Below, one piece after another: positions 1-64,000 of a DNA stretch of 64,000 nt. The notes under the pieces were generated by a model. That model saw only the letters and a program-made list of their open reading frames with translations. It was not told where the DNA came from and ran no database searches. This DNA is from K189A clade bacterium. Lineage in GTDB: Bacteria > Pseudomonadota > Gammaproteobacteria > Pseudomonadales > Azotimanducaceae. The DNA is taken from contig CACFGV010000002.1 of the NCBI GenBank assembly GCA_902565895.1, forward strand, positions 1-64,000. Reading direction: 5' to 3'. Positions within the stretch are counted from its first letter, which is position 1. Each line of letters starts with the position of its first letter. Position numbers and translations under genes: made by a program.

Positions 1-117
1 GCGCCGCTGCGAAATCTACTTCCGACGATGGGGCCGCTGGACTTTTCACCTTTGGTGGCACTTATCATGTTGTCGTTAGTGCAAGATGTTTTGACGACCC
101 TATCGCTCTCAATATGA
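1..117 (+). CDS. yggT: YggT family membrane protein, C-terminal end (partial)
   Basis: The first 38 codons are open in frame 1 and end in TGA at 115-117. The peptide ends with a [10 protein letters not shown] pattern and a hydrophobic tail, as YggT (integral membrane, formerly DUF165-like) proteins do. YggT is commonly encoded just before metX in Pseudomonas-type genomes, which supports the call. The stop codon overlaps the metX start (ATGA at 114-117), so the two genes are probably translationally coupled. The rest of the gene lies outside the window. The molecular role of YggT is not well settled; it has been linked to osmotic stress and to cell-envelope processes. Confidence 0.75.
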
Positions 118-1268
118 CAACTCAGGAACAGCATTCGGTTGGCTTGGTGAGCCCTCGCTTGTTCAGCTATGAACAACCCTTCGCCCTACAAAACGGCGAC
201 GTGCTGCCGGGGTTTAACCTAATGTACGAAACCTATGGCGAATTGAGCGAGCGCGGCGACAATGCGGTACTGATTTGTCATGCACTGTCGGGCCACCACC
301 ATGCGGCTGGCTATTATGAGGGCGATCAGAAGCCGGGTTGGTGGGATCATTGCATCGGCCCCGGCAAAGCTATGGACACGAACAAATTATTTATCGTGAG
401 CTTGAACAATCTCGGTGGCTGTCACGGCAGCACCGGGCCTGAGTCAAACAATCCAGAAACCGGCCAAACCTACGGTCCTGATTTTCCGCAAGTTGTTGTT
501 AAAGATTGGGTCGCAAGCCAAGCGCTGCTGGCAGACCACTTGAACATTGATTGTTTCTTAGCTGTCGTTGGAGGCAGTCTAGGCGGAATGCAAGCGCTGC
601 AGTGGAGTATCGACTTCCCTCACCGACTGAAAAATGCGGTGCTTATCGCAACGGCAGCGAAGCTCACTGCACAGAACATTGCGTTTAACGAAATAGCTCG
701 TCAGGCGATTACCTCTGACCCAGAGTATCGCTCGGGCCACTATCGAACCAAGGACACTAATCCAGACCACGGCTTGATGCTCGCTCGCATGATTGGTCAT
801 GTGACTTATCTTTCAGATGACGGCATGGCAAATCGTTTTGGGCGAGAACTCAAATCTGGCGACATCGACAAAGTCCTCGATGTGGAGTTTCAAGTCGAAA
901 GCTACCTCCACCACCAAGGTCGATCCTTTACCCAGCGATTCGACGCCAACACCTATTTGCTGATGACCCGAGCGTTGGACTACTTTGATCCAGCGCGAGA
1001 GACAGGCGGAGAATTAGTCACTGCGCTTGAACACACTCAAGCACGTTTTCTGGTCATGTCGTTCACCACCGATTGGCGTTTTTCACCAGACCGTTCGAAA
1101 GAGATCGTCGATGCGTTGATCGCCGCAGGTAAAGACGTTGCGTCTACAGTGATCGAATCTGAGCATGGCCACGATTCTTTTTTGTTGCCCATCGAGCGTT
1201 ATACCGACGCGTTGCGCGCTTATCTTGACCGCGCGTATGCAACATCAGCCCAACAACAGAGCCACTGA
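114..1268 (+). CDS. metX: Homoserine O-acyltransferase MetX
   Basis: Activates the hydroxyl of L-homoserine by acyl transfer from an acyl-CoA, the first committed step of methionine synthesis. The 384-aa protein is an alpha/beta-hydrolase. The nucleophile elbow GGSLGGMQ puts the catalytic serine at about residue 155. The Asp lies in [10 protein letters not shown] (about 320) and the His in ESEHGHDSF (about 350). GHHHAAG and [11 protein letters not shown] are family signatures. The gene overlaps yggT and is followed three bases later by metW, a very common pair. The annotation name is usually acetyltransferase, but many gammaproteobacterial MetX enzymes use succinyl-CoA, and I cannot decide the donor from the sequence by eye. 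Confidence 0.95.
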
Positions 1269-1271
1269 ATC

Positions 1272-1868
1272 ATGCGCTCAGACTTAGAACTCGTCGCTAA
1301 ACTCATACAACCTGAAGCTCGGGTGCTCGACTTAGGGTGCGGTGAAGGTGACTTGCTGGATAACTTGCAACAGGAAAAAAGCGTTATTGGCTATGGGCTT
1401 GATAAAGACGCAGAAAACATCCGTACCTGCTTGAGCCGGGGCGTTAATGTTATAGAGCAAGACCTGGATCAGGGACTGAGTAACTTCAATGACGATGCTT
1501 TCGATATGGTAATCATGACCGAAACAATACAATCGGTTAAGGAGCCCGAGCGTCTTCTCAAGGAGATGCTCCGTATTGGTCAAGAATGCGTTGTGACCTT
1601 TCCTAACTTTGGTCATTGGCGTTGTCGAATGCAGTTGGCGGCCAAAGGCAAGATGCCCGTTTCGAGCCATCTTCCTCACCGTTGGTTCGACACGCCCAAC
1701 ATTCACTTGTGTACCTTCAGCGACTTCGAGTCACTGTGCGCTGACCTACGAATGCACATCATCCAACGGCGTGTCGTAAATCAGCAACACGAGGAACGCT
1801 CGGTCATCAATCTAGCGCCGAATCTGTTTGGTAGTTACGGCTTTTACCATTTAGGACGACCCTTATGA
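1272..1868 (+). CDS. metW: Methionine biosynthesis protein MetW
   Basis: A 198-aa class I SAM-methyltransferase-like protein. Motif I reads VLDLGCGEGDLL (residues about 18-29). The middle FPNFGHWRCR and the PHRWFDTPNIH segment are MetW signatures. MetW is found beside metX in many proteobacteria and is thought to stimulate or stabilise MetX rather than act as an ordinary methyltransferase; that is literature knowledge, not visible here. It begins 3 bp after the metX stop and its end overlaps the next gene by four bases (ATGA), so the three genes look like one transcript. Confidence 0.95.
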   Translation: MRSDLELVAKLIQPEARVLDLGCGEGDLLDNLQQEKSVIGYGLDKDAENIRTCLSRGVNVIEQDLDQGLSNFNDDAFDMVIMTETIQSVKEPERLLKEMLRIGQECVVTFPNFGHWRCRMQLAAKGKMPVSSHLPHRWFDTPNIHLCTFSDFESLCADLRMHIIQRRVVNQQHEERSVINLAPNLFGSYGFYHLGRPL

Positions 1869-2329
1869 CATCGAATACTGTAAACAAACCGGCCAAATCG
1901 GCTTCTTGGTTAGCACTTTGTTGCTGCACAGTGTTTTCACTTATTTCTACTATTAGCCATGCCGAGCAAGTACATCGGTTCGCGGGCCATGAAGTGCACT
2001 ACATTGTCATTCCCACCACGTTTCTAGAGGCTGACGTGGCATCACAGTACAACGTTACGCGCGCAAAAAATCGCGCGTTGGTTAACATCGCAGTCCTCGA
2101 CTCTGAGAACAGCGCCGTTACCGCCACTCTCTCCGGAGACAGCAGTAACTTGCTTGGGCAGACTCAAGAGCTGAACTTTCGCAAGGTGCAAGAAGGCGAC
2201 GCCATCTACTATCTAGCTGAGCTGCTGCATTCTGACGAGGATGTCCAACGCCTGAACATCGAGGTCCAACTGGCTAACGGCCGTCAAGACCAAATTAAGT
2301 TCAATCAGAAAATGTACTGGACCCACTGA
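1865..2329 (+). CDS. DUF4426 exported protein
   Basis: A 154-aa protein with an N-terminal signal peptide: polar start, hydrophobic stretch LALCCCTVFSLISTI at about residues 17-31, likely cleavage near SHA-EQ. The mature part, with LEADVASQYNVTRAK, resembles the DUF4426 family, a beta-rich periplasmic domain of unknown function. The family is typically encoded between metW and rdgB in Pseudomonas and relatives, exactly its position here. Its start overlaps the metW stop and its stop overlaps the rdgB start (TGATGG). No enzymatic motif is visible. Confidence 0.85.
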   Translation: MTSNTVNKPAKSASWLALCCCTVFSLISTISHAEQVHRFAGHEVHYIVIPTTFLEADVASQYNVTRAKNRALVNIAVLDSENSAVTATLSGDSSNLLGQTQELNFRKVQEGDAIYYLAELLHSDEDVQRLNIEVQLANGRQDQIKFNQKMYWTH

Positions 2330-2928
2330 TGGACGTGATCTTTGCTAGTGGCAATGCCGGTAAAGTCAGTGAAATGCAGCAGTTGTTGGCCCCCTTCGGC
2401 TTGCAACTGAAAAGCCTAAAAGATTTTGGACTCAGCGGAGCTGAAGAAACAGCGACGACCTTTGTTGAAAACGCTCTGATTAAAGCCAGAGCAGCAGCCC
2501 ACTCGGCACAGCTTCCCGCCATAGCAGACGATAGCGGGCTTGTGGTGCGCGCTTTGAATGGCGAGCCTGGTGTTTACTCGGCTCGTTATGCCGGCGAAGA
2601 CGGCAATGATGCCGCAAACAACACGAAGCTCCTAGCACAGCTTTCGAACCAGGAAGATCGGCGCGCCTACTTCTTTTGTTGCCTGGTATTTTTACAACAC
2701 CCAAACGATCCAACACCAAAGATTGCCTTTGGTCGATGGCATGGCGAAATCCTTCAGCAACCCCAGGGAGAAGGAGGTTTTGGCTATGACCCATTATTTT
2801 ACGTTGCCGATCAACGTGTCACCGCAGCCCAAATGAATTCGACCTTAAAAAACCAACTGAGCCATCGCGGTCAAGCCTGCCAGGCGTTACTCGCACAACT
2901 TCAAAACCAAATCTGGCACCATGCTTGA
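2329..2928 (+). CDS. rdgB: XTP/dITP diphosphatase RdgB (Ham1 family)
   Basis: Hydrolyses non-canonical purine nucleoside triphosphates (dITP, XTP) to the monophosphates, keeping them out of DNA. The 199-aa length is normal. Visible family motifs are the N-terminal FASGNAGKVSEM nucleotide-binding loop, ADDSGLVVRALNGEPGVYSARYAG with the catalytic Asp (about residue 67), and GGFGYDPLFYV followed by a C-terminal LSHRGQA segment. It overlaps the DUF4426 gene by one base and hemW by eight bases, in the same compact operon. Confidence 0.96.
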   Translation: MDVIFASGNAGKVSEMQQLLAPFGLQLKSLKDFGLSGAEETATTFVENALIKARAAAHSAQLPAIADDSGLVVRALNGEPGVYSARYAGEDGNDAANNTKLLAQLSNQEDRRAYFFCCLVFLQHPNDPTPKIAFGRWHGEILQQPQGEGGFGYDPLFYVADQRVTAAQMNSTLKNQLSHRGQACQALLAQLQNQIWHHA

Positions 2929-4030
2929 GCGCCCCGGGCTATATATCCACTACCCATGGTGCGTAAAAAAGTGCCCCTATTGCGACTTTAATTCGCATCC
3001 GATTAAAGGCGACGTTGACCAGGAGGCCTATCGTTTGGCCCTGGAGGCTGATTGGGCGGCTCAAAGTCAAACCAGTGACGTCTTCGCCAGCGTATTCTTC
3101 GGCGGCGGCACCCCAAGTCTCTTTCATCCAAAGCACATCGGTAGGTTGCTGGACAAGCTGCCGATCGCGGCGGATGCCGAGATCACGCTGGAAGTGAATC
3201 CCGGTACTCAGGAGTACATGGAATTTTCGGAATACCGCTCAGCCGGGATAAACCGTTTGTCGGTTGGGGCTCAATCCTTCGATGAACACAAACTAAAAAG
3301 ACTCGGTCGGATTCATCAAAGTACCGATACGACTACCGCTTTTATTGAGGCGCGCAACGCCGGATTTAAAAACATAAACCTTGATCTGATGTGGGGATTG
3401 CCGGAACAAACTGTTGCCGATGCATTGAGCGATCTACAAATTGCCATCGATCTACAGCCTGAGCATATCTCTTGGTATCAGCTGACCATCGAAGCAAAGA
3501 CCGAATTCGCGAAACGCACACCGATCCTGCCAATGGAGCAAGAAATTTACGACATGGAACAGGCGGGGCTGGCATTGCTGACTGAGGCCGGATTTCACCG
3601 TTATGAAGTTTCAGCCTTTGCCAAGTCTGATCAGTTGTGTAAGCATAATCTTAACTATTGGCAGTTCGGCGACTATGTCGGCCTAGGTGCCGGTGCCCAC
3701 GGCAAACATTCGACGCGTCAAGATCAAAAGTTAATCGCCTTTCGCAGCAGTAAGCCAAGCCAACCTCGCCTGTATATGGCCAACCCGAAGATAACAGAGC
3801 AGCAACAAGTAGCAGCCGACGACCTAATTTTAGAGTTTATGATGAACGCCCTTAGACTAACTGACGGCGTAGATTGGCGGATATTCAAACAACGTACCGG
3901 GCTGACTCAGGCTTCCATACTGCCGGTTTGGGAGAATCTGGTGACGCGTGACCTTGTGCGTGCTGATCGCTGTGCGCCAACCATTAAAGGCACTCGTTAT
4001 CTCGACTCGGTGCTCCAGCAATTTATTTAA
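2921..4030 (+). CDS. hemW: Radical SAM heme chaperone HemW
   Basis: A 369-aa protein once annotated as a coproporphyrinogen III oxidase, now regarded as a heme chaperone that inserts heme into membrane respiratory proteins. The radical SAM cluster motif is CVKKCPYCDFNSH (residues 14-26, the CxxxCxxC pattern with an extra Cys-Asp-Phe-Asn). FGGGTPSLF is the SAM-binding glycine motif, and LSVGAQSFDEHKLKRLGR is family-typical. The C-terminal HemW domain runs from about residue 290. Gene order rdgB-hemW-trmB is conserved in Pseudomonas. It converges with trmB with a 2-bp gap, and no terminator hairpin is apparent. Confidence 0.95.
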   Translation: MLERPGLYIHYPWCVKKCPYCDFNSHPIKGDVDQEAYRLALEADWAAQSQTSDVFASVFFGGGTPSLFHPKHIGRLLDKLPIAADAEITLEVNPGTQEYMEFSEYRSAGINRLSVGAQSFDEHKLKRLGRIHQSTDTTTAFIEARNAGFKNINLDLMWGLPEQTVADALSDLQIAIDLQPEHISWYQLTIEAKTEFAKRTPILPMEQEIYDMEQAGLALLTEAGFHRYEVSAFAKSDQLCKHNLNYWQFGDYVGLGAGAHGKHSTRQDQKLIAFRSSKPSQPRLYMANPKITEQQQVAADDLILEFMMNALRLTDGVDWRIFKQRTGLTQASILPVWENLVTRDLVRADRCAPTIKGTRYLDSVLQQFI

Positions 4031-4032
4031 GG

Positions 4033-4722
4033 CTATTGAGGCTTAACATAGACCAGATCTCTGATGTCATGCCCTAAACGCTCACCCCGAGCTTCGAACT
4101 TGGTGGTACTCCGAACCGCTGCGTCTTCTGCAGTATGTGCCTTACGGATTTGATCCTTAAGCAACTGAAAACCAGGCACCTGCTCGAATTGCTCAACCAT
4201 CCACTCACCATAGTTTGCCCAGTCCGTCGCTAAGCGCACCACAGAACCGGGTTTAATTACACGGTGTAGCTCTACAACGAAGGGAACTTGCACCAGCCGT
4301 CGTTTGAAGTGGCGTTTTTTTGGCCACGGGTCTGGAAAGAAAATCCTTACCTCGCTCAAACACTCGGCAGGAAGCGCGGCAAGAACAAGCTGAGCGGGCT
4401 GGTCGATTAACCCAACGTTGGGCAATTGACGGCTTTTTAGACGCGTTAGCATTGCGCCAATGCCAGGCTGATACAACTCGACACCGCACAAATACCAGTC
4501 AGGGCTTTGCTGCGCCCATGCCAGCAACTCTGCACCCATGCCAAAGCCTATTTCCAAACCTATTGGTCCGCTGTGCGCGATTAGGTGTTCGGGGGTGACT
4601 CGATGTTGTTCGACCAGATTTTCGTAGGCGCGCGCCTGAGCTTGGGTAAATCGGCCACGACGGCGAATGTAACTGAAGGCCTGCTCGGGACCTCCGACGT
4701 GTTCATCAGGAGAAGTGGCCAT
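4033..4722 (-). CDS. trmB: tRNA (guanine-N7)-methyltransferase TrmB
   Basis: Methylates G46 in the variable loop of tRNAs with SAM. Visible motifs are IGLEIGFGMGAELL (SAM motif I), the catalytic-loop signature IFFPDPWPKKRHFKRR, and the C-terminal TKFEARGERLGHDI. The start was set at ATG 4722 (MATSPDEHVGG, 229 aa). Starting further upstream at 4821 would run through the 3' end of the next gene and add residues with no family similarity. The gene lies 8 bp downstream of the DUF423 gene and is probably cotranscribed with it. Confidence 0.94.
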   Translation of the reverse strand: MATSPDEHVGGPEQAFSYIRRRGRFTQAQARAYENLVEQHRVTPEHLIAHSGPIGLEIGFGMGAELLAWAQQSPDWYLCGVELYQPGIGAMLTRLKSRQLPNVGLIDQPAQLVLAALPAECLSEVRIFFPDPWPKKRHFKRRLVQVPFVVELHRVIKPGSVVRLATDWANYGEWMVEQFEQVPGFQLLKDQIRKAHTAEDAAVRSTTKFEARGERLGHDIRDLVYVKPQ

Positions 4723-4730
4723 GGAAAGTT

Positions 4731-5108
4731 TTAGCTTTGTAACGATAACCCAGCGTAGATGACGCAACCCCAACCTGCCATCAAGATCAACCCGCCCAAT
4801 GGTGTGATCGGCCCAAGCCAACTCGCCGAGCCCAGTATCAGTAGATAAATACTGCCGCTAAAAAGTGTAATGCCTACTGCAAATAAGCCCCCAGCGTATC
4901 GCAGCGCATTTGCTCCCGTGTGCAAGAACCAAACCATGACAATGATCAATGCTATTGCGTGGAACAGTTGGTATTGCACGGCAGTTTGCCAACTGTCGAG
5001 CTGACTGGGCTCTAGTCGATCGCGCAGACCGTGAGCGCCAAATGCCCCCAGTAAAACGCCAAGGAGGCCATAAAGGCCTCCCAGGGTAAGCAATAGTTTT
5101 GGTGTCAC
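4731..5108 (-). CDS. DUF423 small inner-membrane protein (YgdD-like)
   Basis: A 125-aa, very hydrophobic protein with about four membrane segments. It begins with LLTLGGLYGLLGVLLGAFGAHGL, where the GAFGAHGL pattern marks DUF423. A second family block, YQLFHAIALI, follows at about residues 46-55, and the C-terminal PITPLGGLILMAGW is also typical. The function is unknown; E. coli YgdD belongs here. It lies between rpoH (5-bp gap) and trmB on the same strand. Confidence 0.88.
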   Translation of the reverse strand: MTPKLLLTLGGLYGLLGVLLGAFGAHGLRDRLEPSQLDSWQTAVQYQLFHAIALIIVMVWFLHTGANALRYAGGLFAVGITLFSGSIYLLILGSASWLGPITPLGGLILMAGWGCVIYAGLSLQS

Positions 5109-5113
5109 AGGTA

Positions 5114-5962
5114 TCAGTCAGCTATAGCTAACTTCAATTTCTTCATAGCATTTTTTTCTAGCTGTCTAATACGCTCGGCAGACACACCGTACTCAGCAGC
5201 CAGTTCGTGCAGCGTAGACTTCGCATCGCTCAACCAGCGCTGTTGCAAGATGTCCCGACTGCGTTCATCAAGCTTTGCCAGACCTTCACTCAAACGCAAA
5301 CTGACGTCCCGCTGAGTGTCTGCATCGGCAACTAGATCGGCAGGGTCCGGTGAGGCCGAAGCGAGAAAATGGACGGGGGCAGACACGCTGTCGTCATCGG
5401 TCGCATAACCGTCAAAGGCCATATCGCTGGCGCTTAAACGCCCTTCCATGCGATTCACTTCTTCTGTGCTCACACCCAAATCTTGGGCGATGGCCTTTGT
5501 TTCCTCAGCACTGAGCCAAGACAACGATCGCTTGGCACCACGCAGGTTAAAGAACAGTTTGCGCTGTGCCTTGGTGGTGGCCACTTTGACGATGCGCCAA
5601 TTGCGCAAAATGTATTCGTGCATCTCGGCCTTGATCCAATGCACTGCAAAAGAAATCAACCGTACGCCAACCGATGGGTCAAAGCGTTTAACCGCCTTCA
5701 TCAATCCAACATTGCCTTCTTGAATGAGGTCAGCATGAGACAGCCCGTAACCCTGATAGGTACGCGCGAGATGCGCAACAAATCGTAAATGGCACAGCAC
5801 CAACTGTCGGGCAGCGTCGAGGTCTCCATCATGATAAAACCGCTCTGCCAGTTCGCGTTCTTCTTCCGGTTTAAGAATCGGAAATTGGCTAACAGTACGT
5901 AGGTAAGCGTCGAGGTCTGCTCCAGGAGAGATACTCGGCATCTTCATAATATCTGTGGTCAT
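5114..5962 (-). CDS. rpoH: RNA polymerase heat-shock sigma factor RpoH (sigma-32)
   Basis: A 282-aa sigma-70 family factor that directs transcription of chaperone and protease genes. Region 2 contains LVLCHLRFVAHLARTYQGYGL, with DLIQEGNVGLMKAVKRFDP after it. The RpoH box QRKLFFNLRGAKRSL (about residues 132-146) is diagnostic and distinguishes it from other alternative sigma factors. Region 4 has the HTH ERSRDILQQRWL...LHELAAEYGVSAERIRQLEK. The start at 5962 is preceded by GGAAG at a suitable distance; an internal ATG two residues later is also possible. The gene follows ftsX on the same strand but has its own upstream region with a CIRCE operator, so HrcA repression is inferred in addition to whatever ftsEX-derived transcription reaches it. 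Confidence 0.97.
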   Translation of the reverse strand: MTTDIMKMPSISPGADLDAYLRTVSQFPILKPEEERELAERFYHDGDLDAARQLVLCHLRFVAHLARTYQGYGLSHADLIQEGNVGLMKAVKRFDPSVGVRLISFAVHWIKAEMHEYILRNWRIVKVATTKAQRKLFFNLRGAKRSLSWLSAEETKAIAQDLGVSTEEVNRMEGRLSASDMAFDGYATDDDSVSAPVHFLASASPDPADLVADADTQRDVSLRLSEGLAKLDERSRDILQQRWLSDAKSTLHELAAEYGVSAERIRQLEKNAMKKLKLAIAD

Positions 5963-5993
5963 GTGATACTTCCGGTAACACTTTGGGTGAATA

Positions 5994-6020
5994 TTAGCAC
6001 TCTCTGTAGCCGAGTGCTAA
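5994..6020. promoter_or_regulatory. CIRCE operator (HrcA-binding inverted repeat) upstream of rpoH
   Basis: TTAGCACTC (5994-6002), nine spacer bases, GAGTGCTAA (6012-6020). This is an exact match to the CIRCE consensus TTAGCACTC-N9-GAGTGCTAA, the target of the repressor HrcA. It ends 31 bp before the rpoH start codon, in the 104-bp gap after ftsX, a usual distance for a CIRCE site near the transcription start. An A+T-rich TATTAT-like hexamer lies just upstream on the minus strand, but I could not assign a convincing -35. Confidence 0.93.
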
Positions 6021-6066
6021 TACCTTTTCGATAATAAATGGCGCGCTGGAAAACGCCGTTGATGCG

Positions 6067-7074
6067 CTAGTAAATAGCCTCTTGGGCGCCTCGAATACGC
6101 TGCTTGACCGCCAACAAAGCGCCCATTACACCGAGTACTAATCCCATCAGTAGCAATGACCCTAGAAAAGGCAAATCAAAACCTCGGACCTGTACCGGTA
6201 GGTCATAGCTGCCGAGTAAAGCGGTCAGGGGTGTTTCGATCGCGGAGAGCGTGATCGCAAGCAACATCGCAGCGACAATGGCTCCACCAAGGCCATAAAA
6301 CACGCCAAAGTAAACAAACGGACGACGAATTTGCGCGCGCGTAGCACCTACCAAACTTAAAACCCGCAGTTCCTCTAACCGACCGTCAATCGCAAGTCGC
6401 ACCGACGCTGCCGTAACCAGCACCGCTCCCAAGGCAAACAGGCATCCGAGAATCCAACCCAAACGCTCTATCAACTGGGTCAGACTGCGCAACCGCTCTA
6501 ACCAGGTGAATTCTATGACGACGTCATCCACAGCGGCTTTTTGCAGGAGTTGCAGCCGCAATGCCGCTAATTGATCAACAGTCACTTGATTATTCACTGA
6601 TACCTGTAGCGATGCAGGTAAGGGGTTGGCAGACAACGTGCTCAGTGCAGTCGTTAAGCTCTCAGAGTCAGCGCTCGCGGCCATAAACTCACGCAGCGCT
6701 TGGTCTGCGTCCGTGAGCCGCACCTCAATTGTGGAACTGTTTTGCTGCAATAAATTTTCAACTTCAACGATATCAGAGGAATCCGCAGCCACCTGAAAAT
6801 ATACGCTGAGCCCCGGTCGACCTTGCCAACCATCGTCCAAAGCGACGAAATTTAGCTGCGCCAACCGCAACGCAGCAGGCAGCGCTAATGCAATACCGAC
6901 CAACAGCCAGACGAACAGACTACTGCCCAATTTTAAACTGACAAACTTGAACGTCTCCGAAACCGCACGCTGGTGATCTGCAAAAAACCAACTCAGTCGC
7001 CGTTTTGGTATGGGCCACTGTTTGCGGCTTGCTTGTGTCGCGGGCTTTGGGCGCGGATTTGCCTCTTTAGACAT
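6067..7074 (-). CDS. ftsX: Cell division protein FtsX
   Basis: The 335-aa membrane subunit of the FtsEX complex, which activates cell-wall hydrolases at the septum. It has a cytoplasmic N-terminus, a first membrane segment (LGSSLFVWLLVGIALALPAAL, split here as about residues 49-69), a periplasmic loop to about residue 200, and three further membrane segments. The FtsX signature LEELRVLSLVGATRAQIRRPF, in two pieces, precedes the last two helices. It overlaps ftsE by eight bases. The order ftsY-ftsE-ftsX-rpoH is conserved widely in gammaproteobacteria. Confidence 0.95.
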   Translation of the reverse strand: MSKEANPRPKPATQASRKQWPIPKRRLSWFFADHQRAVSETFKFVSLKLGSSLFVWLLVGIALALPAALRLAQLNFVALDDGWQGRPGLSVYFQVAADSSDIVEVENLLQQNSSTIEVRLTDADQALREFMAASADSESLTTALSTLSANPLPASLQVSVNNQVTVDQLAALRLQLLQKAAVDDVVIEFTWLERLRSLTQLIERLGWILGCLFALGAVLVTAASVRLAIDGRLEELRVLSLVGATRAQIRRPFVYFGVFYGLGGAIVAAMLLAITLSAIETPLTALLGSYDLPVQVRGFDLPFLGSLLLMGLVLGVMGALLAVKQRIRGAQEAIY

Positions 7075-7747
7075 CGGATGTTTCTCCGACCTGGGTCATT
7101 CGCCCCTCCAGCAAATAAACCGTTGGCATCTGCATGCTCTCAATCAAACCGATGTCATGGCTGGCAATAATCACCGTTGTCCCCAGTTCGTTAAACTGGC
7201 TAAACAACTTCATAATGCTGCGAGCCAACTGAGGGTCCAGATTACCGGTGGGCTCATCCGCCAATAGGATCTTGGGTTTGCCTACAACTGCCCGGGCAAT
7301 GCCTACCCGCTGTTGCTCGCCGGTGGACAACTGGGTAGGCATAAGATGCTCTTTACCCAGTAATTCAACGCGACCTAGCGCACCTCGCACTCTGCTCGTT
7401 ACTTCACGCTCGCTTAAATGATTGATCCTCAGGGGCAACGCGACGTTGTCGAAAACAGTATGCTCTGGCAACAGGTGGTGATCTTGAAATACCACCCCTA
7501 CCTCTCGCCGATACCACGGCATACGCCGCGTGCCTAATTTGCCGATATCCACTCCGTCAACGTAAATCCGACCTCTTGTCGCCACATCCACACCGATCAG
7601 CAAGCGCAAGAAAGTGCTCTTTCCTGCACCTGAGTGTCCGGTCAGAAAAGTCATCGACCCCGAATCAAATTCAGCGCTTACTTCCGACAAGGCTTCTTGG
7701 CCATTATCAAACCGCTTAGTCACTCGATCAAAGGTGATGGCGCTCAA
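7067..7747 (-). CDS. ftsE: Cell division ATP-binding protein FtsE
   Basis: A 226-aa ABC ATPase that partners FtsX at the division site. Walker A is GHSGAGKSTF (about residues 37-46), the ABC signature LSTGEQQRVGIARA, and Walker B ILLADEPTGNLDP; the switch His is in IIASHD. The length is normal for FtsE. It overlaps ftsX by 8 bp and the ftsY stop by four bases (ATGA), so the three genes are translationally coupled. Confidence 0.96.
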   Translation of the reverse strand: MSAITFDRVTKRFDNGQEALSEVSAEFDSGSMTFLTGHSGAGKSTFLRLLIGVDVATRGRIYVDGVDIGKLGTRRMPWYRREVGVVFQDHHLLPEHTVFDNVALPLRINHLSEREVTSRVRGALGRVELLGKEHLMPTQLSTGEQQRVGIARAVVGKPKILLADEPTGNLDPQLARSIMKLFSQFNELGTTVIIASHDIGLIESMQMPTVYLLEGRMTQVGETSDV

Positions 7748-8724
7748 CTAATAGCCTCACTTTCTGAGTCTGTAGCCAACAGCGCTCGCACAAAGTGGTC
7801 TGCTACAAAGGGACGCAGGTCATCTTCTGCCTCACCCACCCCGACAAAATAGATAGGCAAGGATTCCGTCAGTGCGTTCTGCGCAATAGCGAACACCACA
7901 CCAGCCTTGGCGGTACCATCGAGTTTTGAGACTACCAAGCCCGTAACCCCCGCCGCTTCATGGAACAGTTCGACCTGACTCAACGCGTTTTGGCCTACAC
8001 CACCATCCAGCACTAGAATCACTTCGTGGGGTGCGTCAGGATCAAGTCGTTGTACAACTCTACGCACCTTCGCCAATTCATCCATCAATTGCGTCTTTGC
8101 CTGTAAGCGACCTGCGGTATCGACAAGCAAAACATCTACGTTGCGCGCTTGTGCCGCCTGTACTGCATCAAAAACCACCGACGCCGCATCGGAGCCCTGG
8201 GATTGAGCGATCACCGGCACATTGTTGCGCTGCCCCCAGGCTTGCAACTGTTCCACCGCCGCTGCACGGAATGTGTCTCCAGCAGCCAACATGACACTGC
8301 GCCCTTCCGCCATTAGACGTTTTGCTAACTTACCAATGGTCGTGGTCTTGCCAACGCCATTTACACCCACAAAAAACACAACTTGGGTGGTGTTTGAAGC
8401 TAATTTAAGCGGCTTTTCAAGCCTAGCTAGTCGTTGCGTCATTAAACGATGTAACGCAGCGTATAGAGCGTCCATGTTAGCCAATTGCTTGCGCGTTACT
8501 TGAGTCGTTAGTTCGTCAATAATTGCACGGGTGGTCTCGACCCCAACATCGGTAGTAAGCAGCGCTGTTTCTAAGTCCTCCAAAGCCCCGGCACTGATCT
8601 CTTTTTCGCCCAACAATAAGTTACCGACACCACTGGTGAGTTGGTTTCGGGTTTTGGCAAGGCCCTCGCGCAAACGGCCAAAGAAACGTTTTTCCTCGGC
8701 AGATGATGGGGCGTCTTGGGACAT
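7744..8724 (-). CDS. ftsY: Signal recognition particle receptor FtsY
   Basis: The GTPase that receives ribosome-SRP complexes at the inner membrane. Starting at ATG 8724 (MSQDAPSSAEEKRFF) gives 326 aa. Reading further upstream would add about 50 residues that run into the divergent rsmD region and look non-coding. N-domain: FFGRLREGLAKTRNQL. G-domain motifs: GVNGVGKTTTIGKLAKR (G1), AGDTFRAAAVEQL, LVDTAGRL (G3) and VSKLDGTAKAG (G4). The acidic N-terminal A-domain found in E. coli FtsY is almost missing, as in many other bacteria. First gene of the ftsYEX unit and divergent from rsmD. Confidence 0.96.
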   Translation of the reverse strand: MSQDAPSSAEEKRFFGRLREGLAKTRNQLTSGVGNLLLGEKEISAGALEDLETALLTTDVGVETTRAIIDELTTQVTRKQLANMDALYAALHRLMTQRLARLEKPLKLASNTTQVVFFVGVNGVGKTTTIGKLAKRLMAEGRSVMLAAGDTFRAAAVEQLQAWGQRNNVPVIAQSQGSDAASVVFDAVQAAQARNVDVLLVDTAGRLQAKTQLMDELAKVRRVVQRLDPDAPHEVILVLDGGVGQNALSQVELFHEAAGVTGLVVSKLDGTAKAGVVFAIAQNALTESLPIYFVGVGEAEDDLRPFVADHFVRALLATDSESEAIS

Positions 8725-8830
8725 GTATCGCTTACTCCAAAATAGCGCAGGACGCGGGTCACGGTCGTTCTTTGCAAGACTGCATTCTATAATGAGCCAG
8801 CCATGAAGTACGTTAAAACCACCGGCGGTT

Positions 8831-9409
8831 ATTCTCATTCGCCGCGCCAATAAAAATGCTCGCCAGCACGTTCGCATTATTAGCGGTCAATGGCGCAGCC
8901 GTAAACTTAGCTTTCCCGACGCCGAGGGACTGCGCCCGACCCTAGGACGCACCCGAGAAACCCTTTTTAATTGGTTGCGCCCCTATATTCACAATTGCAC
9001 GTGTCTGGATCTCTTTGCGGGTTCTGGCGCTTTAGGGCTTGAGGCGGCATCGTTAGGTGCGGCACAGGTTACCCTAGTCGACTCCAATAGAGAGATCATT
9101 GAAGCCTTATCCGCAAACGTCGGCCTGCTAAAGGCCGAAAATTGTCAGGTTGTTCATTCTCGAGCTGAACACTTTCTACGCTCAGCCCAATCACCCTACG
9201 ATGTTATTTTTCTTGACCCCCCGTATAAACAACCAAAACTTTTGGAAATCACGCTGGAATCACTCTATCGCGGCGGGCTTATAGGCGGCCATATATATCT
9301 TGAAGCTGAGCATGAAAAACTGCTGCACGATCTGTGCGAACGTTTTCGCTTGAGCATCACAAGGACTACGTCAGCAGGCACGACCCATAGCGTGCTCGCC
9401 GAATCTTAA
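8831..9409 (+). CDS. rsmD: 16S rRNA (guanine-966-N2)-methyltransferase RsmD, start codon unresolved
   Basis: Methylates G966 of 16S rRNA. The conserved N-terminal block HVRIISGQWRSRKLSF, then TLGRTRETLFNWL, motif I LDLFAGSGALGLEA and the catalytic FLDPPYK are all in one frame ending at TAA 9407-9409. Divergent neighbour ftsY is the usual one. Oddity: no ATG, GTG or TTG exists in this frame upstream of the conserved block until ATG 8792, which is followed by an in-frame TGA at 8804. The first standard start after it is TTG 8975, which would remove the RIISGQW block. ATG 8803 opens another frame that ends at 8851-8853. I list ATT 8831 as a placeholder. A frameshift, a base error or a rare start codon are all possible; the gene itself is not in doubt. 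Confidence 0.82.
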   Translation: MLIRRANKNARQHVRIISGQWRSRKLSFPDAEGLRPTLGRTRETLFNWLRPYIHNCTCLDLFAGSGALGLEAASLGAAQVTLVDSNREIIEALSANVGLLKAENCQVVHSRAEHFLRSAQSPYDVIFLDPPYKQPKLLEITLESLYRGGLIGGHIYLEAEHEKLLHDLCERFRLSITRTTSAGTTHSVLAES

Positions 9410-9497
9410 CAAGTTGCAGCTATCAGGGCCCATGGATACCATCCGCATCCTTTGGTGATCAAATCTGCACGGCTCATACAGGGGGAGTAGCAGCACT

Positions 9498-9986
9498 ATG
9501 ACAAAGAATATTGTCGTCTATCCGGGTTCTTTCAATCCAATTACTAATGGTCACACCGACTTGGTCGAACGAGCCTTGCACCTATTCGACCACGTTATTT
9601 TGGCCATAGGCACCTCGGCACAGAAAGACCCCAAAGTAGCACTCGCTGATCGTATTGCCTTGTGTCAGGACGTAGCAAAACAGTGGGGTGATCGTGTCTC
9701 GGTCGAGGGGTTTAATACCCTATTGGTGGATTACGTAAGCGCTAAAGGCGCACGTTTTATTCTGCGCGGACTACGCACGGTTACCGACTTCGACTACGAG
9801 TTTCAGATGGCCGAAATGAATCGCTCTTTGGCGCCCCACATCGAATACGTTTTTTTGCCAACGTCAAAAGATTGCTCTTTTATTTCTTCTACCTTGGTGC
9901 GGGAAATCTCGGCTATGGGCGGTGATATTTCGCAATTTGTGCACCCCAAGGTCGTGGCTGCGCTGGCGGAAAAGAATACCGCCTAG
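9498..9986 (+). CDS. coaD: Phosphopantetheine adenylyltransferase CoaD
   Basis: Penultimate step of coenzyme A synthesis: adenylyl transfer from ATP to 4'-phosphopantetheine. The 162-aa length is standard. YPGSFNPITNGHTDLVERA carries the TxGH nucleotidyltransferase motif (His about residue 18). RGLRTVTDFDYEFQMAEMN and the C-terminal CSFISSTLVREI (ISSTxVR) are family motifs. A strong ribosome-binding site GGGGGAG lies about 9 bp before the ATG. It converges with mutM with a 10-bp gap. Confidence 0.97.
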   Translation: MTKNIVVYPGSFNPITNGHTDLVERALHLFDHVILAIGTSAQKDPKVALADRIALCQDVAKQWGDRVSVEGFNTLLVDYVSAKGARFILRGLRTVTDFDYEFQMAEMNRSLAPHIEYVFLPTSKDCSFISSTLVREISAMGGDISQFVHPKVVAALAEKNTA

Positions 9987-9996
9987 TGTTTCGGCT

Positions 9997-10824
9997 TTAT
10001 CGCCATCCCCGCGTGACCTGACAGCGCGGGCAATAGACGGTACTGCGCTGACCCAGCACCATGCCTTTGAGCGGCGTGGAACACACTCGACACGGCTCAT
10101 CGGCCCGACCATAGACATTTAGACTCTGGCGAAAGTATCCGGGTTGACCGTCCGAACCAACGAAATCGCGAAGGGTTGTGCCACCTACCTGAATGGCTCG
10201 GGCTAAAATTTTTGCTATTGCTCCTGCCAGATTGTCATACCCCACTCGGGTCACTCGACAAGCCTGCACGGTCGGCCGGATTCCAGCACTAAACAATGCC
10301 TCTGCAGCGTAGATATTGCCAACACCCACCACCACCTTAGCGTCCATGATATGGTTCTTGACGGCAATGCGGCGCTTGCGGGACTGTCGAAACAAATGCT
10401 CGCCAGAAAAATCGTTACTCAAAGGCTCGGGCCCTAGATCTGCGAGCAACCAATGAGTCTGCGGGTCGTCGTCTGGATGAAAATGAAAACTCCCGAAACG
10501 GCGTGGGTCGTTGTATCTAAGGCATTGACCAGAACTTAACTGCAGATCGATATGGTCATGGGTTTTTATCGGGGTGTCAGTCGTTACCAGACGCAGACTG
10601 CCGGACATCCCTAGGTGAATGATTAAAGTACCGGTCGTCGTAGTTAACAGAATGTACTTTGCGCGACGCCCAACACGAAGGACTTGCTGCCCCACCAAAC
10701 TTTGCGGCACCTGGGCGGGCCAACGTAGGCGACCATCGCGCACGGCGATGGCTGTAATTGTTTGTTGAAGGAGGAAGGGCTCAATGCCCCGTTTGGTCGT
10801 TTCGACTTCGGGGAGTTCAGGCAT
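9997..10824 (-). CDS. mutM: Formamidopyrimidine-DNA glycosylase MutM (Fpg)
   Basis: Base-excision repair enzyme that removes 8-oxoguanine and ring-opened purines and cuts the abasic site. The mature N-terminus PELPEVETTKRGI carries the catalytic Pro and Glu. The conserved VGVGNIYAAEALF is the helix-two-turn-helix, and the C-terminal zinc finger has CRVC and YCPRC pairs (about residues 244-268). At 275 aa the length is usual. Only 5 bp separate its start from the rpmG stop, so it may be read through from the ribosomal protein genes rpmB-rpmG upstream. Confidence 0.97.
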   Translation of the reverse strand: MPELPEVETTKRGIEPFLLQQTITAIAVRDGRLRWPAQVPQSLVGQQVLRVGRRAKYILLTTTTGTLIIHLGMSGSLRLVTTDTPIKTHDHIDLQLSSGQCLRYNDPRRFGSFHFHPDDDPQTHWLLADLGPEPLSNDFSGEHLFRQSRKRRIAVKNHIMDAKVVVGVGNIYAAEALFSAGIRPTVQACRVTRVGYDNLAGAIAKILARAIQVGGTTLRDFVGSDGQPGYFRQSLNVYGRADEPCRVCSTPLKGMVLGQRSTVYCPRCQVTRGWR

Positions 10825-10829
10825 ACGCC

Positions 10830-10985
10830 TTACTTAATTTTGCCTTCCTTGTAGATGACGTGCTTACGAATAACGGGATCGTACTTTTTGATCTCCATTT
10901 TATCTGGCGTGTTCTTCTTGTTTTTGTCGGTGGTGTAGTAATGGCCTGTACCAGCACTGGACACTAACTTTATTTTATCGCGCAT
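10830..10985 (-). CDS. rpmG: 50S ribosomal protein L33
   Basis: A 51-aa, very basic protein translated from ATG 10985: begins [19 protein letters not shown], continues with a lysine-rich centre and ends [14 protein letters not shown]. This is the zinc-free (C-) type of L33, lacking the two CxxC pairs. It lies just downstream of rpmB, the universal partner in gammaproteobacteria, and just upstream of mutM as in E. coli (rpmB-rpmG-mutM). Confidence 0.96.
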
Positions 10986-11035
10986 GATTGTGATTCCGAA
11001 TCCTGTAACGGTTGCCGTTGTTAGTGTGTTAGAGG

Positions 11036-11272
11036 TTAGACCTTTTGACCGCTAGCACGCATATCGTGCAGCACCTCATCGATGCCCTTTTTGTCGATGA
11101 TGCGCATGCCCTTGGACGAAACGCGCAGCTTAACGTAACGCTTCTCTGATTCCACCCAAAACCGATGATAATGTAGGTTCGGCAGGAACCTACGTTTGGT
11201 CTTGTTTTGTGCGTGACTGACGTTGTGTCCTGTAATCGGACGTTTACCTGTGACCTGACATACTTGCGACAT
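11036..11272 (-). CDS. rpmB: 50S ribosomal protein L28
   Basis: A 78-aa protein from ATG 11272 ([20 protein letters not shown]). Five extra upstream codons are in frame, but L28 proteins begin with M-S-x-V-C, so 11272 is the start. The body has [18 protein letters not shown] and [19 protein letters not shown], both L28 signatures. Pairs with rpmG 50 bp downstream. Confidence 0.97.
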
Positions 11273-11336
11273 GGTCGTACCCCACAAATTGAGGCGCGTT
11301 TATACCAAAGCCTTGGTTTAACAGCAACCTAAGTCG

Positions 11337-12101
11337 TCAAACCAGGCCTCGGCTAGCAAGGGAAACGCAGGATCCTGCGCCCACCACGATATGATCTAAA
11401 ACCCGAATATCAACTTGCCGAAGCAACTCGGTGAGCCTGTGGGTTAAATGAATGTCTGCTTGACTGGGTTCCGGTGAACCCGAGGGGTGATTATGCGCCA
11501 GCAACACAGCCACCGCATTCACTTCTATGCCCCGCCGCAGCACCTCACGACCGTGCACGTGAGCTAGGTCAACCGAACCCCGAAACAGCACGTCGCAGGA
11601 GATCAACTGATTACGTGCGTTGAGAAACAAACAGGCAAAGGTTTCTCGTGGTTCATGGCCAATGCGCCTGCGTAAGAATCGCGACACCGACGCTGGATCA
11701 GAAAACTGCTCTGAATAAGTTAACGCGTGTTCTACGTCCCGAAGACTTAACTCTTGCACCGCCTTGATTAATGAAGCCTTGGCCGGACCAACGCCATGAC
11801 AAGAAACCAGTTGCGCCATAGGTGCTGATAGTAGAGCGCCAATACCTCCAAAATGTTTGAGCAGTCTGCGCGCCATAGCCACAGCATCTTCGCCAGCGAC
11901 TCCCGAACCCAAGCAAATAGCCAGCAATTCCGCCGTCGACAGCCCAGCAGCGCCTTCCGACAAGAGTCGGTGTCGAGGCTGCTCCTGCACTTGCCAGGAC
12001 CCAATAGGCTCAGAACGATGGGAATCCGGTTCCCTGTTTTGGTTTTCACCGTTAAGCTCGCATTCTGCGGTGGCGGCATCGCTTATTGCTGGTGTTTTCA
12101 T
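11337..12101 (-). CDS. radC: RadC family JAB-domain protein
   Basis: The 254-aa protein has an N-terminal helix-hairpin-helix part (LLSEGAAGLSTAELLAICLGSG, shown here as two pieces around residues 46-67) and a C-terminal JAB/MPN metal-binding domain with HNHPSGSPEPSQAD (about residues 203-216). RadC was named for repair, but a direct role in E. coli repair has been withdrawn; the function is unclear. About 35 hydrophilic residues precede the usual RadC start, so an internal start is possible, although none is clearly better. Divergent from coaBC, the usual arrangement. Confidence 0.92.
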   Translation of the reverse strand: MKTPAISDAATAECELNGENQNREPDSHRSEPIGSWQVQEQPRHRLLSEGAAGLSTAELLAICLGSGVAGEDAVAMARRLLKHFGGIGALLSAPMAQLVSCHGVGPAKASLIKAVQELSLRDVEHALTYSEQFSDPASVSRFLRRRIGHEPRETFACLFLNARNQLISCDVLFRGSVDLAHVHGREVLRRGIEVNAVAVLLAHNHPSGSPEPSQADIHLTHRLTELLRQVDIRVLDHIVVGAGSCVSLASRGLV

Positions 12102-12129
12102 TAGCGCTCACGTTTCGAAAAGGTGCTCT

Positions 12130-13371
12130 ATGTCCAGTTTGGTTGGTCAACATATCGTGCTTGGTATCACCGCAGGTGTCGCGGCGTATAAGACCCCAGC
12201 GCTTGTGCGTGCTTTGCGCGCGGCGAGTGCAGAGATTCAAGTAGTGATGTCTACTAATGCCAAAAAATTTGTAACCCCCACCACCTTGCAAGCGGTATCC
12301 GGCCAACCTGTTCGTGACGATCTTTGGGATGCTAAGGCCGAAGCTTCAATGGGTCATATCGAGCTCGCGCGTTGGGCCGATCAAATTTTAATTGCCCCTG
12401 CGACTGCAAACTGTATTGCCGCCCTAGCCCAAGGACAGGCTTATGACTTGCTCACTACCATTTGCTTAGCCACCGAAGCACAAGTCGTGGTTGCGCCTGC
12501 GATGAATCAACGTATGTACCTGCACGCCGCTACGCAGCAGAATTTAAGCGCCCTGGAGCGATTGGGTTATCAGATCATAGATCCCGATCACGGTGAGCAG
12601 GCCTGCGGTGAGTTCGGTCCCGGTCGACTGCCGGACCCTGAGATACTGATCGACGCATTAACTACGCCTACAGTTGATCCCGAGATAGCCTCTGTATTTG
12701 CAGGACTCAGTGTCATGGTCACTGCCGGCCCAACACGCGAGGCCATTGACCCGGTGCGCTTTATCTCTAATCACAGTTCCGGTTTGCAAGGTTTGAGTTT
12801 GGCAGAGGCAGCGCTAAATGCCGGTGCGCAGGTCACTTTGGTTGCCGGTCCTGGTGTGCCGGCTTGCAACCCCGCCATTAATCGCGTTGATGTCATCAGT
12901 GCTACTGATATGCATACCGCGGTGCAAAACAATCTGCACGGTGTTCATCTATTCATTGGTGTGGCTGCGGTTGCCGACTACAGAGTGGCAAAGCCTGCTG
13001 AGCAGAAAATCAAGAAAAAACCATCTGACCAGAGTCACCTTGATCTACGACTCATCGAGAACCCTGACATCATTGCAAGCGTCGTCGACAGCGACCAAGA
13101 ACTGGTTGTCATTGGTTTTGCCGCCGAGACTCACGACACCTTGAACCATGCTCGAGATAAACGACAGCGCAAAGGCCTGCATGCCATAGTGGTGAATGAT
13201 GTCTCTGATGCGCGTATTGGCTTCAACAGCCCTGACAATGCCACGACATTTATAACCGATAACGCTGAAGTCAGTTTGCCTCGCCAAAGTAAGCTAGCGA
13301 TCGCCAACAATCTGTTACAGCAAATTACTGACAATTTCGGTACAGAGCTTGCTGGTTTGAAAGACAGCTAA
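12130..13371 (+). CDS. coaBC: Bifunctional phosphopantothenoylcysteine decarboxylase / phosphopantothenate-cysteine ligase CoaBC (Dfp)
   Basis: Two successive steps of coenzyme A synthesis in one 413-aa protein. The N-terminal flavoprotein CoaC half has IVLGITAGVAAYK (residues 9-21), the active-site His in ASMGHIELARWAD, the PAMNQRMY substrate motif and ACGEFGPGRLPDP. The CoaB half begins near VMVTAGPTREAIDPVRF and contains the ISNHSSG and KIKKKP motifs. The frame is open far upstream through radC, but CoaBC proteins start at M-S-x-L-x-G, so ATG 12130 is chosen. It is followed by algC. Confidence 0.95.
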   Translation: MSSLVGQHIVLGITAGVAAYKTPALVRALRAASAEIQVVMSTNAKKFVTPTTLQAVSGQPVRDDLWDAKAEASMGHIELARWADQILIAPATANCIAALAQGQAYDLLTTICLATEAQVVVAPAMNQRMYLHAATQQNLSALERLGYQIIDPDHGEQACGEFGPGRLPDPEILIDALTTPTVDPEIASVFAGLSVMVTAGPTREAIDPVRFISNHSSGLQGLSLAEAALNAGAQVTLVAGPGVPACNPAINRVDVISATDMHTAVQNNLHGVHLFIGVAAVADYRVAKPAEQKIKKKPSDQSHLDLRLIENPDIIASVVDSDQELVVIGFAAETHDTLNHARDKRQRKGLHAIVVNDVSDARIGFNSPDNATTFITDNAEVSLPRQSKLAIANNLLQQITDNFGTELAGLKDS

Positions 13372-13399
13372 CCCACAACCAAGACAATCCGGACACATC

Positions 13400-14809
13400 A
13401 TGCAACCAGAACAGTTCGTCCCCACCAGACTGGACAAAATTGACCTCGACCCGGGTATTTTTCGTGCCTACGACATCCGCGGAATCACCCGTTCTAATTT
13501 GACTGACGATGTGTGCTATTGGATCGGTCGCGCGTTTGCCGCAGAGGCTAGAAGTCAAAATCAGCAAGCCGCTGCGATAGGTCGCGACGGTCGCTTATCC
13601 AGCCCCGGCATAGCGCTCGCCCTGGGGCAGGGACTGGTTGACGGTGGCATGTCGGTAACAGATGTAGGCCAAGTACCGACACCGGTGCTGTATTACGCGA
13701 CCCACGCCCTTAAGACTGGCACCGGCATCATGATTACTGGCAGCCACAATCCGCCCGAATATAACGGACTAAAGATGATGATCGGCGGCACAACCTTGGC
13801 CGAGGATCTAATCCAAGTGCTTTATCGGCGTTTACAAGACAGCACACTGAGCACAGGCAAAGGAGCTTTGGGGTATGCGGATTTAGGGGCCGATTATGTC
13901 GAAGCGGCTCTAAACACAACAAAACTGGATCGCCCGCTTAAGGTAGCCGTAGATTGCGGCAACGGCGTCGCCGGGGAGCTGGGCCCAAAACTCATCAGCG
14001 CTTTGGGTTGCGAAGTTATTCCGCTGTTTTGCGAGATCGACGGCAACTTCCCAAATCATCATCCAGACCCAGCCGAGCCAGAGAATTTGCAAGATCTTAT
14101 TACCGCGGTGCAACAACAATCTGCTGACGTTGGCTTGGCTTTCGATGGCGACGGCGATCGACTAGGTGTCGTAACGCCAAAGGGCGAAATCATCTGGCCG
14201 GATAAAATGATGATGCTGTTTGCCCAAGACATCATCGCGCGCAACCCTCAGACCCCGGTAATATTTGACGTAAAATGCAGTACTCACCTCGAACGCGTCA
14301 TCACCGAGGCTGGCGGCAACCCCATCATGTGGAAGACCGGACATTCCCACATTAAAGCCAAGATAAAACAGACCCAGGCAGCCCTGGCTGGCGAGTTCAG
14401 TGGCCATATATGTTTTGGCGAGCGTTGGTACGGGTTTGATGACGCGCTGTACACCGCGGCTAGATTGTTAGAGCTTTTGAGTCAAACCGAGCTTGATGTT
14501 GATGCGGTGTTCGCTCAGTACCCCACGACCTACAGCACACCAGAGATCAAAATACATACGACAGAAACACGAAAGTTCGAAGTCATGGACGAACTGGCCA
14601 GCAGCGGCGATTTTGCCGACGGTCGCATGACCACCATCGACGGTATAAGGGTAGATTTCGACGATCGCTGGGGGCTCATACGGCCCTCTAATACCAGCCC
14701 GGTGCTGTCGCTACGTTTTGAGGCTGACAGCGCCGCAGCGCTGGAACGCGTACAAGATGAATTTCAAACACAACTGAGCAACGTAGACGCAACCCTGACT
14801 TTTCGGTGA
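13400..14809 (+). CDS. algC: Phosphomannomutase/phosphoglucomutase (AlgC type)
   Basis: Interconverts hexose 1- and 6-phosphates, giving mannose-1-P and glucose-1-P for surface polysaccharides. The 469-aa length is close to that of Pseudomonas AlgC. Motifs: RAYDIRGI near the N-terminus, the phosphoserine loop TGSHNPPEYNG (about residues 113-123), the Mg-binding FDGDGDRLG (about 249-257), the sugar-binding GEFSGHICF and the phosphate-binding RPSNTSPVLSLRFE. It stands between coaBC and argB as in Pseudomonas, where dut usually lies between coaBC and algC; dut is absent here. Confidence 0.93.
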   Translation: MQPEQFVPTRLDKIDLDPGIFRAYDIRGITRSNLTDDVCYWIGRAFAAEARSQNQQAAAIGRDGRLSSPGIALALGQGLVDGGMSVTDVGQVPTPVLYYATHALKTGTGIMITGSHNPPEYNGLKMMIGGTTLAEDLIQVLYRRLQDSTLSTGKGALGYADLGADYVEAALNTTKLDRPLKVAVDCGNGVAGELGPKLISALGCEVIPLFCEIDGNFPNHHPDPAEPENLQDLITAVQQQSADVGLAFDGDGDRLGVVTPKGEIIWPDKMMMLFAQDIIARNPQTPVIFDVKCSTHLERVITEAGGNPIMWKTGHSHIKAKIKQTQAALAGEFSGHICFGERWYGFDDALYTAARLLELLSQTELDVDAVFAQYPTTYSTPEIKIHTTETRKFEVMDELASSGDFADGRMTTIDGIRVDFDDRWGLIRPSNTSPVLSLRFEADSAAALERVQDEFQTQLSNVDATLTFR

Positions 14810-14816
14810 AGCCTAA

Positions 14817-16284
<1,468 letters not shown>

Positions 16285-16332
16285 TACAACTCAACACTAT
16301 TCGATTCGACGTTACCGAGTTTACTGGTCGAG

Positions 16333-16968
16333 TTAGCTCATCCGGCAATACTGTTGCTGATAGTCCAACATACGTTGCTGCAATGTCAGATCGGCAGCAT
16401 CTGCCAAGCGTTCGATGATGTCCGCTACTGAGGCAATGCTCACAATAGGCGCCTGCAAGTCATTTGCCAGCGCCTCTACGGCGGTGACTTCGCCTGCTAC
16501 CAATTCAGCACGATCCAAGGCGATAACCGTACCCACAATCTCGGCATCCGTTTGCGCGATTAAATCCACACTCTGACGAATGGCCTTACCCGATGTTAAG
16601 ACGTCATCTACCAACAAGACACGCCCAGTTACCTCGGCCCCCACTAACTGACCACCTTCCCCGTGGTCTTTGGCCTCTTTGCGATTGTAGGCAACGCTAA
16701 CATGAACGTCTTGAGCCGCCAGCGCCGTAGCCGTGGCCACCGCGATGGGAATGCCTTTGTAAGCGGGGCCAAACAACACATCAAATTCCAAGCCGGCATC
16801 GACAATGGTCTGTGCGTAAGCCCTACCCAGCTCAGCAAATCCAGCACCGTCACTGACTGCACCCAAGTTAAAGAAGTACGGGCTGATCCGACCCGAGTTC
16901 AGCGTAAACTCGCCGAACTTCAAAACATCTTGAGCTATCAAGAAATCAATAAATCGTCTCTTTTCCAC
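16333..16968 (-). CDS. pyrE: Orotate phosphoribosyltransferase PyrE
   Basis: Makes orotidine 5'-phosphate from orotate and PRPP in pyrimidine synthesis. The 211-aa protein begins FIDFLIAQDVLKFGEF, has FGPAYKGIPIA, the Lys-rich loop SVAYNRKEAKDHGEGG and the PRPP-binding VLLVDDVLTSGKA (about residues 117-129). It lies 8 bp downstream of rph, as rph-pyrE in E. coli. No attenuator leader was identified in the 8-bp gap. Confidence 0.97.
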   Translation of the reverse strand: MEKRRFIDFLIAQDVLKFGEFTLNSGRISPYFFNLGAVSDGAGFAELGRAYAQTIVDAGLEFDVLFGPAYKGIPIAVATATALAAQDVHVSVAYNRKEAKDHGEGGQLVGAEVTGRVLLVDDVLTSGKAIRQSVDLIAQTDAEIVGTVIALDRAELVAGEVTAVEALANDLQAPIVSIASVADIIERLADAADLTLQQRMLDYQQQYCRMS

Positions 16969-16976
16969 TGGGTCCC

Positions 16977-17675
16977 CTAGGCGAGTGCTGCTTGCTGTAA
17001 TTCTAACAATTCATTTGTACCTTTTTCAGCCAGCGCGATGAGTTTTTGCAGCTCCTCAGCACTAAAGGGCGCACCCTCGCCGGTGCCCTGTAACTCAATA
17101 AAGCCGCCGCTGCCGATACGCACAACGTTCATATCCGTTTGCGCTTTTGAGTCTTCAGCGTAGTCCAAATCCAAGACCGGGGTATTGTTATAAATACCCA
17201 CACTGACTGAAGAAACCAAGGCCACCAAAGCTGCTTCGGCGTCTATCTTTTTCAAAGCATCTGCCAAGGCCACTGCCGCGCCAGTAATAGATGCAGTACG
17301 TGTGCCGCCATCGGCTTGAATGACGTCACAATCTAAACGGATGGTGCGTTCACCAAGCTTGTCCATATCCACCATGGCGCGTAACGAGCGCCCGATCAGC
17401 CGCTGAATTTCGACCGTCCGGCCATTTTGCTTACCCCGTGCCGCCTCACGGTCATTGCGGGTGTTGGTTGCTCCCGGCAACATGCCGTATTCTGCGGTAA
17501 CCCAGCCTTCACCCCGGCCACGCATAAAGCCTGGGACAGAATTTTCCACGGACGCGGTGCAAATGACTTTGGTGTTACCAAATTCCACCAGCACCGACCC
17601 CGCAGCGTGCATTGTAAAGTTGCGAGTAAATTTAACCTGACGCAGCTCATCTGCGAGTCGTCCACTTGGGCGCAT
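16977..17675 (-). CDS. rph: Ribonuclease PH
   Basis: Phosphate-dependent 3'-5' exoribonuclease acting on tRNA precursors. The 232-aa protein begins [12 protein letters not shown], with the RNase PH signature [14 protein letters not shown] followed by [16 protein letters not shown]-like residues and [34 protein letters not shown] is the active-site block. The C-terminus is complete, unlike the frameshifted rph of E. coli K-12. Divergent from yicC. Confidence 0.97.
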
Positions 17676-17765
17676 AAGGAATCCTTTGGTAAACCCGCAT
17701 TATAGTGAGATGTCGTGCAGCACGTCAGATTATTCGTCGCATAGCGGTCCGATCATTGCAGACAA

Positions 17766-17794
17766 TGTACAGCGCCGAGTAATGGTTGGATAAT
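17766..17794 (+). promoter_or_regulatory. Candidate sigma-70 promoter for yicC-gmk
   Basis: TGTACA (17766-17771) and GATAAT (17789-17794) are separated by 17 bp, 31 bp before the yicC start, in the 150-bp divergent gap with rph. The -35 matches TTGACA at only four positions, so this is a weak prediction. Confidence 0.35.
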
Positions 17795-17825
17795 CTCGCC
17801 CCGTTAAGTATCAGCAATACGATTT

Positions 17826-18695
17826 ATGTCTCATCTCTCCAGCATGACCGCTTTCGCCCAAGCCTCAGCCGTACAAGGCGGATACCTCATAAGCTGGGAG
17901 CTGCGCAGCGTTAATCATCGCTACCTTGAGAGTCAGTTTCGGCTACCCGACACGTTAAGAGCTCTTGAGTTTAGCGTGCGTGATTTACTTCGTAAGCACG
18001 TTAAACGAGGCAAAGTCGACCTAACGTTAAAGCTTGAGCCCGAAGCCTCGGAGCACGCGCTGGCACTTAACAGCGAATTTTTAGGGCAGCTTGTCGCGGC
18101 TGCGAGGGAAGTGCACCTAGTGGTACCGGAAGCAACTCCACCAACCACCTTAGATCTGCTGCGCTGGCCAGGGGTTTTAGAAAGCAATCAAGTAGATCAA
18201 GACAGCATTATGCAGGCAGCTACCGACGTATTTATGCAAGCACTTGAGCGCCTTGGCGAGGCCCGAGCATCCGAGGGGCAGCGTCTGGAAACGGTGATAC
18301 AACAACAATTGGCCACCATTGATGCCCTAGTTGAATCGGTGCGCCCATTCGCCGATAACGTTATGCACATGCAACAGCAACGCCTTGAGCAGCGACTGCA
18401 AGATTTACAGACACAAGCCGACCCGGCCCGGCTCGAGCAAGAGGTAGCGTTGTTAGCCCAACGGGGCGATGTTCGCGAGGAGCTGGATCGACTGATTATT
18501 CACGTTGCCGAAGCACGAAAGTTAATAGGCAAACCAGGGCCCCATGGCCGCCGCTTAGATTTTCTGTCCCAAGAGCTGAACCGCGAGGCCAACACATTGG
18601 GTGCAAAAGCAACTCATACCGACATGTCGCAAAAAGCCATTGATCTTAAGGTGGTGATCGAACAAATCCGCGAACAGGTGCAAAACATAGAATGA
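17826..18695 (+). CDS. yicC: YicC family endoribonuclease
   Basis: A 289-aa protein of the YicC/YloC family. YicC of E. coli has been reported to be an endoribonuclease involved in small-RNA turnover. Visible family marks are the N-terminal SMTAFAQA (usually SMTGFA), WELRSVNHRYLE (the E-[LI]-[RK]-[ST]-V-N-[HSG]-R signature), and the C-terminal GRRLDFLSQELNREANTLGAKA, here split as GRRLDFLSQELNRE and ANTLGAKA. A long coiled-coil middle is rich in Gln, Leu and Glu. Its stop overlaps the gmk start by four bases. Confidence 0.94.
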   Translation: MSHLSSMTAFAQASAVQGGYLISWELRSVNHRYLESQFRLPDTLRALEFSVRDLLRKHVKRGKVDLTLKLEPEASEHALALNSEFLGQLVAAAREVHLVVPEATPPTTLDLLRWPGVLESNQVDQDSIMQAATDVFMQALERLGEARASEGQRLETVIQQQLATIDALVESVRPFADNVMHMQQQRLEQRLQDLQTQADPARLEQEVALLAQRGDVREELDRLIIHVAEARKLIGKPGPHGRRLDFLSQELNREANTLGAKATHTDMSQKAIDLKVVIEQIREQVQNIE

Positions 18696-19312
18696 ACACC
18701 GGCAGCCTTATTCTTGTCTCCGCACCCTCAGGGGCCGGTAAAACGAGCTTAGTTAGATCCATTTTGCAGAACGACACCCAGGTGGTTGTATGCATAAGCC
18801 ATACGACCCGAACTATGCGCGACGACGAGCGCGATGGTGAAAACTACTTTTTCGTAGATGATGAAAAATTCGACCAAATGATAAAGGCAGGTGAATTTTT
18901 AGAGCACGCAAGCGTATTCGGTCGACGTTACGGCAGCTCGCGACAGGAGGTCGATTCTCGCCGAGCTGCGGGCCAAGACGTCATTCTTGAGATCGACTGG
19001 CAGGGCGCCGATCAAGTCCGCGCACTGTTGCCCGACGCCATCAGCATTTTTATTCTGCCGCCAACGATGGCGGAACTCGAACGGCGACTGCGCGCGCGTG
19101 GGCAAGACTCAGAGCAAGCCATAACCACACGGTTAGCCGAGGCAAAAACCGATGTGAGCCAGGCCAGCCGCTACGACTACTTAATCGTTAACGACGACTT
19201 TGATCGAGCGCATGAAGAACTGATGTCGATCATCCGCGCATCGCGACAACTCAGGCAACGCCAAATGCAAAACGGCGGTGTTGCCGCCTTGATTGACCAA
19301 CGGCCGACATAG
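18692..19312 (+). CDS. gmk: Guanylate kinase
   Basis: Converts GMP and ATP to GDP and ADP. The P-loop is SAPSGAGKTSLV (residues 10-21). The GMP-binding region has SHTTRTMRDDERDGENYFF and the conserved LEIDWQGADQVR. The 206-aa length is normal. It follows yicC with an ATGA overlap and precedes rpoZ-spoT, the classic Pseudomonas and E. coli order; a 123-bp gap separates it from rpoZ. Confidence 0.97.
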   Translation: MNTGSLILVSAPSGAGKTSLVRSILQNDTQVVVCISHTTRTMRDDERDGENYFFVDDEKFDQMIKAGEFLEHASVFGRRYGSSRQEVDSRRAAGQDVILEIDWQGADQVRALLPDAISIFILPPTMAELERRLRARGQDSEQAITTRLAEAKTDVSQASRYDYLIVNDDFDRAHEELMSIIRASRQLRQRQMQNGGVAALIDQRPT

Positions 19313-19383
19313 CCCTCAGGCCAATTAAGTTGAGCGCCCGATGCCGCATCACGCTTGTCGATAACGCCGCTGATGGGTAACAT

Positions 19384-19413
19384 TTGCGATCTTATTTAAA
19401 TACGACGTTATAG
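19384..19413 (+). promoter_or_regulatory. Candidate sigma-70 promoter for rpoZ-spoT
   Basis: TTGCGA (19384-19389) and TTATAG (19408-19413) lie 18 bp apart in the 123-bp gmk-rpoZ gap, 22 bp before the rpoZ start, with an AAGGA ribosome-binding site (19422-19426) between. Each hexamer has mismatches, so the call is moderate. Confidence 0.4.
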
Positions 19414-19435
19414 ACGTCACGAAGGATATACAGAC

Positions 19436-19735
19436 ATGGCTAGGGTTACCGTAGAAGACTGTCTAGAACACGTAGATAACCGCTTCGAACTCGTTATGCT
19501 TGCAAGCCGCCGAGCACGAGGCTTGCGCCGCTACAGCACCGAAGCCTTGGTACCGGAAGAAAATGACAAGTCTACGGTAATTGCACTGCGCGAAATTGCT
19601 CAGGGGCTGATCAGCCACGAAATCCTCGACCGCCAAGAGGTTTCTCTTGAAGAAGAGAAAGATATTGAAATGAGCTTTAACATCGCAGCAATCAACGGCG
19701 GCGAGACAGGAGCGGATGAGCCCGCAGCCGGCTGA
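19436..19735 (+). CDS. rpoZ: RNA polymerase omega subunit
   Basis: A 99-aa subunit that helps assemble RNA polymerase and forms part of a (p)ppGpp site. The N-terminal [20 protein letters not shown] is diagnostic, with [10 protein letters not shown] and [14 protein letters not shown] following. The 3' end overlaps the spoT start by 20 bp in another frame, tying the omega subunit to the alarmone synthetase/hydrolase gene as in most gammaproteobacteria. Confidence 0.97.
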
Positions 19736-21914
19736 GCACGCCACCGAATCCTTTTTCGTCGCTCAGCTTGCTGAGCACGCTAAACAATCCAGTGTCGCTG
19801 CACCTGCGACGCTGTCATCCCTGGTTGAGGCCTTAAGCTATCTAAGCCAAGACGAGTTGGCTCTGGTCACGCGGGCTCACGCCTATGCCGAGCAGGCCCA
19901 TCAAGGACAATCCAGACGCACCGGACACGCCTACATCACTCACCCGACTGCGGTGGCGCAAATTCTGTCGAATATGCGCATGGACCCTCAAACCATCATG
20001 GCGGCATTGCTGCACGATGTTATTGAGGACTCCGAAGCAAACAAACAAACCCTCGGCGATCAATTTGGCGAATCGGTAGCCGAGATTGTCGATGGTGTTT
20101 CGAAACTGAGTAAGATTTTTTCCAGCCGTGACGAGGCCCAGGCAGAAAACTTCCAGAAGATGGCCATGGCCATGGCGAAAGACATTCGTGTGATCATGGT
20201 TAAGCTCGCTGACCGACTACACAACATGCGCACCATTGGCGTTATGTCTGCCGCCCAACGTCGCCGCATAGCCAAAGAGACCCTCGACTTTTATGCGCCA
20301 ATAGCAAACCGGCTGGGTATTCACACGCTAAAAACCGAATTAGAAGACCTCGGCTTTAAGGCTTTGTATCCGTTGCGCGCAGATCGAATCAATCGCGCGG
20401 TACTGTCCGCTCGGGGCAATCGCAAAGCCCTCATGGAAGAGATACGTGACACGATTACGGCGGCAATGAACCGCGAAGGCATCAAAGCCGACGTTCGGGC
20501 GCGAGAAAAGAACAGTTACTCTATTTACCGCAAAATGAAATCCCAGCATAAATCGTTCATAGAGATAATGGACGTTTTCGGCTTTCGTATCGTGGTCGAT
20601 CAACCAGATGCCTGTTACCGCGCCTTGGGCGTGGTGCACAATTTATATAAGCCGGTAGTCAGCCGCTTTAAAGACTACATTGCGATTCCCAAAACCAACG
20701 GCTACCAATCCTTGCACACCAGTTTGTTCGGCATGCATGGGGTGCCCATCGAGGTGCAAATCCGCACCAAACAAATGGATGCCGTTGCCGACAATGGCAT
20801 TGCCGGGCACTGGCTGTATAAGAGTAACAGCGACTTCGACAGTAACCAGCAACGCGCACGGCAGTGGGCAAAAGATCTTTTAGAATTGCAGAGGCGCGCT
20901 GGCGACCCGCTGGAGTTTATTGAAAGTCTGAAAATCGATTTGTTCCCTGACGAGGTCTATGTGTTTACCCCCAGGGGCCAAATCATGGAGCTGCCCACCG
21001 GCGCCAGCGCCGTGGATTTTGCCTACGCTGTACACACCGACATCGGCAACTGCTGTGTCGCTTGTCGTGTCGACGGAAAGTTGGCGCCGCTATCCCAGCA
21101 ATTGCAGAGCGGGCAGCGGGTCGAAATCATTACCGCAAAAGAGTCGCGACCGAATCCGGACTGGCTTACCTTTGCTGTGACATCTAGAGCGCGTTCCGCT
21201 ATTCGTCATGAGTTGAAACACCAAAAACAGGGCGAATCCATTCGCTTAGGCCGCAAGCTATTGAATCGTGCGCTGGGCAATGCGAACACCAGCATCAACG
21301 ACCTGGACTTTCGCCGTTTGCGCCAAGTATTCAAAGAGCTTGGGGTGCGGCGCCTTAACGAGTTATTAGCCGCCATCGGAAATGGCGACCTTCTGGCCTA
21401 TGTGGTCGCACAAAAACTGCTCGCTGCTGACGATCCACAGTACGCCGCCGTAGAGGTTGAAGGGGGTGGCCCCATCGCTATTCGCGGCGGTGAGGGATTG
21501 GTAATTCAATACGGTCGCTGTTGCGGCCCGGTTCCTGGTGATCATATTGTCGGCCGTATGACCCCAGGGCGGGGGTTCGTTGTGCACATCGAAGCCTGTA
21601 ATAACCTCGGCGAGATCCGTCGTCGCGCGCCCCACGAGATCATTCCTGCGCGTTGGACCACCACCACTTCTGGTGAATTTTTGACCACGTTGAGAATCAA
21701 CGTGCAGCGCCGCAATGGTGTGGTAGCCGAAATTGCCGCCGAGGTCACCGCTGCGGGCGCCGGCGTGGACGGCATAGCTATTGAGGAGCGCAACGCAGAA
21801 GCCAGTACTCTAGTTATTGGCGTTACCGTAAAAAATCGTTCTCACCTCGCCCGACTGATGCGACGGCTGCGGAATGTCTCTGTAGTCATTAATCTTGCCC
21901 GCAGTGGCCATTAA
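19716..21914 (+). CDS. spoT: Bifunctional (p)ppGpp synthetase/hydrolase SpoT
   Basis: A 732-aa Rel/Spo homologue controlling the stringent response. The hydrolase HD domain contains HPTAVAQIL and LLHDVIEDS (about residues 71-110). The synthetase domain has [14 protein letters not shown] and [10 protein letters not shown]. The TGS domain begins near [16 protein letters not shown] (about residue 410) and a C-terminal ACT domain ends the protein. The HD motif is intact, so hydrolysis is expected; whether synthesis is strong cannot be judged. It starts inside the end of rpoZ behind a GGAG site and is followed 13 bp later by ridA, as in Pseudomonas. Confidence 0.96.
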
Positions 21915-21927
21915 GGAGAACGCGAAC

Positions 21928-22326
21928 ATGGGCAGAACCATCATACAAACTTCTGAGGCGCCAGCGGCTATCGGGACATATTCCCAGGCGGTACAAACTA
22001 CCGGAGCGCCAATGACCTTCATTTCCGGTCAAATTCCACTGCACCCCGAAACGATGACCCTGGTTAGCGATGCCTTTGACGAACAAGCCCACAGGGTCTT
22101 TATCAATCTGCGGGCTATTGCAGAGGCCGCTGGCGGTCGATTGTCCGACTGCGTGAAACTAACCATCTACCTGACCGATCTAAACCAATTCGCCACGGTA
22201 AACGAAGTGATGGCTACTTACTTCCCCGAACCCTACCCAGCACGAGCAGCTATTGAGGTCAGCGCACTGCCAAAAGGCGCGCAAATCGAAATTGACGCCA
22301 TCATGGTGGCAAACCCTAGCCAATGA
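21928..22326 (+). CDS. ridA: RidA family enamine/imine deaminase
   Basis: Hydrolyses reactive 2-aminoacrylate and related enamines made by PLP enzymes. The start is ATG 21928 (MGRTIIQTSEAPAAIGTYSQA), behind a clear AAGGAG site; upstream codons in frame belong to the spoT end. The 132-aa protein has the conserved GQIPL, SDCVKLTIYLTDL, and the active-site Arg in YPARAAIEVSALPKGAQIEI. Located between spoT and recG as in other gammaproteobacteria. Confidence 0.96.
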   Translation: MGRTIIQTSEAPAAIGTYSQAVQTTGAPMTFISGQIPLHPETMTLVSDAFDEQAHRVFINLRAIAEAAGGRLSDCVKLTIYLTDLNQFATVNEVMATYFPEPYPARAAIEVSALPKGAQIEIDAIMVANPSQ

Positions 22327-22351
22327 TCCAGGCGCTGAACGCCTCACACCC

Positions 22352-24367
22352 ATGGCAATAGATCCACACGGGCCAATAACGCAACTGCGAGGTGTTGGTC
22401 CCCAGGCAGCACAAAGTCTCGCAAAACTTGGGTTGAACAGCCCAATGGATTTACTGCTACACCTGCCTTTTCGTTACCAAGATCGAACAAAAGTCAGCTC
22501 TATCGCAGACATTGGGCCAGGCACCGAGGCGTTAGTTGCGGGTCAAATTGTATCTACCCGAGTGTTGTATGGGCGGCAGCGCAGCCTAGAGGTCGTGGCA
22601 CGAGATGCGACTGGCGAACTGAAAATTCGGTTCTTTCATTTCTCGAAGTACCAACACGCCGCACTGGACGCTGCTGCCTACATTCAAGCCTTTGGCAGCG
22701 TGAGATTTTTTGGCAAGCAATTGTCGATGAGCCATCCAGAATATCGAACCTTCGATCATCCACCGCCCGCACCAAAGCCAGAGCTGACCCCGGTTTATCC
22801 AGCAACCCAGGGGCTGAGCCAGCAACGTATCCGCAAACTCGGCCAGCAACTGTGTGCCCTCACTTGGCCAGACGCGCCCGGTACACCCTATCAAAACCTA
22901 CGCGCCCTACATGCGCCTAGCGACCTTGCAGCGATTGCTCCAATCCAACAGCAATTAGCCACAGACGAACTGAGCGCGTTTTATATTTTGATGAAAGGAC
23001 GCGCTATAAAACGCAGCCGCGAAAGGGCTAAAGCCCTCACCGAAACCGGCCCTCTTGCTGCACAACTCGGTACGAATCTTGGTTTTCACCTAACTGCAGC
23101 CCAACATCGAGTATGCGCCGAAATTACCAACGATTTATCAAAGCCGTTGCCTATGCTGCGTTTGGTCCAAGGCGATGTCGGTTCGGGCAAAACAATTGTC
23201 GCAGCATTTGCAGCAATTCGTGCAACCGAGAACCAAGGCCAAACCGCGCTAATGGCACCCACCGAACTACTCGCCGAACAACACGCCCAGAACTTTAAGC
23301 AATGGTTACAACCCCTTGGCATCCGCTGCGCACTGCTCACCGGGCAAATGTCGGCTAAGCAGCAGCGCGAGGCGCTGGCTGAGGTGGCCGAGGGCACCGC
23401 CAGTGTTGTCATTGGTACCCATGCGCTTTTTCAAGATCGGGTTAAGTTTAAGGACTTAGTCTTAGTCATCATCGACGAGCAGCATCGCTTCGGCGTATAT
23501 CAACGCATGTCACTACAGGGCAAGGGCGGCCACCCGCATCAGCTGGTTATGACCGCAACGCCGATCCCACGCACCCTGACCATGACGCTGTATGCAGACA
23601 TGGACGTCTCGGTAATCGACGAGCTGCCTAAAGGCCGCCAACCCATCACCACCCATACCGTATCCCAAGACAATCGCCCCAAACTGGTAGAGCGTCTGGA
23701 CAAAGTCCTGGCCGCAGGCCAACAGGGATTTTGGGTCTGCACCTTGATAGAGGACTCAGACGAGATCGACGCCCAATCTGCGCACAGCACCTTCAATGCA
23801 CTCAGCCAGGCGCTACCAAGGCATCGGATCGCATTGTTACACGGACGCATGAAGAGCGATGAGAAAGTGTCAATAATGCAAGCCTTTAAACGCCACGAGA
23901 TTGATCTGTTGGTGGCCACTACGGTGGTGGAGGTTGGCGTCGATGTACCCAATGCGACACAGATGGTGATCGAAAATTCTGAACGTTTGGGTCTGGCTCA
24001 ACTTCACCAATTACGCGGTCGCGTGGGTCGCGGCGAACTGGCCAGCCGTTGTTTTCTGTTGTTCAAGCCTGGTGTGAGCAGCGCTGCGAAACATCGCTTA
24101 AATGCTATGCGCGAGAGTCAGGACGGCTTTTACTTGGCCGAGCAAGATCTGAAATTACGTGGCCCAGGAGACATTCTTGGTACCCGGCAGGCCGGCGAGG
24201 AAAGTTTTCGTATTGCTGATTTGAGCGTTCACGCTCATCTGATGCCCAAGGTTGTGCAACGCAGCGAAGCGTTGATGGCAGCCGCCCCCGGTTCAAAAGA
24301 GCACGCCGAGCTGGAGCAGCTGTTAGCCATGTGGGCACCCGCCGATGACGGCCACCTTAACGTTTGA
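22352..24367 (+). CDS. recG: ATP-dependent DNA helicase RecG
   Basis: Branch-migrating helicase that remodels stalled forks and R-loops. From ATG 22352 (MAIDPHGPITQLRGVGP) it is 671 aa. The N-terminal wedge domain contains LLLHLPFRYQDRTK. Helicase motif I is QGDVGSGKTIVA, motif II is IIDEQHRFGV, then MTATPIPRTLTMTLYADMD (motif III), and the C-terminal QLHQLRGRVGRG (motif VI). A reading from 22253 would overlap ridA without family support. It follows ridA by 25 bp and converges with the transporter gene with a 3-bp gap. Confidence 0.96.
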   Translation: MAIDPHGPITQLRGVGPQAAQSLAKLGLNSPMDLLLHLPFRYQDRTKVSSIADIGPGTEALVAGQIVSTRVLYGRQRSLEVVARDATGELKIRFFHFSKYQHAALDAAAYIQAFGSVRFFGKQLSMSHPEYRTFDHPPPAPKPELTPVYPATQGLSQQRIRKLGQQLCALTWPDAPGTPYQNLRALHAPSDLAAIAPIQQQLATDELSAFYILMKGRAIKRSRERAKALTETGPLAAQLGTNLGFHLTAAQHRVCAEITNDLSKPLPMLRLVQGDVGSGKTIVAAFAAIRATENQGQTALMAPTELLAEQHAQNFKQWLQPLGIRCALLTGQMSAKQQREALAEVAEGTASVVIGTHALFQDRVKFKDLVLVIIDEQHRFGVYQRMSLQGKGGHPHQLVMTATPIPRTLTMTLYADMDVSVIDELPKGRQPITTHTVSQDNRPKLVERLDKVLAAGQQGFWVCTLIEDSDEIDAQSAHSTFNALSQALPRHRIALLHGRMKSDEKVSIMQAFKRHEIDLLVATTVVEVGVDVPNATQMVIENSERLGLAQLHQLRGRVGRGELASRCFLLFKPGVSSAAKHRLNAMRESQDGFYLAEQDLKLRGPGDILGTRQAGEESFRIADLSVHAHLMPKVVQRSEALMAAAPGSKEHAELEQLLAMWAPADDGHLNV

Positions 24368-24370
24368 GCG

Positions 24371-25663
24371 CTAGGTGTCGCTAGGTACTTGGGCCACCGC
24401 CCCGGCATTTGGATCGCGCAATGTTTCTTTGTCTAGCTGCCCTTCCGAGTTAGCGACAATGGTCGCCACCGTGCCATCGCCCGTGACATTGACCACGGTA
24501 CGCAACATATCCAACAAACGGTCAACACCAATGATCAATCCAATGCCTTCAATAGGCAGGCCAACTTGGCCCAACACCAGAGTCAGCGTTATCAAACCAA
24601 CACCTGGGACCGCAGCTGTACCAATGGATGCAAGGGTGGCGGTAAGTATCACCATCAGCAAGGCGTCAACACCCAGCTGGTAGCCAAAGAACTGCGCGAT
24701 AAATACTGTGGCCACGCCCTGCATAATGGCGGTGCCATCCATATTAATGGTTGCACCCAAGGGCACCGCAAAAGAAGCGACGTTATTGTTTACACCAATA
24801 CGGTGTTCAACGGTTCGCAGCGTAACGGGTAAGGTAGCGCCGCTTGACGAGGTGGAAAAGGCCACCAGCATAGGCTCGCGCATCTTACGTAAGAAGGTTA
24901 ACGGGTTAACCCCTGCAAGAATCCGCAGCAACGTTGGATAGACTAGTAACCCATGCAAGATCAACGCACTGGCAACGGTTAAAAAGTAGGCGAGTACTTT
25001 GCCGATCTCTACCCAACCGACTGTGGCGCCCAACTTAACCATCAAACAAAACACCCCGTAGGGCGTGAGTTGAATCACCATGGTGATGAGTTTCATCATC
25101 ACTTCGTTAAGGTCTTGGAAAAATCCGGCAATGCGCGATCCCGCGTCACCCGCGCGGCTTAACGCCAGGCCAAGCAGCAGAGCAAAGACGATGACCTGCA
25201 ACATCTTGCCGTCCGCCATGGCCTGTATCGGGTTAGAGGGGAATATATTGATCAGGGTATCTTTGACGCTTGGCGCGTCTTTAGCTTGATACGCATCAAA
25301 TGCGACCGCACCATTTTGCTCATCCGCCGCGCTGAGACCAGGGTCGACCACCAAGGCCAGTATCAATGCCAACGAAACTGCTAATGCGGTCGTGGCTAAA
25401 TACAAACCTATTGTTTTGCCACCCAGGCGGCCCACACTGCCGGTGGCACCTAGACTGGTGGCGCCGCATACCAAAGAAACAAATACCAAGGGCACGACCA
25501 TCATCTTTAGCAGCGTGACAAAAATCTTGCCGCCTGCGTCGATCGCCCCGTCTAATACATAAGCGCCAATGAAATCGTTCGAGACTAGGTCCGCCGCCTG
25601 AAAGCCCACCCCCAGAGCCAGGCCGAGCCCCATACCAATAAGGATTCTCTGTGTCAGGTTCAT
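24371..25663 (-). CDS. Dicarboxylate/amino acid:cation symporter (DAACS family)
   Basis: A 430-aa inner-membrane carrier of the GltP/DctA family. The family marks are the serine-rich re-entrant loop AFSTSSSGATLPVTL (about residues 273-287), NMDGTAIMQGVATVFIAQ, and VPGVGLITLTLVL. Such carriers take up glutamate, aspartate or C4-dicarboxylates with sodium ions or protons; the substrate here is unknown. NMDGTA matches the cation-binding region of the family. It stands alone on the minus strand, convergent with recG. The C-terminal tail after residue 410 is hydrophilic. Confidence 0.9.
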   Translation of the reverse strand: MNLTQRILIGMGLGLALGVGFQAADLVSNDFIGAYVLDGAIDAGGKIFVTLLKMMVVPLVFVSLVCGATSLGATGSVGRLGGKTIGLYLATTALAVSLALILALVVDPGLSAADEQNGAVAFDAYQAKDAPSVKDTLINIFPSNPIQAMADGKMLQVIVFALLLGLALSRAGDAGSRIAGFFQDLNEVMMKLITMVIQLTPYGVFCLMVKLGATVGWVEIGKVLAYFLTVASALILHGLLVYPTLLRILAGVNPLTFLRKMREPMLVAFSTSSSGATLPVTLRTVEHRIGVNNNVASFAVPLGATINMDGTAIMQGVATVFIAQFFGYQLGVDALLMVILTATLASIGTAAVPGVGLITLTLVLGQVGLPIEGIGLIIGVDRLLDMLRTVVNVTGDGTVATIVANSEGQLDKETLRDPNAGAVAQVPSDT

Positions 25664-25738
25664 GCCATTCCCTACTCTGGGTCAGTTAACGACTGTTACC
25701 CCTATCACCTGATGTTAAATCTTCAGGTGGTTGGCGCA

Positions 25739-25906
25739 CTAGCCTATCTCGATCATCTCAAAGTCCGCCTTGCCCACGCCACATTCTGGACAGACAAAAT
25801 CCTCGGGCACATCAGCCCAGGCAGTACCCGGCGGAATGCCCTCTTCTTCGCAGCCTTCTTCTTCGTCGTATATCCAACCGCAGACAATGCACTGCCACTT
25901 CTTCAT
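25739..25906 (-). CDS. Rubredoxin
   Basis: A 55-aa electron carrier with a single Fe(Cys)4 site. The two knuckles read CIVCGW (Cys 6 and 9) and CPECG (Cys 39 and 42), with IYDEEEG and PPGTAWADVPEDF between. Short rubredoxins pass electrons to alkane hydroxylases or oxygen/peroxide reductases; the partner here is not visible. A rubredoxin gene next to ubiA (with ubiC) also occurs in Pseudomonas. It is divergent from ubiA, with a 155-bp gap. Confidence 0.95.
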   Translation of the reverse strand: MKKWQCIVCGWIYDEEEGCEEEGIPPGTAWADVPEDFVCPECGVGKADFEMIEIG

Positions 25907-26061
25907 AACAAACCCTTAAGCGCCCAAGACAAAAGCGCAGTACGCTACTTGCAGACCCTAAAAAAAGCAACGCTACCTGATGCCAGCCACGCTAGCCCCT
26001 GCGCAGTTTTGAAACTAACATCAATCTGTCAATCAACTGGCCAAAAGCAGCACCTAATCTC

Positions 26062-26919
26062 GTGAAAGACTACCTCGCACTGATGCGCCTAGATCGCCCG
26101 GTGGGCACTTTGTTGCTGTTATGGCCAACGCTGGCCGCACTGTGCATGGCGGCGGGTACGCTACCGTCGTTAATGCTGATCGTCGTTTTTACTCTGGGTA
26201 CTTTTACCATGCGCAGTGCCGGGTGTGTGATCAACGACTACGCCGATCGCAATGTCGACGGTCATGTTAAGCGCACCGCCCAGCGACCCTTGGCAACCGG
26301 CGCAATTCCTGCCCAACACGCGCTGTGGTTGTTCTTAGGCCTCATTACATTCGCCGGCCTGCTCGTTCTGTTCTTGAACCGCGCCACGCAATTACTGGCG
26401 GTTGGCGGCTTGGCCCTGGCCGTGTTGTATCCTTTTATGAAGCGTTGGACCCATTTGCCTCAAGTGGTCTTAGGCGCAGCCTTCAGCTGGGGTATTCCCA
26501 TGGCTTGGTCGGCCCATCAGGCAAATGCGCCAGCGGAAGCCTGGCTGATGTTTATTTCGAGCCTGTTGTGGATCGTTGCCTACGACACAGAATACGCCAT
26601 GGTAGACCGAGACGACGATCTTAAAATTGGTGTTAAAAGCACAGCCATTCTATTTGGCGATCTAGACCGGCTGATGATCGGCATTTTGCAAGCCAGCGCG
26701 TTGCTCGGGTTCTTATTACTGGGTATGGCTTTAGGTTATAAGCATCTCTACTACGTAGGGCTAACACTCATGGCAGGTTTATTTATTTATCAGGGCTGGC
26801 TAATTCGTGACCGGCAACGAGATGCTTGCTTCGAGGCGTTTCGCAACAATATCTGGGTCGGCGTGTGCCTACTACTGGGTGTTTTGTTGGAGTTGCTGAT
26901 TGGCTCGAGGTCACTATGA
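26062..26919 (+). CDS. ubiA: 4-hydroxybenzoate polyprenyltransferase UbiA
   Basis: Attaches the isoprenoid tail to 4-hydroxybenzoate in ubiquinone synthesis. A 285-aa membrane protein with about eight or nine helices. The first Asp-rich motif is NDYADRNVDGHVKRT and the second is YDTEYAMVDRDDD, both essential for prenyl-pyrophosphate and Mg binding. YLALMRLDRPVGTLLLLWP is the usual N-terminus. Translation begins at GTG 26062. ubiC (chorismate lyase), often just upstream, is not present here. Its stop overlaps the next start (ATGA). Confidence 0.96.
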   Translation: MKDYLALMRLDRPVGTLLLLWPTLAALCMAAGTLPSLMLIVVFTLGTFTMRSAGCVINDYADRNVDGHVKRTAQRPLATGAIPAQHALWLFLGLITFAGLLVLFLNRATQLLAVGGLALAVLYPFMKRWTHLPQVVLGAAFSWGIPMAWSAHQANAPAEAWLMFISSLLWIVAYDTEYAMVDRDDDLKIGVKSTAILFGDLDRLMIGILQASALLGFLLLGMALGYKHLYYVGLTLMAGLFIYQGWLIRDRQRDACFEAFRNNIWVGVCLLLGVLLELLIGSRSL

Positions 26920-27428
26920 GGCGGGTTGGTTACTGGTTGGAAAGCCTAGAACTTATTGGGGCTTTTATCACACGACCTCTACGCTGGTTTGTTCTGATCA
27001 TGGTGCTTATTACCGTGACTGTGGTGGTGTTGCGGTATGCGCTTGAGACCGGCGCGATCTTTCTACAAGAATCGGTAATGTATCTGCATGGGTTGTTTTT
27101 CATGCTGGGCCTGGCCTTTGGCATTGCTCAGGACACCCATGTACGTGTCGATATTCTCTACAGCCGCATGAGCCCAAAACGCCGTCATCTAATTAATCTC
27201 GTTGGTCATTGCATCTTTTTAATGCCAATGGCCGCTCTCATCTTCGTCTCTAGCCTGCCCTACGTAAGCGCCAGTTGGCGAGTATTTGAAGGTTCGTCCG
27301 AGGTAGGTGGCGTTCCGGCGCTGTTTTTGCTTAAAAGCCTATTGCCAATAACGGCACTGTTATTGTTGCTACAGGGCCTGGCCAGCAGCGCAGCGCTGGC
27401 TCGACAACTCTTCGATCACGACACCTAA
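26916..27428 (+). CDS. dctQ: TRAP transporter small membrane subunit (DctQ)
   Basis: A 170-aa, four-helix inner-membrane protein. The start was placed at ATG 26916, which overlaps the ubiA stop; an earlier in-frame codon would sit inside ubiA. FLQESVMYLHGLFFMLGLAF and DTHVRVDILYSRMSPKRR are DctQ-type motifs. DctQ joins DctM to form the membrane part of a tripartite ATP-independent periplasmic transporter driven by sodium or protons. It overlaps dctM by one base. The solute-binding gene dctP lies 2.2 kb away on the other strand. Confidence 0.92.
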   Translation: MRRVGYWLESLELIGAFITRPLRWFVLIMVLITVTVVVLRYALETGAIFLQESVMYLHGLFFMLGLAFGIAQDTHVRVDILYSRMSPKRRHLINLVGHCIFLMPMAALIFVSSLPYVSASWRVFEGSSEVGGVPALFLLKSLLPITALLLLLQGLASSAALARQLFDHDT

Positions 27429-28795
27429 TGCTGGAACTGATCCCCTTATTGTTGTTCTTAGTGACCTTCGCAATGCTGCTGACGGGTTATCCCGTGGCCA
27501 TTACCTTGGCTGGAGTGGCGATAATTTTTGCCGGAGTAGGCATTTTGACCGGCACCTTTAACCCTAACGATCTTGGCTTTGTGCCAGGCCGATTATTTGG
27601 TGTGATTACCAACCAGACGCTGATCGCAGTACCGCTCTTTGTATTTATGGGGGTGCTGCTGGAAAAGACCAGAATCGCAGAAAGCCTGTTGACCAATCTG
27701 TCTGACTTGTTGGGGCATTTTCGTGGTGGTTTAGCCATCACCGTGGTGCTTGTCGGAATGCTTATGGCGGCCAGCACCGGCATTGTCGGCGCCACGGTGG
27801 TCACTATGGGCATGATGTCCTTACCCATAATGATGCAACGCGGTTATGACCCGAGTCTGGCCACCGGCACGATCGCCGCAACAGGCACCCTGGGGCAAAT
27901 CATTCCACCGTCAATTGCATTGGTGTTGCTAGGAGATGTCCTGTCTAACGCCTATCAGCAAGCGCAACTTAATATGGGCATATTTGCGCCTAAATCCGTT
28001 TCGGTTGGCGACCTGTTTGCGGGCGCTTTACTGCCGGGTCTGGTGCTGGTGGTGTTGTATTTGCTGTATCTCGTCATGCGCTCCTTCACCTCCCCCGACG
28101 CTATGCCACAGCGACCTAGAACTAAGACAATTTCTTTACGCGCGACGCTGTGTGCGTTGTTACCGCCTCTGGTGCTTATGGTTGTGGTCCTTGGCTCAAT
28201 CATCGCAGGCTACGCCACCCCCACCGAAGCTGCGGGCGTAGGCGCCATGGGCGCGCTGCTATTAGCGCTGATTTATCGCAAGCTTGATGTAGAAACTCTA
28301 CGCGATACCTGCACTGCCAGTATGTCCACTACTGCTATGGTGTTCTTCATATTAATCGGCGCATCCATTTTTTCGTTGGTATTTCGCGGCTTTGGCGGCG
28401 ACGAGATCGTACAGGATCTGTTCACCAACATGCCCGGTGGCGTCTGGGGGGCGTTAGCCATCGTCATGTTGGTGATCTTCTTACTGGGCTTTATTCTCGA
28501 CTTTATCGAGATCACCTTCGTGGTCGTGCCCATTGTAGGCCCGGTATTAATGGCGATGGGCGTTGATCCGATTTGGCTTGGCGTGCTCATTGCGGTTAAT
28601 CTACAAACGTCTTTCCTAACACCGCCCTTTGGTTTTGCTTTGTTTTATCTGCGCGGGGTTGCGCCGGACAGCATTGCCACCGCTGCGATCTATCGAGGCG
28701 TCTTACCGTTTATCGCCCTCCAACTGCTGCTGCTGGCCCTACTGTTGATGTGGCCTGAGTTAGCCACTTGGTTACCTAATGCTCTTTATGGCTGA
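27428..28795 (+). CDS. dctM: TRAP transporter large membrane subunit (DctM)
   Basis: A 455-aa, 12 to 13-helix protein, the catalytic carrier of the TRAP system. Motifs include GYPVAITLAGVA near the N-terminus, VPLFVFMGVLLEKT, GTLGQIIPPSIALVLLGD and the C-terminal VNLQTSFLTPPFGFALFYL, all standard for DctM. The 3' end overlaps the convergent enoyl-CoA hydratase gene by 20 bp, so no terminator separates them. The substrate is probably that of the nearby DctP (2-oxoacid or lactate type; inference). Confidence 0.94.
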   Translation: MLELIPLLLFLVTFAMLLTGYPVAITLAGVAIIFAGVGILTGTFNPNDLGFVPGRLFGVITNQTLIAVPLFVFMGVLLEKTRIAESLLTNLSDLLGHFRGGLAITVVLVGMLMAASTGIVGATVVTMGMMSLPIMMQRGYDPSLATGTIAATGTLGQIIPPSIALVLLGDVLSNAYQQAQLNMGIFAPKSVSVGDLFAGALLPGLVLVVLYLLYLVMRSFTSPDAMPQRPRTKTISLRATLCALLPPLVLMVVVLGSIIAGYATPTEAAGVGAMGALLLALIYRKLDVETLRDTCTASMSTTAMVFFILIGASIFSLVFRGFGGDEIVQDLFTNMPGGVWGALAIVMLVIFLLGFILDFIEITFVVVPIVGPVLMAMGVDPIWLGVLIAVNLQTSFLTPPFGFALFYLRGVAPDSIATAAIYRGVLPFIALQLLLLALLLMWPELATWLPNALYG

Positions 28796-29633
28796 GCAGA
28801 TCACCGTGCGTAAGCGACGGCCACTTAGGTTTGCGTTTCTCTAAAAAAGCCTTAACGCCTTCTCGGTAATCGTCATCACGCATCATGGCCTCGAGCAGTT
28901 GCTCGGAGTGGTTCACCGATTCTGCAACACTGCCATGCAGGTCCTGATACACCTGCCAACGAGTTTGGCGTAGCGACTCTGGAGATACCGATTCAATAAG
29001 GTCTGTCGCATAGGCCTGGGCCGCAGACACCAGCACCTCTGCATCGTGAAGTTGATTAACAAAGCCTATGCGCTCAGCCTCGTCGGACCAAAAGACTCGA
29101 CTGGTCAGCAACAGGTCGTTTGCACGCCCAAGCCCAACAATGCGCGGTAACATCCAAGACAGTCCGTACTCTGCCGGCAGATTGAGCTTGCCATGGGCGG
29201 TTGTGAACTTGACCCCGGGTACTGCGAATCGCACATCAGCAAAACACGCCAAAGCTAAGCCGATGCCAGCCGCGGGACCATTAATTGCTGCAATAACTGG
29301 TTTACTTAAACCGAAGTGGTAGGCGAACGTGGCATCAAAGTGCGTATTAACGCCATACCCCGGTCTGGCGATGTCTGCTGCTACGCCGGCGTCGTAACTA
29401 CCCCGCTCGCTGTGTCCCACGAGCGCCTCAGAATCGCCACCAACACAAAAGCCACGGCCACGGCCGGTGACGACAATCGCTCCGACTTCTAGGTCATTAT
29501 TAGCTCGCTCGATTAAGTGACGATACTCGGTATGCAGACGTCCCGTCCACGCATTCATGCGGTGCGGGCGATCGAGCCAGATGGTCGCGACCCTGTCACG
29601 GATCTCATAGGCAGTATTCTTAAGCTCCATCAT
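28776..29633 (-). CDS. Enoyl-CoA hydratase/isomerase family protein
   Basis: A crotonase-fold protein of 285 aa if started at ATG 29633 (an ATG three bases on is equally possible; the frame is open to 29669). Crotonase marks: VVTGRGRGFCVGGD (first oxyanion half), KPVIAAINGPAAGIGLALACFADVRFA (about residues 114-140; two glycine-rich halves), and LPAEYGLSWMLPRIVG with the candidate catalytic Glu. It overlaps the dctP 3' end by 14 bp and so is probably cotranscribed with it, suggesting that the imported acid is handled as a CoA thioester. The exact reaction cannot be read from the sequence. Confidence 0.88.
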   Translation of the reverse strand: MMELKNTAYEIRDRVATIWLDRPHRMNAWTGRLHTEYRHLIERANNDLEVGAIVVTGRGRGFCVGGDSEALVGHSERGSYDAGVAADIARPGYGVNTHFDATFAYHFGLSKPVIAAINGPAAGIGLALACFADVRFAVPGVKFTTAHGKLNLPAEYGLSWMLPRIVGLGRANDLLLTSRVFWSDEAERIGFVNQLHDAEVLVSAAQAYATDLIESVSPESLRQTRWQVYQDLHGSVAESVNHSEQLLEAMMRDDDYREGVKAFLEKRKPKWPSLTHGDLLSHKEH

Positions 29634-30741
29634 CCGAACCCTGTCGCGCATTGAGGTACGCCTGCTCACTGATGTCGTGATAGTTCTTCACCGCGCTAAA
29701 GTAGTCCGAATAAGACTTATAAATGCGCTTAGTGAGTTCATCGCCCTGCATGGATTCAGCAACCACCTCGTCCGACAGCGTTTTGAGGCGTTCAAGCACG
29801 TCTTGGGGCAATGCCCGAACTTCGACATCGTGCTCCTCTATCAGCGTGACCAGTGCGGAATTGTTCCGTGCAGTAAATTCGCTGAGCATGTCCTCGTTGA
29901 TGGCGCGAGTAGCGACACTGATCATTTCTTGTAAATCCGCTGGCAAGGACTCCCAAGCGTCTTTGTTTACAAAGGCTTCAAGGGTTGGGCCAGGTTCATG
30001 CCAGCCTGGGTAGTAGTAGTACTGAGCCGCTGTATGCAATGACAAAGCTAAATCGTTGTAAGGGCCAACCCACTCGGTGGCATCAATCACCCCGGTTTGC
30101 AATGCGGTATACACCTCAGATCCTGGCAAGGAGACTGGGACCCCACCCGCCCGCGCAAGCACTTCCCCACCTAATCCAGGAATGCGCATCTTTAAGCCAT
30201 TCAGATCAGCGATAGAGTTGATCTCTTTATTGAACCATCCAGCCATCTGTACGCCAGAGTTGCCGGCAGCAAAAGGCACCAAATTAAACGGCGCATATAG
30301 CTCGCGCCACAACTCCAGGCCGCCGCCATGATGCAACCAACCATTCATCTCTTGTGCATTCATACCAAAGGGTACAGTGGCAAACATTTGCGCTGCAGGA
30401 ATTTTGCCGCGCCAATAATAGGCTGCCCCATGGCCCATCTCCGCAGTGCCCTGGGACACGGCATCAAAAATTTCAAACGCACCCACCAGTTCACCGGCGC
30501 CATAAACCTTGATGTCTAGACGACCGTTACTCATTTTGCGCAAGTGGTCCGCTAACCGTTCTGGGGCAACGCCTAGGCCTGGAAGATTTTTAGGCCACGT
30601 CGTAATCAGCTTCCAACGATATACTTTACTTTCATTCGCTGCTGCCAGGTCCGCTTGGTTGACCGGCTCAGTACCACAACCCAACAGGCCAACCATCAAA
30701 AGCAAAGCCCATGCGCCATAAAAAACCTGTCTAAGTCTCAT
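29620..30741 (-). CDS. dctP: TRAP transporter solute-binding protein (DctP family, TakP-like), probable lipoprotein
   Basis: Binds the substrate in the periplasm and delivers it to DctQM. Started at ATG 30741 (MRLRQVFYGAWALL), behind GGGAG, giving 373 aa. The signal sequence ends in LVGLLGCG-like residues (MVGLLGC), a lipobox, so the protein is probably lipid-anchored; most DctP proteins are soluble. The mature part has WKLITTWPKNLPGLG, GAGELVGAFEIFDAVSQG, the substrate arginine region LKMRIPGLGGEVLARAGG and GVIDATEWVGPYND. These resemble the TakP/lactate branch that binds 2-oxomonocarboxylates or lactate (my recollection; not tested). Confidence 0.9.
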   Translation of the reverse strand: MRLRQVFYGAWALLLMVGLLGCGTEPVNQADLAAANESKVYRWKLITTWPKNLPGLGVAPERLADHLRKMSNGRLDIKVYGAGELVGAFEIFDAVSQGTAEMGHGAAYYWRGKIPAAQMFATVPFGMNAQEMNGWLHHGGGLELWRELYAPFNLVPFAAGNSGVQMAGWFNKEINSIADLNGLKMRIPGLGGEVLARAGGVPVSLPGSEVYTALQTGVIDATEWVGPYNDLALSLHTAAQYYYYPGWHEPGPTLEAFVNKDAWESLPADLQEMISVATRAINEDMLSEFTARNNSALVTLIEEHDVEVRALPQDVLERLKTLSDEVVAESMQGDELTKRIYKSYSDYFSAVKNYHDISEQAYLNARQGSDDGA

Positions 30742-30751
30742 AGTTGCTCCC

Positions 30752-32959
30752 TCATGCATCCAAAATTTGCAGATTGGCGTAGCTCACCATGAGCCATTTT
30801 GCACCTTCCGCAAAATTCACTTGGACCTTGGCCCGCTCGCCACTGCCCTCAAATTGTAAAATCACGCCTTCGCCGTATTTGCCGTGCAGCACACGCTGAC
30901 CCATAGAAAACCCATGAACACCCGGCGTATCCGATAACAAGCCCCCGGCACCATAACCCGATGCCGATGCTGCGGCACTGAATCGGGGTTGGGTACGGCC
31001 GCCAACACGAATCTCCTGCAGTAGGTCTTGAGGGATTTCCCGCAAAAACCGGCTCGGCCGGTTATAGCTGTCTTGGCCGTGTAAGCGGCGGGTTTCAGCG
31101 TAAGTCAGATACAGCTCGCGCATGGCCCGGGTTATGCCCACATACGCCAGTCGCCGCTCCTCTTCCATTCGCCCTGGCTCGTCTGCCGACATCCGGTGTG
31201 GAAATAGGCCTTCCTCGAGGCCACCTAAAAATACCAGCGGAAACTCCAGGCCCTTAGCGGAATGTAGCGTCATCATCTGCACACTGGGGCCTTGGGCAGT
31301 TTGACGATCTCCAGCGTCTAACGTCATTTGATCAAGAAACTCTTGCAGCACGCTGACCTCTGCGCGATCACTGTCCTCAAAAGGGAACACCAGATCTCCG
31401 GCAAACTGGCCGCAGGCCGCCACCAGTTCTTGCAAATTTTCTTTGCGCGCCAGACCGCGTTCGCCGCGCTCTTGGCTGTGAAAGGCCATCAATCCGCTAA
31501 CCTCAATGACATGTTCAGCTAATTCTTCGAGGGTCATCGGCGCCACCGCCTCGGCCAGATCATCCATTAACTGGATAAATGCGCCCACGGTCTTTTGCGC
31601 CCTCGCTGCAATTAATCCTTCGCTTATGCCAGCCTTAGCTGCGGTCCACATGGATTGCTGTCGTTGCCGCGCAAGTTGGCGAATGCTTTCTATACTCTTG
31701 TCACCAATACCGCGAGGAGGCGTATTGACTACGCGCTCGAAAGCCGGGTCAGAGTGCCGGTCTTCGATCAGTCGCATATACGCTAGGGCATTCTTGATCT
31801 CTGCGCGTTCAAAAAATCGCTGCCCACCATAGATCTGATAGGCAATGTTGGCGCGCAACAGCGCTTCTTCTATTACTCGTGATTGGGCATTGGACCGATA
31901 CAACACCGCCACTTCGTCTGCGCTGCCGCCGGTTTCTAACCACTGTTCAATACGCTCGACGATAAAGCGCGCTTCGTCCAGGTCATTAAATCCGGCGTAG
32001 ACCTTAATAGGCTCGCCCTCACCGCCAGCAGACCAAAGTTCCTTCCCCAAGCGATCGGCGTTCTGCTGAATGAGGCCATTGGCGGCATCAAGAATGTTCT
32101 TGGTAGAGCGATAGTTCTGCTCCAGCCGAATGGTATTCACCTGGGGAAAGTGCGCAGTAAAGTTATGGATATTTTCAATCTTTGCCCCACGCCAGCCATA
32201 AATAGATTGGTCGTCGTCACCCACCGCCATGATGTTGGACTGACGGCCTGCCAACACCCGCAACCAGGCGTATTGGATTGCATTGGTGTCTTGGAATTCG
32301 TCCACCAGCAAATGGCTGAAGCGCTGTTGATAGTGCTGCAATAGAGAGGGGTCGTTGAGCCACAACTCATGGCTGCGTAACAACAATTCGGCAAAGTCGA
32401 CTAGCCCACCTTGATCGCAGGTTTCTTCGTAAGCCTGATAAATTTTTTTATGGGTGATTTGAAATAAATCGTCTGCATCGGCAACCTCACGAGCCCGCCG
32501 CCCTTCGTCTTTTTGCCCGTTGATAAACCAAGCCGCTTGCCGCGCCGGCCATTTTTTTTCGTCAATGTCTTGGGTCCGCATAATGCGCTTGATCAAGCGC
32601 ACCTGGTCATCACTGTCGAGGATTTGAAAATTTTGCGGTAATTTGGCTTCTGCCCAATGCATGCGCAGCAATCTGTGAGCCAGGCTGTGAAACGTGCCAA
32701 CCCACATCGAACGGGTGGACAAATTGAGCAAACTTTCTGTGCGCGCGCGCAGCTCTGCGGCTGCTTTGTTGGTAAACGTCACAGCAAGAATGCTATGGGG
32801 CGATATGTTTTCGACTTCGATCAACCAGGCAATGCGATGTACAAGTACCCGGGTTTTACCACTGCCGGCACCGGCAACCACCAAGGCATTTCCAAGTGGC
32901 GCAGAAACAGCAGCGCGTTGCGGGTCATTAAGCCCGTCAATAATGTGGGTTATATCCAA
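30752..32959 (-). CDS. uvrD: DNA helicase II UvrD
   Basis: A 735-aa superfamily 1A 3'-5' helicase used in nucleotide excision repair and mismatch repair. LNDPQRAAVSAPLGN (Q-motif), VVAGAGSGKTRVL (motif I), VDEFQDTNAIQYAWL (motif II), VGDDDQSIYGWRGA (motif III) and LTLHSAKGLEFPLVF-type residues (MTLHSAKGLEFPLVF, motif V) are visible. The N-terminus MDITHIIDGLN and the C-terminal Tudor-like part GQRVLHGKYGEGVIL identify UvrD rather than Rep. It precedes dctP by 10 bp on the same strand. No LexA box was found upstream. Confidence 0.96.
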   Translation of the reverse strand: MDITHIIDGLNDPQRAAVSAPLGNALVVAGAGSGKTRVLVHRIAWLIEVENISPHSILAVTFTNKAAAELRARTESLLNLSTRSMWVGTFHSLAHRLLRMHWAEAKLPQNFQILDSDDQVRLIKRIMRTQDIDEKKWPARQAAWFINGQKDEGRRAREVADADDLFQITHKKIYQAYEETCDQGGLVDFAELLLRSHELWLNDPSLLQHYQQRFSHLLVDEFQDTNAIQYAWLRVLAGRQSNIMAVGDDDQSIYGWRGAKIENIHNFTAHFPQVNTIRLEQNYRSTKNILDAANGLIQQNADRLGKELWSAGGEGEPIKVYAGFNDLDEARFIVERIEQWLETGGSADEVAVLYRSNAQSRVIEEALLRANIAYQIYGGQRFFERAEIKNALAYMRLIEDRHSDPAFERVVNTPPRGIGDKSIESIRQLARQRQQSMWTAAKAGISEGLIAARAQKTVGAFIQLMDDLAEAVAPMTLEELAEHVIEVSGLMAFHSQERGERGLARKENLQELVAACGQFAGDLVFPFEDSDRAEVSVLQEFLDQMTLDAGDRQTAQGPSVQMMTLHSAKGLEFPLVFLGGLEEGLFPHRMSADEPGRMEEERRLAYVGITRAMRELYLTYAETRRLHGQDSYNRPSRFLREIPQDLLQEIRVGGRTQPRFSAAASASGYGAGGLLSDTPGVHGFSMGQRVLHGKYGEGVILQFEGSGERAKVQVNFAEGAKWLMVSYANLQILDA

Positions 32960-32978
32960 TCAGCTAGGCCCAGTTAGT

Positions 32979-33024
32979 CACGACAATGTCGTGGTTTAAG
33001 CACGCGATGGTGCACGCCATCGCG
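32979..33024. repeat. Two adjacent inverted repeats upstream of uvrD
   Basis: CACGACA-A-TGTCGTG (32979-32993) is a perfect 7-bp palindrome with a one-base centre. CGCGATGG-N6-CCATCGCG (33003-33024) is a perfect 8-bp stem with a 6-base loop. They lie in the 124-bp gap between the flagellar-end gene and uvrD, both transcribed leftward. No T-run follows either on the minus strand, so they are not classic intrinsic terminators; the first could be an operator in the uvrD promoter region. Confidence 0.6.
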
Positions 33025-33083
33025 ATGCTAGTCTAACTTTTTAGCAGGACCTTGTTCTAGCCAGCGCCGAGCCTGTGCTTACT

Positions 33084-33896
33084 TTATTCGCTGGCGACGC
33101 TGTCATTGCGCAAACGTTGCAGCTCTCTGGCAATTCGTGCCTGTTCAATCACGTATAAATCCGCCACCTTTTGCTCGAGGTCTTCAAGCAATTTCTGCAC
33201 CCTTTGATTACCCGTACCGTCCAGTTTCTTGAGCGCTTCACCAAGGTTTGCAAGTCGAGCATCGGTGGCTGCTTGATTCTGTAGCATCGCCTCCAAGCTT
33301 CGGGTCAGACGCCGCAGCTGCTCGGCGGTCGCAGAATTCTCTATCTCACCACCGCCGGTTCGTTCGCTCAACTGAGTCAGCCCAGCTAGCAGTGTTGTCA
33401 CCTCGCCGCGCATTTCCTCGATCAATGCTATTGAACTGTCCTGATTGCCGGTTTGCTCGGTGAGCATACTTAAGGTTGCGTCCACCTGGGTCAGTCTAGA
33501 GGACAACTGTAAGGTCATTACCGTAAGGTACACGCCTGTGCTCAATAAGGTGACGCCCAACAGGGTGAAGGCAAAATTTGTGTAGCGCCGAGACTTTGAC
33601 AATTGCTCAGTAGATGCAGATAGCTGTTCAGCAATGTTGGTCACCATATCGGCAACACTGTTGCCCATGGCATCGATCACATCGACACGCGGCTTGCCGT
33701 TGCCATTACCGTTGCCGTTGCCATTCGCAGCAGCTGGACTTGGCGCTTCGGCAGCTTTTCTTTCTGCTGCATCTTCGGTCTGCTTGCCCGCCTCGGCATC
33801 TGCAACCGGAGCGGCCTTTGCCGCTGGCTTTTTGGCTTTAGATGCCTTACCGCCCTTTTTGTCTTTCTTAAACTTGCTTAGTAGCTTTTCGAACAT
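33084..33896 (-). CDS. Membrane protein with Lys/Ala-rich head, (NG)n linker and coiled coil
   Basis: Not recognised as a named family. The 270 aa show, in order: a basic Lys/Ala-rich N-terminus (1-30), an acidic Ala/Glu part, an Asn-Gly repeat (about residues 58-67, encoded by imperfect 6-bp units near 33690-33727), one membrane helix (about 105-128, FAFTLLGVTLLSTGVYLTVM) and a periplasmic, Leu/Glu/Gln-rich coiled coil up to the end. The topology is N-in, C-out. It begins 14 bp downstream of the SPOR protein gene behind an AGGAGA site, at the far end of the fliPQR-flhB run, so a role linked to the flagellum or to the envelope is inferred from position only. Confidence 0.75.
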   Translation of the reverse strand: MFEKLLSKFKKDKKGGKASKAKKPAAKAAPVADAEAGKQTEDAAERKAAEAPSPAAANGNGNGNGNGKPRVDVIDAMGNSVADMVTNIAEQLSASTEQLSKSRRYTNFAFTLLGVTLLSTGVYLTVMTLQLSSRLTQVDATLSMLTEQTGNQDSSIALIEEMRGEVTTLLAGLTQLSERTGGGEIENSATAEQLRRLTRSLEAMLQNQAATDARLANLGEALKKLDGTGNQRVQKLLEDLEQKVADLYVIEQARIARELQRLRNDSVASE

Positions 33897-33910
33897 GTTG
33901 TTCTCCTAAT

Positions 33911-35380
33911 CTAAAGACCGCCCAGCGACATTACTTCTTCGCCGATCAAGTGGGCTGGCACTAAAAACGCATCGGAGCCCGTGTCCAGCGTGTCTCTAGC
34001 ACGTTGCCGATCCGCAAAAGGACCACTGACCACGACGAAGCGTTTTGGGTTAGTGCCTTTTATAAAAACTTTTGTCTTTCGCTCGTTGCTGTAATTGCTT
34101 CGCCAAACCAGTGCACCCTGCAGTCGCGTAAAGGAACCATGCTGTACAAAAATGCCCTTTGGTTTAGCCAGCACGTTGCTTACAAGGGTTTGAGTCTGTG
34201 TTGCCGCCGCGACGCTAGCTGGCGCTTTTACCAACGCTTTAGATTCTGTCTTGGCCGGCGTGTCAGGCACGGTCGACGCGAAGATCTGCATAAGCTCGGT
34301 GTCTTCCGTGGCCGTTAACGGCGTCTTGGATTTGACTACCGGCGCAATCAAAGTCGCCTCTGCCATTGTGGTTTGAGTAACGGAGACAGCCTTTGCCTCA
34401 GCCTCAGCTCTATCCCGCGTAACGCCTTCTTCTGTCTCTACAACCTCTATCGGTTCACCTGCAACGGTGGCATCTGCCACCACGGCTTGTTCTGTTTCTG
34501 CGCTGTTCATGAATCCAGGTGTCATATCCAGCTGCACAGCAACGACAAGTCCAATAAACACGATACCCGCCGCTAACTGTAATAACGCAAATGGCTTACG
34601 CGGAGCGGCTACCTCATCGCGCTGCTTTGTTTGTTCGCGCGTTTGTTGTTGCTTGTTTTGCTTGCGTTGAGCCTTCAACAACGCACGAACATCCAAGTCG
34701 TTGTCTACACTAGGTTCGGTTCTCGCTTTTTTTGGAAAGTCTAAGACTTCTGTTGGGGTCGGCAAATTAGCGATCATGCTCATGTCTCGGATTGCACTCT
34801 GCACGGCACTAAAGTCCGCACTATGGGCCGCCTGCGCCATGGCATCGTCGCATTGCTTTTGGGTCGGGGTGGCGAAGTCCCAGCGCTGCGCCTTACAACT
34901 ATGCATCAGCTTTTTCAGCGCCGCCCCATTGGTTCCGCCCGGTGTCGCAGACACCATAAGACTAATGCCCGCAGCCTTAAACTGACGAATGATCTTGGCT
35001 GCAAAACACACGCCGTCAGCCTTAAGTATGGTGAGACTTTCATATACCCAAACCTCGCGGGTACGATGTTTGTCGCTATCCGCAGCTTCGGTCACTTTAG
35101 CCACCTCAATATCAGCAAGCCGCTGGTTGAGCGCTTGCAGAATACCGTCGCGGTCAGCCGGCAATTTCCGAATTTTGGGCCTCGCATTACCTTCCAACGC
35201 ACTGAGCTGGTCGAGCATGCGCGCAACGTAGTAGGCCATCAAGCCAGGCTGATCCGCTGCAACGATTACCGTATTGCCACTGGTCTGCAAAGCCTGAACG
35301 ATGCGTCGCTGTGCGTGTTCATGCTCAAGCGTGAAGTACCCTATGTTGGGTTGTTCTAATTTGTTGCGGTTCGGAATCAT
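33911..35380 (-). CDS. DamX-like membrane protein with C-terminal SPOR domain
   Basis: Start set at ATG 35380 (MIPNRNKLEQPN) behind GGAGA; two earlier ATGs at 35392 and 35395 are possible. 489 aa. The N-terminal cytoplasmic domain (about 20-205) looks like a worn AAA/ExeA-type fold (VIVAADQPGLMAYYVARML) with no Walker A. A Lys/Gln-rich linker leads to one membrane helix (about 264-284), an Ala/Glu/Thr-rich periplasmic linker, and a SPOR domain with FVQHGSFTRLQGALVWRSNY and VVVSGPFADRQRARDTL. SPOR domains bind denuded septal peptidoglycan. The order of domains matches E. coli DamX. It is 25 bp after flhB and probably in the same transcript, an unusual place for such a gene. Confidence 0.8.
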   Translation of the reverse strand: MIPNRNKLEQPNIGYFTLEHEHAQRRIVQALQTSGNTVIVAADQPGLMAYYVARMLDQLSALEGNARPKIRKLPADRDGILQALNQRLADIEVAKVTEAADSDKHRTREVWVYESLTILKADGVCFAAKIIRQFKAAGISLMVSATPGGTNGAALKKLMHSCKAQRWDFATPTQKQCDDAMAQAAHSADFSAVQSAIRDMSMIANLPTPTEVLDFPKKARTEPSVDNDLDVRALLKAQRKQNKQQQTREQTKQRDEVAAPRKPFALLQLAAGIVFIGLVVAVQLDMTPGFMNSAETEQAVVADATVAGEPIEVVETEEGVTRDRAEAEAKAVSVTQTTMAEATLIAPVVKSKTPLTATEDTELMQIFASTVPDTPAKTESKALVKAPASVAAATQTQTLVSNVLAKPKGIFVQHGSFTRLQGALVWRSNYSNERKTKVFIKGTNPKRFVVVSGPFADRQRARDTLDTGSDAFLVPAHLIGEEVMSLGGL

Positions 35381-35405
35381 GATTTTCTCCATCATTAGCG
35401 CTCGC

Positions 35406-36557
35406 TCAAAGAGCAGCGTTACGGCCAAATTCATCAAAGTTGAAACCTTTAGGCACTTTCGGTTTCGGTCGCGGCGCCTTAGTTGCACCTTTAGCCATGG
35501 CGTTAAGTCCATAGACGTAAGCAATGACTTGGGCCACGGCATAAAACAGATCGGCCGGTATGCGTGCCCCAATTTCTGTTGTGAAGTACAAGGCCCTTGC
35601 TAAGGGGGGCGCTTCGAAAACTTCCACGTCGTGCTCACCCGCAAGTTCACGAATTTTTAGTGCCATAAAGCCCTTACCCTTGGCGACCACTCTGGGGGCA
35701 TCTTCTTTATCCATCTCGTATACCAAGGCGACCGCGAAGTGTTGAGGGTTCGTCACAATCACGTCGGCCCCCGGCACTTCTTCAAGCATGCGCTGCTCGG
35801 CTATTTCCCGCTGTTTTTGGCGGATTTTTTGCCGCACTTCGGGTTGACCCTCGATGTCCTTCATTTCATCGCGGACCTCTTTTTTGGTCATTTTGAGTTT
35901 CTTCGTGAACTCAAATTTTTGATAAGGCACATCTATCGCGGCAATGAGCAGCAACGCCAAACAAGTAATTGTGGCGCCCATGGCGACCAGTTCTAAGCTT
36001 TCAATGATGCCGGCGTTAACATCGAATCGGGCAAAGTGAAAAAAGCGCTCAAGGTTAAAGTACAAAAAGGCGCCCGCGAAAACCGCCACAGCTGAAAACT
36101 TCAGCAGTGACTTACTCAATTCAACCAAGGCGCGCAGCCCAAAAATTCGCGCTAGGCCTTTCAGCGGATTGAGCTTACTCAACTTCGGTGCCGCAGCTTT
36201 TGCAGAAAATACAAAACCACCCAAGGCGGAGGCAGTTCCCACCGCCAGCGCAATGGCGATTAAAAACAGCGGTGTTAAGACTAGAAAGCTGTCAACCATG
36301 AGTGACGAAAAACGCAACACGCTTTGCTCTGCATCAAAGATCAAGCGCGGCTCTAGAATCAACGCACCCTTGAACAGCTCCAAAAACTTCGGCGCAAACC
36401 AAAAGCCGCCGTAATACAGTGTCGCGATAATCCCCAGAGTAACCGCCGCAGTGCTGGCGTCTTGCGAACGCAACACCTGACCGTCTTCCCGGGCTTTTTC
36501 CATGCGTCGCGCGGTGGGGTCTTCGGTTTTGTCGTCTTGATCTTGTTCTTCAGCCAT
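35406..36557 (-). CDS. flhB: Flagellar export switch protein FlhB
   Basis: Substrate-specificity switch of the flagellar type III export gate. 383 aa with four membrane helices in residues about 30-210, then the cytoplasmic domain. The N-terminus AEEQDQDDKTEDPTARRMEKA is typical. KMTKKEVRDEMKDIEGQPEV and the linker are conserved. The self-cleavage site, normally NPTH, reads VTNPQHFAVALVYE: Asn and Pro are kept, but Thr is replaced by Gln. The gene follows fliR by 9 bp, as in most flagellar clusters. flhA, often next, is not in the window. Confidence 0.95.
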   Translation of the reverse strand: MAEEQDQDDKTEDPTARRMEKAREDGQVLRSQDASTAAVTLGIIATLYYGGFWFAPKFLELFKGALILEPRLIFDAEQSVLRFSSLMVDSFLVLTPLFLIAIALAVGTASALGGFVFSAKAAAPKLSKLNPLKGLARIFGLRALVELSKSLLKFSAVAVFAGAFLYFNLERFFHFARFDVNAGIIESLELVAMGATITCLALLLIAAIDVPYQKFEFTKKLKMTKKEVRDEMKDIEGQPEVRQKIRQKQREIAEQRMLEEVPGADVIVTNPQHFAVALVYEMDKEDAPRVVAKGKGFMALKIRELAGEHDVEVFEAPPLARALYFTTEIGARIPADLFYAVAQVIAYVYGLNAMAKGATKAPRPKPKVPKGFNFDEFGRNAAL

Positions 36558-36566
36558 GCCAATAAC

Positions 36567-37334
36567 CTACGTAAACAACGAACCCTGGAGATAACGAAAG
36601 CCGTCGTACCATAGGGTTTCTAGTCGGCTGTAGTAGAAACTCACCGTCAGCGTGACCAGCACCAACCCAATAGGTATCAGTGCCGGAAAACCAACAGCAA
36701 AAATATTCAGACTAGGCGACGCCTTGGAGATAACACCCAAGCAGACATTGATCATGAGCAAACCAAGTAAAACCGGCAGCACCAAAGAAACCGCACCGAC
36801 GAACATTTGGGAGGACCACGTAATCAATCCGGCAATCGCGTTGGTTTGAAACAAGCCCTCGCCGATGGGAATAAAGCGGTAGCTGTCTACTAAAACGCTG
36901 ATAAGCACCAAATGGCCACCAAGACTCAAAAACGCCAATAACCCTATTACCAGTAAGAAGTTCGCCAGTGTCGGCACATTACCCAGATTAGGATCAATCA
37001 TATTCGCCATACCCAGACCCATACCGCCGGATACAACCTGACCAGAAAGAATCACCGCAGCGGCAATTACTTGCAGGGTGAGTCCCATCAACGCGCCAAC
37101 AACAATTTCGTGAAAAATTTTGGTGACTGCGGCAAAGGTGAAAGGGTCAATGGCCGGCACATCTACCGTTTGGAAAATTAGGATCGTGAGCACGGCACCT
37201 ATGGCCACGCGCATGCGCACGTTCAATGCCGATGCGCCAAAAATTGGCGCAGCAATTAGTAAGGCAGATACTCGAATGAACGGCCACATAAACTGCTGGA
37301 CCATTTCAACGAGCTGAATCATTGCCAGATTCAT
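36567..37334 (-). CDS. fliR: Flagellar export gate protein FliR
   Basis: One subunit of the FliPQR core complex of the export gate. 255 aa with about six membrane segments. FMWPFIRVSALLIAAPIFGA near the N-terminus, FHEIVVGALMGLTLQ and VSGGMGLGMANMIDPNLGN are FliR family blocks. Its start is 6 bp from the fliQ stop and its stop 9 bp from the flhB start, in the usual order fliP-fliQ-fliR-flhB. Confidence 0.95.
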   Translation of the reverse strand: MNLAMIQLVEMVQQFMWPFIRVSALLIAAPIFGASALNVRMRVAIGAVLTILIFQTVDVPAIDPFTFAAVTKIFHEIVVGALMGLTLQVIAAAVILSGQVVSGGMGLGMANMIDPNLGNVPTLANFLLVIGLLAFLSLGGHLVLISVLVDSYRFIPIGEGLFQTNAIAGLITWSSQMFVGAVSLVLPVLLGLLMINVCLGVISKASPSLNIFAVGFPALIPIGLVLVTLTVSFYYSRLETLWYDGFRYLQGSLFT

Positions 37335-37340
37335 AACACC

Positions 37341-37610
37341 CTACCCGTTAAGAACACGAACGCGCTCAAAGATGGTGTCGAAATATTCCATCATGACCGC
37401 AAGTTGCCATTCGCCGAAGATCGCAACGGTAATCATCATGACGGCAAGCTTTGGGATGAAGCTCAAAGTCATTTCCTGTATCGAGGTTGCCGCCTGGACA
37501 ATGCCCACCAATAATCCTGACAGCAGCGCAGCGCCTAGAATCGGCGCGGCAACTAATGTAGTAACTGTTAAAGATTCAACGGCAATGTCCATGACAGTAG
37601 CGGTATCCAC
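37341..37610 (-). CDS. fliQ: Flagellar export gate protein FliQ
   Basis: An 89-aa, two-helix membrane protein of the export gate. AVESLTVTTLVAAPILGAALLSGLLVGIVQAATSIQEMTL (about residues 10-49) is the FliQ core, quoted here for its hydrophobic helix and the conserved QAATSIQEMTLSF-type segment that forms the hairpin turn. Between fliP and fliR with 9 and 6-bp gaps. Confidence 0.94.
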   Translation of the reverse strand: MDTATVMDIAVESLTVTTLVAAPILGAALLSGLLVGIVQAATSIQEMTLSFIPKLAVMMITVAIFGEWQLAVMMEYFDTIFERVRVLNG

Positions 37611-37619
37611 ATCGGCCTC

Positions 37620-38429
37620 CTAGGTTAAGAACGTTGCGACCAATGAACTGGTGATAAGCCCCCAGCCGTCGACCAGCACAAACAACAACAGTTTGAAGGG
37701 CAGCGAAATCATCATGGGTGACAACATCATCATGCCCATCGACATAAGAACGCTGGCGACCACCAGATCGATGATGATGAAGGGGATATAAATTAAGAAT
37801 CCGATGGTGAATGCGGTCTTAAGTTCCGAGGTAATAAACGCCGGCATCAACACGGTAAACGGAATGTCTTCGGGCTTTTCTACTGCTGGCTGGTCGGCCA
37901 TTTCCATGAACATCAGCATGTCTTGCTCGCGGGTTTGCGCGATCATGAATTCCTGAATCGGCGCTCGAGCCAACTCAATGCCCTGCATAAAAGAAATTTG
38001 ACCGTCCTGCACTGGCAGAAACGCGTCTTCGTAAACGTTCTCTAGGACCGGTGCCATAATGAACAGGGATAGAAACAACGCGATACCGATCAGCACCTGG
38101 TTTGGCGGCGTTTGCGCCGTTCCCAGGGCCTGTCGCAACAACGACAACACGATGATAATGCGCGTAAATGACGTCATCAGGATAAGCACTGACGGCAGTA
38201 ACGCCAGCACGGTCATCAGCAACAGCAGTTGCAAAGACAAGCTATACTCGGTGCCGTCGTCACTGACTTCGAGCACGTTAAGCGCCGGAATCGCCTCAGC
38301 GGAAACTGTCAACGGCAGCATTAAAAGTGCGCCAAAGCCGAAGATTTGGCCTAGCAGCCGACGACTGGGGAGCCGCCGTTCAATCTGCACCTGCGCTGGA
38401 GCCGTAGATTTATGGGTCACTTGTTGCAT
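37620..38429 (-). CDS. fliP: Flagellar export gate protein FliP
   Basis: The main subunit of the export gate, 269 aa. Family signatures: TSFTRIIIVLSLLRQALG, TPPNQVLIGIALFLSLFIMA, and the C-terminal GLITSSLVATFL. The N-terminus begins with a 25-residue hydrophilic part and then a cleavable-type hydrophobic segment, as FliP often has (LGQIFGFGALLMLPLTVSAEA). The start at 38429 lies 50 bp downstream of a strong sigma-54 promoter. fliO, normally just before fliP, is separated by a transglycosylase gene on the opposite strand. Confidence 0.95.
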   Translation of the reverse strand: MQQVTHKSTAPAQVQIERRLPSRRLLGQIFGFGALLMLPLTVSAEAIPALNVLEVSDDGTEYSLSLQLLLLMTVLALLPSVLILMTSFTRIIIVLSLLRQALGTAQTPPNQVLIGIALFLSLFIMAPVLENVYEDAFLPVQDGQISFMQGIELARAPIQEFMIAQTREQDMLMFMEMADQPAVEKPEDIPFTVLMPAFITSELKTAFTIGFLIYIPFIIIDLVVASVLMSMGMMMLSPMMISLPFKLLLFVLVDGWGLITSSLVATFLT

Positions 38430-38478
38430 GCTTATCCTGTATCGGTTGACGCACCCTGCGTCTTTTGAGGACTACCTA

Positions 38479-38494
38479 AGCAAAAAAAGTGCCA
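38479..38494 (-). promoter_or_regulatory. Sigma-54 promoter for fliP-fliQ-fliR-flhB
   Basis: On the minus strand TGGCAC-TTTTT-TTGCT, an exact match to the -24/-12 consensus TGGCAC-N5-TTGCW. The predicted start near 38467 gives a leader of about 38 bases to the fliP ATG. The -24 element overlaps the GTG at 38489 that may start the divergent transglycosylase gene. Confidence 0.88.
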
Positions 38495-39493
38495 TATTTT
38501 TATTTTAATAATTTCAATAAGTTACAAACAAACAAGGCCTTCCGCCCGGATATCAGACGGCGACTGTCAAGGTTCCGACAATTCGCCATGAGCCCAATTC
38601 TTGGCGGCATGGTGGTCGCGGTTATGGCAACCCAGACGGCAAGCGCCAGCCAAAACGGCAACCAACTGCCTTATCGACACTGCTTCGAAGCCACGGCCAA
38701 AACCTACAACTTAGACAGCGACTGGCTTACCGCCATCGCCATTGTCGAAAGCAGTCTCAACCCGAAGGCGATATCTTCGGCAAATGCGGTAGGCTTGATG
38801 CAGATTAAATGGCCGCAAACCGCGGCTCACTTGGGCGCAACGTCTCGCGCATCGCTGTTTGATCCCTGCACTAATGTGGATTTAGGGGGTCGCTACCTGC
38901 GCGAGCTAACCGACCGCTACAAAGGCAATATGCAACGGGCTCTGGCAGCCTACCGAATAGGCCCAACGGCCTTAGCCCGCGCTAATGGCGAACCGGAAGT
39001 GGTGTTGGAATATCGACGTCGCATAAACGAGCAGTTGGATATTTTGCGCCCAAGTTCAGCTCAAAACCGAGCTTCCAAGGCAACCCCGCAAAGCGATGTA
39101 ACCCCAACCCCTGTGCCGGTTAAACGTCAGTCCAGGACAACTGCAACGACGCGACCCTTGGTAGCTGAAAAACCAACCATGTCAGCTGCTGAACCTGCGC
39201 CGACGACGCAAGAGCCAACGCCGAGGGCCGTTACACAGCGTGTTATGCCGCCGCCACGATGCGATCTGCGCGAGCTACAACTTGAATCCTTGAGCACGCA
39301 TCATCCAGCGAAGCGCGAACAGCGGTTTTTCGACTGGCTCACAGCTAATGGTGGTGTGTGCTCGTTGCGGCACCTTATCCAGGTAAAGAATCAGATGACT
39401 GTTTGGTTAGGCACCGCAGCAGGCTCAAAACGCATCGACTTGTCGCTAGAAAAACTTCTGCAAGCCAGTCAAACAAAGAAAACCCCGGACTAA
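38489..39493 (+). CDS. Lytic transglycosylase (SLT domain), exported
   Basis: Cleaves peptidoglycan glycan strands. The SLT domain (about residues 62-175) has AIAIVESSLNPKAIS with the catalytic Glu, ANAVGLMQIKWPQTA, then CTNVDLGGRYLRELTDRY and ALAAYRIGPTA. A signal peptide (GGMVVAVMATQTASA) precedes it. A Pro/Thr-rich linker and a C-terminal domain of unknown type (from about residue 254) follow. Start is uncertain: GTG 38489 gives a long Arg-rich n-region, ATG 38588 a very short one without charge. The gene lies between fliO and fliP on the opposite strand, so a role in letting the flagellar rod cross the wall is plausible but inferred. Confidence 0.85.
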   Translation: MPYFYFNNFNKLQTNKAFRPDIRRRLSRFRQFAMSPILGGMVVAVMATQTASASQNGNQLPYRHCFEATAKTYNLDSDWLTAIAIVESSLNPKAISSANAVGLMQIKWPQTAAHLGATSRASLFDPCTNVDLGGRYLRELTDRYKGNMQRALAAYRIGPTALARANGEPEVVLEYRRRINEQLDILRPSSAQNRASKATPQSDVTPTPVPVKRQSRTTATTRPLVAEKPTMSAAEPAPTTQEPTPRAVTQRVMPPPRCDLRELQLESLSTHHPAKREQRFFDWLTANGGVCSLRHLIQVKNQMTVWLGTAAGSKRIDLSLEKLLQASQTKKTPD

Positions 39494-39496
39494 ACT

Positions 39497-39844
39497 TCAG
39501 TTTTTACCTTGACCAAGTAGCGTGCCAAGCTGGTCTTTAAACCCAGGCTTAGGCTGTGCGTTGGCAGACTGGTTGTTATCAGGCTCAAGACTGTCTACTT
39601 CGGTGGAATCCAACAACGTGATGTTGCTGGCGCTGATACCGAGTAGTAATTGCTTGTCCCCGTAAGTAACCACGCACACCCGGTTTTTGGGATCAATACG
39701 CAGAGTATCAATAATGCGCAGATTAGCCTTGCCACTGGTGCCGCCCAGGGCCGTTTTGCTTTTCAAGAACCACAAGGTCAGAAGCAGAAGCCCGATAACG
39801 AACAAAAACGCCAGCAGGCCCAGAATGGGGTCGAAACTCTCCAC
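39497..39844 (-). CDS. fliO: Flagellar export assembly protein FliO
   Basis: A 115-aa protein that helps FliP assemble. One membrane helix, LAFLFVIGLLLLTLWFL (about residues 11-27), is followed by a small cytoplasmic beta domain with LRIIDTLRIDPKNRVCVVTYGDKQLLLGIS, here spanning residues 42-71 and typical for FliO, and a Gln/Asn-rich tail. Three bases separate it from fliN. Its 3' end converges with the transglycosylase gene with a 3-bp gap. Confidence 0.9.
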   Translation of the reverse strand: MESFDPILGLLAFLFVIGLLLLTLWFLKSKTALGGTSGKANLRIIDTLRIDPKNRVCVVTYGDKQLLLGISASNITLLDSTEVDSLEPDNNQSANAQPKPGFKDQLGTLLGQGKN

Positions 39845-39847
39845 GCC

Positions 39848-40174
39848 TTAGACGGGCTTGACGCGTTCCATGGGCGATACGATCTCGACAACTGTCAGGC
39901 CCAACTGGTCGCCTACGGTGACAACTTCGCCTTTTGCGATGGTCGTGCCGTTGACCTTCAGGTCCAGCATTTCGCCTGCTGCGGTATCCAACTCAAGCAC
40001 ACTACCCTGAGCCAGCCGCAGTAGGTCTTTGAGTTTTAACTTTGCCGAGCCCAACTCTACTGTGAGTGTTACCGGTATTGAACGTATTAAATCTTGGTCC
40101 AACGATCCGGCTTCTAGGGCATCGTTGTTATCAGCTTCAACCGCTTGGGTTGGTTCTTCAACGTTTTCACTCAT
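39848..40174 (-). CDS. fliN: Flagellar motor switch protein FliN
   Basis: C-ring protein, 108 aa. The SpoA domain has IPVTLTVELGSAKLKLKDLL, the conserved GSVLELDTAAGEMLDLKVNG and GEVVTVGDQLGLTVVEIV. Its start overlaps the fliM 3' end by 8 bp and it is followed by fliO, the usual order. A 28-residue acidic N-terminus precedes the domain. Confidence 0.95.
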   Translation of the reverse strand: MSENVEEPTQAVEADNNDALEAGSLDQDLIRSIPVTLTVELGSAKLKLKDLLRLAQGSVLELDTAAGEMLDLKVNGTTIAKGEVVTVGDQLGLTVVEIVSPMERVKPV

Positions 40175-41165
40175 TGGTGTGTCCAGCCATGGTACTCGCT
40201 ACTATTTTAACCGCGGCATGGTCACCGCGGCTGCCCATTTCAACTTCGTAAATCGGTAGTCCGTTTACACATAATTCTGATCGACCCATCTCTTGCAAAG
40301 AGATCACATCGCCAACCTTAAGCCCATTCAATTTTGCTAAAGAGATCGGTATTGCGCCCGCGTTAACAACCGCTTCGAACGAAACCTCATCCAAGGTCTT
40401 CGATAGTCGCTGGGCCCATTCGCGCTCCATCCGACTCTCGCTGCGAGTTGCAACGGCCGTTTTCGTCAGCGACCCCCGCACAAGATTGATACTCTCGAAA
40501 GGATGCACAATATCTATCGCCCCCAACGCATCCGTTCCATTACCGATCTTAAATCGATTGATGACCACCAGTTCATGGTCTGCCGCGATGTTCGCCAACA
40601 TCGGATTAGGTTCGGCACGCACAAACTCGCACTGTACGCGCAAAGCCGGAGCCCAAGCTTCAAGCAGAGCCGCATAAACAACAATGCGCACTTTCTTCAT
40701 CACCACCTCTTCAGTAGCGCTGAATGCACGTGACTCGCTGACATCCCTTAGCGGTCGTGGCGTTCCACCGAACCAATTGTCAACACAGCTGAACACTACC
40801 TGGGGGTCAATAAAACAAATGGACTCGCCTTTGAGCGGACTCATGTTGGTCAAATTCAGACTTACCGGCGACGGCAAGCTACTCATGTAGTCGCCATAGT
40901 TCATGATTTCTACCGTGCCCATGGCAACATCGGCGCTGTACTTCAACTCTCGCAATAAACCCGTGCGCAATTGTCGATGAAAACGCTCGTTAATCTGCTC
41001 CAATACCGCGGTATCAAAACTTGGCCGGTTGTCTTTAGAGGTAAGGTCGAAGCTTTCGGCGGTCATGCCGACGTTGTAGCCCTCGCCCTCTAAATCACCC
41101 GAGGCTACGACCTCTTCTATGGCCTGCAATTCCTCGTCTGTAAGTAGTTTTTCACCGTCTGCCAT
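40167..41165 (-). CDS. fliM: Flagellar motor switch protein FliM
   Basis: C-ring protein that receives CheY-P and links FliG to FliN. 332 aa. The N-terminal CheY-binding peptide, usually LSQxEIDALL, is recognisable but altered: LLTDEELQAIEEVV (about residues 6-19). The middle CheC-like domain contains VDNWFGGTPRPLRD, where the FliG-binding GGxG loop of other FliM proteins reads GGTP. The C-terminal SpoA domain has ISLAKLNGLKVGDVISL. It overlaps fliN and is 9 bp after the fliL-like gene. Confidence 0.93.
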   Translation of the reverse strand: MADGEKLLTDEELQAIEEVVASGDLEGEGYNVGMTAESFDLTSKDNRPSFDTAVLEQINERFHRQLRTGLLRELKYSADVAMGTVEIMNYGDYMSSLPSPVSLNLTNMSPLKGESICFIDPQVVFSCVDNWFGGTPRPLRDVSESRAFSATEEVVMKKVRIVVYAALLEAWAPALRVQCEFVRAEPNPMLANIAADHELVVINRFKIGNGTDALGAIDIVHPFESINLVRGSLTKTAVATRSESRMEREWAQRLSKTLDEVSFEAVVNAGAIPISLAKLNGLKVGDVISLQEMGRSELCVNGLPIYEVEMGSRGDHAAVKIVASTMAGHTNE

Positions 41166-41174
41166 GACTCGACT

Positions 41175-41681
41175 CTATTCCATCACGTAGCTGGTAATTA
41201 AAACGTCTGCAACCAAGTCAAAGTCGTAGCCTTCGTAGTTTCTAATCAATTCGTTTGCTGCGGCCTTAAAGTCCGCGCGTAGGGTCTGGCGAAAATTCGG
41301 ATCCGTCGTGTCGGCTTCAGTGACCTCCAACATGCGTTCCGTAAAGATTGATCGCAACGCCTGATCATGGGTTTGTACCCGTAGCTTGGCGAAAAAGTCA
41401 TGCTTTGTGAGCACTGATAGTTTCAGTTGCAGCATTTTGCGTGAATTTTTCATCTTCACCATCAACGCTGGTTTCTCAACGGCATGATACTGAGACTCTC
41501 TCAAATCATTAGGTATGCAGCTGTTCCAGAGCGTTCGATCCTCGAGCGAGGTCGGCTTATCGTATTTTGCGGCGGTATCAAAAGGCGGGCACATTATTGG
41601 CGCGTTGGGGTCCACTTCCTCACCGCAGCCGGCGCTGAGCAATAATAGAACCACCACTATGGACCAATTTGATCTGCTCAT
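41175..41681 (-). CDS. fliL: FliL-like protein with a lipoprotein-type signal
   Basis: FliL lies around stators and supports their torque. This 168-aa protein has the position (between fliK and fliM) and the C-terminal fold pattern of FliL: a membrane-distal domain ending in VLITSYVME, like the usual V-x-F-T-x-F-V-x-Q end. However, its N-terminus is a signal with VVVLLLLSAGCGEE, resembling a lipobox, instead of the cytoplasmic head and permanent membrane helix of FliL. Two further cysteines occur (about residues 31 and 55), possibly a disulfide. Assignment rests mainly on context and the last 100 residues. Confidence 0.7.
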   Translation of the reverse strand: MSRSNWSIVVVLLLLSAGCGEEVDPNAPIMCPPFDTAAKYDKPTSLEDRTLWNSCIPNDLRESQYHAVEKPALMVKMKNSRKMLQLKLSVLTKHDFFAKLRVQTHDQALRSIFTERMLEVTEADTTDPNFRQTLRADFKAAANELIRNYEGYDFDLVADVLITSYVME

Positions 41682-41719
41682 GTCATCACCTCAGTGTGTA
41701 AACTTTGAGTGCACAAACC

Positions 41720-42994
41720 CTACACAAAAACGTTCAATCCATCACCTGCTTTGAAGTCTGCAGGCAGTGCTTGGGCCAGCTCTTGAGCCGACAAAGTGAT
41801 GGTCTTAAATGCTTCGGCAGATGGGTGTTGGTTAGCGCCTAAACTCAGCGAGACTGCAGGGTTGGCTAGCTTATCGCTGAGGGCGCTTTCTAGCGCTGCT
41901 TGCAACTTCGGCAATGACTCCGCCAGCACTTGACGCACGACTGGATCCGACGAGGTCACCGACCCCTGTATTCCGTCTTCACCTGCGTGTAACTGAATCG
42001 CGACCGAACCCAAGTCCATGGCATCCAGGTCTAATTGCACCGACCAAGAACCTTCTCGCACAGCTACCGCCAAACGCGTGCCCAACATTTCACTGAAGCG
42101 CTCGCTCCATTCGCGATACTGCTGCGCCTTATTTTGCGCCTCTTCATTCAATGCAGGATTATTTTGCGTAAATGTTGTCGGCTGTTCGCCTTGGCCAGAC
42201 CGTTGGCCAGACTGCTGTTGGTTCGCAAACTCGATGTCCAATTCGCCGCTTTCCAGCGCAGCCGCCTGAGCTGCTGCCGCTTGTCTTTGATCGTCAGCTA
42301 CCTGCGGCCATTGCGCGGTTAACAACTCTTTTGTACCAACCGGCTGTAATGCTTGGTCCGCCAGCGCTTCGTTGCGCATGGGAATTGGTAACTCCGATGC
42401 CGCGTTGGGCAGCACTTTGGCCTCCCTGCTTAGCGCCGCCTCTGGTTTCACCAGTGTGGACGAACTGATCCCGTTAGTAGTGTCCAGCGGTTGGCTTGGT
42501 ATGCTTGGCGCACCAAGCGCCGTCGCCGTCAAGTTAGGCTCTATTAGAGCTGCATCCACCGGAGCTGTCGTTACCGGTATTTCGCCCAATTCTTGAACTG
42601 GCAATGGGCCCGGCTCATCCGAGGTTTTGGCCACTGCCGCACCGGCTCCCAACATGGTTTGCTTCATATAGCCCGCCATGCCGCCCTCAGAAAATCCGTG
42701 GTCGCGCATAAATTGGGTCAGTTGGCTGTCCTGACCTGTTTGGTCACCGCCCGTCAAAATGACCCGACCGATTTCTCTGCTGCGATCATGCAAGGCCAAT
42801 CGCGGCATATCCTGAGTCTCAACTAAGTTGCTCTTGGCAACCGCCCCTGTGTGTGGCGGCGCGGCAACCTGACTTTGCAAAAGGTGCCTAAAGTCGCCTG
42901 TCGGCATACCCTCGGACGCTTTCTTGACTTCCATACCACGCGGCGGCAACTCCGACGCAGATGTAGCACTCTGGGGCTTGATAGAGTCTGTCAT
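41720..42994 (-). CDS. fliK: Flagellar hook-length control protein FliK
   Basis: Molecular ruler secreted during hook assembly; its C-terminal domain triggers the FlhB switch. 424 aa. The long N-terminal two thirds is low-complexity, Gln/Ala/Pro-rich and poorly conserved, as usual. The C-terminal FliK domain (about residues 290-385) has the WSVQLDLDAMDLGSVAIQLH pattern, close to the L-x-P-x-x-LG-x-[VI]-x-[VI] signature, with the usual Pro replaced. A sigma-54 promoter stands about 80 bp upstream. First gene of a fliK-L-M-N-O unit. Confidence 0.88.
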   Translation of the reverse strand: MTDSIKPQSATSASELPPRGMEVKKASEGMPTGDFRHLLQSQVAAPPHTGAVAKSNLVETQDMPRLALHDRSREIGRVILTGGDQTGQDSQLTQFMRDHGFSEGGMAGYMKQTMLGAGAAVAKTSDEPGPLPVQELGEIPVTTAPVDAALIEPNLTATALGAPSIPSQPLDTTNGISSSTLVKPEAALSREAKVLPNAASELPIPMRNEALADQALQPVGTKELLTAQWPQVADDQRQAAAAQAAALESGELDIEFANQQQSGQRSGQGEQPTTFTQNNPALNEEAQNKAQQYREWSERFSEMLGTRLAVAVREGSWSVQLDLDAMDLGSVAIQLHAGEDGIQGSVTSSDPVVRQVLAESLPKLQAALESALSDKLANPAVSLSLGANQHPSAEAFKTITLSAQELAQALPADFKAGDGLNVFV

Positions 42995-43072
42995 TTACTG
43001 TCTTTCCCACTAAGCGATGCCTTGGGCATCTGGCTTTGTATTTGTCTTTGTAATCGTCTGTATTCCTAACTT

Positions 43073-43088
43073 GGCAACATTTGTGCCA
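43073..43088 (-). promoter_or_regulatory. Sigma-54 promoter for fliK-fliL-fliM-fliN-fliO
   Basis: On the minus strand TGGCAC-AAATG-TTGCC, matching TGGCAC-N5-TTGCW at all but the last base. It lies in the 102-bp gap after fliJ. Predicted start near 43061, about 67 bases before the fliK ATG. Confidence 0.82.
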
Positions 43089-43096
43089 ACAGTCTG

Positions 43097-43558
43097 CTAG
43101 GGCCTATCGACTCGTGAAAATCGTTGCACGTTCAACAAATCCTGCTGTCTTTGTTCAGCGCGTTTTTCATGGCTGTCCTTGCGCTGTTCTACGCGATGAC
43201 GCAAGGCCTCAAACTTGCTGTGCTCCTGATAGAGCACACGATAGCGTTGCTCTACCTGACGTTTAGCCTTATCGAGCTCCTGAATCTGTTGGTCCACTGC
43301 GGCCAGAGTGTCGTCAAGGTGAACTAGAAACCGACGCAAATGACTCGTGGTCTCTATGCTGTGATCTTGCTGTTGTTGCGCGGCAAGATCCTCGAGGTAC
43401 TGCGCCTTCATCTGGCGCAGTTTTGCCGCCTCGGCGGCCATTTCATTCCGCCGAGCGGTTGCTTGAACCAGTGCTTTTTGTACCTCGGTGAGTTCATCTT
43501 TGACACGGTCCGCAAGCAGTTGCCACCGGTCGATTTGGCGATCAAACATTTCAGCCAT
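43097..43558 (-). CDS. fliJ: Flagellar export chaperone FliJ
   Basis: Cytoplasmic component of the export ATPase complex. From ATG 43558 (MAEMFDRQIDRW) it is 153 aa, almost wholly a long antiparallel coiled coil rich in Gln, Glu, Arg and Leu. The start overlaps the fliI stop (ATGGCTGA), and earlier codons in frame fall within fliI. Identity comes from length, coiled coil and position after fliI; sequence conservation in FliJ is low. Confidence 0.85.
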   Translation of the reverse strand: MAEMFDRQIDRWQLLADRVKDELTEVQKALVQATARRNEMAAEAAKLRQMKAQYLEDLAAQQQQDHSIETTSHLRRFLVHLDDTLAAVDQQIQELDKAKRQVEQRYRVLYQEHSKFEALRHRVEQRKDSHEKRAEQRQQDLLNVQRFSRVDRP

Positions 43559-44876
43559 GAGCCAAGCACTCCTGTAACTGTGCCAAGGCCGCATCGGCAG
43601 TGACCTGCTCGTGCATGGGCTGACGTAAGAAATTCTCCATCTCGCTGCGTACCGCAATGGCACGGTCTAAGTCCGGATTCGAACCGGCTTCATAAGCACC
43701 CACGTTGATCAGGTCTTGGTTTTGCTGATACAAGGTCCACAACCGACGCAAAGTATTCGCTAGATTCTGATGGTCCTGACCCGCAATGGTGGGCATCAGT
43801 CGGGAGATAGAGCCCATCAGATCAATCGCGGGATAATGGGCCGCGTCTGCCAAGGCACGTGACAACACCACTTGGCCATCTAACGACGCCCGAGCAATGT
43901 CGACAATGGGATCATTTAAGTCATCGCCTTCTGCTAAAAGGGTATACATCGCGGTAATGGTGCCCTCACCCACACGGCCCGTACCGGAACGCTCAATCAA
44001 TTTCGGCAACAGGCTGAATACTGACGGGGGATAGCCCTTCGCCGTGGGCGGTTCACCTACCGCCAAACCGATTTCGCGCTGGGCATGGGCTACTCTAGAC
44101 AAGCTGTCCATGAGCAACAGCACGTTCTTACCCTCTGCACGAAAATGCTCGGCATAAAGATGCGCTAAATGCGTTGCGCGGATTCTCAGCAGCGGCGACT
44201 CATCCGCTGGCGCTGCCACCACTACGGACTTTTTCAAGCCTTCGGGCCCTAAAGTGTTCTGAATAAACTCTTTAACTTCTCGACCGCGCTCACCGATGAG
44301 ACCGATCACCACGACATCAGCGGCAGTGAATTTGGTAAGCATACCGAGCAAGACACTTTTGCCGACGCCGGATCCCGCGATCAAGCCAATGCGTTGACCG
44401 CAGCCAATGGTCAGCAGTGCGTTCAAAGCCCGTATGCCGACATCTAATACTTTATCAATGGGTGTACGCTCCAGTGGGTTGGGCGTGCTGCCCGATAGAC
44501 CCATGGGCCTTCCGCCAGTGATCTTGGGTTGCGCGTCTAACGGTTCACCCATGGCGTCCACTACACGGCCGAGTAAACCATCACCAACTAGGGCGGTGTC
44601 CGTTTCTTTATGTACGTAAACCCGACAGCCGGCACTCAGTCCGGTAGCCTGCCACAAAGGCATTAAGTAGACACTGCCCGACTCAAAACCAACCACTTGA
44701 GCATCCACATGCTCACCGTCAGGGCGCAATATCCGGCAAATAGACCCCACTGCCGCACTGACACCCTTGGCTTCAAGAGTCAGCCCAACAATACGTGTGA
44801 GTGTGCCGTAGCGACGCGATCGGGGCGGCTTCAACTGCCTGACTATGCTGTCAGCGTATTTGTTGAGACTTAACAT
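43551..44876 (-). CDS. fliI: Flagellum-specific ATPase FliI
   Basis: Hexameric ATPase of the flagellar export apparatus, related to the F1 beta subunit. 441 aa. Walker A: GLIAGSGVGKSVLLGML (about residues 164-180). Walker B region: VLLLMDSLSRVAHAQREIGLA (shown as about 251-271; key residues LLLMD and RVAHAQREI). GLIGERGREVKEFI and GEPPTAKGYPPSVFSLLPKL are type III ATPase signatures. Overlaps fliJ by eight bases and fliH by one. Confidence 0.96.
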   Translation of the reverse strand: MLSLNKYADSIVRQLKPPRSRRYGTLTRIVGLTLEAKGVSAAVGSICRILRPDGEHVDAQVVGFESGSVYLMPLWQATGLSAGCRVYVHKETDTALVGDGLLGRVVDAMGEPLDAQPKITGGRPMGLSGSTPNPLERTPIDKVLDVGIRALNALLTIGCGQRIGLIAGSGVGKSVLLGMLTKFTAADVVVIGLIGERGREVKEFIQNTLGPEGLKKSVVVAAPADESPLLRIRATHLAHLYAEHFRAEGKNVLLLMDSLSRVAHAQREIGLAVGEPPTAKGYPPSVFSLLPKLIERSGTGRVGEGTITAMYTLLAEGDDLNDPIVDIARASLDGQVVLSRALADAAHYPAIDLMGSISRLMPTIAGQDHQNLANTLRRLWTLYQQNQDLINVGAYEAGSNPDLDRAIAVRSEMENFLRQPMHEQVTADAALAQLQECLAHG

Positions 44877-45712
44877 CAGTCCTTTGTTCCAGGATTATCG
44901 CCGTCGATTTGCGGCAATTCTTCGAAGTCTGCGTCCGCCGCATCATCGGCTAACGCAGCCGACTGGGCTCCAGCTTCTGTTGCTGCTTCTACTTTTGATT
45001 CTGTTTCTAAAACGTCGGCGAAATCCACACCATCGAGCTGCTGCGCTAATTGCTGCACTCGCTGGGCCACCAGGTCTTCAACTTGAGCATCGTTTACAAG
45101 CAGACGTACATCGCCGTCGTAGAGGTCTTCGTCCGCAATAATTGGGTAGTCTCCCGTTAATCCTTGCAGGGGCTCGGCTTTTAAGCGCCTGGCCCAGGCC
45201 TCGGAAACGTGAATCTCAATGGCTCCCAGGTCAGTAGGATCCAAGCCATCGATAGCAGTGTTAACCACCGCCTCGATGGCGCTGTGTGATTGACTCAACT
45301 CCACACGAGCCAGGTGTTCTGCCAACGCCAAGGCAAGGTTACGAACCGGTTTTAACAACGGTTGGCGAGACGCAAGGTCATCTTTTAACGCCCCTATGAA
45401 CGCAGCAAATTCGGCATCCACCAGGGCTTTGTGTTCTGTTTGCATCTGCAAAAATTGCTCATCAGCTTTCGCCTCACCCGCCGCAAGACCCTCTGCCCGA
45501 GCCGCCGCTACAAGTTCATCTACCTGTTGTTGAGTATAGCTGGTGGCTGGTGGTGCCTGCGTCGGCTGCTTGGCGTCCACCGGCAGGTTGTCTTGTTCTA
45601 TGCCCATGACAAATCCCGCGGACTTTTCTGGTGGCACCGTTAAACGCGTGAAGCCTTGTTCAGTTTCACGTTTAGCAAACCGCGGGTCGCTTGACCAAGC
45701 GTCATCGGTCAT
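44876..45712 (-). CDS. fliH: Flagellar assembly protein FliH
   Basis: Regulator and stalk of the FliI ATPase. 278 aa. The N-terminal 60 residues are hydrophilic and variable; then come a coiled coil rich in Ala and Glu with AEGLAAGEAKADE, and a C-terminal domain (about residues 130-215) with LALALAEHLARVELSQSH and IEIHVSEAWARRL, as in FliH. A long acidic tail after about residue 230 is unusual. One base overlaps fliI; 8 bp separate it from fliG. Confidence 0.88.
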   Translation of the reverse strand: MTDDAWSSDPRFAKRETEQGFTRLTVPPEKSAGFVMGIEQDNLPVDAKQPTQAPPATSYTQQQVDELVAAARAEGLAAGEAKADEQFLQMQTEHKALVDAEFAAFIGALKDDLASRQPLLKPVRNLALALAEHLARVELSQSHSAIEAVVNTAIDGLDPTDLGAIEIHVSEAWARRLKAEPLQGLTGDYPIIADEDLYDGDVRLLVNDAQVEDLVAQRVQQLAQQLDGVDFADVLETESKVEAATEAGAQSAALADDAADADFEELPQIDGDNPGTKD

Positions 45713-45720
45713 GGGTTATC

Positions 45721-46788
45721 CTAAACATAGTCCGTGCTGTCACCGGCAGACATGATTATTTCACCAGCTTCCTGCAGCTTGCGCGCTTGGCGGACGATAC
45801 TTTTCTGTGCAGCGTCGACTTCGGCAATGGGTTTAGGCGTGGCAACTTCCATGTCGTCCTTCATGACCAAAGCTTGTCGTTCCGACACGTTCTCTAAGAA
45901 GTAGTCAATCAGCTGCTGCGGAGCGCCGCGGAACGCTAACATCAATTCGTCCTGGTCCAGCGCCTGACCTAAGGTCTGCATACTGCGGCGGTCCAACTTT
46001 ATAAAATCCTCGAACTCAAACATATTGTCCTGTATGTCGACTGTAAGCTGCTCGTCAATTTCCTTCAGACCACCAAAAACCTCTTGCTCTAAATCTAGCT
46101 TGGTGCGATTCATAATCTTCGCCGCAGCGCGCACGCCGCCCACGGTCGGGGCCGCTTGAGAGGACATCGAGCTTTGCAGTTGGCGTTGCACAACATTCTC
46201 CAGCTCGGACATTGCGCTGGGTTGCACCGTGTCCAGCAACGCCACTCGACGCATGACTTCGGTGCGCATTTCACTAGGAAGTAGAGCCAGCAATTCTGCA
46301 GCGGTATCTTCTTCAAGCACCGACATGATGATGGCGATGACTTGTGGGTGCTCATCACCAATCATTTCGAAAATATTTTGTGGCGTCATCCAGGCCAGAA
46401 TCTCCAATCCTTTGCTGGACGTGGATGGCAATATGCGGCTTAACACCGAAGCAGACTTTTCTGGCCCCAGCGCGCGCTTCAATACACCCTCAACATAGTC
46501 TTTAGATCCAAGACCTAAGTTGGTCTGGCCTCGCAGCTCACCAATAAACTCGTCGAGCACTTTATCTACCGCACTTTGGGAAACGTCATTTACCGACACC
46601 ATAGCCGTACCAAGAGTCTCGACTTCGTCTCGGTTTAAGTAACCGATTATGTCTGAGGCTTGTTGCTCACCCAGCACCAACATCAGCAGTGCTGCCCGTT
46701 TGGTTGAGTCTAATGCCGCAAGCTCGCGCTCCAGCGCCGAAGGCTCGGGCGGCTTGACTGGTTCGTTCTTTTTATCTTTCTTTGCCAC
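45721..46788 (-). CDS. fliG: Flagellar motor switch protein FliG
   Basis: Torque-generating C-ring protein, 355 aa. LDSTKRAALLMLVLGEQQAS begins the N-domain. The EHPQ motif that binds FliM is intact in IGDEHPQVIAIIMS (about residues 143-156). The C-terminal torque domain keeps the charges aligned with E. coli Lys264 (Arg here), Arg281 and Asp288/Asp289 (AFRGA, SERQ, KDDM), while the Arg297 position is a Pro next to a Lys. Gene order fliF-fliG-fliH is standard. Confidence 0.94.
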   Translation of the reverse strand: MAKKDKKNEPVKPPEPSALERELAALDSTKRAALLMLVLGEQQASDIIGYLNRDEVETLGTAMVSVNDVSQSAVDKVLDEFIGELRGQTNLGLGSKDYVEGVLKRALGPEKSASVLSRILPSTSSKGLEILAWMTPQNIFEMIGDEHPQVIAIIMSVLEEDTAAELLALLPSEMRTEVMRRVALLDTVQPSAMSELENVVQRQLQSSMSSQAAPTVGGVRAAAKIMNRTKLDLEQEVFGGLKEIDEQLTVDIQDNMFEFEDFIKLDRRSMQTLGQALDQDELMLAFRGAPQQLIDYFLENVSERQALVMKDDMEVATPKPIAEVDAAQKSIVRQARKLQEAGEIIMSAGDSTDYV

Positions 46789-46820
46789 GTTAGTTCTCGC
46801 GATTTACTTGGGCAGATGAA

Positions 46821-48581
46821 TTACGCATTGATCATGCGTCTGAGTAGGTTCGCGACACGACCGGGATCGTCTGCAACCATCATGCGCATCACTGCGATCT
46901 TATCTTCGTAGGTATTGGCTGTGTTCAACATGTCTTCCGGAATGGAAGAACGCTTAGGCATCAGCTTGGACTTTATTTCTTCTAAGTTGCCGTCGTCGCC
47001 CTGGCGAATACGCTCAACGTCTGCTGCAGAAAGCTCACCATCAGCAGAGCGACTTGAGCCACCCATGCTGCGTCCGGCGGTGTAATACTTGATTGCGGGC
47101 CGCACCACAGTGAATAAAGTCAGCAACACTAAAAACACCGCGATCAGCGTTTGCGACAAGTACTTTACAGTTGGATCTTGAATATAGCCCTGGATCATCT
47201 CGAAAGTGGTTTGGGGCTGTTCTTCGAAATCGTCGTAACGGTTGTTAAAAGTCGTTGGCACAACCTTGATAACGTCACCCCGACTCTCGTCAAAACCAAT
47301 CACGCCTTTAATCAGTTCTTCAAATTCAGCTATGCGTTCTGGTGAAATTTGGCCATTAGCGTCAGCGGCCTCTGCACCAGCGAGTATGGCCTTTGGATCA
47401 ATGACGACGGATACCGTAATTCGATCGATGGTACCCACTTGCTGTTTCACATAGCGGATTTCTCGATCCAGTTCATAATTGCGCGTGGTTGAGCTGCTGG
47501 TTTGCGTACTGTTTTCTTGCACCTCTGTAGCTCCAGGCGTTTCCACAAAGGTCCCTGCCTCGGGTGCACCACCCTCGTTATTAGATCTCTGCTCATCCTG
47601 GCTCACCGACTCTGAGCGCGTAGCGCCCCCTGTATTGTCGCGATCGAAGTCCTCGTAGGTAGTTTCAACGGCAGTAAAATTCAACATGACGTCGACCTGC
47701 GCGTTGACGTTGTCGTAGCCAACGATAGCGCCGAGCAACTGATCAATGCGGCTTCTGTAGGTGTCCTCAATGGACAACTCGTGTTCGGTTTGGGACATCG
47801 TCAAGCTCATGGCATTGTCCTGTTCCCTTGGGCCACTGAGCAGGGCACCACGATTATCAATAATCGTAACGTTTTCAGCAGGCAGGTAAGGAATGCTCGA
47901 GGACACTAAATGCACAATGGCTTGGATGTTCGTCTGTGTAAGCTGACGGCCATTGTATGGCTCGATGTAGACCGACGCTTTGGCCGGCGCTCTATTTTTT
48001 ATGAACGGACTTTGCTGGGGCTCGGCGATGTGCACCCTCGCTTTGCGAACAGAACCAATTTGGCCAATGGTCTGTTCCAGATCGCGTTGCAGTTGGGTAC
48101 GCATTAAACCCATCTCCATGTTGCGCGATGTGGTCAAGGAGCTGTTTTCCAACAACGACTCGAATCCCGCCGTGCTGGCACTGCGGGGTATGTTCTGACT
48201 GGCAAGAAATAACTTGGCAGAAAAATACTTGTCCTCTGGCACCATCAACAAACCCGTATTCGAGTCCAAATACGCACCGTATTCGCCTCCGGCAAGCAAC
48301 GCATCATAGGCCACCTGACGATCTGCATCTGAAAGCTCTGAGAACAATGGCCGGCCCACGGGAGCCGAAACATAGGAGTAGATAAAGGCTAGAGCCGCGA
48401 GGCTGAATAGCATTACGATGGCTGGCAACGTTCGCTGAACACCTGGTTGATTGAGTATCGAACGAATGATCGGCTCGCTGGGCGCACTCGGTGCAGCAGG
48501 GGCCGGTGTCGGCGTTGCAACCCGCCCGGTGGATGTCGGTGCTAACGCTTGATTCGATGTTTCTAGGGCTGGTTCGGCCAT
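46821..48581 (-). CDS. fliF: Flagellar MS-ring protein FliF
   Basis: Forms the membrane-embedded MS ring on which the flagellum is built. 586 aa. First membrane helix about residues 53-75 (LPAIVMLFSLAALAFIYSYV). The ring-building motif region follows with GRPLFSELSDADRQVAYDAL and LMRTQLQRDLEQTIGQIGSV, and ARVHIAEPQQSPFIKNRAPAK (in two parts) is the FliF/YscJ signature. A second helix lies at about 484-505. The C-terminal tail with DDPGRVANLLRRMI binds FliG. 33 bp downstream of fliE. Confidence 0.95.
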   Translation of the reverse strand: MAEPALETSNQALAPTSTGRVATPTPAPAAPSAPSEPIIRSILNQPGVQRTLPAIVMLFSLAALAFIYSYVSAPVGRPLFSELSDADRQVAYDALLAGGEYGAYLDSNTGLLMVPEDKYFSAKLFLASQNIPRSASTAGFESLLENSSLTTSRNMEMGLMRTQLQRDLEQTIGQIGSVRKARVHIAEPQQSPFIKNRAPAKASVYIEPYNGRQLTQTNIQAIVHLVSSSIPYLPAENVTIIDNRGALLSGPREQDNAMSLTMSQTEHELSIEDTYRSRIDQLLGAIVGYDNVNAQVDVMLNFTAVETTYEDFDRDNTGGATRSESVSQDEQRSNNEGGAPEAGTFVETPGATEVQENSTQTSSSTTRNYELDREIRYVKQQVGTIDRITVSVVIDPKAILAGAEAADANGQISPERIAEFEELIKGVIGFDESRGDVIKVVPTTFNNRYDDFEEQPQTTFEMIQGYIQDPTVKYLSQTLIAVFLVLLTLFTVVRPAIKYYTAGRSMGGSSRSADGELSAADVERIRQGDDGNLEEIKSKLMPKRSSIPEDMLNTANTYEDKIAVMRMMVADDPGRVANLLRRMINA

Positions 48582-48614
48582 TATTCTACTCTGTAGGTTT
48601 TACTGTTTTGCCTG

Positions 48615-48956
48615 TTAAACCGGCATGTTCATGACGTCGTTATACGACTTAAGCAACTTGTTTCTCACCTGTAGCGTGGCTTCAAAAGCGAGCGACGACT
48701 TCTGCATGGCGAGCACTACATCAGTTAGCGGCACGTCTTCGCCACGCTCGTAGGCGTCACGCATTTCTGCTGCATTCATTTGGGTCTCGTTAACCGCTTC
48801 AACAGCCGTTCGCATGTAGTCGCCAAAGCCTGACTTTTCGGTTTGGTCAACTTGCTGAGTAACCACATCGCTGTTAATCATTTCGGCGCGATCTTGGTAG
48901 GCGCGAATTTGATTCATAAGCGAGCCGACTTTGGCTTGGTATACGCTTTCAATCAT
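48615..48956 (-). CDS. fliE: Flagellar MS-ring/rod junction protein FliE
   Basis: 113-aa protein joining MS ring and rod. The C-terminal half has [21 protein letters not shown] and the FliE signature [20 protein letters not shown] followed by [14 protein letters not shown]. Starts 9 bp after the fleR stop, so the fleR promoter may serve the whole fleR-fliE-F-G-H-I-J run; no separate sigma-54 site was found before fliE. Confidence 0.94.
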
Positions 48957-48965
48957 GCTGTTCCC

Positions 48966-50357
48966 CTAAGCCGTCCGGCGTCGCGGCAACGCCATGCCGC
49001 GCTGACGCATCCGCGCCAGCTTGTAACGCAGCGTGCGTTCGCTAATACCTAGGGCCGCAGCAGCGGCCTGCCGGGTTGGCGACGTACGGATGGTTTCTGC
49101 AATGATGCGAAATTCGTTGGCTTCCATAGCGTCCTGCAGGCCATCGGTTTTTTCAAAACTCGCCGCGGGTGCCGATTGGGCGGCCAAAGGCCCGGCGGTC
49201 ATGTCTGCCACAGGAGGAGTTTGTGCTGTTGGCGCGGGTTCATCAAAAATCAAATATTGGGGCTGAATGACTTCGCCGGTCGTTAACACTATGGCCCGCT
49301 GCACTACGTTTTCGAGCTCGCGGACATTTCCCGGCCAGGTATAGGCCAGCAATTTAGCCACGGCTTCAGGTGAGAACTGCAATGAGCGATTTTCCCGTGA
49401 GTGTTTAAGGATAAAAAAGTTAGCCAGCGGTAAAACATCGTCTAAACGCGCGATCAAACTCGGTACGTTTATACGGAAAGTGCTGATACGGAAGTACAAA
49501 TCCTCCCTGAACGGATTGTCCAAAGCCCCGGATCGTAAGTCCCTATTGGTAGCAGAGACGATCCGTACATCCACTTTGTGAGATTCAGACGAACCTACAG
49601 GGAGAACTTCTTTTTCCTGAATCGCCCGCAGCAATTTTGCTTGCAGCTGCGGTGACAGTTCGCCGACTTCATCTAAGAACAAGGTGCCGCCGTGGGCTTG
49701 GGTGAAAAATCCGTCTGTATTGCGCGTAGCACCCGTAAAGGCGCCGCGCATATGGCCAAACAAAAGGCTTTCCGCCAAGTTCTCTGGTAAGGCGGCACAG
49801 TTCACCGGAATAAATGGACCGTCGCGACGCGGCGAAAAGTCGTGGGCAAGTCGCGCCAATACTTCTTTACCAGAACCAGTAGCTCCTTGTAGCAACACCG
49901 TGACCTCAGACGCACCAACCCGTTCAACCAGGGCTAATAGCTGTTGACTGGTCTCATCTACGAACACATAAGACTCGTATTTAAGCAGACGCAACCGCGC
50001 AGAGGCGGCAACGCTCTGCCAAACGCCACAATCAGCATCCGCAGTGACAACATCATCGACCCCGCTTTTAACGCCCGCGATGGCTGTGTTCAGATCGCTT
50101 TTGTCGACCCGCAAAATCAGATAGACCCGTGGCCCGAGCACATCACGTAGCGCTCGAAGATGACTCTCTAGCGTCCCAACACGGCCTTGAACACAGACCA
50201 CACGAGGGCCGGCCTCGTTCTCGATCAGTTGATTTGCAAGCTGGCTTAACGCGATGGGGCGGGCCCGAAAGCCGCCACTGTTCAGGGCAGCAACAGTCTG
50301 GGCATCCAGATCTGCGCTGTTATCCCAATAAAGCTCAATAGGTTGTGATTCGTACAT
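48966..50357 (-). CDS. fleR: Sigma-54-dependent flagellar regulator, FleR/FlrC-like with pseudo-receiver
   Basis: An enhancer-binding activator of 463 aa. AAA+ domain: Walker A GATGSGKE (158-165), the sigma-54 contact GAFTGA (205-210), Walker B GGTLFLDEVGEL, arginine-finger region FREDLYFRISTFRI. C-terminal Fis-type HTH: RQAAAAALGISERTLRYKL. FleR/FlrC normally carry an N-terminal receiver phosphorylated by FleS/FlrB. Here residues 1-125 have receiver-like length and hydrophobic strands, but the phosphoacceptor strand reads VVCVQG with no Asp and the acidic pair is missing, so phosphorylation is unlikely. No fleS gene lies between fleQ and fleR. A perfect sigma-54 promoter precedes the gene. 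Confidence 0.88.
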   Translation of the reverse strand: MYESQPIELYWDNSADLDAQTVAALNSGGFRARPIALSQLANQLIENEAGPRVVCVQGRVGTLESHLRALRDVLGPRVYLILRVDKSDLNTAIAGVKSGVDDVVTADADCGVWQSVAASARLRLLKYESYVFVDETSQQLLALVERVGASEVTVLLQGATGSGKEVLARLAHDFSPRRDGPFIPVNCAALPENLAESLLFGHMRGAFTGATRNTDGFFTQAHGGTLFLDEVGELSPQLQAKLLRAIQEKEVLPVGSSESHKVDVRIVSATNRDLRSGALDNPFREDLYFRISTFRINVPSLIARLDDVLPLANFFILKHSRENRSLQFSPEAVAKLLAYTWPGNVRELENVVQRAIVLTTGEVIQPQYLIFDEPAPTAQTPPVADMTAGPLAAQSAPAASFEKTDGLQDAMEANEFRIIAETIRTSPTRQAAAAALGISERTLRYKLARMRQRGMALPRRRTA

Positions 50358-50401
50358 GATGTTTGTTCTGCACTCGTTGCCATTACAATTGCCGTGTCTG
50401 A

Positions 50402-50417
50402 AGCAAATGGCGTGCCA
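50402..50417 (-). promoter_or_regulatory. Sigma-54 promoter for fleR (and probably fliE-J)
   Basis: On the minus strand TGGCAC-GCCAT-TTGCT, an exact match to TGGCACG-N4-TTGCW. It sits in the 197-bp gap between fleQ and fleR, 45 bp before the fleR start, with a predicted start near 50390. This fits the Pseudomonas/Vibrio hierarchy in which FleQ activates fleR (known for those genera). Confidence 0.9.
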
Positions 50418-50554
50418 GAAAAAATACCTAGCATTTTCAATAGTTTATATGCAATGTGGCAAGATCTTACAGGCTGAGCATTGCCGGTTGACGAAAATCC
50501 GACGGGGCATAGCCGGCAACTCCACCGCCGTTTATTCGCTTTGGCGATTGCGTG

Positions 50555-51715
50555 CTATGCGACGCGCAATTCGTACTTTTTTATCCGCTCTATGAGTGTC
50601 GTGCGCTGCATTTTTAACAACTTAGCGCAGCGGCTGACATTACCACCGGTCTCCTCAAGAGCGCGCGCGATAAGGTCTTGTTCAATCTCACTGAGCATGC
50701 CCTTAAGCGACTGCCCTCGGGCCCGAAAGTCCTCGTAACCCTGGGCCAGCATGACAATAGATTCAAATTCCTCATCCACCTGGGAGTTTTCAGGCGCGTC
50801 TACCGAGTCCTGAAGAAATTTTTGCGCAGCGACATCGGATGAAGTGTCCACCTGTTCTGCTTCAATTAGGCCCTTGAAAGCATCCGCACCATCATCCCCA
50901 CTGGGGGGCGGCAATTCAGATAGGCCCTCCAGCGCGCCAGGCGGCAGCATGGTCGCGTCGACATCGCACAGGTCGAGCCGTTGGCCCGGATATAAAACCG
51001 ACAGTCGGTGCACAGTATTTGACAGTTCGCGCACATTGCCCGGCCAATCGTAGGCTTGCAGCAGGCTGGATAACCCCGGCGCCAGCGTAATCGGCTGAGC
51101 TGCGGACTTAAGCCCTTCAGCAAAATGTGCAATTAATTCGGGGATTTCTGATCGGCGGTCACGTAACGGTACGACCTGCACAGGCAGTACGTTGAGTCGG
51201 TAAAACAGGTCCGCTCGAAAACGGCCTGCAGCGATCTCGTCTTCAAGATTGCGGTGGGTTGCTGCCACCACACGAATATCGATATCAATCAGCTGATTCG
51301 AGCCTATAGGTGTGACATTGCGCTCTTGCAGCACCCGCAGCAACTTAACCTGCATGCTTAAGGGCATGTCACCGATTTCATCCAAGAACAACGTGCCAGT
51401 ATCAGCTTCTTGCAGCTTACCGCGATGATCGGCAATCGCCCCGGTGAAAGCCCCCTTTTTGTGTCCAAAAAGTTGACTCTCTAACAGGTCCGCGGGAATG
51501 GCGCCGCAGTTGACGGCAATGAACGGCCGATGACGCCTCTCTGACCGGCCATGTATTGCCTGAGCGACCAGTTCCTTGCCACAACCGCTCTCGCCGGTAA
51601 CGAGCACACTCACGTCCGCCGGTGCAATTGAGTCGATCAATTGCTGCAATCGGCGGGTCTTGTCGCTAGAACCGATAATTGTGTGCTGCAAAACAAGTAA
51701 CCTAAAAGGTGACAA
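50555..51715 (-). CDS. fleQ: FleQ-like sigma-54 activator lacking the N-terminal domain
   Basis: Master regulator candidate of the flagellar cascade. 386 aa if begun at TTG 51715; TTG 51691 is an alternative. An in-frame TAA immediately upstream closes the frame, so the REC-like N-terminal domain of FleQ/FlrA (about 130 residues) is truly absent. AAA+: Walker A GESGCGKE (41-48), GAFTGA (88-93), Walker [20 protein letters not shown]-terminal Fis-type [23 protein letters not shown] (in about residues 349-380). The segment before the AAA+ core that in FleQ carries the c-di-GMP-binding LFRS motif reads [12 protein letters not shown] and position upstream of fleR support FleQ; the shortened form is unusual. 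Confidence 0.85.
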
Positions 51716-51923
51716 TTAACTCTAGCCAAATCGACTAAATTTGGCGAGTCCGTCTTTTTTCAAGGACACCAAATGATTCCTTATGGGCGCGGATCATAAG
51801 CCTATCTAATATGCTATCGTCTGCAATCTGTGCACGTGAGCGGCCCGCACGAGGTCAGTCACAGGAAGCTTACGATTTAGGCTGAAATATTATGTTAGAA
51901 AGTTGTCAAGGCTATAATCTAGA
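51716..51923. other. Intergenic region upstream of fleQ
   Basis: 208 bp separating the minus-strand fleQ gene from the plus-strand small membrane protein gene. No sigma-54 or sigma-28 element could be found for fleQ on the minus strand; a TATAAT (51913-51918) lies only 6 bp before the plus-strand start codon and so is not convincing as that gene's promoter. Confidence 0.4.
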
Positions 51924-52205
51924 ATGTCGAATAACCGACAAAATTGGCAGCAGAACACTTTCGCTGCGATGAATGGACTCGGCGGCAGCTGTCGTGCGTG
52001 TAAACTTCTAAGGACGGTTCTCATCTTTCCGTGCGTGACGATCGGCCTTTTCTATCTGGGGTTGAGATCTGGCGGGGATAACAGTCAACTCTTAATTTTA
52101 GTTTCAGATCTGGTAACAATATCAAACGCGCTCGCGGTGCTGGCAATAGGGTTTCCATTGCTACTTCTGGTCAAGTTTTTTTTAGAACGAAAAGACAAGC
52201 AATAG
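51924..52205 (+). CDS. Small membrane protein, unknown function
   Basis: 93 aa: a polar N-terminus with two cysteines (SCRACK, about residues 22-27), then two hydrophobic helices at about 30-46 (TVLIFPCVTIGLFYLGL) and 55-84 (LLILVSDLVTISNALAVLAI and on), and a basic end ERKDKQ. No family recognised. It lies between the fleQ regulator and fliD. A Shine-Dalgarno site is not apparent, and the start is uncertain. It may be real since its composition is clearly that of a membrane protein. Confidence 0.5.
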   Translation: MSNNRQNWQQNTFAAMNGLGGSCRACKLLRTVLIFPCVTIGLFYLGLRSGGDNSQLLILVSDLVTISNALAVLAIGFPLLLLVKFFLERKDKQ

Positions 52206-52234
52206 TCGAAAGCCCGCGTTGAAGGATGCTCGCC

Positions 52235-52261
52235 TCAAGAACTACTCCACTGCTCCGATGT
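52235..52261 (+). promoter_or_regulatory. Possible sigma-28 promoter upstream of fliD
   Basis: TCAAGAAC-N11-TCCGATGT, compared with TAAAGTTT-N11-GCCGATAA. The spacing is exact and the -10 shares CCGAT, but the -35 is poor and fliD begins 340 bp further on, so it is uncertain. Confidence 0.3.
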
Positions 52262-52560
52262 ATTTCAGGCGGTTGGTTTTAATCAAGTGGTTATTTTGAA
52301 CTAGGTAAATGTAATCGGGGTGGGCCGGTCCGAGAGACTCAGCGCCATCTCTGTCGTTTTATTTCTAACCCGCCGCTCTGGCTAAATCGGATTAAATTTA
52401 TATTACCCCGGTTGCTAATATCGACTGAACTTACGGACATCCAAAAGAGCTTGCAGTAAGACAAACAGCGAGCTGCGAATAATTGCAGGCGCAAGTAACC
52501 TGCCCATTTTAACGGAAATTATATGAGAAGATCCTTAATTGGAGGGATTTTACGTAAGCT

Positions 52561-52576
52561 TGGCGCGATTATTGCT
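52561..52576 (+). promoter_or_regulatory. Sigma-54 promoter for fliD
   Basis: TGGCGC-GATTA-TTGCT, one mismatch from TGGCAC-N5-TTGCW. Predicted start near 52588, followed by an AGAGG ribosome-binding site (52591-52595) and ATG 52601. This supports the shorter fliD start. Confidence 0.75.
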
Positions 52577-52600
52577 AGGGATGTAAAAAAAGAGGTACCT

Positions 52601-53977
52601 ATGGCAACCATCGATTACGTCAACGCGCTCAACGCCGGTGCAGGGTTCGATACAAAGGCTCTGGTATCCGCTCTTGTCGAAGCGGAACGAGCACCAAAGA
52701 AAGGTCAAATCGATTCGAAAATGGAGGCAGCGGAGCTAGAGCTTTCAGGAATCGGAAAGGCTGTTTCGGCACTCGGAAGCCTCGATAACCAGCTTCTAAA
52801 GCTTAACGATGCCGTCGACTTTAGTAACATCAATGTAGCCAATACTCAGACTACAGCTTTAACGATTACTGCCAACAGCTTGGCAAAAGAGGCCGTTCAC
52901 GCGGTAACTGTTAATAGCATTGCAGCAGAACGGCGAGAGATTTCAGGATCTTTTACTAGTGCTGATACCGCCATTAACGGCGGTAACGCGTTCGATCTGA
53001 CAATCGCAATAGGGGCATCAAATCCAACATCAACCACCGTCCGCGTTACTTCTGCGACACCCACGGGCGTCGTGAATGCGATAAATGATGCCAATCTTGA
53101 CGTCACTGCCGAGTTGTTACAAACCGGCACCGATGGAACCTACAAAATCCAATTAGTTGGAAAGACTGGGAGCGCCAATACTTTCAGCGTTACTGCGCCT
53201 CCCAGCGATTTGTCATTCACAAGCCTCCAAACTGCATCCGATGCTAGCATCATTGTAGACAGCGTCACATTCACGAGAGCGTCGAACACTTTCAACGATG
53301 TAATAACCGGGGCAACTATCGCCCTGCACACGGCCACCTCTGGGGCAGCAAACGTCACTTTTAACAATGATAAAAGTGCACTAAAAGATGAACTAAAAAG
53401 TTTTGTGACAACCGCGAACGAGACGCTTACAACATTAAAATCTCTTACAGATCGAGCCAGCGGAGGAGAGTTGGCTGGAAATACGGTTGCAAGACAAATC
53501 GAAAGGCAAATTAAGGATACTTTGACAGGTATTTCGTCCACACCGGGTAACTCGATCACACGGTTATCGGACATCGGTATAAGAATCACAAAAACTGGCG
53601 TGTTAGAACTCGACGAGACCACCTTGGACACAGCACTGGCGGCTAATTATGAGGACATCGTTACCATGTTCAGTGCAGACACGAACGCGCAGACTAACGC
53701 GGGCGATGCAAACAGGGGAATAGCGGGCGACCTTTCAAAATACATAAAAGACCTATCAAGCTCGACAGGCTACTTCACCACACGGATAAACACGGTGAAC
53801 GACAATGTCACTAAATTCGGCGAGGATCTAACGGCATTAGAGTCCAAACTCCTTAGGTTAGAGCAGCGGTACACTGCACAGTTCGCGGCAATGGCTCGAG
53901 TTGTCAATGAAATGAATACTCTCGGAGATAGCCTGACGAGCACTTTCGAGAATCTACCGTACAACAATAGAGACTAG
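52601..53977 (+). CDS. fliD: Flagellar filament cap protein FliD (HAP2)
   Basis: Caps the filament tip and folds exported flagellin. From ATG 52601 (MATIDYVNALNAGAGFDTK) it is 458 aa. The N-terminal FliD domain has GAGFDTKALVSALVEAERAP with a following long helix. The middle is beta-rich and Thr/Ser-rich. The C-terminal domain has LSDIGIRITKTGVLELDE, FLAN-type repeats and a final coiled coil with TRINTVNDNVTKFGEDLTAL and YTAQFAAMARVVNEMN, all usual for FliD. It is followed by flagellin rather than by fliS, which is not present here. Base composition is more A+T-rich than the housekeeping genes. Confidence 0.94.
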   Translation: MATIDYVNALNAGAGFDTKALVSALVEAERAPKKGQIDSKMEAAELELSGIGKAVSALGSLDNQLLKLNDAVDFSNINVANTQTTALTITANSLAKEAVHAVTVNSIAAERREISGSFTSADTAINGGNAFDLTIAIGASNPTSTTVRVTSATPTGVVNAINDANLDVTAELLQTGTDGTYKIQLVGKTGSANTFSVTAPPSDLSFTSLQTASDASIIVDSVTFTRASNTFNDVITGATIALHTATSGAANVTFNNDKSALKDELKSFVTTANETLTTLKSLTDRASGGELAGNTVARQIERQIKDTLTGISSTPGNSITRLSDIGIRITKTGVLELDETTLDTALAANYEDIVTMFSADTNAQTNAGDANRGIAGDLSKYIKDLSSSTGYFTTRINTVNDNVTKFGEDLTALESKLLRLEQRYTAQFAAMARVVNEMNTLGDSLTSTFENLPYNNRD

Positions 53978-54354
53978 ATTAATCAACGCACCGCAACAAT
54001 CGGGCGGCTGTGTCACAACTATGGGATGGGATTCGGTAGTGTGTCGGCACAGTAATCTAGTCACTAAAGCCTGAAATCCCGCCAAAGGTTTCAAAGCTGT
54101 AATACAGCTTAGTTCCAAGACCCTGAACGGCTAAGTGAACAGCGACCTGGCCACCTAAACAGCCAAAAACCATGCCGACTCCGGCAATACTTTGCCTTTG
54201 GGAGTGCGCGCCCGGCAAAAACGATCCTGTTTGCAATAAACACTACAACCACTCTAAAGAAACGAGTGTCGATGACGATATCTCTGGTGTAGACATTTTG
54301 GGAGACGCGGACGCGTAAAGCGTCAGCGAAACTAACCAATGGAGATATCTGAAA
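53978..54354. other. Intergenic region between fliD and flagellin A
   Basis: 377 bp with no supported gene. It contains the sigma-28 promoter at 54255-54281 and a leader with GACGC-GTAAA-GCGTC (54310-54324), a small hairpin upstream of the flagellin ribosome-binding site GGAGA (54341-54345). Confidence 0.6.
54255..54281 (+). promoter_or_regulatory. Sigma-28 (FliA) promoter of flagellin A
   Basis: TAAAGAAA (54255-54262), 11 bp, GACGATAT (54274-54281), against the consensus TAAAGTTT-N11-GCCGATAA. The spacing is exact. The predicted leader is about 67 bases. Confidence 0.85.
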
Positions 54355-56574
54355 ATGTCCGTTTACATAAACACCAACACAATGTCGTTGACGGCTCAGC
54401 GTGCCCTGTCGAATGCGCAGGATATGCAAGCTACAGCTATGGAAAGACTTTCCACCGGCAAGCGGATCAACTCCGCAGCAGACGACTCAGCTGGTTTGGC
54501 GATTGCCGAAAAATTCACCGCTCAAATTAATGGGCTTAACCAAGCAGTAAAGAACGCTTCTGCCGCTGACAACCTTGCTCAAACAGCAGAGTCAGCCTTA
54601 GTAGAGATCACTGACATCGTTCAGCGCATGAGAGAGTTAACCGTTCAAGCGTCTAACTCAACCTTATCTGCGAGCGACCGAAGTGCCATCAAATCTGAAC
54701 TCAACACGCTCACCTCTGAAATCGATCGGATCGCAGGCGATACTAAGTACAACGATATCTCCTTACTTGACGGCACAGCAAAGCTGTCTTTCCAAATCGG
54801 AACAGAAGCTTCGTCAAAGATGCAGCTGAACATCGCCAGCTCAACGTCTTCGGCCTTGGGCTTGGGCAGTGGCGCAGGTGGTTCTGTTGACGCAACCGTG
54901 GTTGGGGGCATCGTCTCTACTGTGGCCGGCACAGTCCTAGATGCTGACGATCTTTTGATCAACGGCCAAAACTGGTGGAGTGGCGATCAAACGCCAACCC
55001 ATGAATATGAGGGCCAACAGTTCACTCGACCCCAGAATTTAGACTTTGACGGAACCAGTGCTGCACGTGATCTTGCTATGGCGATCAATACCAACACTCA
55101 CCTGCACGGCGTAACAGCTGGCGCTCGTACTGTTTTTGAAGGACAAAAAGCCGGTGGCGTTACTGACGGTACAGTAACCCTTACTATTGCTTCATTCGAC
55201 GGATCAGCCGACCTCGCTCACGAGATCGGACCAACCAGCAATATGCAAGAGCTGGCTGCAGAGATCTCCAGTAAAGACTCCTTCGTAACTGCAACCGTAA
55301 AAGCAGACGGCGGATTGAGAATCGTTGATGACCTTGGCCGTCAGCTTACGTTTGCCAACAGCAGCACAGCCACAACTGGCTTCTCCGCTACAGAGAGCCG
55401 TCAAGGATTTCTTTATCTGACAAGCAACGACGGTTCTGCAATTACACTCGCAGCTGGAACTGACGCAGACGGCGACTCCGACACGGATGACATCGCAAAC
55501 ATGGGTCTGCGCGTTGGTACCTATGGCGGCGGTGATAACGGCACGACACACACACTCGTAGGTGAGCACATCGTTAACACCACATCAATCACAGGCGTAC
55601 ACGACCTAACCGTCAATGGCGTGCAAATTGGACGCACAGATCCCCTGGTTGCTGACGACGAAATCCAGGCCAGTGACCTCGCAGCGGCTGTCAATAGCGT
55701 CGCACAGCAATCAGGCGTAACCGCAACCGCCAGCAACGAGTTGTTCTTGTACTTAGCTACGGGCGCGACATTAGGTACATCGGCTGTAAGCGCTACTGGG
55801 TTCCTCCTAAACGGTGCGCAACTGGCTTCGGGCGGCGCGAACGGGACATTCTCGACGTTGGCGACCGAGATCAACACGGACATGGCCGCTATCGGTTCGG
55901 ATATCCGTGCTGAGGTCTACGACAACACCCGCGGTGTAATAAAACTCACTTCTGCGTCTGGCGCCTCTATCGAGTTGACAGACACTGCGGACAACAACAT
56001 CAAAGCGGTTGAGCGTGCCGACGGAAGTAACTTGATCGACACCAAGGCAAGTTCTCTGTCAGACATCGCTACAACAAAAACTACCTTCACAGGTAAGTTG
56101 ACCTTCACCAGCGAGACCGGACCAATCACTTTTGGAATGGCGAACTATGCTGCGTCTATCGATGTTGCTGACACGCTTGCGAACGGTGGTGGTGATGCGG
56201 TAGCTGATCTACTCGGTGTGGTCATCACAGGCGATCCTTCCAGTGCGAGCTCGTCAGGTGGATCGACAAGTGGCATTAATGTGTCCAGTGCTTCTGCCGC
56301 GGCTTCAAGCATTGCGTCAATCGACGCTGCATTGGCTAAGGTAAGTGCAAGCCGTGCCGACCTAGGCGCTATGTCGAACCGACTGGCACACACAGTTAGC
56401 AACTTGCAAACCATCTCAGAGCAACACTCTGAGTCAAGGGCTGCAATCCAGGACGCTGACTACGCTGTTGAATCTGCTGCGCTTGCGCGCGCACAGGTGC
56501 TGGCTCAAGCAGGTACAGCGATGTTGGCCCAGGCTAACGCTGCACCTCAGCTGGCTCTGCAACTTCTCCAGTAG
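54355..56574 (+). CDS. fliC: Flagellin A
   Basis: Filament subunit of 739 aa, large for a flagellin (E. coli types are about 350-600). Conserved D0/D1 N-terminus: INTNTMSLTAQRALSNAQ, ERLSTGKRINSAADDSAGLA, AADNLAQTAESALVEITDI, and RMRELTVQASNSTLS; the fold continues to about residue 145. The C-terminal D1/D0 has SRADLGAMSNRLAHTVSNLQ and ends AQANAAPQLALQLLQ. The middle 500 residues are Thr/Ser/Ala/Gly-rich and contain an Asp-rich stretch DADGDSDTDDI. It lies in a 2,262-bp repeat shared with flagellin B and differs from it at residues 2-3 and in a short C-terminal patch (about 675-688). It has its own sigma-28 promoter and terminator. Confidence 0.97.
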   Translation: MSVYINTNTMSLTAQRALSNAQDMQATAMERLSTGKRINSAADDSAGLAIAEKFTAQINGLNQAVKNASAADNLAQTAESALVEITDIVQRMRELTVQASNSTLSASDRSAIKSELNTLTSEIDRIAGDTKYNDISLLDGTAKLSFQIGTEASSKMQLNIASSTSSALGLGSGAGGSVDATVVGGIVSTVAGTVLDADDLLINGQNWWSGDQTPTHEYEGQQFTRPQNLDFDGTSAARDLAMAINTNTHLHGVTAGARTVFEGQKAGGVTDGTVTLTIASFDGSADLAHEIGPTSNMQELAAEISSKDSFVTATVKADGGLRIVDDLGRQLTFANSSTATTGFSATESRQGFLYLTSNDGSAITLAAGTDADGDSDTDDIANMGLRVGTYGGGDNGTTHTLVGEHIVNTTSITGVHDLTVNGVQIGRTDPLVADDEIQASDLAAAVNSVAQQSGVTATASNELFLYLATGATLGTSAVSATGFLLNGAQLASGGANGTFSTLATEINTDMAAIGSDIRAEVYDNTRGVIKLTSASGASIELTDTADNNIKAVERADGSNLIDTKASSLSDIATTKTTFTGKLTFTSETGPITFGMANYAASIDVADTLANGGGDAVADLLGVVITGDPSSASSSGGSTSGINVSSASAAASSIASIDAALAKVSASRADLGAMSNRLAHTVSNLQTISEQHSESRAAIQDADYAVESAALARAQVLAQAGTAMLAQANAAPQLALQLLQ

Positions 56575-56625
56575 CAGATCCGCTAAGGCCAAGAAAACCG
56601 CCGAACGAAAGTTCGGCGGTTTTTT
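54364..56625 (+). repeat. Direct repeat copy 1 (flagellin A coding region and terminator)
   Basis: Sequence equal to 59019-61280 at a constant offset of 4,655 bp, from the third flagellin codon onward through the terminator. Only the patch 56376-56419 differs, with about 16 mismatches in 44 bp. I compared blocks by eye and used identity of reading frames on the opposite strand as a check of synonymous sites; a full alignment was not run. Confidence 0.9.
56594..56625 (+). terminator. Rho-independent terminator of flagellin A
   Basis: AAAACCGCCGAAC, loop GAAA, GTTCGGCGGTTTTTT: a 9-bp G+C-rich stem (extended by A-T pairs) followed by six T. It lies 20 bp past the flagellin stop. The same element ends flagellin B. 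Confidence 0.95.
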
Positions 56626-57053
56626 CTTTGTAGAGCACGGAAAATTACCCCCCGCCGCTAACTGGTATCCTTACGTCTTTGCACGATTCGCGAGACGTTT
56701 TCGGATAAATTTTCTCTAGGTACGGATAAGTCACACTGGCCCATAACCCCCAGCAAAAGGTCGGCTGATGCCGCTGTATATAAACCCGTATGGAGGTTGG
56801 TTCGTAAAGACACACCGAACTGATTCGCTTGAATTTTGCAAACTGCTCTTTAGCCAACAAGCTTTTCAGACGATCCAGCATGTTTTTGAAAGCGGCCAAA
56901 TGATATCACCTTTAGGGCGTAATATTATTCAGCTACTCTTGACCTTTAATTTATTTCAAATAAGACCTCTTTCAAGCGGCGCTATATCTGTCAAATGGAG
57001 CGACTTTAAAACTGCAAAGTGCTTTGATGCGCGCATCTTAAGTTGGAGATTCG
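56626..57053. other. Intergenic region before the first TPR-methyltransferase
   Basis: About 430 bp, A+T-richer than the housekeeping genes. A 97-codon open frame (56768-57061) exists but has no ribosome-binding site or recognisable domain, and I do not accept it as a gene. No sigma-28 or sigma-54 promoter was found for the methyltransferase. Confidence 0.5.
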
Positions 57054-58259
57054 ATGAGTAGGTCATCTGTGTTGCCGGAACGCGTATGGAACGAGGTAAT
57101 GGCTCTCTTCCGAAGGAACGAATTTCGGGATGTAACTGTCCGCGGCGGCGAACTCATGAAGGAGTACGCTAACGACGATCGAATTTACAATCTTGTTGGC
57201 CTTGCGCACGCCGAACTTAGGAATTACCAGCTTGCCATTGCAACCTTCGAACAGCTGCTGACGCGCCAACCTAACTGCGTTCCAATCCTGAATAATTTGG
57301 GGAAGACACTGATTTCCACGGGGCGGCCGAAACAAGCGATAGCACTTCTCAAGAAAGCGCAGAAACTGCGTCCCGACAGCGGGGAAATCAGCAATAACTT
57401 GGGAAATGCGTGGAAAGCGCTTGGAAAGAAATCCGAATCGCTGAAGCATTATAAGCGCGCCATCAGGCTCAATCCGAAAATCGCAGAAGCTCATAAAAAT
57501 ATTGGAGTCTGGTACCGCGAGGCCGGGGACTACGAAGCCGCGAAAAAAGCGTACCGCAGAGCTTTAGAAATCAAACCGAATTACCCCGCCGCACAATTCG
57601 CTCTGGATGCACTCACGGGCAAAAATGTCCCCTCTCCTCCTCGAGCAGTAGTTGAGGGGCTGTTTGATGAATATGCGCCCAATTTCGAAAAATCGCTATT
57701 ACTCAAACTCGATTACGCGGCACCGGACGCCATCAGGGAGCTTGTAGAATCGTATGAAAAAAATGAGTCTAGGGTTAACGCCGTTGATTTGGGTTGTGGG
57801 ACGGGCCTACTCGGGGCATCTGTGAAGCATATTTTCGCTGAGCTAGAAGGCGTGGATGTTTCTGCGGAAATGTTGAAAGTGGCTGTTGAAAAAAATGCTT
57901 ACAAGCAGCTGTGGCACGCAGATATTATTCAATATCTGCGCAACGGGTCTCTATCGTTCGATTATTTCTTTGCAGCAGATGTCTTTATCTATATCGGTGA
58001 CCTTAGCGAAGTTTTTGAATTGGTAAAAACCAGAAACGACCGAACCGGCCGATTCGTATTCTCAATAGAGACGAGCCAAGAAGACGGTTATCAGTTAGGC
58101 CGTAGCGGTCGGTATGCTCACAATCCCTCGTACATTAAGAAACTTTGCGACACTTTTGATTACAAAATTCTTCATCGAGCCGATCTTACCCTACGAAAAG
58201 AACGAGAAAGTAACGTTTTGGGCTCTATATATATGTTAGAATTTCAAGTGCGTAATTGA
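57054..58259 (+). CDS. TPR-repeat SAM-dependent methyltransferase, candidate flagellin modification enzyme
   Basis: 401 aa. Residues about 44-180 form four tetratricopeptide repeats (LVGLAHAELRNYQLAIATFE; LNNLGKTLISTGRPKQAIAL; NLGNAWKALGKKSESLKHYK; NIGVWYREAGDYEAAKKAYR). A linker with VVEGLFDEYAPNFEKSL leads to a class I methyltransferase domain; motif I is VDLGCGTGLLG (244-254), followed by EGVDVSAEMLKVA. The target is not known. Because it stands between two flagellin genes, each ended by its own terminator, modification of flagellin or of a glycan on it is inferred. FliB, the lysine methylase of Salmonella flagellin, is a different family. Start ATG 57054 follows GGAG at 57047. Confidence 0.85.
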   Translation: MSRSSVLPERVWNEVMALFRRNEFRDVTVRGGELMKEYANDDRIYNLVGLAHAELRNYQLAIATFEQLLTRQPNCVPILNNLGKTLISTGRPKQAIALLKKAQKLRPDSGEISNNLGNAWKALGKKSESLKHYKRAIRLNPKIAEAHKNIGVWYREAGDYEAAKKAYRRALEIKPNYPAAQFALDALTGKNVPSPPRAVVEGLFDEYAPNFEKSLLLKLDYAAPDAIRELVESYEKNESRVNAVDLGCGTGLLGASVKHIFAELEGVDVSAEMLKVAVEKNAYKQLWHADIIQYLRNGSLSFDYFFAADVFIYIGDLSEVFELVKTRNDRTGRFVFSIETSQEDGYQLGRSGRYAHNPSYIKKLCDTFDYKILHRADLTLRKERESNVLGSIYMLEFQVRN

Positions 58260-58951
58260 GTAATCATCGAACAAACACTAATCAATCGGGTTTTTGCCCA
58301 TGATTCCTGTTCATTCGAAAATTAATCCGCTATGAGGTGTTTAACCGTTAACAGGCCACCAAGATCACGACCTCTCCAAAGTGCAAAGGTAATTCAGAAG
58401 GCAGCCACGCAATTAGAGCAAAGCACTAAAGTTTCATCGTTTTAACCCGACTATATTCTTGCCTTGGGGGCTGTCTACAACACGCTGTCTCCCAAAAGAA
58501 GCAAAGCCCCCGAGGCCTTTACTTTTGGGAGACCGTGTTGTGCTTACCGTTAGGCATCCTCGTCCGCCTGAGCCGACACCAACACACCTAGGCATCGCTA
58601 TCCTCGCCCTTAATGCGCGCTCAAAAAAATCTGACGTGGCCGGTTACCATAATTTTTGGCGACACCACCCAGAGCCTCTCGAGTCCAGTCTACCGCAACT
58701 TACTTATCTTGCTCGCACACCACATCGCGCATAGCCATCAATCGCGGAGGCCCTAGCGCCCTTTTCCCGCCATTTCGAAAAACCATGGATACTTAGTTTT
58801 GGTCGTAAATTTTAAAAAGGCAAAACGCTGCAGTTGTGTCCACATTTATCGAAACACTTTAGAACGGTATGCGTACGGCGGCAGTATTTTTCCTTGGATC
58901 CCGTTTAAGCGGCATAATTTTTCCGCTTAGAGAATTAGTCAGAATTTCGGT
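58260..58951. other. Long intergenic region upstream of flagellin B
   Basis: About 690 bp without a supported gene. It contains an imperfect long inverted repeat (58477-58541). Open frames here (for instance 58459-58734) read through that repeat and resemble no protein. No transposase remnant was recognised. Confidence 0.5.
58477..58541. repeat. Long imperfect inverted repeat
   Basis: Arm 1 (58477-58498) begins ACAACACG and ends GTCTCCCAAAAG, with two extra bases CT between. Arm 2 (58522-58541) is the exact complement of arm 1 without CT. The loop is 23 bases and rich in C and G. A 20-bp stem with one bulge lies about 220 bp after the methyltransferase stop. It could be a processed RNA hairpin, a terminator without T-run, or a relic of a mobile element. 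Confidence 0.75.
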
Positions 58952-58978
58952 TAAAGAAATTGAGGGTCGAGACGATAA
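58952..58978 (+). promoter_or_regulatory. Sigma-28 (FliA) promoter of flagellin B
   Basis: TAAAGAAA (58952-58959), 11 bp, GACGATAA (58971-58978). Seven of eight -10 bases match GCCGATAA. The leader would be about 25 bases with GGGAG at 58998-59002. Confidence 0.9.
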
Positions 58979-59009
58979 CTCTCCCGTAGACAACTTTGGG
59001 AGACAAAAC

Positions 59010-61229
59010 ATGACTATCTACATAAACACCAACACAATGTCGTTGACGGCTCAGCGTGCCCTGTCGAATGCGCAGGATATGCAAGCTACAGCTATGGAAA
59101 GACTTTCCACCGGCAAGCGGATCAACTCCGCAGCAGACGACTCAGCTGGTTTGGCGATTGCCGAAAAATTCACCGCTCAAATTAATGGGCTTAACCAAGC
59201 AGTAAAGAACGCTTCTGCCGCTGACAACCTTGCTCAAACAGCAGAGTCAGCCTTAGTAGAGATCACTGACATCGTTCAGCGCATGAGAGAGTTAACCGTT
59301 CAAGCGTCTAACTCAACCTTATCTGCGAGCGACCGAAGTGCCATCAAATCTGAACTCAACACGCTCACCTCTGAAATCGATCGGATCGCAGGCGATACTA
59401 AGTACAACGATATCTCCTTACTTGACGGCACAGCAAAGCTGTCTTTCCAAATCGGAACAGAAGCTTCGTCAAAGATGCAGCTGAACATCGCCAGCTCAAC
59501 GTCTTCGGCCTTGGGCTTGGGCAGTGGCGCAGGTGGTTCTGTTGACGCAACCGTGGTTGGGGGCATCGTCTCTACTGTGGCCGGCACAGTCCTAGATGCT
59601 GACGATCTTTTGATCAACGGCCAAAACTGGTGGAGTGGCGATCAAACGCCAACCCATGAATATGAGGGCCAACAGTTCACTCGACCCCAGAATTTAGACT
59701 TTGACGGAACCAGTGCTGCACGTGATCTTGCTATGGCGATCAATACCAACACTCACCTGCACGGCGTAACAGCTGGCGCTCGTACTGTTTTTGAAGGACA
59801 AAAAGCCGGTGGCGTTACTGACGGTACAGTAACCCTTACTATTGCTTCATTCGACGGATCAGCCGACCTCGCTCACGAGATCGGACCAACCAGCAATATG
59901 CAAGAGCTGGCTGCAGAGATCTCCAGTAAAGACTCCTTCGTAACTGCAACCGTAAAAGCAGACGGCGGATTGAGAATCGTTGATGACCTTGGCCGTCAGC
60001 TTACGTTTGCCAACAGCAGCACAGCCACAACTGGCTTCTCCGCTACAGAGAGCCGTCAAGGATTTCTTTATCTGACAAGCAACGACGGTTCTGCAATTAC
60101 ACTCGCAGCTGGAACTGACGCAGACGGCGACTCCGACACGGATGACATCGCAAACATGGGTCTGCGCGTTGGTACCTATGGCGGCGGTGATAACGGCACG
60201 ACACACACACTCGTAGGTGAGCACATCGTTAACACCACATCAATCACAGGCGTACACGACCTAACCGTCAATGGCGTGCAAATTGGACGCACAGATCCCC
60301 TGGTTGCTGACGACGAAATCCAGGCCAGTGACCTCGCAGCGGCTGTCAATAGCGTCGCACAGCAATCAGGCGTAACCGCAACCGCCAGCAACGAGTTGTT
60401 CTTGTACTTAGCTACGGGCGCGACATTAGGTACATCGGCTGTAAGCGCTACTGGGTTCCTCCTAAACGGTGCGCAACTGGCTTCGGGCGGCGCGAACGGG
60501 ACATTCTCGACGTTGGCGACCGAGATCAACACGGACATGGCCGCTATCGGTTCGGATATCCGTGCTGAGGTCTACGACAACACCCGCGGTGTAATAAAAC
60601 TCACTTCTGCGTCTGGCGCCTCTATCGAGTTGACAGACACTGCGGACAACAACATCAAAGCGGTTGAGCGTGCCGACGGAAGTAACTTGATCGACACCAA
60701 GGCAAGTTCTCTGTCAGACATCGCTACAACAAAAACTACCTTCACAGGTAAGTTGACCTTCACCAGCGAGACCGGACCAATCACTTTTGGAATGGCGAAC
60801 TATGCTGCGTCTATCGATGTTGCTGACACGCTTGCGAACGGTGGTGGTGATGCGGTAGCTGATCTACTCGGTGTGGTCATCACAGGCGATCCTTCCAGTG
60901 CGAGCTCGTCAGGTGGATCGACAAGTGGCATTAATGTGTCCAGTGCTTCTGCCGCGGCTTCAAGCATTGCGTCAATCGACGCTGCATTGGCTAAGGTAAG
61001 TGCAAGCCGTGCCGACCTAGGCGCTATGTCCAACCGCCTAGACCATACCATCAGCAACTTACGAGCCGTTTCCCAGCAACACTCTGAGTCAAGGGCTGCA
61101 ATCCAGGACGCTGACTACGCTGTTGAATCTGCTGCGCTTGCGCGCGCACAGGTGCTGGCTCAAGCAGGTACAGCGATGTTGGCCCAGGCTAACGCTGCAC
61201 CTCAGCTGGCTCTGCAACTTCTCCAGTAG
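59010..61229 (+). CDS. fliC2: Flagellin B, near-identical copy of flagellin A
   Basis: 739 aa from ATG 59010 (MTIYINTNTMSLTAQ), behind GGGAG. The frame is open for 47 codons upstream, but these cover the sigma-28 promoter. Apart from residues 2-3 and a C-terminal patch, where it reads NRLDHTISNLRAVSQQ against NRLAHTVSNLQTISEQ in A, the protein equals flagellin A. The B patch is closer to the usual flagellin sequence NRLDHTISNL. Promoter and leader are distinct from A, so the two copies can be expressed at different levels. Followed by the same terminator. Confidence 0.97.
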   Translation: MTIYINTNTMSLTAQRALSNAQDMQATAMERLSTGKRINSAADDSAGLAIAEKFTAQINGLNQAVKNASAADNLAQTAESALVEITDIVQRMRELTVQASNSTLSASDRSAIKSELNTLTSEIDRIAGDTKYNDISLLDGTAKLSFQIGTEASSKMQLNIASSTSSALGLGSGAGGSVDATVVGGIVSTVAGTVLDADDLLINGQNWWSGDQTPTHEYEGQQFTRPQNLDFDGTSAARDLAMAINTNTHLHGVTAGARTVFEGQKAGGVTDGTVTLTIASFDGSADLAHEIGPTSNMQELAAEISSKDSFVTATVKADGGLRIVDDLGRQLTFANSSTATTGFSATESRQGFLYLTSNDGSAITLAAGTDADGDSDTDDIANMGLRVGTYGGGDNGTTHTLVGEHIVNTTSITGVHDLTVNGVQIGRTDPLVADDEIQASDLAAAVNSVAQQSGVTATASNELFLYLATGATLGTSAVSATGFLLNGAQLASGGANGTFSTLATEINTDMAAIGSDIRAEVYDNTRGVIKLTSASGASIELTDTADNNIKAVERADGSNLIDTKASSLSDIATTKTTFTGKLTFTSETGPITFGMANYAASIDVADTLANGGGDAVADLLGVVITGDPSSASSSGGSTSGINVSSASAAASSIASIDAALAKVSASRADLGAMSNRLDHTISNLRAVSQQHSESRAAIQDADYAVESAALARAQVLAQAGTAMLAQANAAPQLALQLLQ

Positions 61230-61280
61230 CAGATCCGCTAAGGCCAAGAAAACCGCCGAACGAAAGTTCGGCGGTTTTTT
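59019..61280 (+). repeat. Direct repeat copy 2 (flagellin B coding region and terminator)
   Basis: Partner of 54364-56625. Identity ends sharply: upstream at the second/third codon, and downstream within the T-run of the terminator. The only internal difference is 61031-61074. Recombination between the copies would delete or amplify the 4.66-kb unit that includes the first TPR-methyltransferase gene. Confidence 0.9.
61249..61280 (+). terminator. Rho-independent terminator of flagellin B
   Basis: Same stem as after flagellin A (ACCGCCGAAC, GAAA loop, GTTCGGCGGT), here followed by a run of eight T, two longer than in copy A. Confidence 0.95.
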
Positions 61281-61414
61281 TTGGTCTGGATTTTTTCTTA
61301 ACCGCACGGATATCACGCGGCAGCCTAATCTCTATCAAGCGCGATTTTTTGCAACAAAACTTGATATCTCGGCACATCCATTTAGATTTGGGCTGCTTTA
61401 TTTGAGAAGCCGCC

Positions 61415-61633
61415 ATGGCCACCCGTCCTCCGAGCAGACTCCTTCCTCTAGAAATTGCAGCGCAGAACGGCTCTTTCTTCGAGACACTTTCTGACCTAGA
61501 TCGATCATTATTGAATGGTCGGGGATTCCTTGAGCTCGCTACAAAAGTGATACTTTCAAGCGATTCACCGAAAGCCAAAATCGACGAAATCGAGCAATTT
61601 TTTGCAATGATCCTAGCGATACGGAGCTCGTAA
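61415..61633 (+). pseudogene. 5' part of the second TPR-methyltransferase gene, separated by a frameshift
   Basis: A 72-codon frame from ATG 61415 that stops at TAA 61631-61633. Up to DEIEQFF its composition is like the N-terminus of a helical protein. After the run of six T at 61598-61603 the useful reading passes to the frame of the large downstream gene (NDPSDTELVSAFGELL before its first ATG). A -1 shift at the T6 run would give one protein of about 695 aa. This could be a natural frameshift, a slippage-switched gene, or a base-calling error. Confidence 0.6.
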
Positions 61634-61653
61634 GCGCTTTCGGCGAGCTATTA

Positions 61654-63498
61654 ATGCACTGCGGGGAACATGGCCTTGCCAAAAAGATAATTCATCAAGC
61701 CGTTACGACAAAAGAAACATGTGCTATTGCGCAGTCCCGATTGTCTCTACTTTTACTTGCCGAAGGAGATGCCGATAGGTCTGTCTCTACCATAGAGTCA
61801 GCACTAGAGAACGATCCGAAAAACGCTGACTTACACGAGATCGCCGGTGACATTAAGAGAAAATTGGGCAGGACCATAGAGGCACTCTCCCACCACCAAG
61901 CGGCCCGTCAACTTCAACCTGACGAACCAAGACATTCACTGAAGCTTGGCAACATCTTTATCGAGGATCGGCCAGCCCCTTACAATGCAGTTTTAGAGAG
62001 GCTTTTTCTGGATTTAATGCGGAAAAGCGATGGAGTGCGATATGACCAGGATTACTGGAGCTACGCGGAGCTTCTGCTTACTCAAAATCCCAAAACTAAA
62101 GATCTATTTTCAAAAGCCGAATCCGACAAAAAGTTCATCGCTTATGTAGCAAGCTGCATCGTGGAGCAGCCCCTATTGGTCGCTTGTCTTACCAGTTTTC
62201 CGATTCCCAACCTGGAATTAGAACGGTCCATCACCAACCTTCGTAAGGCTCTGCTGCTTGCCGAGGTGGAGCTTAAAGATTTACAAGATCGGCTTTTCGT
62301 ACTCTCAATGATCTCGATTCAATGTCTTTTGAACGACTTTATCTATGCAGAGACCACCAGCGAAACGGAAAAGGCTGCGGAACTAGAAGGTCGTTTGGAT
62401 GCACGGATTCGCTGTGCCGAGGATATTAATCTGGATGATCTCTTACTTTTAGCCTGCTATCGGCGTTTAGCTCAAAAGGACTGGTCTTCCGCTTACTATG
62501 AAAGTAACCGGGAAAAATTTACCAGCGAGGTGTGGTTTAAGTTTCACTTCGCGGATCCAATTCAAGAACGCGCTATCGCAAAGACAATCCCACAACTAAC
62601 AAAACTCAAAAACAATACTTCAGAAATTGTGCGAGCAATGTACGAAGAAAGCCCGTATCCAAAATGGACGAGCGCTGCTTACAGATCAAATTTGGATTTT
62701 TACCGAGCATTCAGACGACTGGGGCTCAGGCTACCGGAAGACGACGGCTTTGATTTAAGTAATCCGTCAATACTTGTTGCTGGTTGCGGCACAGGACGAA
62801 CGGCTTTCGAGTACGTGTCTATGACCAACAAAGCAGTAATCGCGATTGACCTCAGCAGGGCAAGCCTTGCGTACGGGTCGCGAAAACAAATCGAAAGCTC
62901 TTGTCGAAATATCGAATGGTATCAAGCTGACATAATGTCTTTGGCCCCAGTTGATCGGACGTTCGAGCTTATAGACTGCTGCGGGGTCTTGCATCACTTA
63001 GAGAAGCCCAGGTCCGGACTTAACGCCCTAGTCAACCTTATTAAGCCGGGAGGGCTTTTTAAAATAGCCCTCTACAGTCAAGCGGCGCGCAGATCTCTAG
63101 CGGGGTACAGAAAACTCTTCAAAAATTTAAAGCTCGAAAACACCGAAGCAGGCAGAAGAAACTTCAGAGAAATTCTGCTGAAGGATGAATCTGACGAAAA
63201 AACTCTCGGGTTAACAAGGTGGAGAGATTTTTTTTCGGGTAACGAATTCAGAGACCTTTTATTTCATCCCCAAGAGCATCTCTACACAGTGCCCGAATTA
63301 GAGACCCTCCTGGAAAATTCAGGTTTGAGATTTCTGAGTTTCGATTTCGGCGGTGCTAACCAAGCAATCTATCAGGCGTTGAAAACACAAGCGGGTGAAG
63401 GCTTCTCTCCAGAATCGCTCCGATCATGGGCGCCGGTAGAAGAAGCCAACCCAGACCTCTTTAGTTCCATGTACGTTTTTTGGGCGCAGAAAATTTAG
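61654..63498 (+). CDS. TPR-type SAM-dependent methyltransferase, second candidate flagellin modification enzyme
   Basis: 614 aa from ATG 61654. Helical repeat region in about residues 1-100 (LLLLAEGDADRSVSTIESAL; HEIAGDIKRKLGRTIEALSH), a helical middle, then MYEESPYPKW (329-338), a motif I recall in TPR-methyltransferases, and a class I domain with motif I ILVAGCGTGRTAFEY (373-387), AIDLSRASLAYG, and CCGVLHHLEKPRSGLNAL. Upstream codons in the same frame to about 61600 also look coding, so the true gene probably starts at 61415 in another frame. It lies between flagellin B and the third flagellin, repeating the flagellin-methyltransferase alternation. No own promoter was found. Confidence 0.85.
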   Translation: MHCGEHGLAKKIIHQAVTTKETCAIAQSRLSLLLLAEGDADRSVSTIESALENDPKNADLHEIAGDIKRKLGRTIEALSHHQAARQLQPDEPRHSLKLGNIFIEDRPAPYNAVLERLFLDLMRKSDGVRYDQDYWSYAELLLTQNPKTKDLFSKAESDKKFIAYVASCIVEQPLLVACLTSFPIPNLELERSITNLRKALLLAEVELKDLQDRLFVLSMISIQCLLNDFIYAETTSETEKAAELEGRLDARIRCAEDINLDDLLLLACYRRLAQKDWSSAYYESNREKFTSEVWFKFHFADPIQERAIAKTIPQLTKLKNNTSEIVRAMYEESPYPKWTSAAYRSNLDFYRAFRRLGLRLPEDDGFDLSNPSILVAGCGTGRTAFEYVSMTNKAVIAIDLSRASLAYGSRKQIESSCRNIEWYQADIMSLAPVDRTFELIDCCGVLHHLEKPRSGLNALVNLIKPGGLFKIALYSQAARRSLAGYRKLFKNLKLENTEAGRRNFREILLKDESDEKTLGLTRWRDFFSGNEFRDLLFHPQEHLYTVPELETLLENSGLRFLSFDFGGANQAIYQALKTQAGEGFSPESLRSWAPVEEANPDLFSSMYVFWAQKI

Positions 63499-63697
63499 AG
63501 ATACGCTTACTGCGGCGACAACACGCGCAACTTTTCCTAACCCTCAGCGCATCCAAAAACTCAAAAATCCCTTTAGTCCCGACTACGTCAGCAGCAGCCG
63601 CTGAAAATTCCTCAAACATCGGCCGGATCAAAATCTGGGCTGCCCCTTAATCGCGCGTCTAGTTGCCCTCGCCGCTGAATATTTCTACTAAATTTGC

Positions 63698-63724
63698 TCA
63701 AGTTTTCCTGTTTTGCTCCGATAA
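63698..63724 (+). promoter_or_regulatory. Sigma-28 (FliA) promoter of the third flagellin
   Basis: TCAAGTTT (63698-63705), 11 bp, TCCGATAA (63717-63724): seven of eight matches in each half to TAAAGTTT and GCCGATAA, with the exact spacing. Confidence 0.9.
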
Positions 63725-63735
63725 CGGCGAAGTAA

Positions 63736-63776
63736 CCGGCAATAAATTGCCGCAATTTTCGGCAAGTTATTGCCGG
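63736..63776 (+). promoter_or_regulatory. Strong stem-loop in the 5' leader of the third flagellin
   Basis: CCGGCAATAA-A-TTGCCG, loop CAATTTT, CGGCAA-G-TTATTGCCGG: a 17-bp stem with one A/G mismatch and a 7-base loop. It begins about five bases after the expected transcription start and ends 8 bp before the AAGGAG ribosome-binding site (63785-63790). Such a 5'-end stem could stabilise the mRNA or control translation; it lacks the T-run of a terminator. Confidence 0.9.
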
Positions 63777-63796
63777 CCAATATAAAGGAGCAAAAA

Positions 63797-64000
63797 ATGA
63801 GCATATCTATAAACACAGCCAGTATTTACAGCAATTTCAGTAACTTACGTAATTTAAGCCGCGAAATTGAGGAGAGCGCATTAAGAATTTCTACGGGCTC
63901 TCAAATGAACCACGCTAGAGACAACGTAGGAGGCTTACACTCATCAATAACGCTGCGCGCTGGTGCTTCAGCGGCCCTGCGATACGCAAAAAATGCCTCC
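63797..64000 (+). CDS. Divergent flagellin-like protein (N-terminal part, runs off the window)
   Basis: 68 codons from ATG 63797 behind AAGGAG. The start MSISINTASIYSNFSNLR and EESALRISTGSQMNHARDN follow the flagellin N-terminal pattern (INTN...L..S..RLSTG..IN.A.DD). The usual D-D-A/S-A-G-L is replaced by RDNVGGL. This marks a distant paralogue, perhaps a minor filament or junction subunit. It has a sigma-28 promoter and a leader stem-loop. Alternative reading: an FlgL-type junction protein, less likely because FlgL begins with R-I-S-T-x-Q. Confidence 0.8.
   Translation, partial: MSISINTASIYSNFSNLRNLSREIEESALRISTGSQMNHARDNVGGLHSSITLRAGASAALRYAKNAS

Follow-up and report, generated by a model that had tools for sequence, protein, structure and literature searches.

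Two nearly identical flagellin genes in a K189A clade bacterium, probably homogenised by gene conversion around a 44-bp island

Roughly every second flagellated species is said to possess more than a single flagellin gene, and in most cases it is unknown why (PMC6299084). In Alteromonadales, the fla genes are described as undergoing long-lasting concerted evolution, with flagellin paralogs among the genes kept alike at both synonymous and non-synonymous sites and with tandem duplication noted as an alternative for fla (PMC6053082). That study deals with concerted evolution over the full length of the genes, whereas in the locus described here a short tract and the leaders are spared. The flaA and flaB genes of Campylobacter jejuni are likewise neighbouring flagellin genes with different promoters, between which recombination is reported (PMC5126078). 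These two genes are 95% identical and are transcribed from sigma28 (flaA) and sigma54 (flaB) promoters, while the present copies differ beyond codon 3 in only one 44-bp island and have promoters that both look sigma28-type. Shewanella putrefaciens and S. oneidensis assemble two similar flagellins, FlaA and FlaB (86% and 89% identical), into one filament, and in S. putrefaciens filaments made of one or both flagellins differ in their mechanics (PMC6299084, PMC11839096). Most of the differences in S. putrefaciens are placed by these reports in the surface-facing variable region, which in the present pair is identical. A comparable retention of highly divergent regions despite apparent gene conversion is reported for the GOT1p1 and GOT1p2 genes of Tigriopus (PMC3728101), but these are copepod (animal) genes of different function. 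A flagellin pair differing only in helix CD1 was not found in the open-licence literature, as judged by titles and abstract openings. The process proposed below is of a known kind, and one detail of it is unusual and testable.

The window (the whole stretch of DNA analysed, 64,000 nucleotides) contains two flagellin genes on the forward strand, copy 1 at 54355..56574, found as an open reading frame and by Pfam scan, and copy 2 at 59010..61229, found as an open reading frame and by comparison with copy 1, each encoding 739 residues. The domains were scanned in copy 1, from which copy 2 differs by 8 residues, and both domains that mark a bacterial flagellin were found, namely Flagellin_N (PF00669; E 4.1e-40, 137.5 bits, cut-off 26.6) and Flagellin_C (PF00700; E 1.3e-20, 73.9 bits, cut-off 23). 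Pairwise alignment of 54364-56625 with 59019-61280, 2262 bp each, gives 16 mismatches, all of them inside 44 bp (56376-56419 in copy 1, 61031-61074 in copy 2), and the other 2218 sites are all equal. By a rough formula, the probability that 16 random mismatches would fall within one stretch of this length is about 1e-23. The identical stretch starts with codon 4, after 4 differing sites in codons 2 and 3, and continues as far as the T-run of a hairpin terminator common to both copies (56594..56625 and 61249-61280, forward strand, identified by reading the sequence); beyond both ends of the 2262-bp repeat, similarity stops at once. The proteins differ at residues 2, 3, 678, 681, 685, 686, 687 and 689, the last six of these eight lying in the island. 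The sequence-only reading had described a near-identity over 2.26 kb that is broken by a single 44-bp island of about 16 mismatches and that reaches through the terminator, and the full alignment bears out each of these points exactly. Its further remark that the flanks differ also stands, as upstream of the promoter no clear similarity between the copies is seen.

The filament cap gene fliD (52523..53977, forward; FliD_C E 4.7e-43, FliD_N E 5.5e-13) is directly upstream of copy 1, and each flagellin copy is followed by a gene with a methyltransferase domain and TPR repeats, the repeats being weak in the second. The first (57054..58259, forward; TPR_1 E 2.7e-29, Methyltransf_25 E 4.9e-08) stands between the copies and the second (61654..63498, forward; Methyltransf_25 E 2e-15) downstream of copy 2; as a guess, both could possibly encode flagellin-modifying enzymes. 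No full-length relative of the second was found in 39 other genomes of the genus. Divergent flagellin-like genes are present on the same contig at 63797-65251, past the window end, and on another contig at C51:6462-7703, where the gene is cut by the contig end, with 33% and 36% identity in the matched parts. A further flagellin gene of the same genome (C2 86494-88281, reverse strand; L040:1094-2881) lies between flgB and flgC, an arrangement also seen in five genomes of the genus; its first 170 residues are 99.4% identical to those of the corresponding flagellin in one of the genomes compared (G004), the DNA of the region being 80.8% identical. One 16S gene was found in the genome.

Upstream of both flagellin copies, the sequence TAAA-N15-GACGATA matches the consensus of what is presumably a sigma28 promoter. 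Promoters of this type are usual for filament genes. In copy 1, promoter and leader occupy 54255..54306 (forward; TAAA-N15-GACGATA followed by GTAGACA and TTTTGGGAGAC) and in copy 2 they occupy 58952..59004 (forward), each delimited by alignment with the other. The two blocks are equal in 44 of 54 aligned columns, with 7 mismatches and 3 gapped columns, and longer upstream pieces align with a score of 63.9 against 29.9 +- 4.8 (best 47.6) in 1000 mononucleotide shuffles. The earlier claim that promoters and leaders differ is correct in that their sequences have diverged, but they are homologous. The common leader block ends in TTTGGGAGAC, which is separated from the start codon by 48 nt in copy 1 (spacer 54307..54354, forward, delimited by leader alignment and folding) and by 5 nt in copy 2. 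Within the copy 1 spacer are a small hairpin, GACGC-GTAAA-GCGTC, and a second Shine-Dalgarno-like GGAG, and these 43 extra nucleotides with their hairpin and ribosome-binding-like site suggest that translation of the two copies may be controlled differently. A scan of 50 flagellin starts (3 from this genome and 47 from other genomes) flagged both copies and one further gene, L094, whose leader has a single GTAGACA and lacks a sigma28 match; the leader block itself was not found upstream of the 47 starts from other genomes.

The intergenic DNA between the copies holds another hairpin at 58477-58541 (folded region 58440-58580, z-score -3.45), which contains both strands of the 10-mer TTTGGGAGAC of the flagellin leaders, so that one of its arms is complementary to the leaders, including the Shine-Dalgarno-like site of copy 2. 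The 10-mer occurs four times in 97 kb of contig, always within 54297-58995, and elsewhere in the genome the hairpin has matches of only 14-15 nt. It is possibly a regulatory RNA or the remnant of a rearranged leader; a search of 44000-64000 against Rfam at gathering thresholds found nothing.

The contrast between leader and gene body carries the main argument. At 0 of 2218 sites the bodies differ, against 7 of 51 ungapped sites in the leaders and 16 of 44 in the island, so that divergence of the body, synonymous sites included, lies far below that of its homologous flanks, as in homogenised paralogs. Since the leaders are homologous and diverged while the bodies are not, the duplication appears older than the identity of the bodies, and a fresh duplication is argued against as the whole story. 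A recent duplication with no conversion, after which the island alone changed, would also be expected to leave an identical body, but it does not account for leaders with 7 differences in 51 ungapped sites plus indels: at the leader distance, 0 differences in 2218 sites would have a chance near 1e-142 in a calculation that ignores selection. Such a duplication would moreover have to end, in a contrived manner, exactly at codon 4 and at the terminator, beside diverged promoters of the same family, and it is considered very improbable.

Conversion of an old flagellin pair is the reading that is held to be likely, whichever way the island arose, and the process is deduced from the identity pattern together with the leader homology. 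An old duplication that included promoter and leader would have produced two sigma28-driven flagellin genes, and recombination between the direct repeats would then have copied the coding body and terminator of one gene onto the other, leaving the promoter, the leader and codons 2-3 outside the latest conversion tract or tracts. The island would either have been skipped, retaining a very old divergence, or have been acquired afterwards by a short conversion from another flagellin. Gene conversion between the paralogs, which the sequence-only reading had proposed, is well supported by the homologous leaders set against the identical bodies; the same reading spoke of repeated conversion, and the repetition is not needed, as one full-length event or two tracts suffice. 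Deletion or amplification of the 4655-bp unit by recombination, also suggested there, is plausible. The pair was not found in a second individual or species, with one genome available per species, and the events therefore cannot be ordered. Among 57 other genomes no clear ortholog pair was found, the best full-length flagellin matches in them reaching up to 39% identity. A homology scan of genome contigs gave 30 loci at 38-54% identity, from other named organisms.

The conversion reading is also compatible with a contribution from assembly. The genome, probably a metagenome assembly, is in 87 contigs and about 69% complete, and its consensus may have been smoothed: true differences of single bases, scattered over the copies, would have been masked by the assembler, whereas leaders and island were too dissimilar to be merged. 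Besides this fragmentation, metaSPAdes is described as collapsing most strain differences as bulges and as using pre-collapse paths to resolve repeats (PMC8021871), and in five fetched cases a relative's contig breaks off within a flagellin gene, which makes a perfect 2.26-kb repeat within a short-read contig unexpected. Against this explanation, a difference closer than one k-mer to a branch that stayed unmerged should be unable to form a bulge of its own. About 220 bp beside the leader, the island and the 3' end (at k = 55) would then be expected to keep their differences, and zero are seen there. Mosaic pairs are also present in single-contig genomes. In one of these (L161) identical runs surround a diverged centre, in another (L169) the diverged centre is larger, and in a third (L163) the pair is 97% identical with scattered changes; in all three, the upstream regions are less alike than the genes. 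Masking by the assembler is accordingly judged unlikely, though with a chance large enough to be kept in mind; assembly may have contributed to the exact zero, and the 220 bp suggest that strong homogenisation would hold even if the exact zero did not. The case also serves as a warning that long repeats which look perfect in a fragmented assembly may conceal minor differences.

The island covers codons 674-689, as pairwise and codon comparison show, in the version SNRLAHTVSNLQTISE in copy 1 (56376..56419, forward) and SNRLDHTISNLRAVSQ in copy 2 (61031..61074, forward). It had been said to alter residues near 675-688, and the changes are found at 678, 681, 685, 686, 687 and 689. The 16 differences are distributed as 10 at third, 4 at first and 2 at second codon positions, and of the 13 codons affected, 7 encode the same residue in both copies. 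The whole 48 nt of codons 674-689 diverge by 0.33, which falls inside what other flagellin pairs of one genome show (mean 0.226 over 77 pairs; up to 0.42 among the pairs listed). The third-position bias and the synonymous codons indicate divergence under purifying selection and not adenine-targeted mutation, and the island is best read as a diverged in-frame homologue shaped by such selection. A diversity-generating retroelement, or some other targeted mutagenesis of the CD1 segment, could account for differences so tightly clustered in a filament protein, but A is absent from both copies at 5 of the 16 differences, 10 are at third positions, the segment sits in a conserved core helix, and in the genome, which is 69% complete, no third copy resembling a template came up with 76-nt queries. 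With neither adenine-limited substitution nor a template repeat, the marks of a retroelement target, this explanation can practically be set aside.

For the origin of the island, a relic that conversion passed over and a later import are about equally probable. The import version of the preferred explanation, in which a third flagellin, from the same cell or another species, passed its 44-bp tract to one copy after the bodies had become identical, is a serious possibility that falls short of being probable. It needs one long and one short event, while a relic requires either patchy repair or a pair of conversion tracts that stop on either side of the 44 bp. The two versions match each other at 28 of 44 positions, no closer than they match some flagellins of other genomes, which speaks against a simple relic: copy 1 matches one flagellin from a different genome of the order (L084) at 32 positions and two others (L114 and L081) at 30, and copy 2 matches L086 and L084 at 30, although these are the best of 130 distinct 44-nt segments from the fetched flagellins, own included, and as partly a result of maximum selection make a weak test. 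The leaders, furthermore, are 86% alike while the island is far apart (7/51 against 16/44), and if leader and island came from one duplication, the island should not exceed the leader in divergence by so much. At residue 678, copy 1 has Ala and copy 2 has Asp; among 92 other flagellins, Ala occurs at this position in 1 and Asp or Glu in 71, and the rarity of the copy 1 residue also fits import.

The searches for a donor count against import. Queries of 76 nt with both versions found no second copy in the own genome (69% complete), and 60-nt queries with both versions found nothing close outside the pair among 390 genomes sampled from the order, the own genome and few of the same genus included. 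The copy 1 version likewise had no match in the 39 other genomes of the genus, leaving it without a donor among 40 with the own genome. At E <= 0.01, the searches gave 7 matches of 19-24 nt outside the pair, and none of these 7 loci shows a flagellin C-terminus by motif. Recombination across 36% divergence would in addition need matching flanks. In viral contigs, 5 stretches fitted a pattern, none of which was confirmed.

The same segment was compared in a survey of 127 flagellins and 90 in-genome pairs, own included, from a sample chosen for multi-flagellin genomes, into which a few genomes entered twice (e.g. G002 as L091 and L144, and G004 as L092 and L147). Leaving out the own pairs, 77 pairs have under 80 differences within the final 210 nt; in these, 0.226 of the sites in the CD1 segment differ and 0.259 of those downstream, and the idea of CD1 as a recurrent spot of divergence between flagellin twins is unsupported. 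Eight other pairs with fewer C-terminal differences have CD1 segments that are identical by residue and so offer no independent example of a CD1 island. The island appears to be a single case, and no general rule of CD1 diversification is seen in these sequences.

The position of the island can be related to that of known Salmonella mutations. The Salmonella flagellin 1ucu aligns without gaps to the C-terminus of a Pectobacterium flagellin, and the latter and the present protein each have 70 residues from LGA to the end, so that the FliC number equals the residue number minus 245. The island corresponds to FliC 429-444, in helix CD1, and the changed residues to FliC 433, 436, 440, 441, 442 and 444. 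A structure prediction from 16 sequences is too poor for a fold search (mean pLDDT 51, pTM 0.37), its usable part being a C-terminal helix at 644-738 with blocks 671-680 and 681-690 at 84 and 80; this rough model of low overall confidence places the island in that long helix. In Salmonella FliC, filaments become curly with N433D, straight and left-handed with G426A, and straight and right-handed with A449V (PMC3605589). Those mutations affect the CD1 helix, and the present island covers FliC 429-444, residue 433 included, but they are mutants of one flagellin in another background and not a natural gene pair. Residues 431 and 433 reportedly point towards adjacent subunits, and motility is wholly or mostly lost in the double mutants N430D-N433D and N430E-N433E (PMC4938411); the outer domains D2 and D3, in turn, may be considered unnecessary for switching (PMC5643327).

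By analogy with these mutants, an effect of the island on filament shape is a fair hypothesis. The outcome of the proposed conversion would be two near-isogenic flagellins that share the filament surface but differ in one segment of a core helix that influences supercoiling. That selection holds the 16-residue CD1 segment different while conversion equalises the surface and other contacts is decidedly unlikely, an estimate that applies jointly to a selected CD1 difference, a differing preference for twist and the tuning of shape by ratio. If it were true, the bacterium would tune the shape of its filament through the ratio of subunits supplied by two sigma28 promoters with different leaders. 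As 8 of the 739 residues distinguish the two proteins, 6 of which lie in a helix tied to filament polymorphism, the effect of this segment would be testable with nearly everything else equal.
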